Shown here piece after piece: positions 1 through 64,000 of a stretch of 64,000 bases of DNA. The translations under genes and the position numbers were made by a program. The first letter of the stretch is position 1, and each line of letters opens with the position of its first letter. The stretch comes from Periplaneta americana (taxonomy: Eukaryota; Arthropoda; Insecta; Blattodea; Blattidae), in contig NC_091125.1 of the NCBI RefSeq assembly GCF_040183065.1, forward strand, positions 126,773,621-126,837,620. The letters are read 5' to 3'. The notes under the pieces were generated by a model, which worked only from the letters and a program-made list of their open reading frames with translations, was not told the DNA's origin and ran no database searches.

Positions 1-6
1 CACTAG
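1..6 (+). other. Possible end of exon 1 of peptide gene copy 1
   Basis: The window opens with cactag directly followed by gtaaaa. Exon 1 of the three other copies (ending at 22750, 54425 and 61265) ends in the same actag followed by gtaaac. Copy 1 lacks any other exon 1 in the window, and the resulting intron 1 (about 2.9 kb) would equal that of copy 2. Six bases are weak evidence, so this is a suggestion only. Confidence 0.3.
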
Positions 7-180
7 GTAAAATATTAAATAATATTTCACTTATATAATATATGCTGCCAAGCACTACGCGACAATGTCTGAAGAATAAGAAGAAATGCTTTGAAAATCT
101 TAATTGAAAACCAATGGAAAGGGATCGGAGGCAGAACCAAATTATGAGAGTCCGAGTGTAGAATATAAGAAATTGGCTTT

Positions 181-371
181 GAGTGAAAGAATGTAAAAGT
201 AAAACGGTGTAATACCTTCGGGGAGGCCGAGACGTAGATGGGAAGATAATATTAAAATGGATTTGAGGGAGGTAGGATATGATGGTAGAGACTGGATTAA
301 TCTTGCTCAGGATAGGGACCAATGGCGGGCTTATGTGAGGGCGACAATGAACCTATGGGTTCCTTAAAAGC
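181..371 (+). pseudogene. 3' end of RTE-like LINE (family A), 5'-truncated
   Basis: Codons here read as the last part of a reverse-transcriptase polyprotein: RWEDNIKMDLREVGYDGRDWIN, broken here as RWEDNIKMDLREVGY then DGRDWIN, then LAQDRDQWRAYVRATMNLWVP and a stop. The same tail recurs at about 13.98, 16.1, 21.1, 48.1, 54.6 and 59.9 kb. Only the post-RT tail is present, so the copy is dead on arrival. It is followed by a TAAG microsatellite, the characteristic 3' tail of this family. Confidence 0.85.
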
Positions 372-372
372 C

Positions 373-418
<46 letters not shown>

Positions 419-424
419 TAAGTA
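372..424 (+). repeat. (TAAG)n microsatellite, LINE-A 3' tail
   Basis: About thirteen tetranucleotide units directly abut the LINE stop codon region. The copy at 54526-55235 has the same tail between target duplications, so the tract belongs to the element rather than to the target. Confidence 0.9.
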
Positions 425-1310
425 ATAGAACGAAATTGAATATGGTAGAAATAAAACTATTTTGTGATTAAAGGTAAATAGTAGGTTAATTTAAACTTGA
501 AGGAATTTCTACGTTAAGAAAGGTAACTTTTAGTCTAAAACACAGAATGCAAGTAGGCCTAATTATTATACATGCACTATACTGATTCGTCCTCAAATTA
601 TGTACGCAGTTTGATTAATATTATAAGTTTGTGACTAGGATCAGCCCCATGGGCTAGTGGTCAGAACGTCTGATTACAATTCATGTACTGGAATGGAATC
701 CCGGTTAGAACACAGGAATTTTTCCTTAAAGGGGAATATTCCTGTGTTCGTACATGGTCTGGAAATTAGGTTAGGCTTAGGTTTAAAATCTCTCTTGGCA
801 CTTAATAATCATCCTATCATAATATCATCGGGGCAGCATAACTCTGACTTCTAGGCGCCCCAACCTCAGAAGTGCGTTATAAATAAGCCATTGCCAGGAG
901 AGACCAGAAATGTCAAATGACAACTTGGTGGCATTGGGAAGAAGAAGTAGTTTGTGACTAATTTACCACATTATACGTATGTATTGTAACATATAAAAGT
1001 CAAAAGAACTAAAATAACCTGTATAATTATTTGTCGTCTACATTTTGTCTCTCTAATCTAATAACATTGCTGAATATGTGTTCCTTAACAAGTTTAATGA
1101 AAAATATTCCCAAATCTCTGTAACGTCTCTGCACAGTATGGTAAAGGTTACTGAATGTTAATGATATTATCATTTTTAATAATATTTCAGTTTCGTTCTA
1201 ATCTTTTAAATACTATTTTAAGCTGTGGTACGTAATGTTTACAGTTATATAAAATACATTTTCCAGTTTGAAATTTATTTATTAAATTATGACTATCAAT
1301 GTAACAGATG

Positions 1311-1311
<1 letters not shown>

Positions 1312-1363
<52 letters not shown>
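1312..1363 (+). repeat. (ATT)n microsatellite
   Basis: Perfect trinucleotide tract. Apart from this tract I see nothing recognisable between 425 and 1640, which would lie in intron 1 of peptide gene copy 1. Confidence 0.95.
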
Positions 1364-1365
<2 letters not shown>

Positions 1366-1696
1366 GAAAATATTGCTTACTAAAAAAGGTAATAACTTCA
1401 ATCCATAACATCATAATATTTAGAATCTTACTGTTTTATGCTACCTATTGCATTTTTATACTGACTGTACTTCTGTAGTGGAGAACCATCATTATGATAA
1501 TTAAAAATATATTGCTAACTCATTACATTACATATTACATAACCAGATCATTTTTCCGTGCATATTAAAGCAATATAAAACAAGGGGTCAAAATGGCTCC
1601 CTCAGTCTTTCTACGTATATCACCATATCCAGTCTTCGTAGTGTTAACAAATACCTTACTATAATAATAGTACCGGACATCTGTATACTAGCAGCA

Positions 1697-1952
1697 GTCC
1701 ACACCTGTGGAGTAACGGTTAGTGCGTCTGACCGTCAAAGCAGGTAGCCCGGGTTCGATTCCCGGTCGGGGCAAGTTACCTGGTTGAGGTTTTTTCCGGG
1801 GTTTTCCCTCAACCCAATATGAGCAAATGCTGGATAACTTTCGGTGCTGGACCCCGACTCATTTCACCGGCATTATCACCTTCATCTCATTCAGACGCTA
1901 AATAACCTAAGATGTTGATAAAGCGTCGTACAAATAACCTACTAAAATAAAA
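1697..1952 (+). mobile_element. tRNA-derived SINE, full length
   Basis: Contains an A-box-like ttagtgcgtctgac and a B box gggttcgattcc near 1749-1762. It continues with the family body (acctggttgag, ggggttttccctcaac, ttcggtgctgg, catttcaccggcattatca). Perfect 13-bp target duplication tatactagcagca at 1684-1696 and 1953-1965. It is nested inside the TIR element and is in sense orientation to peptide gene copy 1. Confidence 0.9.
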
Positions 1953-2735
1953 TATACTAGCAGCATTGACGTCAGTAGGAAATATCGCGGACTTGACATC
2001 TAGCGGAGCGGCGCGGAATTACGTCCACAAATACAAATATTAACATAGCGGAAATCGGAGTATTGTTTAAAACGTGAGGTACTAATGTGGAATAATGTAC
2101 GAAACACTTGAGAAATGTTGAATAGTGCCTATTCAATGTAACATTATTTTATATCAGAGCTGCATATTATGGGAAATATTAAATGCTTCATATTATTTTC
2201 AATGAATTGTTGCGTGTTGTTTCTTTGCTTTAGTGAGACAAAATTAATTCTGACATGGAGAATGAACTTACAATAACGCTTTACGGTATAAACCCATTGC
2301 TGACAACTGCAAAGATAAAAATGGCAGTAAAGGCATGTAGACAACAATAAAACTTAATTTGCTAAAACCTTAAAATTTCCAATATATTTAACTTCTATTC
2401 ATTTATTAGGCCTAAATAAAATGATAATTTTATTGTTCTATCAACACAGAGACAAAGACATTAGGCCTAATAAAGAATTTTGTTGACTTACGTTTTATGA
2501 ACTGTCGGAAAACGAAAGTACGATTTGGAGCAATTTGTAATGCTGTAATTGTAGCAATTATAAACAGCACATATACATCCTGACATTTTAACACAGCACT
2601 AATTAATAAAACTATTAACTAGCCCAGCAACAATATACATTGCAGTTGATTACAGCTTGTTTCGCGAGTATCTCCACACCGGCAGCCTAGGTAGCAGCAC
2701 CAGCGTCGTTCGTGCGCAGAACTGCTAGCTGTCCG

Positions 2736-2736
<1 letters not shown>

Positions 2737-2804
<68 letters not shown>
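2737..2804 (+). repeat. (ATT)n microsatellite inside a terminal inverted repeat
   Basis: The left arm of the enclosing TIR element has only ataataatag at the matching place, so the tract expanded after insertion. Confidence 0.9.
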
Positions 2805-2806
<2 letters not shown>

Positions 2807-2922
2807 GTAAGGTATTTGGTGTTAATGTAATCTCAATGTTTTTATTTTCTGTTACAGAATAAACTTACAGGTAAACTAAAATATTTCCAATCATAATCTT
2901 AGTAAATCATTTCATTTTCCAG

Positions 2923-5900
2923 TGTTGTTTTGTTTCCTGCTGTCGTATATGGCTGTAGACATTCAGGCCGAGTACAAGGATGACAGCGATTATGACAGTT
3001 CGGAGGACGTCAGCTTAAATGGTATGTCAGCAATCACTGCACTACTATTATTACAATTCTTTATGAATTAAACATGACCACTTCATCAGAAGGATATATT
3101 AAATCAGAAGTGTTTAAATAATACTGTCAGGAGACAATAAACAAAGGCATACAGTGAGTTATTTCTGATGTAAGGAGAGTATAATAATGCGTACTTGGAT
3201 TCTATCTGAAAGAAAATACAGAAGGGAATGAAGTCCAAACTTAAATATAGTCGACATTTTATTAAAAAAATTATCTTGTTGTTGTTGTTAAATAATGCTG
3301 AATTCTTGGCAACAACCCATTAACTCTCTTGCTCTTCATTGTGATGTAGTAAAAATTATGGCTAGGCCTAAAGCCTATATTACACTATCAAATTTCTATG
3401 TCACAGAATATGATAAAATTTTTGATCAAATATATACGATCAAATGTCTGATTTTGGATATATTACACTATATCAAAGCTTTTATCACATCTTTCATCTC
3501 AGTTCTAATAATCAATCCACGACAGTTCTATGCATGTTGCAACTGCAAGTGCAGTAATGGTTATTGCATTAATCCTGGAGAAGAAATAAAAGAAAAAAAC
3601 ATATTTGGGTTAGAGATTGGGCAGGGAGAAGAGATACAAAAGGAATCCATCAAACTCTATTGAGAGAACTTCAGTGTGAAGATGTAAAATCCTATACTCA
3701 GTATTTAAGAATGGATGAGGTAACATTTCATGTGACTCATAATGTGATGTTAAAAGTCATGTGGTTTCACAGACCATGATATGATATATATGATATAATC
3801 TATGATTTATTGTCATTAGGTACAGCATCCCAAGTGGCTGATGGCCTTCACATTTGTCACACAGACCATATGTACTTAATGTCCGTCATTTTCTTTCTTC
3901 TTAGTCAAAGATTTTATCAAAGTTATGATGATGACCATAACTTTTATCACAGAACTATGTCGCAACTAGATGTGATCAAAGATGCTATATTACACTGTAA
4001 AAAAATTTATCATATATATTTTATCAAACTTCTGTGACACAGAAATTTGATAGTGTAATATAGGCCTAACTGTTTTAATGTAGGCACCACATTACTTTAT
4101 GTTAAGGCGCAATCCCTAACCCGTTTAAAGCGGTATGGCATAGTTGCGCCACGCGGTCAATTGGGAGACCTAGGCATGGCATAATTGCACTCCGAAGAAA
4201 CCAGGTAGCAGAAGGGATATGGCATAGTTGCGCCCCAAAGAAATCAGGTAGCAGAATGGACATGGCATAGTTGCGCTTCGATGGGCATAGTACACACGAA
4301 AGTGGTTGTCATAAAATAAATAAATTACTTAAAAATATTACAGTGATAGCTGCATTGAAATCAGGTAGGCCTAGCATATGATCAATTTTGCTATTTAAAA
4401 TAACACTTTTTTATTGATCACACACAATAAATGAACTACATTTTTTGTTTGTACATCGATATCTTAACCCTACGGTACAGGGTTTCGAAAATTGAAACTT
4501 TGAACCATTGTGAATTATTAACTCTTTACCCTTTTCACTAAACTTAACATTCATTTTTAATTAACCTCACTATACGCCACAGACGGTGTGAAAATCACTA
4601 ATAAAATCTCAAGACTGCTAAGGCCCCTATTCCAACGGCTCACTCATTTGAGTATATCAGTTAATAAAATACTGCCAACTTCATGGTGTTCATTTTAACG
4701 GTAGGCTATTGATAATCACTGTAAAAACAGTAGAAAAACAGTTAATAAAGTACTGCCAACTTCATTGTGTTCATTTTAATAAATATTTAAATCGAATAAG
4801 AAATCAATAAAGTTGGTTGATTATGAGACTCGAGTTTCCGTAGTGTCTTTTTCTCTACCTATTTCATCGGGGCGCAACTATTCCATGCCCCTTTCTCTAC
4901 CTGATGGAAAGGGGCGCAACTATGCCCACAAAACAGGGACCCTTTTTTATCTGCTGCATCTTATCTGACCGTGGGACGCAACTATGCGCTGCCCGTTTAA
5001 AGAACCACACCTGCCGTTGGTTAACGGTCCATATGACATAGCCGGAAGAAATGTCAGACAACTCTGGCGACCATATCCCCTGTTCGTCACTTAGGGGTGG
5101 CTTATGCATACAATGGCAGGTCACCACGCTGTAACGGCATTTTCTTCATTTTTTGGATGAAGCAGTTATACCGCTGCGACTCGGTCCCAAGAGCCTCGTT
5201 TGTTAAAAACAGGTTGCACCACGGGAAGGTGAGGATGGGATTTGAGTAGGAGAGGTTATGGAATGCACTTCACTACTCCTTGCAACCCTGCCAAAAATAT
5301 AAAGCAACGGAAATGGTAGATCATCAAAATTATAGTCAGAAAACTTCGAACTAAGTATTTGTTAAAAACAATGAACAATGACAACTACACTGAAGAACTA
5401 AACATAGTAAAATATATAGCACAAGACAATGGATATAACCCTAACGTGATAGACACACTAATAAAAAAGGCAAAACAAAAACAGAACAAACCAACACGAA
5501 CACCACGTGAGAATAAATACATAACGTTAACATATCACAATACCAATTCTCACAAAATTGCAACTTCATTCAAAAAACTAAAATACAAGATGGCATACAA
5601 AACAAATAATACAACACAGAAATATCTAAATAATCACATCAAACATTCAAATAAATATAATTCAACTGGAGTTTATAACTAAAATGTAATAGTTGCCCAC
5701 ATTTTTACATGGGACAGACAGGAAGATCCTTTCACAAAAGATACAGTATATGAACATATTAAAACTATAACCAAACCCTACATTACATCAAATTACGCAG
5801 AACACATTATCAACAATAATCATGACTACAATAATATAGAAACAGATATGGAAATTTTACATATCACACCAAAAAGTTCACAGTTAAACATCTTTGAACA

Positions 5901-7980
5901 ATACGATATATATAAACATACAATAACATACCCACAACATATACTTAATACACAATTACAGTTCAATACCCACACATTATTCGATGTCATGATACGTCAT
6001 AACACACAAACAACCAGCCCCCACCATAAGAGCAACACACCCCACCCCTACAACTGACGAATGCACATCGCAGAATTCAAGACCACCAGTAGTTCAGGAG
6101 ACACTGAGGAAGACGCAACACCGCGTCGAAACGGGCCGTCTGTCCAAGGTAGGCCTATATACCTTTTATAAAAATTTTTACAATTTTTAACGTGTGACTA
6201 ATAGTACATTATGCAACGAGCCTATAATGGTAGTAATTAAGACGCAAGTATGTTTATGAAACGAGCGCAAGCGAGTTTCATAATTTTCATACGGACGTCT
6301 TAATTACCATTATAGGCAAGTTTCATACGACTTTTTATGCTCGACCATATTTCGAACTTGAAATTATTCAAAATTAGGTCATGTTATGGTTATGTAAATG
6401 AGTAGCGAACTGACCTGAATTGTGAGATGTGCGCAGACGCGAAAGTATTGATTTTTTCCGAGACCGAATGTCATTGACCTTGATATAACGTAGAGAATAA
6501 GGTGAACATTAGTCTTGATATAACCTGGAAATTGATTTAGAATTGAAAAACGAGATGACAAATTGAATTTAATTGAATATTATTTACAATTAACGCTAAT
6601 TATTATAGTAACAGAACATAACCTTCTGCTACAGTATTGGATTTCCAGCCTCCGTGACTTTTCGCTAATTGTCTTTCGATTGTATATCCGAGAATAATCG
6701 ATACTTGCGGTTTTATAATGGTACAAAGGTGATTTGTCATTGGCTGAACACCTGAACTTTAATGAATAAGTGTACTTTAATAAGGTGCATTAAAAGGCTA
6801 CTACCAGGTGTATAATTACTACATTTCGGCATGGTCGATTATAAACAATTTTATGTTTTTAACAAACAAAGTGTTAGCGTGAACTAGAATCAATAAGTAT
6901 TTCTATTTAGTGATTAGTATATAAGCAGTGATTTCATTGCTCTATATTTCTAAAATACCGTAATTTCTTCAATACAGCGTCTGAATATTGATTCTAAACC
7001 ATTATATCTTTTATTTTTGTGTTGTTAAGCTATTAATATGGTCTAATAGCTGTGGCCTTCTAAATTGTCTACGTGGGAAAGAACAATTGAGGTGTTGCCT
7101 GGAATAACAACTAAACGTACGTTACGCTTTTTTTCCTTTCCAGCATATACTGAATCCTTAATAACACATCTCCCTCCTGACAAAGTACTATTTCCGTACA
7201 CCAAACATGGCACCCTCTCGCTGTGAAATGCTGTTTGATGCTCTGTATATCAAATTGAGCCACAGACGCGGCTGTTCGAGAACATTCGGCACGGTTCGGC
7301 AATGACCGCTGGCAGATTAGCCAGCTAGTAAATAGAATCGTATTGCGAATGGTACCATGCCGAACCGTTACGATTCTTAAGATTCTTTTGACAGACGATT
7401 CATTCATACTACGAATTGATTATTACGATTCTTTATCACTAACCATTCGAATGAACGATCCTCTCACTAATCGACCACACTCTTACAGCCTATTATACTA
7501 GCGTTGGTAATTGCTATAGGCCATTCGTCATCTAGTGAAACTAAATTCATGCGTGCGCCGTAGCACATAGTAAGAACCAGAGGTCTGCATCGGACGTTTT
7601 CGCTCGGGCGCCAAGTAGTTCATAGCATAATCCGATAGGTAGCGTAGATGCATGAAGGGTAAAATTGTAACGAGCGATAAATCCTCGAACGGTATAAGCC
7701 GAGCGTTAGACATTCGTTCTTGTTACAGTGATGAACTGTGTAGTAACATCATAGATGTTTATCATTTCAAAACTTTGCAGTGTTGAACTAACCTCTCCAT
7801 AGTACAACTACAAAACTTGCTTTAAAATGTAATATAAATGTTGTAGGTAAATGTTCCCCCCCCCCCCCCCACAAAGGACTGATTTTGTTTTTGCCACATC
7901 TGATAGATGTTATTGGATGTAAATGTAATTATTATAAACGGAGAACACAATCACGATAATGCAAGACCTGTATCAAGTTT

Positions 7981-8031
<51 letters not shown>

Positions 8032-10326
8032 CTCTAATAATAATCTCTAATAATTAGTGTATCAATCTTTGCGTCTGTAACAGTTGTGCAGCATGATTAT
8101 TCGTTTTATTATATTTTCTGTGGCGTTATCTCTGTACTAACATTGTTATTAATCTACTGCTATAGACCTATCAATAATATTTTGTAAAACGTTTCTACAT
8201 TGTCGCAGTATATAGGCGGAACACTATGTATGGACCTATCATATTATATATGTGGTAAATCAAATATTGAATAATTATTAATTACCAATAATAACTGTAT
8301 ATCGAAGTTTTTCATACTATTTTATTTATAACTTCATGTTCCTGTTTTGGTACGTTCCATTGACTGTTCCATTAAACGTTTGTCATAAATGCAGAAAATA
8401 AAGCCTTATTTTTCCCGTGTGAGCAAAACCTATGTGCATCTTATCTGTTGCCTTCCATACAAGATAAGACATGTCGGTGAGATGACCTTGTACTGTGCTT
8501 CTATTTATTACGAGCGTATCACGACCGATTGTATCTCACTCGAGGGTGCGACACTCGACCGAGTTCAAGCGAGCGATTTAACTCCAATGCAGCACTCTGG
8601 TAAGAACATTATGGAGGTACAGCTAGCTAGCTACAAGTGGGAGCGTAGTGAGGGACAGTCGTTTCCCCGTCCACCACTCATGCGCAAGTAGGTTTACGAC
8701 ATAATGAATGGCCTATACTGAATTTATAACCATATTGTAGTCATTTGTAGAAACAAGAACTTTTCCCTGTAAAAAAAAAAAAGAAAACGCAAAATTGGAA
8801 AGGAAAATTATGTTACATTTATCTTAAGAATGAACTCTGTGAAGTTACTGTCATTGAACATCTTTCACAGAGTATTACTGAATGAATGAATTTCAATTGG
8901 TTATTTTACGACGTTTTATCAACTGCTATCGTTATCTAGCTTCTGTATGAGATAAGGTGATTGTGCAAGCGAAATGCGTCCAGGTCCAATGCCGAAAGTT
9001 ATCAGGCATTTGCTATTAATGGGTTTAGGGAAAACCCAGGAAAAAACCGCAACCTGGTAATGTGTCCCAACCAGAATTTTAACCCGGGCCCGCTCATTTC
9101 ACAGTCAGGCATGCTAACTGTTACTCCACAGTGGTGTAATGAATGAATAAATGTATCAATGAATGAATGTCTATGTAGGTATGAATGAATTAATGAATGA
9201 ATATTCATAAAAATGTAACACAATTGTATATAAATTTGGACATCAGACTTACTGTAATTATAATCACTAAAAGTTAAGAAGTTAATCACATTTTTTAATT
9301 TTTTTTCTTCAGATCTTTTCGTCATAGATTCATCGGAATCTGAACGTGATTTCTCCCCGCCTGTGTGAGTATTAAACTGTAAAATTATTTATACAACATA
9401 TATTTATAGAGGGAGAGCCAATTAAGTGTGAACCAGCGAGTGCGCGGTGTTTGTGCTATCGTCGAGCGTCGTTGCTGTGTCCGGGTACAGTGATTGTATG
9501 TATGCAGCGTTGCCAAGGCTACACAGCCGCCATGTTTTTACCGATCAGACAATCATCTGTTCGGTGTCAGATGGGGAAATGATTGCAAACGGGAGTGAGG
9601 AACATTTTAAGATATGCTAATAATTATCATTATATGTCAACTAGCAAGAGAGAAGGATTTGATTAAATCATCAGCCCTCCAGTGAGGGTAACCACAAGGA
9701 TCCTGAATGCGGAACAATTATGTTTTTTTAAGTCCATTAATTAAAAAAAAATACTACATTTTGGATTTGGGATTCGCTTGATGCCAAAATGTCATATTGA
9801 CAAAATATACTTATAAACGACAGTAAAGTTCCTTGTAACATTATTCAAATCTCTGCTATAACGAAAATAGATATTCCTCAAATAAGATTTCTGTAAAGAT
9901 TGTGTAGGTCTAATTCTCAATGAGATTTGAACCTGACTAATTTGGAAGGTTCTCTTTTCAGTGACATGTGGAAGGGATAAACATTTAGGTGAAATGTCAG
10001 ATTAGTGATAGGAGAACTTAATGTACCCCGAGAACCTGTATCGGAGAAGGAATTTTTAACAAAAATGTAGGTAATTTCTATATGATTTGTAGCTAATCTC
10101 TAATGTTGTGAAAAATGATCAGTTAATTTATGATCTATAGCAGAGATTTTGTTATTGAATTTTGTGAAAATAAATTTTATCGACTTGAATTTATTATTAT
10201 TTTCTTTTTTTCTTATGTTCTAGCTTTGGAAGTGTATATCGGGGTTCGATTCCAGGTTATAGAGGACTAGTTCATACAAATTATGGAGGATCGTTTCTTG
10301 AGAAAAAGACGAGCTCGCAAGCCTGA
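2923..10326 (+). CDS. Secreted acidic peptide gene, copy 1 (exons 2-4)
   Basis: Three exons: 2923-3021, 9313-9364 and 10224-10326, each preceded by AG and followed by GT (gtatgt, gtgagt), with phases that join without a break. Exon 2 encodes a hydrophobic stretch (VLFCFLLSYMAVDIQA) typical of a signal-peptide core and cleavage site. An acidic run follows (EYKDDSDYDSSEDVSLN). Exon 3 gives DLFVIDSSESERDFSPP. Exon 4 gives VFGSVYRGSIPGYRGL and then VHTNYGGSFLEKKTSSQA before the stop. Exon 1, with the start codon, is outside the window or ends at base 6; in the other copies it supplies MNNTSL in the right phase. No cysteines occur after the leader. I do not recognise the family. The protein is probably exported, because the leader is conserved with copy 2 while the rest has diverged. 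Introns are filled with transposons. Confidence 0.72.
3372..4066 (+). mobile_element. Internally deleted PIF/Harbinger element with transposase remnant
   Basis: Inverted ends AGCCTATATTACACTATCAA (left) and GGCCTATATTACACTATCAA (right, reversed) lie between TAA target duplications at 3369-3371 and 4067-4069. That is the target and end signature of PIF/Harbinger. Codons 3606-3750 read WVRDWAGRRDTKGIHQTLL then RELQCEDVKSYTQYLRMDEVTF, which matches the N-terminal region of HARBI1-type nucleases (aromatic-V-R-x-W and L-R-M). The DDE catalytic part is missing. It lies in intron 2 of peptide gene copy 1. Confidence 0.75.
4100..5010. repeat. Foldback with arrays of the motif GGCATAGTTGCGCC
   Basis: The left side carries the motif, or one-base variants, at about 4136, 4177, 4228 and 4262 on the + strand, separated by spacers containing aggtagcagaa. 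The right side carries the reverse complement at about 4863, 4910 and 4975, with the matching ctctacctgat spacers. cccgtttaaag marks the outer part of both sides (about 4118 and 4997). No coding capacity is seen. It could be a foldback transposon. The function is unknown. Confidence 0.6.
5157..5262 (+). repeat. Dispersed ~105-bp repeat, inverted partner at 49.9 kb
   Basis: Matches the reverse complement of 49925-50028 at most positions (cagttataccgctg, gactcggtc, accacgggaaggtgaggatg). I cannot assign it to an element class. Confidence 0.65.
5341..6175 (+). pseudogene. Penelope-like retroelement 3' end (GIY-YIG), broken
   Basis: The first block (5359-5679) reads YITLTYHNTNSHKIATSFKK, then the start of a GIY-YIG nuclease, STGVYN. 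A frame change follows, and KCNSCPHFYMGQTGRSFHKR (from about 5684) gives the YxGQTxRSxxxR part of the GIY-YIG fold. Another frame change leads to SNYAEHIINNNHDYNNIETD, then MEILHITPK and a long tail ending at 6055. A reverse transcriptase followed by a GIY-YIG endonuclease is the hallmark of Penelope-like elements. The upstream RT core is absent. At least two frameshifts and a stop make it inactive. It sits in intron 2 of copy 1, in sense orientation. Confidence 0.8.
6098..6147 (+). ncRNA. Candidate hammerhead ribozyme core of the Penelope-like element
   Basis: Conserved box CTGAGGA (CUGANGA) at 6104-6110. A 5-bp helix follows, GACGC 6112-6116 with GCGTC 6123-6127 and loop aacacc, then GAAAC 6128-6132, a minimal helix III and GTC 6138-6140 as the expected cleavage triplet. 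TGT after the cleavage site can pair with ACA before the first box. Hammerhead motifs with short helix III are known in Penelope-like elements. One extra A (6111) between the first box and helix II departs from the canonical core. A related copy near 19945 has the same extra A. Activity is not shown. Confidence 0.5.
6219..6328. repeat. Nested palindrome, about 110 bp
   Basis: Outer arms gcctataatggtagtaatta and taattaccattataggc pair. The centre contains a second hairpin, tatgaaacgagcgcaagcg with gtttcata. The rest of 6330-7560 shows no coding signal or repeat that I can classify. Confidence 0.7.
7578..8599 (+). mobile_element. Non-autonomous hAT element, copy 1
   Basis: Perfect 8-bp target duplication GTAAGAAC at 7570-7577 and 8600-8607. 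The imperfect inverted ends begin CAGAGGTCTGCATCGGA and, from the other side, CAGAGTGCTGCATTGGA. An inverted second copy lies at 26204-27197 with its own 8-bp duplication. The inner (AAT)n tract at 7981-8030 is also present in the second copy. No transposase is present, and the short open frames in it are chance. It lies in intron 2 of peptide gene copy 1. Confidence 0.9.
8892..9137 (-). mobile_element. tRNA-derived SINE, antisense in intron 2
   Basis: Read on the minus strand it has the tRNA-like head (gggttaaaattctgg, a decayed B box) and the family body. Flanked by aatgaatgaat at 8881-8891 and 9138-9148 (11-bp target duplication). Confidence 0.8.
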
Positions 10327-10470
10327 ACAACTACTCATATAGAAAATATAAATAGAAAAGCAGAAGCAAGAATTTTGTAAATTCTACAATATGAAGATGC
10401 AATAAGACAACGACATTAATACTTTTTTGTACAAGTTCTAAGAAGTCTTTCAAGTGTAAGCAAGGGAAAC

Positions 10471-10476
10471 AATAAA
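10471..10476 (+). terminator. Polyadenylation signal of peptide gene copy 1
   Basis: AATAAA 145 bases after the stop codon. It is conserved in copy 3 (about 55619) and, in a different context, in copy 2 (32543). From here to 11328 the spacer has no other recognised element. Confidence 0.6.
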
Positions 10477-11328
10477 AATAGTGATTTATTTTAGTATCAA
10501 GATATTTTGGTCGCAAAATGTGACACTATCAGTTCCTTCATACCAGAACAATTTACAAAACATTTAAATAACGATAAAAATCTCTTAAACACTGAACACA
10601 GAAGTAAGAGATATAGGACAAACCCGACTAATTTCGTGATATTTTTATTCACCGTCTGCTCGAACGCATCCATGCATCTGTTGGCTGCTTATATTGTCTG
10701 CCCATGGTCAAACATGTAACATGACTTATATATTATGCCTCTAACCACAAGTGACTTCACTGACTGTTAAGAGCTGCCATCTAGCGACATTTTTTCTATT
10801 CAATGAGTTGCTCAATTACAAAAGCTGCTATATGACAGAATTAAAAACAGTTTCCAAGTTAAAAATGGCAAATTAACTACTAGTAGAACATTTTATGGAA
10901 CTTGTAAGATTAAGTTATTACTTTTGTTCTTAAAAAACTGACGAATACCACAGTATATTTGGTGTTCCCACTTAGCACTGCAGCGAAAGCATTGTTAGAA
11001 TGGTCTTAAAAGCAGGCAGTATAAGCAGCCATCAGATGCGTTGAAGTAGGCGGTATTTTTATCTAATTATATCACGAATTCATACCAGGGACAAATGTAA
11101 TTCTGACGGTACAGTATAAATTGCAGAAGATGTATAATAACAGATTTCGTCCAGTGAGGTCTTGGAGTGACGTGAGCAGATTTTTTTTGGAAAATACTAG
11201 AAGACTTGTGAGATCTATAGCTTTGGATTTGTGAGTGAATACACCAACAGATTTCCTTCGTCAAAAGAAGGGTTTTGCAGTGCTTGCAGTTCTAAGTACT
11301 GACACTGTAAATTTCTTGGTGAAAAATA

Positions 11329-12626
11329 CAGTGTGTCCCAAATTGATGTATACAGATTTTGAAACATTATTTCTCAGCAACTAGATGACACACAAATATG
11401 ATTATTGCGGATTTGTATTCCTTAAGCCCGTACATATACAAAAGGGCCCCCTTCCGCCACAGTACACTCCCAACAACGACATACAACAGAGCGACATACT
11501 GATTGTTGCTAATGCAATATCATTACAGCCATGTACAATTTGAACTTTCAGTTCTTCCAGTGTTTGTGGCTTTTTGCCGTACGCTGTATCCTTCAGATAT
11601 CCCCATAGGTAGAAGTCCGCAGAGGTTAAATCCGAAGATCGAGGCGGTAACTCCGCAGCACTTCCTCTTCGTCCTGTTCATCTCTGATTGAGTGTGCGAT
11701 CGAGAAAATTCCTCACATTGACATGAAAGTGAGCTGGAGTCCCATCTTGTTGAAAGTAAAACCCATTTTCATTCTCAAAGAGGTTATTAAGACATGGAAT
11801 CGTGGGTTTCCAACATTTACAGATATTTCTCACCTGTGACAGTCCCTTTGAAGAAGTACGGCTCAGTTGTTCCTTTGAAAGACAGACCACATAATACTGT
11901 TACTCCTAGAAGATTGACGGTCTTTTCTTGGAAGATGTGTGGGTTTTCGTTAGCCCAGCACACACAATTGTGCCGGTTAATTCTCCCATTAAGTTAAAAT
12001 GTGGCTTCATCTGACCAAACAATTAAGTCTTTAAAATCTTCCATTTCATCACACATGTTAAGAACCACTCACAAAACTCCAGTCGCCTATCTGGGTTGTC
12101 CTCGTTTAGTGTTTGGAGAAGTCTCGGAATGTAAGGCATCCATTTTTGAGCTCGCAAAATTCGATGAACACTGGATTTGCTGATACCAATCTCACAAGAA
12201 TATTGCGTCATTGACTTCTTTGAGGATTTTGCAAAAGCCTGCATGACTGCATCAACACTTTTGTTATCGGTGGAACTTTTCTTTCTTCCGCACCGCCCTT
12301 TCAACACATCTTGCACCGTTCCGTCGACTTCAAACTTATCTCAGATTCTTGTGATAGTTAACCTTGTTGGTGGTTGTGTTCCTAATTCTACCGTCCGACC
12401 CGTCGTTGGATCTCAACAACATTCTCTACTTTCCAATAACATTTCAGTATCCACTGACGTTCATCGAACGATAATTGCACCACTATGTTTGTTTATAAAC
12501 AGATGAACATGTTTCCAAGCTTTCCAATGGTTTCTGAATCATAAACTGCAAAAATCGTAATTCTGTCTCATTCTTTGCTGCGAAATAGTATTTCAAAGAG
12601 TGTATACATCAATTTGGGACACTCCA
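11329..12626 (-). mobile_element. Tc1/mariner-superfamily element, 1.3 kb
   Basis: TA dinucleotides at 11327-11328 and 12627-12628 bound inverted ends CAGTGTGTCCCAAATTGATG and TGGAGTGTCCCAAATTGATG. The similarity runs on for about 45 bp. Length and target fit Tc1/mariner. The host spacer continues on both sides. Confidence 0.85.
11500..12450 (-). pseudogene. Tc1/mariner-type transposase, degraded
   Basis: Minus-strand reading: a helix-turn-helix region (SMTQYSCEIGISKSSVHRIL, about 12150-12210), then LIVWSDEATF (first catalytic Asp, about 11997-12025), FQQDGTPAHFHVNVRNFL (second Asp, about 11715-11754) and SSDLTSADFYLWGYLKD (third acidic site, about 11595-11640). The first two sites are about 90 residues apart, as in mariners. 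The last spacing, about 42 residues as read, is wider than mariner DD34D. Stops and frameshifts lie between and within the blocks, so the copy is inactive. The exact clade needs an alignment. Confidence 0.8.
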
Positions 12627-13491
12627 TATAAACTTATCAATCCACTGATTATGTCACACAGCCTTATCTTGGGAGGTTATTTTCTTGGCGTTTTTCTCAA
12701 TCCACGAGGCCATTTTTTATTTTTTTCTATGGTATAAGAACATTATCTGGTGGAAGTAATATCAATTGCATGAAACTAAAATATTTGTTTGTGTGTTCAT
12801 AGCATCTCTGGTAATTGTACATGTCAGGTATGTTGCAGATAACAGATAATTGCAGGGTAAAATGTGAAAAAAAATACAATATAAGTGATATGAAAGAGGC
12901 AATTGATTGTGTATAAAACAAAGGAAAACTGTCGCAGAAAAACTTCGTCTTTTTCTTGGAAAGTTGATCAGCACCAGTAAGCGACCAAAGCAGCAGTCAA
13001 GGTGACATTTCCAATCTCTCAAGTGAGTTAAAAGAGGTAGACAACGAAACAGCATCATCTTCAGGAGCCAAACAAAGAAGATCTGTGCTTAAAGAAAAGT
13101 CGAATGATAAGCTTAATGATTTTTGAGCGGATCTTGCTCAGGAAATTTCGAGGATGAAAACCATAGTGAAAGATGAATTCAATGTGTCAGCAGTCATCAA
13201 GGTTTCATGATACATATCAATACCTTTCAAAATTAGGAAAGAATTTTAATTGTTTGGGTTGTAGGTACTGATCTAATTGTAGAATTTAAAATTGGACTGA
13301 ATATGTCTAAATACTTTGAATTTATGGATTACCACGAAAATACCCTTGTACTATCACGAAATTATACCAGCCCTTCTAAGAGTGCTATATTTTTGTATAT
13401 TTGTATTCCTTGTTTGTAATTATTGTATAAATTTATTCGAGATAAAAATGTTGTCATGTAACTTACTAAAACCTAATATTGTACGTACATT

Positions 13492-13496
<5 letters not shown>

Positions 13497-13553
<57 letters not shown>

Positions 13554-13555
13554 TA
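13497..13555. repeat. (AT)n microsatellite
   Basis: About 29 TA units with one interruption. The surrounding 12630-13930 is AT-rich spacer without a gene that I can support. Confidence 0.95.
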
Positions 13556-13943
13556 ATTTGAACCTTATTTTTGCACTAAAACCTTAGTAGCATGAAATTA
13601 GCCGAGTCTACCCTACATTTCTAACAATGAGGTAATAATACACATGACTGTGAATCCGTGCAATGACATAGTCTGTACCCATATTTTGTACTAAAAATGT
13701 ATATGCTTAAACTTTAATTTAAAAAAGGTGTGTTCCATTTTAGTGTTTATATACGATATCATTAATTCTCCATTAGGTTTTATTATTTTGTTTCCATTAC
13801 ATTGGTTCATCTTTTCTGAAACATTTGAAACCAGCGCTGTAGCCTACAATGTGTCCGACTTAACCCCCCGTTCAGTTTTGCTCAGGCAGTCCAAATTAGT
13901 GTTGCCAACCGTACGACCTGGCCGACCATCATTTAGACAGATT

Positions 13944-14153
13944 AAATGCATTTAGAATGTTACATCGGAGATCTTAGAGAAAAAGACCTATTGGGAGGGC
14001 GAGACTTAGATGGGAGGATAATATTAAAATGGATTTGAGGGAGGTGGGATATTATGGTAGGGACTGGATTGCTCAGGCTAGAGACCGATGTCGGGCTTAT
14101 GTGAGGTGGCAATGATCCTCCGTGTCCTCTAAAAGACATTTGTAAGTAAATAA
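13944..14153 (+). mobile_element. LINE-A 3' fragment with target duplication
   Basis: Encodes the decayed tail RWEDNIKMDLREVGYYGRDW and ends in a short taagtaaataa tail. Flanked by atttagacagatt at 13931-13943 and 14154-14166 (13 bp). The duplicated spacer at 56672 continues from the right flank without the insert. Confidence 0.8.
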
Positions 14154-14884
14154 ATTTAGACAGATTGGTTATTCTTCTTTCTGACAATATAATCACTCAT
14201 CTAGTTGATCTAAACTTTCAGAGAATATTTAGTACTCAAAGAATGCGGGAAAATTGTGGTTTAGTTTCCAACATCCTCAACCGTTGTTTCCATTTCCGTT
14301 GAAGTTATTTATTTAACTTCCACTGAATCTAGTAGTGACATACAACTTTAGATACGGACATATTGCATAGAGATAACGGGTAAGTAAGACTAAAATATTA
14401 TTGGAGTATTATGCCTTTCTCCCTTACTTATCATTGTTGTTTACATATTTCGTAAGTTGACAATACCGCACTTTCTGTGGTTGCCGTGTAAACTAAAGAG
14501 ATTTCACAGTATATTGCGGTAAGTAGAAACAAATAAATGCAACTTCTGTGTAGAAAAATTGGTCAATCTAGAGCATCCAGCAGCCACTGAACGAATATTG
14601 CACACTTTTAACACTGTCAATGTGGTCCTATAAACTAATTTTCAATACTTTTATCACAACCACAACACATTTCAAATCTTATTGTACCATATACAGACAA
14701 TTACTATTACTATATTAACACATTTAGTATATCACGAAACATGTACAATGTAATTATTATGAAAGTCGCCATTGCGAATTAGTACTACGATCCACTTCCA
14801 CTAGATGGAAACCGACACGACTGGCGGAGCCGGCAATACATGAAAACGAAATGATACTAGGCCTAAATGTGAGGAATGTTACTA

Positions 14885-15015
14885 CAGGTGTGTAGTATTA
14901 TGTGACAAGTTAGGTTAGGTTTGATTAGATGTGTATTATGTGACAGGTTAGTTTAGGTTTGATTAGGTGTGTAGCATTATGAGAAAGGTTAGGTTAGGGT
15001 TGATTAAGTGTGTAT
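14885..15015 (+). repeat. Three-copy tandem repeat with TTAGG-like motifs
   Basis: Three units of about 40-44 bp, each with tgtgta...attatgtgacaggttaggttaggtttgattaggtg-type content (given in short: ttatgtgacaggttagg). Units contain gttaggttaggtt, which resembles the insect telomere pentamer. The repeat is short, degenerate and internal. Confidence 0.6.
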
Positions 15016-15589
15016 ATTATTACTATATTGGCAACTCTGAAACCCACTGTTACATTAAAGAAATATGGCGGTATCCTTCGTTCATGCACGACGATTTTCA
15101 TATATAAGTAAGGTACGTATTTAGGGCGGGTTGGGTGGGCTTACAGCTCCCCCGGTGATCACATCAATTTCTACTACACAATACTTTAAATCCAAGGAAT
15201 TTTCAAGGTATTCTATTTATTAGTGGCTGTGACATAACAAAGATTTACCGAAAAATTAAATGTGCTGTTGTAATTCGAACAATTATTAAACAGGTCCTTC
15301 ACGCTTATTCAATCTCTTGATACACTAAGGCCGGTATTCATAGTCGAGATAAGTCATACTTATATATAGGTCGAACTTAAATCTCGTCTCAATTGCAGAT
15401 TTCGGTCCAAATAAGTCGTACTTATTATAAGTCGTGCTTATTTTATAAGCTTTACTTTACAAAGTATGACTTCATGAAGTTGAACTTATTGCAATTCATA
15501 GTGACTCAAGTGCGACTTATGTTATGAAATAAGTTAAACTTTATCAAGTCAAGGGAACCCCTGACTTATGTCAGTTTTAACCTAAAAAT

Positions 15590-15899
15590 TGATAACTTTT
15601 ATAAAGAATTGGCCGAGGAAGTTATTGAAATGCAGGAAATTTGCGCCCAAAAGCGTTACTTGCGAAACATCATGGGTTGCTTTGAATTTTATAATGATCT
15701 TGAATTCAAAAGGAGGTTTCGTTTTCGCAAAAGATTTTGGAATCAATACTTCCGAAAGTGGAAAGAACTCTTACAAAACCGAGACAGGTTTACCAGTTCT
15801 TCTAGATTACTACTTCTTGTTCACTTGAGATTTTATGCCACGAAAAACTTTGAAATAAGTTTAATGTTCTTAAAATATAACCATAACCGTATTCTATAA
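15590..15899 (+). pseudogene. Harbinger nuclease, N-terminal remnant
   Basis: Reads DNFYKELAEEVIEMQEI, FYNDLEFKRRFRFRK and then LLLLVHLRFYATKNFE before drifting into noise. NDLEF+RRFRF and the LRFYATGxFQ-like block are characteristic of the HARBI1-type nuclease before its DDE core. The catalytic middle is missing; a LINE-A fragment and another repeat occupy 16074-16680 instead. Confidence 0.75.
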
Positions 15900-16073
15900 T
15901 ATAAATGAGGTACGGTATTCAATATATTGGTAATGTTAGGTTTCTTTAATACGCATAAAATTTGAGTATTAGTAAGATTAAATTCTCTTATTCAGTCAAT
16001 TTAAATTAAATTGTTATGTATTCATAAAATGAATGGAAAACAAATCCTTCTTGCTGTCAAACTTACAAATGAG

Positions 16074-16292
16074 AGAACCCGGAGGTTCATAGCCGGCCTC
16101 ACATAAGCCCGCCATCAGTCCCTATCCTGAGAAAAATTAATGCAGTCCCTAGTAGCATATCCCAACTCCCTCAAATCCATTTTACTATTATCGGTCTCCT
16201 CAAAGGTTTTTTTCCCCTCAGGTCTTCCAACTAACATTCTATAGGCATTTCTGGATTCACCCATACGTGTTACATGCCCTGCTCATCTCTTT
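16074..16292 (-). mobile_element. LINE-A 3' fragment nested in the Harbinger element
   Basis: Minus-strand copy of the LINE-A tail (WINFSQDRD..., GESRNAYRMLVGRPEG region). It ends where the similarity breaks at about 16290. The following 16293-16690 looks like part of a different dispersed repeat (it contains ttagcccttcgcccaa and a polypyrimidine), which I recall from cockroach LINE tails but cannot name. Confidence 0.75.
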
Positions 16293-16934
16293 TTATGAAT
16301 AAAGAATCCTCTTCCAAATTGGTGATAGGCCATTCTCATCTAACCTAACTCCCTGTACTCTCACAAAGTCTATTCCATAATTATCTAGCTAGTTCTTTTG
16401 CTACTAATATTACCCATCCTGATCTATAAAGACTCGTGACATTTCAAGCATCAAATGTCATAATCTTATTTCTTTGCTATAATCCCATTTCGAGGCTTAT
16501 GTTGGGGTTTCGTAACAAGCTCTTTTTTACTGTGATGGATTGTTAGCCCTTCGCCCAATCCCCAAGCTAGAAGACTACTCCTTATCAGCTGTCCACAACC
16601 GGTTATTCAATATATTCGCAGCTATCCTTCCCACTGGTTCAGGGCTTCAAGGAGCGTAGACCTCACCGAACATGCAACCACAGTAACCAATTAAGTTTTC
16701 TGACTGTCATAATGAAAGTAAATAAATTGTGAAATGTAAGGAGTTGTGGAAATATCGGCTTGGCACTTTAAACTTTATAGGTACAATAGAGCCGAAAAAA
16801 GGACGAGAATTAATGTAGTGGAGAGAATGCTTGAGGTATAGAAGGTGAGATTTCTTTATCTCTCGGTTGGTATAAAAAACAAACTCGAGAATGTCCCAAA
16901 TATAATTTATTGTTACCTGTGCATTGCTTCACAG

Positions 16935-17087
16935 TTCGAATTCGGAGAGAAATGACAATTTACCAGATGATGATCCAGATGTAACGACTCATCCATAAGA
17001 ACCTGTGTCTGTTGCATCACCTGCACAGCAGGCTTTCAGGGAGAACTGATTAACAGAGTGTTTAGGAGGCATGATGACAAGATGTAA
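16935..17087 (+). pseudogene. Harbinger nuclease, C-terminal remnant
   Basis: After an acceptor-like gcttcacag, codons read SNSERNDNLPDDDPDVTTHP, a stop, then EPVSVASPAQQAFREN. The acidic linker followed by a Q-x-x-FREN block fits the end of HARBI1-like nucleases. It is in line with the N-terminal remnant and supports an original intron-containing nuclease whose middle was lost. Confidence 0.5.
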
Positions 17088-17705
17088 ATGAATTTCACTG
17101 AAGTAAAATATTTATTCATTTATGTGACTTACCAAAACGTTTAAAATTGAGACAATTTGTAATGTTAACAACGAATACTATGAAGTTTTAAACAATAACC
17201 GATTGAAGTATTTGATAACTATAGTAGTCCTGTTTTCATTATGGACAAGCGGCATTTGTTTGTGGGTTTCCGATCTCAGTTCCATTGACTTGTAAAAAGT
17301 GATAATAATTACTCTAACCACCAGACCCACTTTAAACATGTGCGGCATTGCCACATTTAGTTTTTCTCCGTGGTATCTAAACCTAGAAAAATATTTAATA
17401 TTCTAATTGTTGCTACTATTAACTAAGATCCGGCAACACAGTGAAGTGACAAAGAGCTAAATGGCAGTTAAAGCGCGTGCCGTTTCCATTTCAAAGACTT
17501 GAACAACAATATTGACGCGATAACGAAAATCTTTTACATGCACTTTGTCTATAATGAAATATAGTAGTCTGTACCATAATTATGCTTAGTTATGCCAACA
17601 AATGTCCAACCTTTGACCTTTTATATTTTTTGCTAGCTCAGTATCAATAAGTTGTTCGCGCAACACAATTTCCGCAACTTCTAATTCTAATTTTGCCTTC
17701 ATTTT

Positions 17706-18563
17706 TTAAAACTGAAATAATGAATCACTATGTTCTTTCAAAACTACATTCCTGCGCTTTCTTGTGTAATCCACTGGTGCTGCTGGAGTTGCTGTTGCTG
17801 TTGTTTCAGCTGCAACTGAGTTGGATGGTCCAGCTGTAGAGGGGGATACGTCCTTGGAAGGATTTGGTGCAAGACGTGCTCCCTCTACTTCTACGAACAC
17901 AACTGCAATGTAAACAATACGTAGGCTATGTCAACTGGCTAATTATGTTGTGTAAGCTTTATTCTTTTTCATTCTATCACTTGTTAGGTCTAGTTACCTA
18001 TTACCTCGCTTCTTGTAAATATGATTTGATAATTTTCTTTATTAACAAATAATAGCTAATAGGCTGAGAAAAAAATTAAAAGTTCAAGAAAGAATACTGA
18101 ATGTAACACTGCTTACCTTCTACTTCACTCGCAATCATATCGGAGTCAACCGCTCCTGGAACTTGGACCATTGTGCGAGGGATTATTTGTGCTACAGGTG
18201 GATCAATGTCCTTCACATTTTTACTGGAAGACCACCTCGTGTAGCCATCACTGTCTGGCGTTCTTTGGTCAAAACATTCCGTTGGTGGCATTTGATATTC
18301 GTCCATAATAACCTATACGTAGTTGTTTTCCAGTTCTCTGTAATCAATTCCAATTTCGCGTAAACGAACTTCATAATTTCTTTCTTTATGTTATAATATA
18401 CACTTTTCAAAGAAAATATTGTATTAGGGTTACTTACATGTTCCACAATATGTATCGACGAATTGAATTCTTCTGCAATCTTTTGTCTTCAAAAAACTGC
18501 GTCGGTCTTCTTATTCTCTACAATCTTTGAATATTTTAGAATAATCTCCTTCAATACAATCAT
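17706..18563 (-). pseudogene. Harbinger-associated Myb/SANT-like protein, two exons, broken
   Basis: Minus strand. The first block from 18563 reads MIVLKEIILKYSKIVENKKT, DAVF, a stop, then RQKIAEEFNSS, which matches the start of Myb/SANT-like regulatory proteins (L-K...I-I-E-N-K-K-T-D...W...I-A-x-E-F-N). Later blocks read KERNYEVRLREIGIDYRELE and MPPTECFDQRTPDSDGYTRW. A plausible intron from 18115 down to 17906 (gtaagc...ttgcag) leads to VEGARLAPNPSKDVSP...TRKRRNVVLKEH and a stop at 17706. At least two in-frame stops break it. In Harbinger elements this protein helps the nuclease enter the nucleus and bind the ends. Divergent orientation to the nuclease is as expected. Confidence 0.65.
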
Positions 18564-19714
18564 CCTTTTATACATAACTGAAATATTTTGTTTTCTTCTT
18601 TCCGTACATTACATCAATCAGAAGCTATGCAAACAAATTTAAAGACAAAAGAAAATCGACTGTCTGATTTACATTGTCGTGACAATGGCCTTGCAATTTC
18701 TCATACCAATAAGTTCGACTTATTTGTATACACATAAGTTACACTTATTGAATGAAACTTAACAAAGTACGACTTATTGGTCGACTATGAATACCGTAAT
18801 CATATACGTTGAGATTTTCCAATAAGTATAACTTCACAAAGTCATACTTATTGAACAAATAAGTCACCGACTATGAATACCGGCCTAAATCCTCAACTAC
18901 GAGTAATTCTTATGCCATAATCAATAAATGATTAGAAAACTTCTAATTAATCTTATATAAGCCTATTGATCATATTAATAGAAATTTAATTATCAGAAAC
19001 AACTGTTTACACAAAGTAACCTACACACTGCCTTGGCAACGACGTTCAAAACTTTCTCACAGGAGACAATTTTACTTATCAAACAAGTTTATGCAATAGG
19101 CTATTCGAAATTAAAAGAAAATTTATTTACATCACGATTATATGCAATATGAATGCATGAAGTGCGTAACAGAATCTCTGAAATTGAAGAAACATTTCAG
19201 AAATTATTTTCTTGGTTCTGTTATAATGCACTTACCACACTTTTATCGTAATATACAGTAGTATAATGTAATGAAATGCATTTTTTATCACTCAACAGAA
19301 TGTCTCGAACAATAAAATACATACACATAAATGTAGCCCTAAATTAAGAGCAAGGTCAATCAAAAGTCACATCAAAGTTCCAAAACATAAAAATGACGCA
19401 ATATCTACATGAATGCACCCTTGAACGTCAATGCCATGCAGATGTTACAAGCTGTTTTCTCACACTTTTTTCAACACATTTCGGCAGGTTCGAAGTGTAA
19501 AGGCTCTTACAATTTTGATGCTATGAATATGACATTTTTACTGCATGTTCTATACACAGTGGTTAACAAATTAGATTATCAGATTTTTTATGTTAATTAC
19601 TTTTTAAATTAAAAAAATGATGTGTATAACAATACGTACTAGAAAATTAAAAAAATAACCTTTGACAAAATAATATTTTTTTATACACCTTCATTGCACA
19701 ACTTTTAACACTAT

Positions 19715-20036
19715 ATAACTTCGGAATATGTATCATATGTTTTTCTCGTGTTAAATTTTACCGTACCGGGTTAACATGTTTTGGCCTGTTGTTGGCCTCC
19801 TTTAGAACTGGTTGTTGCTGGTCTTGGTGTCTCAACACACAACTCAATTTCAGAACACACACACTCTTTGACTCCACATTACATTACAAAACACACCCCT
19901 ACAGGAAACAAAACAAAAGGCGCCAAGACCAGCAACAACCAGTTCTGAAGAAGGCCAATAACAGGCGGATACATGTTAACCGGGTACAGTAAAATTTAAC
20001 ACGAGAAAGACATAATAGGCCTACATATTCCGAAGA
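19715..20036. mobile_element. Penelope-like element 3' end with inverted arms
   Basis: The left arm 19715-19828 is the reverse complement, with scattered changes, of 19921-20036. Shared strings are accagcaacaaccagttct, acatgttaacc and ttcggaatatgta. Between the arms the + strand reads LNTQLNFRTHTLFDSTLHYK, the same C-terminal tail as the Penelope-like copy at 5.9 kb. Inverted partial copies at the ends are common in this class. The arm contains CTGAAGA (19945-19951), A and GGCC...GGC, a decayed hammerhead-type core. Confidence 0.65.
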
Positions 20037-20039
20037 AAT

Positions 20040-21100
20040 ATTTTTTTCTCTATTCTAAGGATATATTTCTAAAATGTGGATACTTATTGCTTTACTAGGT
20101 ACATCAAAGATACTGTAACTTTTTTACATCATAGGCCTATACTTAAAATTTGTACAAGGAGATAGATTTTGAAAATATGCCCAATTTTTTTTTACAAAAA
20201 ATGGCATAACTCAAAAAATATCTGGGTGACATGCATGAATATTTGTAGCATGTGTATATACCATATGCGGAATATGTGTGACAAATATGAACCAACTAGC
20301 TCAAAAACTACAGGAGTTAGAAATTTCACCCATCTCCTCCCTTAAATGTAATCTCTTCTAGCACAAATACAGACTATCCCAAAAGCATGTTACCATAGGC
20401 CAAATCAAATATTTTCTCATATTCTTTACAGTTTCCTAATTCTGAACCCAAAATGACCAGGAATGTTTGTTTGACCCGCAGTCACAGGGAAGTTTCTCTC
20501 GAATTTAATCGGTTGTACCCAGAACGGCAGTTACGTGGGAAATGTTATATCTGCACGTCTGTTGAAGTTCTCAATGGTCAACTGAGCAGTTTGTCTTCTA
20601 GGAATCTCGGAAGTTTTAACGAGACTTCCCACGCAACGGTGTGTCTACTACCTCTGAAGAAAAAATTATTTAAGATTTTTGGGTATGGTTCCAGGCTTAT
20701 GGAATAGTCTGTAGAGAAAAATGGGTAATTACAGACTAAGATGATGTTTCCTTATATTTGTCCAACCTGTGCTATAACTCATTTTAAGATAGCTGGATAC
20801 CTCAATAACACCTCAAATTCCATTATAATTATTTCTACTTATTCAATTAAGCCTACGTATCTGAAACACCTCAGCTACAGTGACATGATTTATTGGTTCT
20901 ATGTTATTCCACGGTTTTTCTTATCAGCAATGGAACGAATTTCCTCAAATAATGTAGTTAAATCACCGCAATTACGTTACATGGGCCTTCTCTTAAATTC
21001 ACCATCACTAGACGTCGAGAAAGACTCCTATTACTTTCATAATAGGATATTTTCAAGTTTATTTTAACTATGTTTGCGTAAAATTCGAATTTTTAATAAT
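20040..21100. other. Spacer upstream of peptide gene copy 2, no gene seen
   Basis: AT-rich. The last 50-100 bases before 21121 match the flanks at about 47.99 and 59.85 kb and are part of the duplicated upstream region. The open frames at 20453 and 20741 show no recognisable domain. Confidence 0.5.
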
Positions 21101-21120
21101 ATTCGTATTTATACTCACAA

Positions 21121-21950
21121 ATGATTTTAAGCAACCCGGAGATTCATTCCCGCCCTTACATAAGCCCGCCATCGGTTCCAATCCTGAGAAAGATTAATCC
21201 AGTCTACCATCATATTCCACCTCCCCAAAATCCATTTTTATATTATCCTCCCATCTACGTCTCGGCCTCCCCAAAGGTCTTTTTCCTTCTGGCCTCCCAA
21301 CTAACACTCTATATACATTTCTGGATTCGCATACGTGCTACATGTCCTTCCCATCTCAAACATCTGGATTTAATGTTTCCCATTACGTCAGGTGAAGAAT
21401 ACAATGCGTGGAGTTCTGCGTTGTGTAACTTTCCGCATTCTCCTGTAACTTCATCCCTTTTAGCCCCAAATATTTTTCTAACAACCATATTCCCAAACAC
21501 TCTTAACCTCTGTTCCTCTCTCAAAGTGAGAGTCTAAGTTTCACAACCATACTGAACAACCGGTAATATAACTGTTTTATAAATTCTAACTTTCAGCAAT
21601 TTTGAGAGCAGACTGGATGAAAAAAGCTTCTCAACGGAATAATAACAGGAATTTCCATTTTTATTCTGCGCTTAATTTCTTCTCGAGTGTAATTTATATT
21701 TGTTACTCTTGCTCATAGGCACTAGAATTTTTTCATGTTTTAGAAGAATAAATTTTCAATTTTTATATTCACATTTTGTACTATGTTATGGTCACAAGAC
21801 ATAATCATATACTTTGTTTTTTTGAGGTTTACTTCCAAACTTATCTCCTTACTTGCTTCAAGTAATATTCCTGTGTTTCCCCTAATCGTTTGTGGGTTTT
21901 CTCCTAACTATTCACAACATCCCCATAAACAAACAGCGTTGAATAATAAT
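21121..21950 (-). pseudogene. LINE-A fragment in the shared upstream region
   Basis: Minus strand, from the stop side: NPRVP-type end, RIQKCI, RWEGHVARM, GAKRDEVTGECGKLHNAEL, REEQRLRVFGNMVVRKIFG. Further upstream come VNLKKTKYMIMS and NPQTIRENTG, which lie just after the RT YADD motif. The same fragment, truncated at about the same point, occurs at 48.04-53.93 kb (split) and 59.90-60.72 kb with the same flanks, so it was inserted before the duplications. Confidence 0.85.
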
Positions 21951-22087
21951 ATTAATAACAATAACAATAGCAACACTAATAATTTTACTAAGAATTCTCC
22001 ACAGTAGCACAGTTGCCCTTACCCAGAATTATTAGTTTCATATCTCCAAAACTTTATATTATAAGTATCCTCTTCCTTTCCACTTCA

Positions 22088-22340
22088 GTGGAATAACGGT
22101 CAGCGCGTCTGGCTGCGAAACCAGGTGGCACGGGTTCGAATCCCGGTCGGGGAAAGTTACCTGGTTGAGGCTTTTTCCGGGGTTTTCCCTCAACTCAATA
22201 CGAGCAAATGCTGGGTAACTTTCGGTGCTGGACCGCGGACTCATTTCACCGGCATTATCAGCTTCATATCATTCAGACGCTAAATAACCTAGATATTGAT
22301 ACAGCGTCGTAAAATAACCTAATATAATTAAAATTAAAAT
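22088..22340 (+). mobile_element. tRNA-derived SINE, empty sites in two paralogues
   Basis: B box gggttcgaatcc and full family body. Target duplication ttccacttca at 22078-22087 and tttcacttca at 22341-22350. The paralogous positions near 54017 and 60856 read ttttcacttcact without the insert. It lies about 300 bases upstream of peptide gene copy 2. Confidence 0.9.
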
Positions 22341-22515
22341 TTTCACTTCACTGGACCTCCAGCCATCCACTTCTCTTCCGCTCTTCCCATCCAACGCACT
22401 CTTCCTATTTCCCGCTCCATTATTTTTCTTGGAATCTATTTGTATGAATGTTCTTATGTCCAAACCAGCGAAGTCTTATTTCTGCTACTATATCATCTAA
22501 AAAAAATTTAACCTG

Positions 22516-22536
22516 TATTTAAGGGAATTCCAAGGC
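22516..22536 (+). promoter_or_regulatory. Possible core promoter of peptide gene copy 2
   Basis: TATTTAAG at 22516-22523 with a cagta initiator-like string about 20 bases on. TATTTAAG is retained before copy 4 (61031-61038) and altered to tatgtaag before copy 3. If transcription starts here, the AG at 22629-22630 need not be a splice site. No expression data. Confidence 0.3.
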
Positions 22537-22630
22537 AGTAGTTTTCGTTGGGTTTCGTATCAAATGGTTTTCATAACAACGTGAATTCAAAAAATATTTA
22601 TTTTGATAAATCTTCTGTTTATAATTTCAG

Positions 22631-23071
22631 AAAAAATACTTCAGCGCCTTGACATAACTCCCTGATGCTACTTCCATAAGGAGGAAACTGAAACGAATTC
22701 AAAAAGAAGAAAACGGTATAAAGAGTATAACATGAATAACACATCACTAGGTAAACTTACAATTTAAATGTATCACAAATTTTAAAACTTCAATTTGGAA
22801 TGACTAAGCACTGATCCGAGGCACGATCAGGTATTAACGTGCTAGTTAATTTTTCCAAAATTATAGGAAAATTACTAGTGTTCTATTGTTACCAGTATTC
22901 ATTCAGGCAGTGTAACTTTATTTTTTTTTTCTCTTTTCCGTGTAAAAAACTGAGGTATCTAGTTCTTGCATTCTGGTAAGGATTTGATGATGTTGACACA
23001 CAGATATACAGATTTATATAGGATTTTACTTGGTAGCATATTAAACACAGACAAAACTATTATCGTACAAG

Positions 23072-23116
<45 letters not shown>

Positions 23117-25801
23117 TTTTATTTTCGCTGGCAGAGTTAAGGCCATAAGGCCTTCTCTTCCACTCAACCAGCCTTAATCAATACAATACATAAATTTAAA
23201 TTACAAATATTTTCACTACACTTAAAAGGTTCTCCAGCAATAATCTTCACTACACATTTATTTAAATTTAGATAAATCTATAAGGTAAAGTAGTAACTTA
23301 ATTTATGAGCTAATTTAATTCAATGAATTATAATTAATTTAATATTTGAGATAGCTAGGAAAATAATGAAAATTAATTTAATATAAGCTTACTAGGACTA
23401 TGTTACAGAGAGAATATATATATTTCTATTTCTATAATGAGAATATTAATGTAATTGCCATTAGAGGTTTTGTAAATTTATTTAGAGAAATTAAAGATAA
23501 TAATAATAATAAGAATGGACAGATGTTAGTTTCATTATAAGTAACAAATATTAATCAGCAATTCATCTGTTAAGTAAGAATTTATGTAATTTTGACCTAA
23601 ATGAAGCTATTGTCCAACAACCCCTTATATCACTCGGAAGCGAGTTCCAATTTCTAGCAACTGAAACTGTATAGGATGAAGAATATAAAGATGTCTTGTG
23701 GTAGGGTATAATGAGTAAATTGTTATAATGAGATCTTGTACTTAGCTGATGATATGCGGATAAATTTTGAAAACGAGAAGCCAAATAGATTGGGGTAGCG
23801 GTGCGCAGAATTTGAAATAAGAGAACAAGAGAATGCAGGGCTCATCGATCGCTTAGCCTTAGCCAAGACAGAGTTTGGAAAGACGGGGAAATATGATTAT
23901 ACTTACGAATATTACAAATATAACGGACGCACGCATTATGCACACGTTGTAGCCTGTTGCTCAAATTTGCATTTAGGTTACTTAATATAATATCGCAGTA
24001 GTCAAAGTGTGGCATCACGAGTGTTTGTACAAGGATTAATTTTAATTTATCAGGAAGAAAGTTCTTCAGTCGCTTTAATGAGTGAATAATGGAAAATATT
24101 TTTTTGGAAGTGTAATTCACTTGTTCATTCCATTCCAGGTGACAATCCATATAAATACCAAGGTTCTTCACAGTCGTACTGTATGGAATAGTAGTATTAT
24201 TTACAATTATCGGTGGCAAATTTTGTTTGTCACACTTCGATCTTTGATGTTGTATTAAGATTGCCTGCGATTTACTTGCATTTAAATTAAGTCCGTGCGT
24301 TTTCGACCATATGGATATAGAATTCAAGTCATCATTAACTTTAGTTATGGCGTCATTTATGTAATCGAGGAAAAAAATGTTTAATATTTCCAAAGTGTTA
24401 CTGCTGAAGTTGCACCTAACCCCTTAATTCCATTTATTTTCGATAGGTTTTTACGTTTTTTTATAAGAATAAATGATACATGATCGATGCATCGAGATAA
24501 ACTTTACCTTTAAGATTACTTTATATTCCACTGTATTGGGCACTAACATCCTCGAACTGATTTGAAGACAGAATTTGATCTGAAGATGGCTTTGTATCTC
24601 TTACAGGTATAATATAGTCTGATCCGTTAGGGAATACATAAATTAAAATCGCTATAGAAATTATATCAAAAGAGATATTAAAGTTATTTTAGTTGCAATA
24701 TGAAGTTCAAACACGGGAGTTTTGTATCATTGTTTTTAGAAACAAAACAATCAGATGGTCACTTAGCAACAACTAAATAAACAAAAGACCGTTTAAAGGC
24801 AACTAGCTACCGACATCTGTATTGCTGTTTGCAAATTTGAAAGTGTAACAAAAGTCAAAGTTATTTTAACCACGAGTATGATGTCCGCAGAGCTACGAAA
24901 TACAAATTCATGAGGTTATGGTACCGCATATCTGAAGAAAGTGGATCTTCAACATGCCAAATACTGATCTTGTTTGCACTGATAATATGATATCAAGTTC
25001 CAATAAGAAATCTTGGACGACTCTCCGTAGAGATAGCTATGTCATACACAAATTGATAACATCACCTGGAACTTTACCTCTACCGCATGCAACGTGTTCA
25101 GGCATTATACGTTGTAGATCTCCAAAAAAGGATCACATTGTTTGTTTTTCACGCCACAGCTGCAAGAAGAAAACAACATGGGTATGGTATTCGAGGGGAC
25201 GGCTGAAGAAAAGAGGTCGTCAATAACATTCGACATCAAATTAGTGAGGTCATGGTGGTCAATTACATAGCATCCAAATTCTCCACAGTTGACGCCATCC
25301 GAATGATGATGACTATTCACGGCGATCCATGAATATTGATGATTTCAAAGCAAAGATTATCCTTGTTCCTGAAAAAGCTTCCTACCCCTGAGATGTTACA
25401 CATGGGAGGAATAAGACGATATAAATTTAGTTGTGTAAGCAATGGTGGCAAATCGAGTTATAATGTGGGAAAAACCGCCATCTCTCTAGAATATACTTAT
25501 ACCTCCCTGAAAAACATGGAGCAGCAGTTCTGATGTTACAGTTTTTTTATTTTATGTGTTCCGAAAAGAATCAACCTGTATTTTTAAAGAATAAACTTAA
25601 ATTGTAAACCAAATATTTCTAATCTTGAACTTAGTAAATCATTTTATTTTACAGTGCTTTTGTATTTCCTGATGTCATGTTTGGGTCTAAATATCCACGC
25701 TCAATTGAAGGATGACAGCGAGAACGATACTACGGAAGAAGACAGCATATATGGTAATAAACGTATTAAAATAAATTGTGTAATATATTCATAGTATGGT
25801 A

Positions 25802-25855
<54 letters not shown>

Positions 25856-26757
25856 ATTCTTCTTTTCACTCAGGGTTACCATTGTGCCTTTCCTGTGCTT
25901 ATCCGACAATATCTTAATGTGTGGTCTAAAGCCACGCTAGCCTCGTGACCAGAGAATATGTTTACTTGTAAATAATGTTTCCTAATGTTCGAAATTCTCA
26001 CTCGAGTGAGAAGAATCTACTGATGAGTCCAGTAATTTATGCTTATAATAATAACAATAATATTTATATCCCCGCCCTTACCGAGGAGTACAGTAAAAGT
26101 TCCAATTTGGCTTGGTCTAATACCTGGTTAGGTTCTTTCCCCCCCCCCCCCGCCAAGGTTTCTCTCAATTGTAAACAGTGTTAGATAATCCAAAAGTAGC
26201 GAACAGAGTGCTGCATTGGAGTTAAATCGTTCGCTTGAACTTGGTCGAGTGTCGCACCCTCGAGTGAGATACGATCGTTCATGATACGCTCGTAATAAAT
26301 AGAAGCTCAGTACAAGGTCATCTCACCGACAAGTCTTATCTTGTATGGAAGGCGACAGGTAAGATACACATATGTTTTGCTCACATGGTAAAAATTAGGC
26401 TTTATTTTCTGCGTTTATGACAAACGTTTAATGGACAGTCAATGGAACGTACCAAAACAGGAACATGAAGTTATAAATAAAATAGTATGAAAAACTTCGA
26501 TATATAGTTATTATTGCTAATTAAAAATTATTCAATACTTGATTTACCACATATATAATATGATAGGTCCATACATAGTGTTCCGCCTATATATTGCGAC
26601 AATGTAGAAACGTTTTACAAAATATTATTGATAGGCCTATAGCAGTAGATTAATAACAATATTAGTACAGAAATAACGTCACAGAAAATATAATAAAACG
26701 AATAATCTTGCTGCGCAACTGTTACAGACGCAAAGATTGATACACTAATTATTAGAG

Positions 26758-26792
<35 letters not shown>

Positions 26793-29700
26793 TAGAAAAC
26801 TTGATACAGTTCTTGCATTATCGTGATTGTGTTCTCCGTTTATAATAATTACATTTACATCCAATAACATCTACCAGATGTGGCAAAAAGAAAATCACTC
26901 CTATGTGGAGAAAAAAAAAACCATTTACCTACAACATTTATATTTCATTTTAAAGCAAGTTTTGTAGTTGTACTATGGAAAGGTTAGTTAAACACTGCAA
27001 AGTTTTGAAATGATAAACATCTATGTTGTTACTACACAGTTCATCACTGTAACAAGAACGAATGTCTAAAGCTCGGCTTATACTGTTCGAGGATTTATCG
27101 CTCATGACAATTTTACCTATCATGCATGTGCGCTACCTATCGGATTATGCTATGAACTACTTGGCGCTCGAGCGAAAACGTCCGATGCAGACCTCTGGTA
27201 GCGAATATCGGAATCATTTCCCCAATTATCACCTTGCAGTCACCAACCACATCAACGCCAGATAACAAAACATTTGATGCAGTAGGCCTGTACTTAAATT
27301 ACGTATTTAGAAAGACATATAATCAGCATTATCATCATTATCATCTTCCTAACAGGTGGTAGTCCTAGAAGGACTATTCTGGTCTACAAAAGTTTTCCTG
27401 CCATCTCTTCACAGAGCGACAAAGTGATCTATTCCCTGTTGGTCTATAGTTTAAGATCGCTCGAGGAATCCTTGTTCTAGGCATACGATTGACATGTTGG
27501 AGCCATTAATATTAGAGGAGAAAAATTCGCTCCGGCGCCGGGGATCGAACCCGGGACTTTGGTTCTACATACCAAGCGCTCTCACCATTGAGCTACACCG
27601 AAGTCCAATCCACAGCACCGGATCGAACTCCTCTCCTCCAGTGTTTTTTTTTTCCTTTGTAGCCTGACTCCAAGTTGGGCATATATGTTGACATTTTATT
27701 AAGTCAACTGTCATTATACAAGGAGCGCACTCAATTGAGTCACTTAGTAGCCGGGATTCCACAATAATGTGCACAGTAATCTGTAAAGAAATATTTTTCT
27801 CCTCTAATATTAATTGTTACCATAACAGATATATTCTGTAGGACCAAAAAATTATAATCTTTATTAAAATGGAATATTCTACTTTAAAGAAAGAAGCTAT
27901 GATTGAAGAAGAATAAAGATTTTCTCTTCATCTACAATGAAATATATAACATTCATTACAGATAATATTAAAATGGATGTTGGAATTGTAATAAATTTAC
28001 AATACTGTTATTGTTTAGTCAACTGTTACTTATTGTTTAGAGGTTTGAACCTCGTAACACCAATAAGGTATCACTCATGAGGCAACTAGGCCAGGAGATA
28101 ATGGGATAAGGTGGCTAGTTCCTTTCCCCCTCCAATGCATGCATCGCCGATTAGTTACATATTCCACTATGAGACTTCAGATTTACAATAGGCCTACTAG
28201 CAGACAGAAATAATAAATGAGAGAATACACAAGAAAAATGCGGAATATAAAACCACATTGGAAAAAGTGAATTTCCAGATAGATAAAATGAATGGTAATT
28301 TAAATAACCATAAGAAAGAATAGGAAGATGAGAATAATAATATAAAGAATAAGCTAGTAAAGGGAGAAAAGATATGAAGTGAAAGATGGACATTGGTACC
28401 GAGTATTAGGAAAATAATGAAAAGGACAAGGGAGAATTAGAAGAGGAGAACAAAAGAAAAACAAAGGTGTATATAAAAATAAATATAAAGACAAATTAAA
28501 TAAGAGTAAGATGGAGCGAGCGAGAAATGTAAATAGAATGGAGAGTACTACTGTATTACAGTGGAAGTGAAGCCACTGAAAAAAACGACAAGAAGAGGAA
28601 ATAACAAGGAAAGAAATGATAAAAGAGCTCCTGTGGTATTTTTTTACTTGGTTATTTTACGGCGCTCTATCAACTACTTCAACTACTAGGTTATTTAGCG
28701 TCGATGGTATTGGTGATAACGAGATGAGGCCGAGAATTCGCCGTAGATTACCCGAATTTTGCCTTACTGTTGGAAAAACCTCGGAAAAAACCCAACCACG
28801 TAATGAGCCCAAGTATTACCCGTAAATTAGAGCATTAATCCCTTTACGCTTCTACAATGCTTTACAGTTAGGGGATACTCGGGTAGTATCGGACATCGGG
28901 TAGTATCGGACAGTGCGTTTCTTTCATCTACCACCATATGGTAGTACCTGAATGACATGGTTACGTTTCTCTATGAGACATCACAGAAACGTAACCAAGT
29001 CAATCAGGTACTATCATCGTGTGGTAGATGAAAGAAACTCACTGTCCGATATTACCCGATGTCCGATACTACCCGACTCTCCCCTACTTTCTATATCTAT
29101 GAATTTTTTTCAGATGATTTCGTCATAGATTCATCGGAATCAAAAGACCAACCTGAGTTCGTAACACCACTGTGAGTATTTGCTGTGTCGTTATTTGTTT
29201 AAAATAAATCAATTTCTATTACCATAATTACTGTATGATTATTGTATTGCTGATAATTTATTATATTCATAAAAAGTGATAAGGATTTATGAAATCCCTT
29301 GGATTTTGTGAAGCATCTTCATCAGGGATGTCAAACGCAAATCTCAAGTGGGCCAAATGATCTAAATGTAATGTTGTGTGGGTCCCAAAAAAAATCATAA
29401 TATTATGTAATGACTAAAGTGTTAGGGATTTATTTACAGAAATACATATTATTTGCTAGAGAGAGAAAAAACAACACAGTATCTTTTATTTCTTTCCTGT
29501 CACCAACCAACGTATAAGCTCAAAATCGCTAATCTGCTCAACATTTCATGTTTAATTTAGAAACACTGATTTCGGGCCTCATTTCATTTGTTTCCCCATA
29601 AAAACCTGGGGCCCCACTGATATGTCAGATGCCGCGAGTTTGACACGTGTGGTCTTCACTCCTGGTATGTAATTTTTAGGTTAGGCAACGATGAACTTAA

Positions 29701-32372
29701 GGATGAAGAAAATATACCCCAGGCGGGATGAATACATCCTTCCCAATAATAAAAAACCTTTGAGAATGACACAATGACACAATCAAAGGGGAGACGGGAG
29801 GAGAAATAATTAAATAGTACGCAATCGAACGCCCTTACAAGGGAATTTCAGGCCGTGAGGAAAAATCTGTGTGAGCTGCAAACGTGTTCATAACTTGGCT
29901 CTTTCCGTTTGTCACCGATTCATAAAAGGAAATTAAGAGAATTTTTATGGGGATTGGTCCAAAACATGGATCATATGCGGAGACAAAGAGGAAGGCGGAA
30001 AACTAGAAAAGATTGGAGAAAGCTGAGTTTGCAGTGAAAGACCTGCTCTTGGGCAGAACACTATGCATGAATGGTCGAAAATAGATCTAAAGTAAAAGAT
30101 CTCTCATGAGGGGAAGGAATGCTGCAAGTACGATTAGCAGCGTTGTTTAATAGCATGGTAGGGTCGCCGATGATGTTAAAAGCCTAGACGTAACTAGAGG
30201 TGAGAGGCGGGCGTCGTTATCCTCGCTAGACTAGGGGTCCAAGCTCTTGGACTAGACGAATGACGATCGAGTTAGTTCGTCCATAAGTAGCTACTAAAGG
30301 CGGTACGTGAAAAAAGAGGATGTGAAGGCTTTAATTAGGAAAATGCCGAGATATATGTCACAGAGTATGTAGGTACGTCGGCCAATTCTTTAAGAACTCA
30401 TCCCTTTGATTTAGCTCCTTATAAAAATCATAGCTGGATGAAATGTCTCAATTTAGGGGCTTAGTCAATTGAGTATTAAGTGAGTGACTATAATGAAATA
30501 TGTCCCGATCGACCCTAAGGGCATAATGTGGGGGAAGGGTATGGTATTCCAACCAAGGCAGAAAAATAGAATGTGTTTTCCTGGTTTAGAGAGTGGTTAT
30601 GATGAGGTACGACTTTATGGAGTTATTACAATGATTCCAGTGCGGAGAAACAAAAGGTACGCAATCTCTTTGTAGGCAAATTTTGGGCTGTGAGCCTGTA
30701 TCATGTAGGCCACTTGCCTCGCTCAATTTTTCACCGATCAGGACAAGTAAAAGGAAGTTAAGAGTAACGCCAAAACATGGACGTGTGAGAAACATGAACC
30801 ATGAATGAATGTATGAATGAAAGATGAAATGAATGAATGAATGAATGAATGAATGAATGAACAAGCGATGAGCAGATGTGCAGATGAGCGGATGAACGAA
30901 TGAGCGGATAAGTAGATGTGCAGATGAACGGATGAGCGGATGAAGGAATGAGCGGATGAAGGAATGAGCGGATGAACGAATGAGCGGATAAGTAGATGTG
31001 CAGATGAACGGATGAGCGGATAAATAGATGTGCAGATGAACGGATTCGTTCGAATGAGCGGATAAGTAGATGTGCAGATGAACGGATGAACGAATGAGCG
31101 GAGAAGTAAATGTGCAGATGAACGGATGAGCGGATAAGTAGATGTGCAGATGAACGGATTCGTTCGAGTGAGCGGATAAGTAGATGTACGGATGAACGAA
31201 TGAGCGGATAAGTAGATGTGCAGATGAACGGATGAGCGGATGAACGAATGAGCGGATAAGTAGATGTGCAGAAGAACGGATGAAGGAATGAGCGGATGAA
31301 GGAATGAGCGGATGAGCGGATGAACGAATGAGCGGATAAGTAGATGTGCAGATGAACGGATGAGCGGATAAGTAGATGTGCAGATGAACGGATTCGTTCG
31401 AATGAGCGGATAAGTAGATGTGCAGATGAACGGATGAACGAATGAGCGGATAAGTAGATGTGCAGATGAACGGATGAGGGGATGAACGAATGAGCGGATA
31501 GTAGATGTGCAGATGAACGGATGAGCGGATGAACGAATGAGCGGATAAGTAGATGTGCAGATGAACGGATGAGCGGATGAACGAATGAGCGGTAAGTAGA
31601 TGTGCAGATGAACGGATGAGCGGATGAACGAATGAGCGGATAAGTAGATGTGCAGATGAACGGATGAACGAATGAGCGGATAAGTAGATGTGCAGATGAA
31701 CGGATGAACGAATGAGTGGATAAGTAGATGTGCAGATGAACGGATGAACGAATGAGCGGATAAGTAGATGTGCAGATGAACGCATGAACGAATGAGCGGA
31801 TAAGTAGATGTGCAGATGAACGGATGAACGGATGAGCGGATAAGTAGATGTGCAGATGAACGGATGAACGAATGAGCGGATAAGTAGATGTGCAGATGAA
31901 CGGATGAACGAATGAGCGGATAAGTAGATGTTCAGATGGACGGATGAACGAATGAGCGGATAAGTAGATGTGAAGATGGACGGATGAACGGATGAGCGGA
32001 TACGTAGATGTGCAGATGAACGGATGAACGGATGAGCGGATAAGTAGATATGCAGATATGCAGATGAACGGATGAGCGGATACGTAGATGTGCAGATGAA
32101 CGGATGAACGGATGAGCGGATAAGTAGATGTGCAGATGGATGGATGACCGGAAGAACGAATGAGCGGTAACTCGTCTCCACTGTTAATAAATGTTCACTT
32201 TATTATCTAATCTATTACTAAAATTTCCGGATATAATTTTATGAAATAATTTATATTTTCTGGAATTTATTATTATTTCCTTCTATTTTTATGTTACAGC
32301 TTAGCAAAATTACTTCGGACTCCGTTTTCAGATTATAAAGGAACTGTCCAAGAAGGAAATATCTTGAGTTGA
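22631..32372 (+). CDS. Secreted acidic peptide gene, copy 2 (complete, four exons)
   Basis: Exons 22631-22750 (ATG at 22732), 25655-25753, 29114-29171 and 32300-32372. Every junction is AG|...|GT, and the coding lengths 19, 99, 58 and 73 join to 82 codons plus TGA. Residues 1-22 start MNNTSLVLLYFLMSCLGL and end NIHA, a good signal peptide with cleavage before QLKDDS. The middle, DDSENDTTEEDSIYDDFV then IDSSESKDQPEFVTP, is strongly acidic. The C-terminus reads LLAKLLRTPFSDYKG, then TVQEGNILS. It aligns exon by exon with copy 1: exon 2 has identical length, FVIDSSES is shared and exon 4 has diverged strongly. There are no cysteines after the leader. I do not know the family. Likely a small exported peptide or peptide precursor. 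A run of basic residues for processing is not evident. Alternatives: a recently dead copy or a lineage-specific orphan. Splice sites are inferred, not shown. Confidence 0.75.
23069..24372 (-). pseudogene. Jockey/CR1-like LINE, 3' half, one stop codon
   Basis: Minus strand from about 24372: DYINDAITKVNDDLNSISIW, LNASKSQAILIQ, VKNLGIYMDCHLEWNEQV, LPDKLKLILVQTLVMPHFDY and SWLRLSDR. A TGA follows (Arg CGA to TGA, near 23840), and the same frame continues ALHSLVLLFQILRTATPIYL to KLHKFLLNR and a stop at 23563. This is the region after the RT catalytic YADD. The 5' part is missing. The 3' UTR runs to a (ATT)n tail at 23070-23115. It lies in intron 1 of peptide gene copy 2, antisense. Confidence 0.85.
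23070..23115. repeat. (AAT)n microsatellite, LINE 3' tail
   Basis: Directly adjoins the end of the minus-strand LINE 3' UTR. Confidence 0.8.
25800..25853. repeat. (ATT)n microsatellite in intron 2 of copy 2
   Basis: Perfect trinucleotide run 47 bases after exon 2. Confidence 0.95.
26204..27197 (-). mobile_element. Non-autonomous hAT element, copy 2 (inverted)
   Basis: Reverse-oriented relative of 7578-8599. Perfect 8-bp target duplication GTAGCGAA at 26196-26203 and 27198-27205. Ends CAGAGTGCTGCATTGGAG and, reversed, CAGAGGTCTGCATCGGAC. It contains the homologous (ATT)n tract at 26755-26792. It lies in intron 2 of peptide gene copy 2, the same intron that the first copy occupies in gene copy 1, at an independent site. 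Confidence 0.9.
27505..27815 (-). mobile_element. tRNA-like SINE unit with inverted flanks
   Basis: Minus strand contains a tRNA-like head with B box gggttcgatcccc (27541-27553 region) and an A-box-like segment from agctcaatggtgagagcgc. Flanks attagaggagaaaaat (27511-27526) and atttttctcctctaat (27794-27809) are inverted, not direct. The same arrangement is seen at 48.44-48.89 kb. Confidence 0.6.
28643..28826 (-). mobile_element. SINE fragment without tRNA head
   Basis: ggttattttacggcgctctatcaac, given in short as ttattttacggcgc, and gttatttagcgtc match the 3' end of the tRNA SINE family in reverse. The tRNA-like part is absent or unrecognisable. Confidence 0.6.
28871..29094. mobile_element. 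Palindromic MITE adjoining exon 3 of copy 2
   Basis: Almost the whole 224 bp folds back. The arms begin GGGGATACTCGGGTAGTATC and, reversed, GGGGAGAGTCGGGTAGTATC, and continue through atctaccac and gtaacc. TA on each side. A second copy lies at 56451-56662. Its right end is 19 bases from the first base of exon 3 (29114), so the branch point of intron 2 is probably within the MITE or the short remaining stretch. Confidence 0.85.
29323..29651. mobile_element. Probable non-autonomous hAT element
   Basis: Ends CAGGGATGTCAAACGCAAAT and, reversed, CACACGTGTCAAACTCGCGG share TGTCAAAC, common in hAT ends. Flanks atcttcat and gtcttcac match at 6 of 8 positions. No coding region. The rest of 29660-30800 (intron 3) shows no clear feature. 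Confidence 0.55.
30815..32167. repeat. Minisatellite with 40-bp unit made of five 8-mers
   Basis: The dominant period is 40 bp, clearest at 31620-31980, built from related octamers (gatgaacg, gatgtgca, gataagta, aatgagcg). Variants drop or add octamers or carry gattcgttcgaa. The left edge (about 30829-30862) is a plain (GAAT)n run, probably the seed. About 30 units lie in intron 3 of peptide gene copy 2, ending about 130 bases before exon 4. The minus strand is open for 531 codons only because the unit lacks stops in all three frames. Confidence 0.95.
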
Positions 32373-32542
32373 CAACTTCAACAATAGCTTCCTGAACCAC
32401 TGATAGTAAAAGTAGGCCTATACATATAGAAAAAGCAAAAGCAAGAATTTTGCAAACTTTACAATACTGAAGATGCAATGAAGAAACTAATAGTGTTTGT
32501 GTATAAATTCTAAGAACACTTTAAAATGTAATCAGAGAAGAC

Positions 32543-32548
32543 AATAAA
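32543..32548 (+). terminator. Polyadenylation signal of peptide gene copy 2
   Basis: AATAAA about 170 bases after the stop codon in acaataaaattgc, similar in placement to copy 1. From here to 33385 I see spacer only. Confidence 0.6.
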
Positions 32549-32740
32549 ATTGCACTCGTTTATTATATAAATGCATATTTGATCGTTTTTTTTTTTTTCA
32601 TTTTTATGCCCTTTAAATAATTTAATGTCCACTTGTCCAATTTTAAGTACCTAGCCTATGTTTTTCCCTAGTTATGAAGACCAAATGTGCAAACTTTGAT
32701 ACGTATCGGCCAAAGAGTATCGAGTTTTAGAGGCACACTC

Positions 32741-32748
32741 ACGCACGC

Positions 32749-32783
<35 letters not shown>
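32741..32783. repeat. (CACG)n and (CT)n microsatellites
   Basis: cacgcacgcacgcg passes into about sixteen CT units. Confidence 0.9.
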
Positions 32784-32784
<1 letters not shown>

Positions 32785-33385
32785 ACTTTTACATATTACT
32801 ACTAGATAGTGGCATGATTAAATCTTTCAGTTCATTATTTTCTCTTGTGTTATAGTCCGGGAAAATTGCAGAAGAACCCATTTGCAAATTATCTATCAGG
32901 AGTTCACGGTTGGATAGAATCTCCAATTGCAAATGCACCTTGGAAGCAACAGAAATATGCGAAAACTGCAATTTATTATGACCTAAACTCACTCGAAAAT
33001 TGAAATTCTAAGAGAGGAGTGAATAAGTTGTAAGTTTTGTAATACTGAGAATTTAACATTAAAATAATGACAAAATATAAATAATTTAAATGTTATATTA
33101 TATTCCAAAACATGTATGCAACAATTAACACAAAACTTGAAAATAAAGACTGAAAAATTCACACATTTGTGTATTTCTTTTAATATTCAGACACTTAGTT
33201 CAAACAATCTTAGTAGTGTTTCCCAATACAAGGAACTTCCTGCCTTACATGCAAAGTTATTAAGAACTCTTAGGTAGTAGCTTTATTGCTTATCTATGAC
33301 ACTACCAGCTTCTTCACACAAACATCATATTGGGAATAAGAAAGTGAAAATATGACGTAAATGGTCGAATTTCCACTATATTTCC

Positions 33386-33471
33386 TATGTATGCATGTAT
33401 GTATGTATGTATGTATGTATGTATGTATGTATGTATGTATGTATGTATGTATGTATGTATGTATGTATGTA
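33386..33471. repeat. (ATGT)n microsatellite, left part
   Basis: Tetranucleotide run that resumes at 34529-34550 on the other side of the TIR element, so one microsatellite was split by an insertion. Confidence 0.9.
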
Positions 33472-34528
33472 CAGGGACATCATTTTATTTTTACTAACAT
33501 TTATGATATTAACCTGGCTATACTTTTGGATCAACGGTTGCTAACCCCTTCCACAACTGGAGTTCGATGGCGTAATCACTTTACTAGGTATAGGAGGGAA
33601 GAAAAGTAGTTCATCCATTTACGTAAACTATAAAATATCACGCTTTTGAGTTTCATAATTTTCATTAGGTTATTGTTTAATCAGAATACAGTACAGTATT
33701 AACAATGAGTGTTTTTACTCACGATCTGAGGTCCATACGGACGTATTCATTATGCAGTGTATATTATACTGTCTGCAGCACATTAGCGTACACTATAGAG
33801 AATGAAGTTAAATTGAAAAATAATCATAACATGGATACTTAAACACATTTTTCAAAATGGTGGCCGTTCATTTCGATACAGGCTTCAGTTCTAATGTGTG
33901 TAATTCCAATTACCAGTTTCGTCCTTCGCACTAGTAACTCATGTTGAAAAAATTCTGTACCTACTCTGTAAAAGATTACCTTACATTCTGTAAATTCAAT
34001 CTTCACTTCTGCTCGGTCCGAAAAGATAAAATTACTCAGACATGCTATCTACTGTCCGTCCAAGTGGTTATGTCGCAGGATCGTAGAAAGGAGGGAAATC
34101 ACGTGACAGTTAATTATTAACAAGGCCCTTTTATTTAAGTTATTATAAACAGTTGTATGGGTATAATATTACGTAGATGTCTAATTCTTAACAGAAATTA
34201 ATGTTCTCAGAAAAGAGCTAAGGCAGCCCAGCCACTAGCCTTTACAGAGGGGCGAATAGAAGCTGGTGGGGAAAACCGGAATGCGACGTAGGCAAATGGA
34301 CGACAGTACCTGTGCAAAAATGATGCAATATTGAAAGCTCTTTCGTCATTGGAAAACGCGAACATATTTTTGGAACGTACTATGACGGTAAGGCTACTAT
34401 GACTGCATATGCGGTTTTGGATCTGTGTGGAGGACGGTTGAACTTCATTAGTAGAAGAGGTGGGAGTGAAGTACATTCAAAAACTCAGGTACAATAAAAA
34501 TTGAAGTAAAAATAAAATGATGTCCCTG
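33472..34528. mobile_element. TIR element with TA duplication inside an ATGT microsatellite
   Basis: 24-bp perfect inverted ends starting CAGGGACATCATTTTATTTT. TA on each side within the tatgtatgta repeat. Length 1057 bp. CAGGG ends, TA target and length suggest the Tc1/mariner/pogo superfamily. No transposase motif recognised: open frames at 34207-34476 have no domain I can name. Confidence 0.8.
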
Positions 34529-34552
34529 TATGTATGTATGTATGTATGTAAT

Positions 34553-34554
<2 letters not shown>

Positions 34555-34583
<29 letters not shown>

Positions 34584-34603
34584 TTAATATTATTATTATT
34601 ATT
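34555..34603. repeat. (AAT)n/(ATT)n self-complementary tract
   Basis: AAT units switch to ATT units at about 34580, so the tract forms an inverted repeat. Confidence 0.85.
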
Positions 34604-34950
34604 ATATAATCATGATTCCTCGTCCGTGCAAGTGACTTTGGGGCTGAGAGAAAGTGTCTATGGGACCTCCAAGCCTGTTGACCATTCGTCTCACTCGGAT
34701 TTTCGCCGTTCCGTTTGATGGCACTTAAGACAATTCTGGGAGGAAAAAGTCTAAAATGAACGTAATCTAATAAATACAGAGTAATGTTATAAGAGAATGA
34801 ATGAATGAAAGGAGGAACGCATGAGACACGAAGAGTAATTATCATTAAAAAGTACACGAGATAATCGCGTTCTTACAAGCATTTTTGGGACTGACAGGAG
34901 TGTAGCTAGATTGAATTATAAACGTAGGCAGAGTAATTATCTTATGCTTA

Positions 34951-35484
34951 GGCCGTGTCTCAAAGCTACATTTTCAGCTGAAGTGAACTAGATTGTTGAC
35001 TAAATAACCGGATGTGACGTCAGAAGTTATGATCCAAAGCTACTTAGTGCATAGCAATCAAGTCTGTAGTAGCTAGTAAACGAAAATGCTTGCTTGATTG
35101 TTAACTTGTTCACTAAACAAACATGGATACCTCATCAGCAAACGGGGGTTATGAAATTTGATGATGCTTTGAAAGTGAAATAATGTAAATATAATGTAGA
35201 ATAACACGTTAACTTTGAACACTGACATTGTTAGTACCTTCTGTACAATGTTTTAAATATTACTGTAATATATTAAGTCCTTATTTTTTCCACATAATTC
35301 ATAATGAAACTGCATTAGGACACTGCCTTCTTAATTCAGTGATGTCATGGTTTTTAGGAAATTAATCTATGGAGAAGGCCATGTTTCAAGCATACATGTC
35401 CAAAGCTCCCTAGTGTGTAGTGTACAAGTCACCTAGTTGCTAGTCACTAGTGTGTAGTATGGACTTGAGCTTTGAGACACGGCC
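34951..35484. mobile_element. PIF/Harbinger-type MITE with TTA duplication
   Basis: 17-bp perfect inverted ends GGCCGTGTCTCAAAGCT at both termini, TTA at 34948-34950 and 35485-35487. Length 534 bp, no transposase. The GGCC start and TWA target fit PIF/Harbinger. Confidence 0.85.
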
Positions 35485-35555
35485 TTATATGTTAATTATA
35501 GAATCATTAGACCCAGACAACCCGCTGATGAGATCGTTTATTTTACATCTTGATT

Positions 35556-35625
35556 ACACAACTTTTAACACTGTATCACTTCGGAATATGTATGATAAGA
35601 CTTTCTTGTCTTAATTTATTGCCCC
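35556..35625 (+). mobile_element. Terminal fragment related to the Penelope-like element at 19.7 kb
   Basis: acaacttttaacact and cttcggaatatgtat match 19690-19735 in order, with drift elsewhere. No coding part. Confidence 0.5.
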
Positions 35626-35668
35626 TGTTATAAGAAAACATTCTTTATGGTTATTTTATGTTGAGGAT

Positions 35669-36746
35669 GTAGGGTAAGGTTGCCTAATTCCGTGATATAT
35701 TTAATAAAGTCTATATTTATACCAAAATTGTACTAAAAATTTCAAATAACACCTAAATGATTTTATTTGGACCGTTAGCTACAGTTTTTACAATATTCAG
35801 GGTCAACAGTTTCACAAGTTTGATATATAATATGTGATTCTTCATTGTTATGCAGTGGCTCCTAAATCCGTGACAGGGATCCAAATTCCGTGATAGTGGT
35901 TTCCTAATTCTGTGAGTGATATCCTAATTCCGTGATACTAAAACAATCCTCATTACTGCTCAGAAAACGAACACTTTAAAGTCATGATATATTGTTTTAA
36001 TTTGGATTAAGCAAAAAATTTGAACATAGAAAAAGGACCTAAGTGACAAATTTCATAGAAAATACTTGTGTAACTAGAGGAATACATATTACATATTAAT
36101 ATATTATTAACAAAATAAACTGAAAGTTAAATTCAATACAAAATTAAATTTGAATAAATTTAATTATAACACAATTATTTCTCAGTATTTATATTCTTAA
36201 CAACAGCAGTACTTATGTTAAATATATGCCCTATTATTTTATTACAATTGATGTTTACTAAATTGTATTTCTATTTTCTTTCATAGATATTAATTTTCAC
36301 AATTTAGCGTTGGCATCACTGGTCGAGTGAGCTAGGAAGGAGAAATATGAAACTAAATCCGAAAATGGGAAAGCTCTTGCAGCATTGTTATTGTCTCACA
36401 ATATTTAAATAATTATACACATTGATTCAGCTGACTATAATCTACAGTAATGTATCATTTTTATAATGCTATATTAATTCTTACCTCAAACATAAAATGT
36501 TTCTTCAGGAGCAGTCACAAGAGAAAGAAAACTTACTGGTCAACCATCTTTCACTGAACAAAAGCTTCTGCAGTCGACTGCTTCTATTCAAAAGGCGGGT
36601 AGTCAATAGAAATGAAAAGAAGACATCTCCTGGCATCTGTTAGGTATTTCGAAAACTCAAAAGTCAGAAACCACAACTCCATGGCAGTCAATTGAAATTT
36701 TATCACAGGATTAGGGGTATCAAGGAATTAGGCACATTTATCCTAC
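35669..36746. mobile_element. Unclassified TIR element with repeated CCTAATTCCGTGAT motif
   Basis: Inverted ends GTAGGGTAAGGTTGCCTAAT and, reversed, GTAGGATAAATGTGCCTAAT, continuing TCC[GT]TGATA. The motif TAATTCCGTGAT or a close variant recurs at about 35683, 35870, 35888, 35908 and 35928. A short open block near 36509-36600 (TRERKLTGQPSFTEQ) may be transposase debris. I could not fix the target duplication. Confidence 0.6.
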
Positions 36747-36749
36747 AGA

Positions 36750-38740
36750 TACGGAATTAATATTTGGAACGAGTCTTGATGGGAGTCCACCTGTATGTAG
36801 ACAACAATTTCATACGACTGTCCACAAGTAACATATATACAAGGATTTTTTTTTACTGCACATGCGCGGTGTGTTGTAAGCGAAATTTATACAATAATAG
36901 AGCTCCAAATTTTATTTCCGCATCTGTCGTAGATAGCAATTCATTTTTAAATGATGTCACTTGTTTTCACAATTGAGGCGTTCAAAATAATGACGGCAGA
37001 TCCCAACCGATCTCGAATTTTGAGACAGGTGTATGACTGAGTACTACAGCCATTTACCTTTCACACGGTGAAGTATTATATTAATTGGGATATGCCAAAG
37101 CTCTCATATTTCACATTAAAAATTAGTCGTTAGTGGGAAGGAAAGCTTTCTTAGTGAATAAATGGCATATATCCAACTATGTGGGCTTTCGTTTGCGTTC
37201 ACTACAAGTTCACGGGGTTGTAGTCAATATGACGGCGTCCACTAACACTTTTACTTGACAGTCATATTGCTCCTTTAGGATTTATTTAGTAAAAATGAAA
37301 GTTTTCGTTACAATTATATATAGGCTAGATTAAACGTATAAGGACTTACAGATAAATAAAACTCATTATTATCCCATTTTTTTAATTTTCATATAGCCTA
37401 GGTAGGTACTTTGTAGGTACAGCAGAAAAACAGACGAACTACTAACAACAAAGGCTCAAGAATTTTCAGGTACACTGTAAGAAACATATGTAACAAATCC
37501 TAAAAAAAATTAAGTCTTAATGTTAAAAATTCGCAGAGTTTTTAAAACAAACATAAAATGTCATTTTTCTCAAAGTGAATTTTCTTTGGAATCTGCCGCT
37601 GTTATTCTTAGCTCCTCAATTTTGTAGTAAGTTAGTGCTACATATTAATTGAATACTTTCATTTGTCCCTTAAGGAATTAGATTAAGGTTTGTTCTTATG
37701 TACAATATTGTTTCGCTAACTGTCTGCACGTTATTTTTATGTATTATTGTATGTTTTACATTGCAAGTAGCCTAAGCTTTCAAATTGTACTATGTTACAT
37801 CATTAATAGCTCTGTAACATGTTTCATAGCTAAAGACATTGAATATGGTAATTTTAATATGCTGTACGAATGACTTTCTACCTCTGGTTGATTTATGATG
37901 AAGTGGAAGACAAGGCCTAATGACCTTAACTTCACCCTAATAAATAATTCTAATTCTAAATTTGATTGGGCAAACGTAAGAGCGTGAAGAGAAAAGCGTA
38001 TTCGACAATTAATTTAATTCGTGATTACGGGCATGAATTGGGTTAGAAATTAACTTATCATTTATTCCCTTGAAATTAACCGACACAAATATATACAGAT
38101 CAGAAGCTTCAATAAAATATTTTATTGTACAAGATTCAGCATCATAAGCTGATGCAATGGGGGCACAAATACACGAGTTCGAAACCGATTGTTACTAAAA
38201 GTAGTCTTTATAATTTCAAAACAATGCTTATTCTATTATCAACAGTAATCTCACTAGAGGTTTTGATTTATCTAGAGAAAATCAAAACTCGAGTGGGATT
38301 TAACTAACTAACACGATTAGAAGAAAGTATATAAAGATTACAAGTAACGAAGTACTCCAATACAATAATATATTGACTTACGAAAATACAAAACTGTCTT
38401 CAAATTTGTACCATCTCAACATTATAAATATTACGCTAGTAGATGGCAGTAGTGTGTTATTATTAGCTCTTGTCTTGGTATCAGTTGTGCCAACTATGGA
38501 ATCTTCATTGAAAAGGTTACTGGTCAAGAAGGCTTTGTTGATTCAGTTTCATTTTTATTAAAATAGTTGCATTCTACTTCAATTATCCCGATCCCAGTAT
38601 ACAACGTCACTTGACAGATGATTTTCAATAAATCTTAGTATTAAACAATCTCTGATAGTTGACTATTCATATTCTTGGACTCTCGTTAGGTGTATTTAGC
38701 GTGTCCCACTTTTTTCTTGAGACGGGTGACAATTGTCCAT
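36750..38740. other. Spacer, nothing recognised
   Basis: AT-rich with short open frames lacking domain signals. No tRNA, rRNA or repeat that I can name. Confidence 0.4.
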
Positions 38741-38749
38741 TATCGAAAT

Positions 38750-40661
38750 ATGTCATATGAAGAGGAGCAAGCACATATACAAAAGTTATTTTATCAGTAT
38801 TTATTATACGACGGATTGTCGAGTTTCAGTGATGGATCATCTGATAATTAGGTTCCATCGTCACATAGCTCGTCTGAGTCAGGAAGTGACCGCCAACTTG
38901 TAAGAAAGAAGTACAAGAGTACAACCCAAAGGTAAGTATCGAATAGTTTGTCAGTATTTGTGGTGTATACCATATATGCAGTTATTGTATAAATGTATAT
39001 ATTCATAGTTTTCATAAAATTATATAGTATAGCCCTATATAGTACAAAGTCTCAAGTTTTTAGTCTATCTGTGGTTTTATTCTTTTTCCAGAACAGCACA
39101 TCAGAACCAGGGTCTACCAGTTGAGGACAGTAATGCTGCTGGATCATCGATTGATACAGGACTATATAATTGATGGGGACAAAGGTGAAAATTATGGAAA
39201 TGGCATGAACACTGACAATATAAACTGGGGAGTAGTATCAGAAGTCAATATGAAGTTATTACAGTGCAAAATGTTGGAGTTCATCCATAAGTCTCTCAGA
39301 ACTATGCTGACAAAATGCCCATTGATTTCTTCTTGCTTTTCATTGACGATGAAATTATAAATATCTTGGTAACTGAAACAAACAGATATGCGTCTCAAAA
39401 TTGAACGATCCTCTGTTAGCACCTAAACCCAGATTGCGCCAGTGAAAAGAGATCAATCTAGATGAAATGAAATTTATGGGCATTTTGAGTTGGATGGGGT
39501 TGGTGAGATAACCAAAACTCGAAAACTATCGGTCAAAAAGAAAGATTTATGACAATTATGTAAAAAGTTTATATCACGCAATAGGTTTCAACTTTTCTAT
39601 GCATGTGGCATTTTCATGATAATGAAAATTTGGGGCAAATATCAAAGATTCGGAAATTGTCTCCGTTGTTGGAAAAATTGAAAGCAATATATCAAGCAAT
39701 TATCGTACCAGATGAGGAAATATGTATGGATGAAACATTGGTCCCCTTCACAGGGCGTTTATCATTTCGACAGTATATAAAAACAAGAGGCACTAGTTTG
39801 GAATAAAGCTTTTCAAATTATGTACGAGTATAAAGTGTGGTTATACATATATTGTGGCAAAGAAACCAATAGTAGTGAACCATTACTTACATGTGTGGTG
39901 GAAAACTTAGTGGGAGATTTGTTCGGAAAAGGTTATATATTATTTACGGATAATTATTACATAAGTATTACTCTGGCTCACAAACTTCTTTCCCGCAATA
40001 CTCATTTGACGAGTACTCTCCGAAAAAATCGAAAATGCAAGCCAAATGACGTATTCCATGCTCAATTGAACAAAGTAGACATTATTGCGAGAGAGTGGCA
40101 CAGGTTCCATTGTTTCTAAGTGGAAAGACAAACTGGACGTCCTAATGCTCAGTAGCAAATATTTAGATGAAACAGTAACTGTGCAAAAAACATGGCAAAG
40201 AAATTACAAAGCCCAAGGTCATAATTGACTATAATAATTCTAAAGCATTTAGTGACATATCAAATCAACTGAAGGCCTGCAATACGTCGCTGAGACGTGG
40301 TATCAAGTGGTACCGTAAGCTGGCAATTGAAATGATTTTCGGTACAACAATTGTGAACGTCCATATCATATTTTCTACAGTAACGAAAAGTAGATTCAAA
40401 GAAATTCTGTGCGAAGAGCTGCTTGGAATGAAGAATGCTGAGAATGATGAGCAAATTCCAGAAGTAAATATTCCAGAAAACCATGTCTTGGAAGAAACTG
40501 ATAAAAGAAAACGCTGTGAGGAGTGCTATAAAATGAAAGGTAATGTTTCTGGTAGAAAAGAAGCACAGAGAAAATTATCTAATTTAAGATATTTATGTAT
40601 TTCCTGTGACAATCATTATTGCATTCCTTGCTTTTTCGTAGTAAATCAGTGTACTATGTAA
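38750..40661 (+). pseudogene. piggyBac-type transposase, decayed, one probable intron
   Basis: Begins MSYEEEQAHIQKLLYQYL with an acidic Ser-rich start and an in-frame TAG. A GT-AG intron is likely from 38931 (gtaagt) to about 39091 (tttttccag). Conserved blocks follow in several frames: KMPIDFFLLFIDDEIINILV (about 39308), VPDEEICMDETLVPFTGRLS (first catalytic Asp in MDE, about 39707), KGYILFTDNYYISI (second Asp, about 39929), TLRKNRKCKP, LSSKYLDETV, VIIDYNNSKAFSDISNQL (third acidic site), RRGIKWYRKLAIEM, and a cysteine-rich end RKRCEECYK...YLCISCDNHYCIPCF that is the usual C-terminal finger. Multiple frameshifts and stops. TTAA-flanked ends were not found. piggyBac cuts and pastes at TTAA. 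Confidence 0.88.
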
Positions 40662-40914
40662 ATCACCACTTTTAATTTTTTGTGTGTTTTTATCTTGTAA
40701 TTTCTTCCAATAAATTGCGGAGAAAATCTGACATATTTTACATGACACTAGCTCCTTTTCAGGTCGTGTACATTAGTGTACTATATAAATTACCAATTTT
40801 TTATTTGTTGCATGTGTTTTGTCATTGTATTCTTTATTATTAGTAAGTTCTTCCAATAAATTGTTGTGAAAATCCAACAAAATTTGCATGACCCTAGCAC
40901 CTTTTCAGGTCGTG
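40648..40914 (+). repeat. Imperfect tandem duplication at the piggyBac 3' end
   Basis: 40648-40768 and 40775-40914 share agtgtacta, ttcttccaataaattg, gaaaatc and ccttttcaggtcgtg. The first copy contains the transposase stop codon. Confidence 0.8.
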
Positions 40915-41786
40915 GAAGCTGAAGGCCAAGAACAGCGTCAGTTCCCTCAGGCCAATGCCTCGACATCTACATGTAACTCACATGGCTCTGTGCAACCGCT
41001 GCTATATCACGCGGCTCGAAGTAAAAATTTCCCTATGAGAAAATTGATGTCTCACAAGGACAAAATTGGTGTGAGACACACGGTTCTCACAAGGCAGTCA
41101 ACGTGATAGAATTGAACAATTCACACACACAAATTTCACACGGTTCAGACGCAATTCCTGTCTCTCACTCTTTCCTTGTGTGTTATAAAGACAGGTCATT
41201 ACTCATCAACCACTTCTGGGGGAAGTTCTGTGTAACCTCAAGTTCTAAAAGTATATCTTAACGTAACAATTAAAAAATTTTCTTTCTATTATAAAATTTC
41301 AGACATACGACTTGAGTCCTGTCTTTTTAAAAGGTAAGTCTTTGAAGTTAGGACATGCTTATGATATTTTAAAATTTAAAACCCATATAATATGGATCTA
41401 GCTTCAATTCTCAGTGAAGAAGGGATTTATTTTACACAGGAGTAATTGTATATGTTTGCATTGTGTTTCTTTTGTGTTGTCGTAAGCGGAAAACCAATAT
41501 CATGCTGAAAATACGACCATGAAGTCAAGATATTTCTCTTTGAAATTGGATCATAATCAAAAGATTTAAATTGTAAGAGACCAAATGGATTTAATGCTAG
41601 AAAAAAGGTGCTAGTGATGACTGGTAATAATTGTGGTAATATTGATGCTGGTGATGGTGATTGTGGTAGTAATGATGATAAGGTGGTGAAGATGATGCTG
41701 GTTGTAAGAATTTTAATTTTTACGATGGCGTTATTATTATTAATAATCATACAATTATCATCATTATTATAGGCTATTTATTATTA

Positions 41787-41996
41787 CAGACGTTGGCAAA
41801 TTATTAGCAAATTGACAATTTTTATTATATATTTTTACAAAATTTGACTTTTCAATTTATTATACTGTTGATATTTTAGCATATTTCTATCAATGCAGTA
41901 GACAGAAATGTTAACTGTAGTCTAAATTGAAGAGTCAAATTTCGTAAAAATATGTTATAAAAATCTTCAATTTTGCTATTAATTTGTCCACGTCTG
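41787..41996. mobile_element. Palindromic MITE, mariner-like, TA duplication
   Basis: Arms of about 85 bp: CAGACGTTGGCAAATTATTA and, reversed, CAGACGTGGACAAATTAATA, continuing through tttttac and aaatttgac. TA at 41785-41786 and 41997-41998. Only a short loop lies between the arms. Confidence 0.85.
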
Positions 41997-42179
41997 TAAT
42001 GTCATTATCGTTGTCTTGGAAACATTATTTTTGCTAGTGTATACATTTAAAAAAGAGAGATAATTTAATTTGTTATTTTATTCTAATACTAGGGTGAGTG
42101 TATGTGTAAGTGTTCATGTAAATGTAGTGTAGGGTATGGGTGAGGATGATTATGAAGGTGAGGAAGGGAGAAGGGTAAA

Positions 42180-42480
42180 CCTGGTGCCAGCACGTAGCCT
42201 ACTCCTGTCGAATAGCACCAGGGGGGGCCGCCAGGCAAGGCCACTATCAACAGTGGCATAATTATGCCTTCTCTTCACATGTAGGCCTACTGCGGAGAGA
42301 TTTGGGATTTAACCCAGGCATACTGGTGCAGAATTTAGTGATTAGAAGTTGTGTACCGCCTCCTCTCCTAGTCCCGAGATAGAAATTTTACACGAAAATC
42401 TCTGACCCCGCCAGAAATCGAACTCGGGCCGGCTAGTCTGGAGACAAACGTCTCTTGGTATAATGAAGGCTTTTCCTTCC
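42180..42480 (-). mobile_element. Possible tRNA-related SINE of another family
   Basis: A B-box-like gagttcgatttct is found on the minus strand (around 42413-42425), after a GC-richer block with cagtggcataattatgcc. No clear target duplication. The 42500-44120 stretch holds an A-run at 42598-42612 and AT-rich spacer only. Confidence 0.4.
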
Positions 42481-44122
42481 AGAACGTCTTGAATTCCCCG
42501 TATCTCTTGATATCCAGGATCTTTTCTTAATCGTTAGCAAAATTTTATTTAAGCTGCAAACATAACATTGACATGAAAGTTAGTATCTGTTCCATTAAAA
42601 AAAAAAAAAAACATTCACCATCCGTTTACGTCAGTCATGTCAATTGATGCCCATAGGAGCAAGCGCGCGCTTTAGAGCTCAGGAGAGCCTGAGCGCTTTA
42701 CAGCGGAAAGGAAAGACACAGACGAAAGAGGTGGTTTATGCCGCTTGGTCGTGCTATATTCAGGGATGGCCAGCACTGATTCAATGGATAAAGGAAGACA
42801 ATTTATTAAAACTGTATCCATGTTAATTTTTAGATTTGTCTGGAAGTATAAGTGCATTATAAGAATGTAAGTTTTAATTTTAATGCTCATTTTCAACAAG
42901 TTTGGTGTTTTTTATTCAAAAGAAATATTTTATCAACTTTTCGTATAGAAAAGTGAAATTTTCAGGTATAGGCCTATTTATTTAGTAGCCTTTCAGAATG
43001 TTTTCGTAAATCTAATATACCATATATACGTATTACTGAAGATAGTGTATTGAAAATTTTGAAAATATTCGCATGGAAATTTTTTGTAAGAAAATGAATT
43101 AACAAAGCAACTACTGTTACATCATAAGCAAAAGATACGTGCCCATGTGTTGTAAAAATGTCAGCTCTATAGCTTCAGCAGATTTCGAGAAAATAATTTA
43201 ATATTCTGAAGATAGGAAGTTGCTCACAAATATCACCTTAAAAGCATAATGCGATAAGAGTTTTGTTATGTAATATTAGTTACACTTAAAACAGATACAA
43301 TACCTAGGTAACTGTAACCGGTACCTGATATGAATTTACAATTCATGGAATCCATAAGAAGGCCAACTTAGTAATTTGTCTTGTGTAATTATTTCATTTT
43401 GTTACCGAGTTTGTACTTAATTATGAAATAAACTTAAAGGAAGAACACAAGATACAGCATTTTGAATAATGTATCTCATCACAAGTTCTACAACGTAGAA
43501 ATACGTCTAAAGTGAAGGAAAATTGTTTATGGGAAACCCTGTTTAAAAATAGATATTGGATAATGATTTGAATTTCATGTTGTATATGAATATTTATTTG
43601 ATGGAAAATAATACGACTTATATTTGTATGTATATGTTATTATTATTAATATATCCATGAAATCATTATTAATGCATTTATTAAGACTTCTCACGGCATA
43701 AGATGCACGGTTTGATAATAAGAAGCAGGTTGGTTTATGTATTCACAAAAGCCTAAAGCATAATCTAACCACTCCTGCTGCTGAAGCTATAAGTTGACCA
43801 AACTTCGCTATAAACTCAAAACACTCCGGCCTGAAGAGGGCGGATAAGGCCTAAGACAGGCAGTATCCACAGCGAATGGGGACTATAAAGAATGGACACA
43901 GCGAATTTTCCTGTGTTTTGTTTCTCTGTGCGCCAGCGGTTAGTTCCACTTTCAAGCGCTAGCGCATACGCTAAGATAATAATTGAGAATAGAGTTGAGG
44001 CACAGGATCCAAACATCGCTTACCTTATTGCATAATCCAGTAACGCTTTGCTTCAAATAAATTCAATTTAACAGCTTTTCCTTATTTCTCAGTGACAAAC
44101 TAGTTGTAATAATAATATTTTA

Positions 44123-44948
44123 TACTAGCCGTACCCGTGCGCTCCGCTGCACCCGTTAGAAATAAATATAAAGTAATTACATAATTAAAATAGGACATTT
44201 GATCCAGGGAACATTCGTGTTTGATATAAGGATAAATCGTTTATTATGTTACTTAATTTAAATTGTATTTGCATAATTAAAATGCGATCATTTTGATCCA
44301 GAGACCACTTATTTGGTCATAAAAATTATTTTAGGAAATACAGGAAACTAGTGTACAGAATAGCCTATCAACTTTTCTGTGCATAAGAAGCTATTTTAAT
44401 CTTACCTGTCCTCGATTCACTCAGAAGTTACTGTAATAACATTATAGCATTATGTCCATCTAGAGAAACTACACTTTCCAATGGTGAATTAATAATTAAT
44501 TATACAAATCGGTTAATTTAGCTTAAGATATTACTTCATACAAACACAGAAACATTATCTGTAGGCTATCTTTCATAGCTTTCGATTGTTGCTGTCCAAG
44601 GCCCCTTATAGACGAAGTGATTTGTTTTTTAATTCATTACACGGCCTTAGATGGCAGTTATTTTAATTTTAAAACTCATTTATCTCATTAAATATCAGTC
44701 GTATACAACTTTTTCAAGGAATAAAACTTATCGGAAATTATTTTGAAATAAACTTTTGTTATGTAACATTTTTCACAAAAATCAATAATAAGCGAGATAT
44801 TTCGATTTATTTAATTCAGGCCCCCTTATAACCCCCCTTTTAAATAATGTATTTTCAATGCCATATAGCCTAAAATCTAAGTTACAACGAACTTAATTTA
44901 TATTCCAATTTTCATCGAAATCCGTTCAGCCATTATCGCGTGAAACAT

Positions 44949-44991
<43 letters not shown>

Positions 44992-45118
44992 TACAAACAA
45001 AAATTTCAAAAAAGCGATTTTCGGTTTCAGGGAGATTAATTATATATGTTAGGACCAATTATTTTTGGAAAATCGAAAATTACCAGAAAAATTTCGGCTA
45101 CAGATTTATTATTAGTAT
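44123..45118 (+). mobile_element. Dispersed ~1-kb repeat, copy 1, with (CAGA)n tract
   Basis: Starts TACTAGCCGTACCCGTGCGC and ends cagatttattattagta. The same unit lies inverted at 61618-62784. Internal landmarks: tcgaaatatctcgcttatt (reverse in copy 2), atccgttcagccattatcg, then a (CAGA)n microsatellite at 44949-44992. No open reading frame. The class is unknown to me; it resembles non-autonomous repeats common in insects. Confidence 0.8.
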
Positions 45119-45418
45119 AGATTTCGCTTATGCACCAAATCACCAAAGGGATGTAAACATAAGTTGATTTTCACCAAATATGAGCCATCTAGGTACCAGT
45201 AAAATATTATTGTCTCTGATGACTTGTACAGTAGAGTCTCAATTATACGGACTATATGGGCCCATGGCAATCTGGAAAAAATCCGTAGATCAAGTAAATC
45301 AAGTAGATTTAATATATATTTCAATGGTTCTTACTTTCATAATTGCGAGCACAATTACAATTTAAATTTATAAAACAAAAATGTTTCTAGCCACTACCGT
45401 AAGAGCCAGGCTCGTGTA

Positions 45419-46763
45419 TAGTGCTGCTTATGATTAGGTTTTCTCCGGAGCAGTTGTTTGCGCGCTTTCAATCGGAGACCTCCGGATTACCTCCGATTGA
45501 TGCCGCGCAGGTTGTATATGTGCTGTGGCGCAGACATACAATTTCCGCTGAGCATTCCTTTAATCGGATCAGGTAGTGATTCGAGTCCGCTGACGTCAGG
45601 GTGTCTTTTAAAATAAGTTGTAATTTGTTGTTATTTATTCTCTCTTTTTTGTTTATCTCTCTCTCTTTCTTCGGCTCTTTTTTCTTGTTTTGCTTGAAGT
45701 GCTACGTTAGCTGACAGATTTTTTTCTAGTTTTGAAATTCATAGTATATGTGGAAAGGCGTATTAGTTTTATGTCATTGATCAAATTAATAACATTCAAA
45801 CTAACTGCAAAACTAACGGAGAAGTGAAGCTTTTCAGTAGCTAATGTAAACATTTATACTGTAGTTCTCCTAGAAACTCTCGTTTAATCGCAAACAGTGT
45901 TTGTCAATTATTATTCTAATCGGTTTAGTTTAACGTAAAATATATTAAGGGAGCTTCAGAATGGAACAAAAGAAACGTGGGCTATCAATGGGTTAAAGTT
46001 TACTGCCCAACATAATTTATTAAGATTCTTCACCAGACAGGATTGTGATCATTGTGTTAAAGGGTGTCAGTATTTGAACTGCCTCTTCTAAAACGCGCCA
46101 CTATTTGTCTGTAATAAAAATATATGCGGATATCAACTTAAGGATAATTGTAATTATATTATTACCACATGTTTCTTTAGTTTCATTCAGAAACTCAATA
46201 TTTTAATCCAAACAGTAAAATATAACTCAAGTTGTCTAAACAGCAAAATTAACTCAAGTCGTCTTTTAAATATTTCATATGTTTTTATTGCCTCGAAAGT
46301 TGCGTTTTAGAGAAATTTCAAGACTTTTTCCTATACTGTGAGCCTTTGGGAACAATAGCACTAAAAAAACTTAAAAAGAAATCGTATTAAAAGTTTTGCG
46401 TAATTGTTTTCATCAAGTTCGCGATTGTGCGATCGCTTCAAATGGTCTAACAAATTCGAAGTTCCACCACCCTTAGAGTAAATTCGCCCACAAGGTCACA
46501 GCATGCGACTTTATTATTAATTTCAACTAAATTAAAGAATTTCCATGCGACGGATATCCGATTTGGTGCCATTTTATTCCACTCACAACTACCGTCAGTC
46601 CGTACGCGTCGGTCGTCCTTGAACTGTCGCTTCGCTCCGAACCACCGCATCCCTCCGTATGTCCCCTGTTCCACCTACGGTAGTACCGGAGATCACCGGT
46701 GGAGAGCTTTATTCGTAATCTCCGATTCCTCCGCGGTAGTAGTCATTCCGATGAGCAGCACTG
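45419..46763 (-). mobile_element. hAT element with 8-bp duplication and BED-finger remnant
   Basis: Perfect 8-bp target duplication CTCGTGTA at 45411-45418 and 46764-46771. Ends TAGTGCTGCTTAT and, reversed, CAGTGCTGCTCAT. Length 1345 bp, too short for a full transposase. Only the N-terminal finger of the transposase is visible. Confidence 0.85.
46395..46600 (-). pseudogene. hAT transposase N-terminal BED zinc finger, frameshifted
   Basis: Minus strand: MAPNRISVAWKFFNLVEINN, KVACCDL, then after a one-base loss near 46475 CGRIYSKGGGTSNLLDHLKR and SHNRELDENN. The pattern W-K-F-F, C-x2-C, GGGTSNL and H-x4-H is the BED finger of hAT transposases. No catalytic region follows; the reading dissolves into stops after about 46390. 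Confidence 0.8.
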
Positions 46764-46984
46764 CTCGTGTACGGTGTGGTCTTAGCCAATAATATAACAT
46801 AAAATTTACAAGTACAGTTTACTAAATACAGTAAGTAACTTAATTCAAGCCAATAAATAAAAGAAAAAAGAGAAAAAAATAGAAAAATGCATTTAATATA
46901 AATTGACAATCACACAGAAGCATGAATATAGTCGACAAAAATGAAAGGTAATATAATACACATAATTGTTAATATTATATATAA

Positions 46985-47850
46985 TAAATAATTATGTAAA
47001 TTTCTTTTTTAAAAGCTTCAATTTTAAAATATTTCAAATTTGGAAAACGATTTGTAATTATATTATTAAGTCTTGGGCCGAAACTAGCACCACGTTTAAG
47101 AGCTGCACTTGTATGACATTTAGGCTTAATATTAATGGGAAAGTAGACTTTTGTCTTCCAGTACGATATTCATGTTGATTAGATTTATGTTTTATTTGAT
47201 TTCTGTGGTAATAAGTTAGTAAACTATATTTATAAATTTCTTCAATAGTTGATACTTTAAAATCTGTATAAATTAAATTTCTTGGCTAATTCATATTTTT
47301 GGTTACACAAATTTTTATTAATCACTGTGTAATAAAATTAATGGATTAAGTACAGATGATGCTACTCCACCCCAATTTATTATACAATATTGCATTAATC
47401 ATTGCACTAAAGCTAAAAATATTCTTCTCATTGCCTCCTTAGTGATAAAAATTTCGAAGTATTATGAATTTATAAATTGTCTTTCTTATACTTGTACATA
47501 CAAAATCAATTTGTTTATCCCAACGTAAATGCTGATCTATAATAATTCCTAAGTATTTGACTTGTGTAGAAGGTGTTAGATGTGAGCAGTTACAATAATT
47601 AATTGTTAATTCATTACACGAAATACTATAATTATTAATAGGTGGAGGTAAACCTTTCGTTGTTAAATAAAATGGAATATAAGTAGTTTTATTAGTATTT
47701 AAGGACAGAACATTAGAGTCAAGCCAATTTTTCACTACATTAATTCCATTATTAGCTTTTAAATAAGAGTTATCCCTATTTTCCCCATTAAATGTTAGTA
47801 CAGAATCATCTGCAAAAGAAAATATATTACCACCAGATTTGGCTTCTTAA
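46985..47850 (-). pseudogene. LINE reverse transcriptase C-terminal part
   Basis: Minus strand: GGNIFSFADDSVLTFNGENR (FADD catalytic motif, about 47803-47817), KNWLDSNVLSLNTNKTTYIP, QVKYLGIIIDQHLRWDKQID, then with frame changes RGASFGPRLNNIITNRFPNL near 47100. It is related to the fragment at 57190-57489. The finger and palm regions before FADD are absent. A TIR hAT element ends 220 bases upstream on the map. Confidence 0.8.
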
Positions 47851-48440
47851 AACATACGTGGACATTGAGAGTGGGTTGTAAATTCCTTAGAAGAATAAGA
47901 TATTGTGTACTATACCTATGAAAGATTTATTCGACTTAATCGTTACTTTCATAACAGCATATTGTTATCAAGCATATTTTTAACTACATTTGTTTGTGTA
48001 AAATTCTAATTTTTAATAATATTAATACATACTTACAAATGGCTTTTAAGGAACCCGGAGGTTCATTCCCACCCTACATAAGCCAGCCATCAGTCCCTAT
48101 TCTGAGTAATATTAATCCAGTATCTACCATCATACCCCACCTCCTTCAAATCCAGTTTTATATTATCCTCCCATCTACGTCTATGCCTCCCCAAATGTCT
48201 TTTTCTCTCCGTTCTCCCAACTAACACTGTACAGTATATGCATTTCTGGATTCGCCCATACGTGCTACATGCCCTGCCCATATCAAACGTCTGGATTTAA
48301 TGTTCCTAATTAGATATTAGGTGAAGAATACAAGCGTGCAGTTCTGCATTATGTAACTTTCTCCCATCTCCTGTAACTTCATCCCTCTTAGCCTCAAATA
48401 GTTTCCTAAACACCTTATTCTCAAACACCCTTAACCTCTG

Positions 48441-48890
48441 AATAATTTCGAGGGAAAAATTGTTCCGGGGCCGGGTATCGAACCCGGGACCTTTGGTTAA
48501 ACATACCAACTGTCTCCCAACTGAGCTACCCGGGAACTCTACCAGACACTGATCCAATTTTTCCCTCTATATCCACAGACCTCAAAGTGGGCTGACAACC
48601 GTCAAGCAACCAACTTTGAGTGCACACTAACTCTGTGTGACTTAAATTGTGCTTTTCTGTTAACGAACAGTGACGTGTATTATGCAAATCAAGCTTTCAG
48701 ATATAACTCCCTGTGAAGTTGATTTGAATAATTTCGAGGGAAAAATTGTTCCGGGCCGGGCATCGAACCCGGGACCTTTGGTCAAACGTACCAACGCTCT
48801 CCCAACTGAGCTACCCGGGACCTCTACCAGCCACCGATCCAAAAATTGGGATCAACTTCACAGGGAGTTATAGCTGAAAGCTTGATTTGC
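48441..48890 (-). mobile_element. Composite of two tRNA-like SINE units with inverted arms
   Basis: 14-bp target duplication acccttaacctctg at 48427-48440 and 48891-48904. Two units about 288 bp apart (48441-48550 and 48724-48845) each carry, on the minus strand, B box gggttcgatacc or gggttcgatgcc and an A-box-like tagctcagttggga. Unit 1 is bracketed by gagggaaaaattg and caatttttccctc. Unit 2 is bracketed by arms near 48683-48722 and 48851-48890 that are reverse complements (gcaaatcaagctttcag with ctgaaagcttgatttgc). Confidence 0.75.
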
Positions 48891-49924
48891 ACCCTTAACC
48901 TCTGTTCCTCCCTCACAACCATATAGAACAACCGGTAATATAACTGTTTAATAAATTTTAACTTTCAGCTTTTTTGAGAGCAGACTGGATGACAAAAGCT
49001 TCTCAACCAAATAATAAAGGCATTTCCAGTTTATTCTGTGGTTAATTTCCTCTCGCGTGTCATTTATATTCGTTACTCTTGCTTCTAGGTACTCGAATTT
49101 GTTCACCTTTTCAAAAAATACATTTTCAATTTTTATACTGACATAAACATGTCCACATCGCCCGTCGCTCTCATTATTTATTAATTGAGATAAGCCGTTA
49201 ACATAGCGGTTGTACCGACCAACCAGCAATTGTAACAGTGTACACACCCAAACTAGTACAACAAAGAAAAAATAGTAAACCCAATTCACCATTAAATTGT
49301 ATTAGTACTATTCTGGGATTGTTCATTATTCCATTTCGTACTATGTTACGGTCACGAGACGTGTGGCGAAGTGCATCAACCTCGATTAAAAACGCAGTAA
49401 TCATAGATTATGAAACGACGGTTAAACAGTAACCGTGATTAAAATGTAATTTCTGTGCACCATTCATAATCATCGATTACTTAAACATGATTATCTGACA
49501 CCTCATTTAACCAGAATAATGTCTATGATGGTACATTGTTTCTACAAATTGACTAAAGGAAAGCATTCATACCTCTGCAAAGATAATAGTCAACGTCTAA
49601 AAACGACTGCGAAAATTCTGTTCTACATCGATATGAACGTGTCCTACATTTTCGCATTACATTTGTTTGCCTTTGGGCGCTCTTATATTTGCGAGTTGCA
49701 TTTCTTTATTTTTCAGTGGTTAGGTTAAAATCGTACAAAATTGAAAATTTAATGCAAAAAAGATTATATCCCAATGTGAGGTTGAAGTATCGATATTCTT
49801 AATTACTAGATTTAAATATATTATAGGAGAAAGATGGAATATCAATAAAGGAAAAGGATGCAGAATATTAGTAGGAATGTGTATACGATGGGGTGAAGAA
49901 GGGATAGTGACGCGAAACATACAG

Positions 49925-50028
49925 CCTCTCCTATCCAAATGCCATCCTCACCTTCCCGTGGTCCACCCTGTTTCTACCAACGAGGAAATGGCGACCGAGT
50001 CACAGCGGTATAACTGTTTCATCAAATG
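49925..50028 (-). repeat. Dispersed ~105-bp repeat, inverted copy
   Basis: Reverse complement of 5157-5262. It lies immediately upstream of the 5' leader of the LINE and may be part of that leader or of another element. Confidence 0.65.
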
Positions 50029-50229
50029 CAGAGGAAATGCTGCATTACAAGCCTGTCCAGAGGCTAAAAGTGGCAGCCCCACTACTGGACTACCTAACGA
50101 TAAGGCTAGTAACCTATCTTAGGGAAAACTACATTACTTTCAAGCCTCAAACAAGCAGTATAAGGATAGATAATTTGATGACAACCCAGAGCAAGTCAAC
50201 GGTTAAACGAAATTGGAAAAAAACAAAAT

Positions 50230-52995
50230 ATGTTCACATACGCTACTTGGAATGTTAGAGGGATCAATCATAAAGAAGAAGAACTAGATGAAATATTGAA
50301 TAAAAAGCAGATTAAAATAGCAGCAATAACAGAAACAAAAAAGAAACTAAAAGGTACAACTGAAACAAAAAACTACATAATCATATATAATGGTGTTAAT
50401 AAGAAGACAAGAGCACAGGCCGGAGTAATGATTTGGATTCATAAATCAATAAAAAACAAAATAAACAATTATACATACTGGAATGAAAGAATATTAGAAG
50501 TACAACTCCAGATAGGAAGAGGCAAACTAACTTTCTTTAGTCTTTATGCTCCAGAGGAAGGAAGAGTTGAAGAAACTGAATTGTTTTATGCCCAGTTGCA
50601 AGAAATTTTGAATAAAGTAAATAAAAATAATTACATATTATTAGCCGGAGATTTAAACGGTAGAATAGGCAACATCGAAATAAAAAATACCATAGGAAAA
50701 TTTGGAGAACCTACCATAAACAATAATGGAGAAAAAGTAAGAGATTTTGTATTATACAATGAAATGAAAATCATGAATTCATTTTACAACCATAAAGATA
50801 TTCATATGTATACATGGTCAGCACGTGGCTCAAAATCTATCATAGATTATTTTATAGCAAATAGAAAATTATCCGAATTATTTTTAGATGTCAAGGTCTT
50901 CAGAGGAAGTGACATTGGATCAGATCATTACCTTGTATTAGCAAAAGTGAGATATACACCAAGATGGCTACATTTAACAAAGATAAATGCCCCCAAAAAA
51001 GAATTAATGCGTTACAAAATTAGATTAATCCATGACGACAATGTACGCTGACTTTATCAAAAAAGACTTGAACAAAAAATGTTAGAAATACCTAAAGATG
51101 AAGACATTCACAAAGAATGGGAAAATATTAAAACTCAAATATCACAGGCAGCCACGGAGAGCATCGGAAAATATAAGGCTTTCACACAAAAGAAAAAATT
51201 AAGATCTTGGGATGATGAAATTAAGGAGATCATAAAAAATAAAAATATAGCTTATAGAAAATACCTTCAAACAAAATCCGTTAATGATGAAATAGATTAT
51301 AAACATAACAGGGCGATAGCTAACAGAGAAATTAGAAAACAACACAGGCAATCATGGAAAGAGTTTATATCTTTTTTAGAAACTGACATTTATAAAATGA
51401 AACCCAATACATATAAAATTTTAAAATACATGAACAGAGACATAAAGGAAGCCGCCAAGATAAACCCTTGCCCCAAAATAGAAACATTCCTAGACTTTTA
51501 CAAAAACTTATGGAACAATCCTACTTTTGATTCAAAATTCTGGGACACAAAAAACCCAGATGAACAATGCATTACAAAAGAAGAACTACAAGAAGCATTA
51601 AAGAAGACGAAAAATAGTAAATCACCTGGAGAAGATAACCTAAATTCAGAATTGTATAAATATGCAGGAGATCTATTTCAAGAAAGATTACTAAGATTTC
51701 TAAACAGAATATATCTGACTGCCACTTTACCGGAAGAATGGAAAAATAGTGTAATTATTCCCATATATAAAACAGGAGATAAACAGAATGTTGAAAACTA
51801 TAGAGGGATTAGTATCCTCAACACATGTTATAAGATATTTAGTAGGATTTTAAATGAAAAATTAAAAAAACATGCTGAAACTTTCCTTCTGGAGTGTCAA
51901 AATGGCTTTAGAAAAGGAAGATCATGTGTAGATCCATTATTTAGTATCAAACTATTGTTGGAAAAAAGAAGAGAATTTAATTTAGAAACCCATATAGCTT
52001 TTATTGATTTTGTGAAAGCTTTTGATAAAGTCCGAAGAGACCTTTTATTCGACATATTACAAGAAAAAAATATTCCAAATTTGCTATTCCAAAATATAAT
52101 AGAAATCTACACGGACAGCAAAATAAGTGTCAAAATAAATAACTGTATATCCGAAAGAAAATTAGTTAATAATGGAGTTCGACAAGGTTGTCCACTATCA
52201 CCAACTTTATTTAATATTTATATAAATGAAATTATTTTAAAATGGAACCAAATCTACACATCAGGAATCAAAATAACCAGTGCTCTTATTAAATACCTTA
52301 CTCTATGCCGATGATCAAGTCATAATTTCCAATTCAGAGGATAATTTACAAAGAGGATTGTATACATTAAATGAAATATTAAAAATTTTGGGATGGAAAT
52401 TTCAGCACAAAAATCAAAAGTAATGGCATTTTTAGGACAAGACCCAGTGAGAAGTAAGATAATACACAATAACCAATGCCTCGAACAAGTGCAAAATTAC
52501 AATTATCTGGGTTGTGAAATATCTTATCAAAATGAAAAAGATGTGAACAAGAAAATTACCAAATTTACACAAATTCTAGGAATAATAAACAATACATTAA
52601 AAGCTAAATTAGTACAAAAATCTACAAGAATAAAAATATATAATACACTAGCATTACCCACCCTTCTATACGGAAGCGAGATTTGGACATTAAAGAAAAA
52701 AGACATGAACAGAATCAAAGCAACGGAAATGAAATTTTTCAGGAGAACAGCAGGATATACTCTTTTAGACCGAAAAAGGAATGAAGAAATTTTAGAACAA
52801 TTAGAAGTAGAGTCAGTAGAAGAAAAAATCACCAGATACAAATTCAATTGGCTAGATCATGTAAGAAGAATGGAAAATTCAAGAATCCCAAAAATTATGA
52901 TGCAATATAAACCTAGAGGACATCGTCGACCAGGAAGACCGTTAAGAAGACTGCTAGATGGGGCCGAAACAGGTCTACAGAGGCCTAATTCGTGA
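50230..52995 (+). pseudogene. APE-RT LINE polyprotein (RTE-like), nearly complete
   Basis: N-terminal APE-type endonuclease: MFTYATWNVRGINHKEEELD, AAITETKKK, LAGDLNGRIG, SKSIIDYFIA and SDHYLVLAKV (catalytic N, E, D-x-N and SDH motifs). A TGA at 51049-51051 (likely from Arg CGA) interrupts the frame, which continues in phase. The RT follows: NSVIIPIYKTGDKQNVENYR, QNGFRKGRSCVDPL, IAFIDFVKAFDKVRR and NGVRQGCPLSP. The catalytic YADD at 52304-52315 is in a shifted frame between two compensating shifts (about 52290 and 52391). The C-terminal part has FRRTAGYTLLDRKRNEE and RYKFNWLDHVRRM, then the GRPLRRLLDGAE end. About 920 codons. A GATGAT tail follows. Inactive, but only three lesions were seen, so it is young. 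Confidence 0.88.
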
Positions 52996-52997
52996 AG

Positions 52998-53021
52998 GAT
53001 GATGATGATGATGATGATGTG
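52998..53021 (+). repeat. (GAT)n tail of the LINE
   Basis: Trinucleotide run directly after the LINE stop codon, marking its 3' end. Confidence 0.75.
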
Positions 53022-53280
53022 TATACGATCCAGGACACCATTTATACGAGGGGACTGTGCATTATTTTAAGATCCATCCATAACTTCTCTTTTTTCAGTC
53101 AGTGACATAGAAAAAGAGATATTCGAGTGTTCCTTCTTAAAATACAGAAAATAACTGTTGCACAGAATTCTAATAGGCCTATAAGCAGCCTATCCTTAGG
53201 AGAAATACAACTGTAGATTTTGATAAGCGAAATCCCTCCTGAAATTTTCTGTCACCCGCTCTCCATAATTTTTAAGTACG

Positions 53281-53517
53281 ATATTTTACGACGCTTTATC
53301 AACATCTTAGGTTATTTAGTGCCTGAATGAGATGAAGGTGATAATGCCGGTGAAATTTGTCTGGGGTCCAGCACCGAAAGTTATCCAGCATTTGCTCATA
53401 TTGGGATGAGGGAAAACCCCGGAAAAACTTCTACCAGGTAACTTGCCCCAATCGGAAATCGAACCCGGGCCACCTGGTTTCACGGCCAGACGCGCTAACC
53501 GTTACTCCACAGGTGTC
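53281..53517 (-). mobile_element. tRNA-derived SINE, antisense
   Basis: On the minus strand: ctgtggagtaacggttagcg, B box gggttcgatttcc, acttggtag-type body and the end gttgataaagcgtcg. Full-length in content. No clear target duplication. Confidence 0.85.
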
Positions 53518-54307
53518 GACCTCTCAATCATTTCTATCCAAGTAATTCAAGTACTGTACAATAATAATCGCCTTCGAAATAATCACCTGTGGATCTGGCC
53601 GCCATTTTCTTTTACTTGCTCTACTAATCACTGGTTATCTTCTTTAACCACTCGAATATGTCCGATTAGAGATTATTGTGGTTAGCCTCCTATGTAAGTC
53701 CTAACCAAGGTCGATCCACCGTAAAAATGGTTAACCAGGGGTTAGGTGACAATTTTAACCGGTGGTTACACTAACCGAAGTTGATGCAGGTGGACAATAA
53801 TCATATGCTTTGCTTTTTTGAGGTTTACTTCTAAACTTATCTCCTTACTTGCTTCAAGTAAAATTCTTGTGTTTTCCCTAATCGTTTGTGGATTTTCTCC
53901 TAACATATTCACAACATCCGCATAAACAAGCAACGTTCAATAATAATATTAATAACAATAACAATAGCAACACTAATAAATTTACTAAGAATTCTCCACA
54001 GTAGAACAGTTGCCCTTTTCACTTCACTAGACCTCCAGCCATCCACTTCTCTTTCGCTCTTCCGATCCAACGCACTCTTCCTATTTCCAGCTTCATTATT
54101 TTTCTTGGAATCTATTTGTATGAATGTTCTTATGTCCAAACCAGCGTAGTCTTATTTCTCCTACTATATCGTCCAAAAAGAATTTTGACCTTTATGTAAG
54201 GAAATTCTCAGGCAGTAGTTTTCGTTGGGTTTCGTATCAAATGGTTTTCATAACAACGTGAATTCGAAAATATTTGTTTTGCTAAATCTTCTGTTTTATA
54301 ATTTCAG

Positions 54308-54523
54308 AAAAAATACTTCAGCACCTTGGCATAATTCCCAGATTCTACTTCCATAAGAAGGAAACTGAAACGAATTCAAAAAGAAGAAAACAGTACAAAG
54401 AGTATAACATGAATAACACCACTAGGTAAACTTACCATGTACCTATGTACCCTGAGAACCTGCATCGAAGAAGGCATTTTTAACAAAAATGTAAGTAATT
54501 TCTGTATGATTTGTAGCTAATCT

Positions 54524-54561
<38 letters not shown>

Positions 54562-55503
54562 GGGTTTTAAGGAACCCGCAGGTTCATTGCCGCCCTCACA
54601 TAAGCCCGCCATTGGTCCCTATCCTGAGCAAGATTAATCCAGTCTCTATCATCATATCCCACCTCCTTCAAATCGATTTCAATATTATCTTCCCATCTAA
54701 GTCTCGTCCTCCCCAAAGGTCTTTTCCCCTCTGGCCTCCCAACTAACACTCTATATGCATTTCTGGATTCGCCCATACGTGCTACATGCCCTGCCCATCT
54801 CAAACGTCTGGATTTAATGTTCCTAATTATGTCAGGTGAAGGATACAATGCGTGCAGCTCTGCGTTGTGTAACTTTCTCCATTCTCCTGTAACTTCATCC
54901 CTTTTAGCCCCAAATATTTTCCTAAGAACCTTATTCTCAAAAACCCTCAATCTCTGTTCCTCTCTCAAAGTGAGAGTCCAAGTTTCACAGCCATACAGAA
55001 CAACTGGTAATATAACTGTTTTATAAATTCTAACTTTCACATTTTTTGACAGCAGACTAGATGACAAAAGCTTCTCAACCGAATAATAACAGGCATTTCC
55101 CATATTTGTTTTGCATTTAATTTCCTCCCGAGTGTCATTTATATTTGTTACTGTTGCTCCAAGATATTTGAATTTTTCCACCTCTTCGAAGTATAAATCT
55201 CCAACTTTTATAGTTCCATTTCGTACAATATTCTGGTAGCTAATCTCTAATGCTGTGAAAAATGTTGAGTTAATTTATGATCTATGGCAGAGATTTTGTT
55301 ATTGAATTTTGTGAAAATAAATTTTATTTACTGGAATTTATTATTATTTTGTTTCTTTCTTATGTTATAGCTTTGGAAGTGTATTTCGGGGTTCGATTCC
55401 AGATTATAGAGGACTAGTTCATATAAATTATGGAGGATCGTTTCCTGAAAAAAAAGACGAGCTCGCAAGCCTGAGCAACCACTCATATAGAAAATATAAA
55501 TAG
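54308..55503 (+). pseudogene. Peptide gene copy 3, exons 1 and 4 only
   Basis: Exon 1 (54308-54425, ATG at 54409) lacks 2 bases relative to the other copies. Intron 1 sequence (gtaaacttacc) is joined after about 10 bases to intron 3 sequence matching 10021 onward, so exons 2 and 3 are deleted. Exon 4 (55371-55503) reads FGSVFRGSIPDYRGLVH, then INYGGSFPEKKDELASLSNH and ends at TAG 55501-55503. One extra A relative to copy 1 lengthens it. If exon 1 were spliced to exon 4, the frame would stay open (MNNTTS joined to FGSVFRG), but the leader is gone. A LINE-A copy sits in the remaining intron. Most likely a pseudogene, possibly a leaderless derivative. Confidence 0.75.
54526..55235 (-). mobile_element. 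LINE-A insertion with 13-bp target duplication and TAAG tail
   Basis: gtagctaatctct flanks the insert at 54513-54525 and 55236-55248. The paralogous spacer (10089-10101) has it once, uninterrupted. The minus-strand frame 55181-54567 is open for 204 codons: MEKFKYLGATVTNINDTREE, CKTNMGNACYYSVEKLLSSS, GCETWTLTLREEQRLRVFEN, GRPEGKRPLGRTRLRWED and the end RAAMNLRVP. The 3' tail is (TTAC)n on + (54526-54560). 5'-truncated, recent. Confidence 0.95.
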
Positions 55504-56450
55504 AAAAGCAGAAGCAAGAATTTTGTAAATTCTACAATATGAAGCTGCAATAAGACAACGACATTAATAGTTTTTTGTACAATTTCTAAGAAGTCTTTCA
55601 AGTGTAAGCAAGGAAAACAATAAAAATAGTGGTTTATTTTAGTATCAAGATATTTTGGTCGCAATATGTGACACTATCAGTTACTTCATACCAGAACAAT
55701 TTACAAAACATTTAAATAACGATGAAAATCTCTTAAACACTGAACACAGAAATAAGAGATATAGAACAAACCCGACTAATTTCGTGATATTTTTATCCAC
55801 CATCTGCTCGAATGCATCCATGCATCTGATGGCTGCTTATACAGTCTGCCCATGGTCAAACATGTAACATGACATATATTATGCCCATAACCACAAGTGA
55901 CTTCACTGACCGTTAAGAGCTGCCATCTAGCGACATTTTTTTCTATTCAATGAGTTGCTCAATTACAAAAGTTGGTATATGACAGAATTAAAAACAGTTT
56001 CCAAGTTAAAAATGTCAAATGAACTACTAGTAGAACATTTTATGGAACTTGTAAGGTTAAGTTGTTATTTTTGTTCTTAAAAAACTGACTAAGACCATAG
56101 TATATTTGGTGCTCCCACCTAACATTTCTGCGGAAGCATTGTTAGAATGGTCTCATGAGCAGGCAGTATAAGCAGCCATCATATGCATTGAAGCAGGCGG
56201 TATTTGTATCTAATTATATCACGAATTTATACCAGGGACAAATATAATCCTGATGGTACATTATAAAAGGCAGAAGATGTATTATAACATAGATTTTGTC
56301 CACTGAGATCTTGGAGTGACATGAGCGGATTTTTTGGAAACTACTTGAAGAGTTGTATGATCTGTAGCTTTGGATTTGTGAGTGAATACACCAACCGATT
56401 TCCTTCGTTAAAAGGAGAGTTTTTGCTGTGCTTGCAATATTTTGTAAGTA

Positions 56451-56662
56451 GGGGAGAGTCGGGTAGTATCGGACATCAGGTAATATCGGACAGTGAGTTT
56501 CTTTCATCTACCACACGATGATAGTACCTGATTGACATGGTTACGTTTCTGTGATGTCGCATAGAGAAACGTCACCATGTCATTCAGGTGCTACCATATG
56601 GTGGTAGATGAAAGAAACGCACTGTCATATTACCCGATGTCCGATACTACCCGACTCTCCCC
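56451..56662. mobile_element. Palindromic MITE, second copy
   Basis: GGGGAGAGTCGGGTAGTATC at both ends in inverted orientation, TA on each side. 212 bp; the same family as 28871-29094. It lies at the junction where the duplicated spacer of unit 1 diverges. Confidence 0.85.
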
Positions 56663-57189
56663 TAAGTCAATTTAAACAGATTGGTTATTCTTCTTTCTGA
56701 CAATATAACCACACATCTAGTTGATCTAAACTTTCAGAGATTATTTAGTAATCAAAGAATGCGGGAAATGTGCGGTTTAGTCTCCAACATCCTCAACCGT
56801 TGTTTCCATTTCCGTTGAAGTTATTTATTTAACTTCCACTGAATCTAGCAGTGACATACAACTTTAGATACGGACATACTGCAAACAGATAACGGGTAAG
56901 TAAGACTAAAATATTATTGGAGCAGTATGACTTTCTCCCGTACTTATCATTGTTGTTTACATAGGCTATTTCGTAAGTAGACGATACCGCACGTTCTGTC
57001 ATTGCTATATAAACAAAAGAGATATCACAGTGTAGTGCGGTAAGTAGAAACAAATACAAAAATGGAGCCTCTATTTAGAAAAATTAAATGTTCTATTATA
57101 ATTCGTACAATTATTAAACAGATACTTCACTCTTCTTCAATCTCTTGATACACTAAATCCTCAATGATTTACCATCTCAAAATTTGTTT

Positions 57190-57489
57190 TTAGACTTTAA
57201 AGTACTTAACGTAAGACAAATTTATTATATTGTATTAATAAAATTCATACATAAAAATCGAGATAATTTTGAATTGTATTCTCATAGTTATGAAACAAAA
57301 GGTATGAATTCTTTAAGATTGTTTGAACCAAAATGCAACACTGTTACAGTATTTAATCATAGTAGTAATTTAGGCCCAAGAATATATAACAAATTTATAT
57401 TTAAATATCCTAATCTTGTCAATTCTAATAGTTCTAGTATTAAATTTAAAAAGTTATGTATGGATTTTATAAAAATTGAAAAATTGTAA
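57190..57489 (+). pseudogene. LINE C-terminal fragment
   Basis: LNVRQIYYIVLIKFIHKNRD, NSLRLFEPKCNTVTVFNHSS and NLGPRIYNKFIFKYPNLVN; ends at TAA 57487-57489. Same family as 46985-47850 (GPRLNN and FPNL). It contains only the part after the RT. Absent from the paralogous spacer. Confidence 0.7.
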
Positions 57490-57544
57490 ATTTAAATTTA
57501 TATACTATAATTGCATAGAAGACATAAGACAAAATAATCAATGA

Positions 57545-58918
57545 CTTACCTAAACAGATTTTGCACTCTAAATGTTTACAATATGCTGATGATATTAAAT
57601 TGTATAAAGTCATTAACAAACAACAAGACGCTTCTGATCTACAGCATGATTTGGACAGACTATATAGATGGAGTAGCGATAATTTTCTACTGTTAAATCT
57701 TAATAAGTGTTACTTTATGACGTATTCTAAAAATAAGACAGTTGCTCAAAATTCATATGAAATTAATGGTGTGAAGTTACTTAGAGTTGAATCATTTAAG
57801 GATTTGGGTATTTATTTTTTTATTTTTAGTAGGTTATTTTACGACGCTGTATCAACATCTCAGGTTATTTAGCGTCTGAATCAAATGAAGGTGATAATAC
57901 CGGTGAATGAGTCCGGGGTCCAGCACTACCTCAACCAGGTAACTTGCCCCAAGCGGGATTCGAACCCGGGCCACCTGGTTTCGCGGCCAGACGCGCTAAC
58001 CGCTACTCCACAGGTATGGACTTGGGTATATATTTTACACACAACTTATGTTTTAAAGTGCATTTAAATCACGTGGTAAGTGACGCATATAGAAATTTAG
58101 GATTTATAATCAGAAATACAAAAGAAAAAAAAATGTAAATAATATTGATACTCTATATAAAACTCTAGTTAGGAGTAAGCTAGAGTATGCGTCTGTAATA
58201 TGGTCACCTCAGTTCCAGTCCCATCAGATGCAAATAGAAAGGATACAGAAAAGATTTTTACGTCATTTATATTTTAAAGAACATCACGTGTCATCTTATG
58301 ACAAGCAAATTTCATATAATCAGTTACTTTTTTAATTTAATTATGAAACTTTACAATCTCGACGATTAATAAATAGTAAAATTTTACTATATTAGACTGT
58401 TAACGGTATATTGAATAACTGTGATTTTCTAAAATTCCTTCAGTTCAATATTAAAAAAAAAAACAGAATTACGTCATAGGCAACCTTTTGTTATTCCCAT
58501 TCCTAGAACTGTTTTCTTCAAGAACTCTCCATTGTTTGTTATGTGTAATACTTACAACTCTCTGTCTTTAAGCTGTGATTCTCAATTAGATTTCAGTTTA
58601 ACAGTTGAAAAATTTTATACAATATTAAAAAGAATTGTATTTCCTTAAATATTTAAATTATAAAGAAGTGTATTATAATGTTTTTACTCTAGTTTTTAAA
58701 TAATTTTGCATCATTATATTGACATTTGGCACTATATTAACAGCAATATTATATTCTAGCATCTATTACCGTTATGTATTTTCTTTCTTTCGTTTATGTT
58801 GTTTGTTTTGTTTTTTTTTTCTTATTATGTATTTTGTGTATGTATATATGTAAGCCACCTGTAATTGGAAGCCTTCTTCTGTTGGTGGTGGATTTAAAAA
58901 TAAAATAAAATGAAATAT
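57545..58918 (+). pseudogene. Jockey/CR1-like LINE 3' part with nested SINE
   Basis: SKCLQYADDIKLYKVINKQQ (YADD), DLDRLYRWSSDNFLLLNLNK, SFKDLGIYF, then after a SINE FTHNLCFKVHLNHVVSDAYR and NLGFIIRNTK, then in other frames TLVRSKLEYASVIWSPQFQS and the end SQLDFSLTVEKFYTILKRIV. It finishes in an A-rich tail (aaaataaaataaaat, about 58898). Several frameshifts. Everything before the YADD is missing. Confidence 0.85.
57816..58017 (-). mobile_element. tRNA-derived SINE nested in a LINE
   Basis: Antisense copy with B box gggttcgaatcc and an internal deletion of the central body. Target duplication ggatttgggtatttat (57800-57815) and ggacttgggtatatat (58018-58033). Duplicated codons DLGIY on both sides show the LINE frame it interrupted. 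Confidence 0.85.
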
Positions 58919-59430
58919 TAATAGAAATTTAATTATCAGAAACAACAAAGACTGTTTACACAAACAAAATAACCGACATATTGCCTTGGCAACAACGTTC
59001 AAAACTTTCTCACAGGAGACAATTTTACCTATCAAATAAGTTTATGCAATATTCAAAATTAAAAACAAATTTATTTACATCGCGATCATTAAAAAAGTAT
59101 ATGCAATATACATGCATTAAGTGCGTAACAGAATCTCTGAATTTGAAGAAACGTTTCAAATTGTTTCCTTGGTTCTGTTATAATGCACTTACCACATTTG
59201 TATCACAATATATCTTCTTCTATATAATTTGAACTGGTAATGGAAATTACGGGAAAACGGCTGAACGGATTTTAATAAATAACCCCTCATTTTGAAGCTT
59301 GGAACCCAAAGTTTTTCGGAAAAATAGTAGTTTTCAGTGAAATGTCAATTTTCCTACATCATTTTCCTTTTTTTTTTTTTTTTTTTTTCCAAAATCCATC
59401 TTTCGTCAGTTTTGAGAACTAATTGTATCC

Positions 59431-59482
59431 ACGGCCGACTTGATGTTCGCTTCCTTAAGCGAAGCGACATCAAGTCGGCCGT
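59431..59482. repeat. Strong hairpin
   Basis: Perfect 16-bp arms acggccgacttgatgt and acatcaagtcggccgt with further pairing of cgctt and aagcg inside. A T-run (59367-59388) precedes it by about 45 bases. Part of an unclassified repeat that begins near 59225. Confidence 0.75.
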
Positions 59483-59897
59483 GTTGCATTTCAGAATAAA
59501 ACAAAAGACACACTACAATAAACAATAGGCTATTACACGAAGGCCATGACCTACAGGATTGCTGACATAGAGTTCAGACGGCTCAGATTCTTTCGAATCA
59601 TAATGCCAATATGTCGATCTTCATTTGTGAAATTCTTTGATAACGTATAAAAAATAATTTACAGGTTTGATTCCCTGGTCTGTAGTTTTCCGAGTACAGC
59701 TGTGTATTGGATATTAAGAACTACGAAACTTTTTTGGAGTCTATAAATATTTCAAATAGTAGCAAACGTGTCCTTAACTCAATTTCATTAAAAATGACTA
59801 GGGATGTTTTTGTAATAATGTCTTCATATTATCAAGCATATTTTAACTATATTTGTTTGCGTAAAATTCTAATTTTTAATAATATTAATACTTAATT

Positions 59898-60716
59898 ACA
59901 AGTGGTTTTTAAGGAAACCGGAGGTTCACTCCCGCCCTCACGTAAGTTCGCCATCGGTCCCTATTCTGGGCAAGATTCGTCCAGTTTCTACCATTATGTC
60001 CCACCCCTCAAATCCATTTTTATATTATCCTCCCATCTACGTCTCGGCCTCCCACAATGTCTTTTTCCCTTCGTCCTCCCAACTAACACTCCATATGCAT
60101 TTCTGGATTCGCCCATAAGTGCTACATGCCCAGCCCATCTCAAGCGTCTGAATTTAATTTTCTTAATTAGATGTTAGGTAAACAATATAATGCGTGCAGT
60201 TCTGCGTCATGTAACTTTCTCCATTCTCCTGTAGTTTTATCCCTCTTAGCCCCAAATCTTTTTCTAAGCACCTCATTCTCAAACACCCTTAACCTCTGTT
60301 ACTCTCTCAAAGTGAGAGTCAAAGTTTCACAACCATACTGAACAAACGATAATATAACTGTTTTATAAATCCTAACTTTCAGCAATTTTGAGAGCAGTCT
60401 GGATGAAAAAAGCTTCTCAACCGAATAATAACAGGCATTTCCATATTTATTCTGCGCTTAATTTCCTCTCGAGTGTCATTTATATTTCTTACTCTTGCTC
60501 CTAGGTACTAGAATTTTTTCATATTTTAAAAGAATAAATTTTCAATCTTTGTATTCACATTTCGTACTATGTTATGATCACAAGACATAATACTTTGTTT
60601 TTTGAGGTTTACTTCTAAAATTATCTCCTTACTTGCTTCAAGTAAAATTCCTCTGTTTTCCCTAATCGTTTGTGGGTTTTCTTCTAACATATTCACAACA
60701 TCCGCATAAATAAACA
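59898..60716 (-). pseudogene. LINE-A fragment in the upstream region of copy 4
   Basis: Collinear with 21121-21950 with the same left flank (aattctaatttttaataata) and the same downstream sequence leading into exon 1. The frame is broken repeatedly. No TAAG tail remains. Confidence 0.85.
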
Positions 60717-61030
60717 GCTTGCAATAACAATATTAATAACAATAACAATAGCAACACTAATAACTTTACTAGGAATTCTCCACAGTAGAACAGTTACACA
60801 GAACTATTAGTTTTATATCTCCAAAAGTTTACATTATAAGTATCCTCTTCCTTTTCACTTCACTGGACCTCCAGTCATTCACTTCTCTTTCGCTCTTCCC
60901 ATCATACGCACTCTTCCTATTTTCCGCTCCATTATTTTTCTTGGAATTTATTTGTATGAATGTTCTCATGTTCAAACCAGCGTAGTCTTATTTCTCCTAC
61001 TACGTATATCATCCAAAAAGAATTTAACTG

Positions 61031-61050
61031 TATTTAAGGAAATTCCCAGG
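61031..61050 (+). promoter_or_regulatory. Possible core promoter of peptide gene copy 4
   Basis: TATTTAAG at 61031-61038 followed by cagtag at about 61050, as before copy 2. Confidence 0.3.
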
Positions 61051-61145
61051 CAGTAGTTTTCGTTGGGTTTTGTATCAAATGGTTTTCATAACAACGCGAA
61101 TTCGAAAATATTTATTTTGCTAAATCTTCTGTTTTATAATTTCAG

Positions 61146-61265
61146 AAAAAATGCTTCAGCATATTGGCATAATTCCCTGATGCTACTTCCATTAAGAGGG
61201 AACTGAAACGAATTCAAAAAGAAGAAAACAGTACAAAGAGTATAACATGAATAACACATCACTAG
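61146..61265 (+). CDS. Peptide gene copy 4, exon 1 (partial gene)
   Basis: Matches exon 1 of copy 2 over its length, with intact ATG at 61247 (MNNTSL plus one base) and donor gtaaac. No exon 2 is seen before the window ends; in copies 1 and 2 it lies about 2.9 kb further, i.e. beyond 64000. Whether the gene is complete cannot be judged. Confidence 0.6.
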
Positions 61266-61617
61266 GTAAACTTACAATTTTTTTTTATTATCCAATTTAA
61301 TAAACCCTATTTCACCCTGAGGTATATTAGGGTTATAGTTGGCATCAAAATACATATTTTATAAGCAATAAACAATAATAAATTTATAATACAAAATTCG
61401 AAAATGTCTAACCATTTCAGAGTAAATACACGACCTAAAAAGGTAATCATTAATACATTCATAATTCATGTGAATTGTAACCTTGACCACAATTCTACAA
61501 GAATGGATCCTGTTAAAGATTAATAAGATGTTTGAGGAATAATCAATTGTATATTATACAAAAATGTCTAACTCTTTCGGAGTAAACACACGACCTAAAA
61601 AGATAATCATTAATCAA

Positions 61618-62784
61618 TACTAATAATAAATCTGTAGCCGAAATTTTTCTGCTAATTTTAGATTTTCCAGAAATAATTGGTTCTAACATATATAATTAAC
61701 CACCCTGAAACCGAAATTTATGTTTGTATGTCTGTCTGTCTTTCTGTCTGTATGTTTGTTACCTTTTGACGCGATAATGACTGAACGGATTTCGATGAAA
61801 ATTTGAATATAAATTAAGTTCGTTGTAACTTAGATTTTAGGCTATATGGCATGCAAAATACTTTATTTAAAAGGGGGGTTATAAGGGGGCCTGAATTAAA
61901 TAAATCGAAATATCTCGCTTATTATTGATTTTTGTAAAAAATGTTACATAACAAACGTTTCTTTAAAAATAATTTGCGATAAGTTTTATTCCTTGAAAAA
62001 GTTTGATAGGACTGATATTTAATGAGATAAATGAGTTTTAAAATAACTGCCATCTAAGACCGTGTAATGAATTACAAAACAAATGACTTCGTCTATAAGG
62101 GGCCTTGGACAGCAACAATCGAAAGCTATGAAAGATAGCCTACAGATAATGTTTCTGCGTTTCTATGAAGTAATATCGGAAGCTAAATTAACCGATTTGT
62201 ATAATTAATTATTAATTCACCATTGGAAAGTGTAGTTTCTCTAGATGGACATAATGCTATAATGTTATTACAGTAACTTCTGATATGATATAATATAATA
62301 TAATATAATATAATATAATATAATATAATATAATATAATATAATATAATATAATACAATATACAGTAATATAATATAATAATATAATATAATATAATATG
62401 TAATATTATATAATATAATTTAAGTTATTTTAAGGGTTCACAACCATAGTGGGCCAAGCGCCATTTACTGAATACGTAGAAAACAAGGGTTAAAATTAAG
62501 TTATTACCATAATTCAATGGAAACCTATAACAAGTAAACTATGGTTGCATGTAATAAAAATTAAGAAACATGTTAAAGGAATTGTCATTGCACCAAATGA
62601 GTGTCTCTGGACCAAAATGATGGCATTTTAATTATTTCGATGCAATTTAAATTAAGTAACATATTAAACGATTTATCCTTCTATCAAACACGAATGTTCC
62701 CTGGACCATATGTCCTATTTTAATTATGTAATTACTTTATATTTATTTCTAACGGGTGCAGCGGAGCGCACGGGTACGGCTAGT
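61618..62784 (-). mobile_element. Dispersed ~1-kb repeat, copy 2 (inverted)
   Basis: Reverse orientation of 44123-45118, starting tactaataataaatctg and ending ggtacggctagta. Contains ctgtctgtctttctg in place of the long CAGA tract, and an inserted or expanded ataat pentanucleotide array. In intron 1 of copy 4 if that gene continues. Confidence 0.8.
62285..62425. repeat. (ATAAT)n pentanucleotide array
   Basis: About 25 units with a few variants (atacaatat, acagtaat). Copy 1 of the enclosing repeat lacks it, so it arose after that repeat was inserted. Confidence 0.95.
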
Positions 62785-62789
62785 ACATT

Positions 62790-63352
62790 AATATAACAAA
62801 GTTTGACTTTCACTTTCAAATTTATACTTAATTCATGAACAATGGAACAGTTAAGAGTAATAAAAGGATATTACAAGCAATGATTTACGGTTACAAGTTA
62901 CATACGTGATTGAGGAACAGGTACAATAATTGAAATAACAGCACAAGTAATTACTTATAACTAACGAAATTCTTGAAGGGCAATACAAAAGATTTAAAAA
63001 CAAATGTAAACAGTAAAGGAATAGTAGAAAAATTGACTTAAAATTACACATTCTTTTTAAAGTAATAGGTAACAAAAAATAGATACTAATAACAATACAC
63101 TGACTGTAGTTAGAGATTAAACACATTATTTTAAAAACAAACACGCAGAGGAACAATAGCTATTTTCAGGCATTATATACATGGACCATGTCTTTAATTC
63201 ACATTTTTTGACGTTACTTCGTATATAATTTTGTCTTTCAATCTATTTAAATTTGTTATTTTTCACTGTAACAACAAAAATATGTTTCATAAAGCCTCAA
63301 GGCTTTGTATCATGGTACTCTTTGTTAATGGCAACCTCTAATGGTTTTAGGA

Positions 63353-63406
<54 letters not shown>

Positions 63407-63660
63407 GCAATTAGACTTGTTATTTTAGAAGCAATAAATAGCTATACTAAGAGATGGCTTAAAATTTACGAATTAAATACATTATTTAGTAACAACAGTT
63501 GGCAATAAGGAGGTATTACAAGAAATGGCTCAAAATTAGAAATCAAATGCCTAATTAAAATAATAAATTAAAACCAATAGTACAATATTATAGTATGCGA
63601 AAACAGTTTCATTATAGTTGATTAGAAATAGTACGATTTTTTTTTCCCGGAATAATTTAA
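62790..63660. other. Spacer with an (AT)n tract
   Basis: (AT)n at 63355-63402. The minus-strand open frame at 62851-63156 is low-complexity hydrophobic and I do not support it as a gene. Confidence 0.5.
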
Positions 63661-63664
63661 CATT

Positions 63665-63998
63665 TTACAGTTTCACGAATATTCTATTCACGAAGGACAT
63701 GAAATAATTATACGACTTAGAGTTGGTAAGTATATTGGTTAACGGTTTGGTAAATGTATAATTTAAAGTGTTTAGTAACAACTCAAGCTCGTATCTTTCA
63801 CGGCAAAAGACTGGACAATCATATAATACATGTTTGACATTTTGAGAATCCTCCCCACAAATGCAAGTTGCATTGTCTTTAATATGGAATTTATTTATGT
63901 ATTCCCCGAATTTTCCGTGCCCAGTCAAAAACTGTGTCAGTACGAAATTTGGCGTTATTACTTTACATTTATTACGATCATACACCTTTGGAAAATAT
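63665..63998 (-). pseudogene. LINE ORF2 C-terminal end, runs off the window
   Basis: Minus strand, open from the window edge: VYDRNKCKVITPNFVLTQFL, TGHGKFGEYINKFHIKDNAT, CICGEDSQNVKHVLYDCPVF and CRERYELELLLNTLN. The QFLTGHGxFxxY block and C-x-C...H-x4-C finger are typical of the region after RNase H in I/Jockey-type LINEs. Stop at 63665-63667. The upstream part is outside the window. Confidence 0.8.
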
Positions 63999-64000
63999 AG

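Follow-up and report, generated by a model that had tools for sequence, protein, structure and literature searches.

The window, the whole 64,000-nucleotide stretch of the Periplaneta americana genome that was analysed, carries a gene of four small exons, gene B, with exon lengths of 120, 99, 58, and 73 nt (Table 1). The four-exon structure, the 82-residue product, and the downstream AATAAA proposed in the earlier note are all borne out: AG precedes each exon, GT follows exons 1-3, a stop codon closes exon 4, and the polyadenylation motif lies where it was placed. Once the exons are spliced and read from the ATG at 22732, the coding parts sum to 19 + 99 + 58 + 73 = 249 nt and encode MNNTSLVLLYFLMSCLGLNIHAQLKDDSENDTTEEDSIYDDFVIDSSESKDQPEFVTPLLAKLLRTPFSDYKGTVQEGNILS, 82 residues followed by a stop. 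Upstream of this ATG the same frame has a stop, with no further ATG between them, and the coding part of exon 1 supplies MNNTSL and the first base of a Val codon. The introns between the small exons have phases 1, 1, and 2. The left border of exon 1 is less secure. Copies C and D retain the AG at 22630, but they retain the entire block of about 22340-22766 too, so that an unspliced upstream start is equally possible and a splice acceptor at this AG is not established. Exon 1 also holds a tiny upstream reading frame (22665-22679, MLLP and a stop) ahead of the start codon.

Table 1. Exons of genes A and B and of copies C and D, with the LINE fragment in copy C; positions are those of the window.
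Feature	Position	Strand	Remarks
Gene A exon 2	2923..3021	+	exon 1 would fall left of the window
Gene A exon 3	9313..9364	+	52 nt
Gene A last coding exon	10224..10326	+	AATAAA 10471-10476
Gene B exon 1	22631..22750	+	5' border uncertain; coding part 22732-22750
Gene B exon 2	25655..25753	+	remaining signal-like segment, predicted cleavage after NIHA, acidic core
Gene B exon 3	29114..29171	+	DFVIDSSES motif
Gene B last exon 4a	32300..32372	+	coding part includes the stop; 3' UTR runs as far as AATAAA 32543-32548
Gene B alternative last exon 4b, predicted	32856..33003	+	acceptor AG 32854-32855, stop 33001-33003, AATAAA 33142-33147
Copy C exon 1	54308..54425	+	coding 54409-54425, which lacks two nt relative to B and D
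LINE 3' fragment in copy C intron	54513..55248	+	13-nt target-site duplication (54513-54525, 55236-55248)
Copy C exon 4	55371..55503	+	open for 43 residues; resembles exon 4 of A
Copy D exon 1	61146..61265	+	coding 61247-61265; remainder would fall beyond the window

A protein search with the gene B product returned four candidates, all of which pass at E up to 1 and all of which are from P. americana. One of them, P0001, is identical to the product at 82 of 82 residues (E 2.2e-46), and its entry reads "uncharacterized protein [Periplaneta americana]", with two member sequences and the UniRef name "isoform X3". Gene B is an annotated protein-coding gene model of P. americana, and the exact match rules out a chance joining of unrelated AG/GT segments. 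The genome annotation in general, according to PMC12774602, was produced by the NCBI pipeline from RNA-seq and other evidence. The gene had been presented as undescribed and hidden; because it stands in NCBI and UniRef as an uncharacterized protein, it is not hidden, and "undescribed" applies only to its family and function, for which no description was found in the literature searched. The further claim of a real gene for an exported peptide draws support from the identical public entry, from the paralogues, and from the hydrophobic start, export itself being predicted from the sequence.

Gene B has a candidate alternative last exon, 4b, which was overlooked in the earlier note. It is 51% identical to the annotated tail of P0003/P0004 (tblastn of that tail on the window, E 2.2e-9), and since it is in frame from acceptor to stop, gene B could yield a 107-residue isoform. 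This 107-residue product is absent from the proteins returned by the protein search, and the use of exon 4b in gene B is therefore a prediction. The 4a and 4b tails resemble each other over their initial 13 residues, with 3 of 2000 shuffles reaching the score for gene B and 0 of 2000 reaching it for P0002/P0003; at the nucleotide level, the score of exon 4a against exon 4b is reached by 30 of 300 shuffles and is not significant. Over 32941-33003 the window has WKQQKYAKTAIYYDLN, the P0003 tail has VEATEICENCNYDQ, and an alternative window frame reads EATEICENCN. Two compensating indels seem to separate exon 4b from the P0003 tail, with the terminal SLEN and the stop retained.

Gene B belongs to a local tandem cluster made up of A, B, a broken copy C, and a copy D of which at least exon 1 is present. 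Exons 2, 3, and 4 are present in just one further copy within the window, gene A. Paralogues with equal phases and exon lengths had been claimed; the phases (in A, for exons 2-4 only) and the 99-nt length of exon 2 are indeed kept in A, but the other lengths differ, exon 3 measuring 52 nt in A vs 58 in B and the last coding exon 103 vs 73. The product of gene A exons 2-4 was predicted from the window before the P0005 record turned up, and the two are identical at 84 of 84 residues. In copy D the coding bases of exon 1 are identical to those of gene B. Copy C has a shortened intron between exon 1 and exon 4; exons 2 and 3 were looked for in the window and not found, and because the intron fuses B-intron-1-like to A-intron-3-like sequence, they are gone. 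Exon 4 of copy C has an acceptor AG, a 43-residue frame in the phase required by exon 3 of gene B, and an AATAAA. The public proteins P0005 (gene A), P0001 (gene B), P0002, and P0003/P0004 probably point to four copies. P0002 and P0003/P0004 have no encoding exons in the window and could come from one shared locus.

A mobile-element gene was rejected on a Pfam scan of nine among the 28 listed open stretches that reach 110 aa or more: five of the nine gave endonuclease, reverse transcriptase, or transposase matches, some of them below cut-off, and none of these five overlaps an exon. LINE frame pieces occupy 50182-52995, where endonuclease (PF14529, PF03372) and reverse transcriptase (PF00078) lie in adjoining stop-bounded stretches and a third piece has no Pfam match; a DDE_Tnp_1_7 transposase remnant (PF13843) at 39781-40661 is in two reading-frame pieces, the second match being weak. 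Blocks in which a LINE 3' fragment accompanies exon 1 and its upstream sequence are found around B, C, and D (21047-22766, 53797-55237, and 59826-61280), in differing arrangements. An element of about 1 kb sits in intron 2 of both A (7576-8599) and B (26204-27199), 92% identical; the two are oppositely oriented and so probably represent separate insertions. Within the same intron of B, a palindrome at 28869-29086 (102-nt arms, 90% complementary, with a 14-nt loop) ends 27 bases before exon 3; it is MITE-like and has an inverted copy, 95% identical, at 56446-56665. The intron just before exon 4a contains a large satellite-like array (30835-32163), partly in 8-nt steps and with 40-nt spacing. 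Rfam at gathering cut-offs gave two tRNA matches (RF00005), both on the minus strand, at 27530-27602 and 48463-48535; the recurrence of 27507-27596 at 48443-48529 and 48729-48814 suggests a tRNA-derived dispersed repeat.

Relatives outside P. americana were not found in three protein searches. With a limit of E 10, a profile search over 98 candidates retained 5 proteins, every one from P. americana, and P0005 as the query matched only itself; because these homologue searches depend on exact 5-residue words in common and on similar length, distant relatives may escape them. No family had been recognized at the outset, which agrees with the Pfam and NCBIfam searches: Pfam gave nothing above cut-off for the A and B products or for P0001-P0005, and NCBIfam nothing above cut-off for P0001-P0005. 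Below cut-off there were two Pfam matches (E 0.05 and 0.074), both to P0002 and both to families other than Attacin_C, and one weak NCBIfam match, also to P0002. A PDB sequence search returned 0 matches at E up to 1. Phage records searched by tblastn also gave 0 matches, although as a control this says little in the present case. Six peptide strings of the family had no occurrence in the full texts of 5.39 million papers, and among the matches listed, as judged from titles and abstract starts, the family is absent from the cockroach literature on salivary proteins, secreted peptides, accessory glands, and orphan genes.

The five public proteins, P0001-P0005, are 82-118 residues long and uncharacterized in NCBI/UniRef, under names that indicate no function. 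Their alignment has 28 invariant columns; these include FVIDSSES, the longest invariant run, which occurs in all five and in window genes A and B. All five also begin with a signal-like MxNTSLV start and carry I-x-A ahead of the acidic core, where signal cleavage would follow the (-3,-1) rule. Hydrophobicity was tested in P0001 and P0005, where the stretch at residues 6-16 reaches 11-residue means of 2.57 and 2.48. Over their 27-37 residues the acidic cores have net charges of -9 to -16, and the mature chains, for the assumed cleavage site, have pI values of 4.05-4.29. P0002 and P0004 contain extra copies of an NTEED-like repeat; the tail of P0003/P0004 is of the 4b type, and that of P0005 is of another type. 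An AlphaFold model of the gene B product has a mean pLDDT of 54.9 and a pTM of 0.24 from an alignment of five sequences, with 0 of 82 residues at pLDDT 90 or more, residues 59-82 below 50, and a block mean of 75 reached by the signal-like start alone. The low pLDDT is consistent with a disordered chain, or the five-sequence depth of the alignment may instead explain the score.

What such an acidic chain might do admits more than one reading. The core had been suggested to be phosphorylated or to bind cations, which would make the product a secretory protein of casein or SIBLING type. S-x-E is the kinase site motif enriched in secreted phosphoproteins of that kind, and an SSE within FVIDSSES is invariant in all five proteins. 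An Asp+Glu fraction of 0.37-0.44 in the acidic cores would suit this idea as well, and S/T-x-x-D/E motifs slightly exceed expectation in each of the five (3-5 seen vs 2.40-3.21). The S-x-E counts themselves give it no clear support: the cores hold 1-2 where shuffles lead one to expect 0.74-1.12, and with so few sites the excess, found in four of the five proteins and reversed in the other, is never more than about 1.3 motifs, so that sites for acidophilic kinases are not clearly enriched. We consider a phosphorylated, cation-binding protein improbable.

The tails invite another reading, in which the product would be a peptide precursor whose acidic core serves as an inhibitory or solubilizing pro-segment until proteolysis frees an active antimicrobial-like or hormone-like tail. 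An acidic stretch does stand ahead of paralogue-specific tails, and the blattellicins (PMC7712779) likewise have a Gln/Glu stretch before their Attacin_C domain. The segment after FVIDSSES is mildly positive in A (+2), B-4b (+1), and P0002 (+2), but the charge is 0 for B-4a and -6 for P0003/P0004, and these inconsistent, opposite charges weaken the case for an active tail. Moreover, the longest invariant run lies in the acidic part and outside the tail, and Pfam has no family above cut-off to offer. We therefore regard a precursor of this type as rather unlikely, albeit the likeliest of the alternatives to the reading that we prefer, in which secreted peptides of one family share a constant core and differ in exchangeable tails.

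Comparison of A with B bears on whether the protein is under selection at all. Their second exons are identical at 69 of 99 nt, and by codon position at 23/33 (first), 27/33 (second), and 19/33 (third), with dN 0.31 and dS 0.75 (21 and 9 differences), a dN/dS of about 0.41. The exon 3 core has 2 nonsynonymous and 0 synonymous differences; for exon 2 and the exon 3 core together, dN is 0.27 and dS 0.51. Read in this way, exon 2 has a coding pattern that suggests mild constraint. The flanking noncoding sequence is about as similar: identity is 56/71 at the 3' end of intron 1 vs 69/99 for exon 2 (Fisher p 0.22, not significant), 81/110 at the end of intron 3, and 107/146 in the 3' UTR vs 46/73 for the coding exon 4a (p 0.12, not significant), with the limit that alignable intron ends are a favourable sample and bias the comparison of exon with intron. 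FVIDSSES excepted, the protein is thus evolving about as fast as adjoining noncoding sequence, which leaves it under weak, relaxed, or diversifying selection.

The same numbers could be taken to mean that gene B is a relic, or a member of a transcribed but decaying family, with no present function. Exons 2 and 4 are the coding exons that fail to outdo their surroundings, copy C has lost two exons and gained a LINE insertion, and exon 4 differs between A and C by 4 nonsynonymous and 1 synonymous changes in 27 codons. Against decay, exon 2 has diverged by about 30% between the two genes, yet gene B and exons 2-4 of gene A still have an intact frame, splice sites, stop, and poly(A) signal; five annotated proteins keep FVIDSSES, and the dN/dS of exon 2, drawn from only 30 differences, is the 0.41 given above. 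A functionless copy strikes us as improbable too, to the same degree as the phosphoprotein.

We conclude that the cluster very probably encodes a genuine family of orphan peptides that are secreted and have been duplicated in tandem. The fuller account, which we think probable by a smaller measure, is of a lineage-restricted family in which the core is constant and the tails are exchangeable, with a function that is inferred. The product would enter the secretory pathway and be cleaved after I-x-A to leave a short extracellular peptide that is strongly acidic and for the most part disordered. Exons 1-3 would provide a constant module of signal segment, acidic core, and FVIDSSES; the tail module differs among paralogues and may be swapped within a gene through last exons 4a and 4b. 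More tentatively, and with less than even confidence, we suggest a lineage-specific peptide of exocrine, gut, immune, or reproductive secretions in which the acidic core acts as the conserved carrier or binding segment and the tail confers target specificity; a salivary, immune, or reproductive tissue would indicate a cockroach-specific interaction. That the whole cluster works as one combinatorial locus, exons 1-3 being joined to 4a, 4b, or the last exons of broken copies, seems to us very improbable; if true, one acidic carrier with many tails would amount to a cockroach-specific diversification of secreted peptides.

Gene B as an annotated model was already known, and its kind, ordinary tandem, fast-changing secreted peptide genes, is known as well; new here are exon 4b, the broken copy C, and the modular layout of constant core and variable tail. 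Small multi-exon orphan genes are easily missed, and in this case a reading of raw sequence matched the pipeline annotation to the residue. The cluster pairs a constant acidic part with tails that change fast, probably has an alternative last exon, and includes a copy that has lost exons and gained a mobile element; it offers a compact, testable case of a lineage making new secreted peptides.

Among known insect peptides, defensin, termicin, and drosomycin have a conserved framework with six or more cysteines. For defensins, six cysteines are given in PMC7712779. The family described here does not match these cysteine-rich antimicrobial peptides, its mature chains having 0 Cys (A, B-4a, B-4b, and P0002) or 2 (P0003 and P0004). 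A closer parallel is offered by the blattellicins, which PMC7712779 describes as recently evolved, duplicated antimicrobial genes of Blattella germanica with a Gln/Glu stretch before an Attacin_C domain. Blattellicins have 242-267 residues and the Attacin_C domain (PF03769), whereas P0001-P0005 have 82-118 residues and no Pfam match above cut-off, to Attacin_C or otherwise. Both are novelties of a cockroach lineage, present as recent duplicates, that combine a signal peptide, predicted in P0001-P0005, with an acidic stretch ahead of the C-terminal part.
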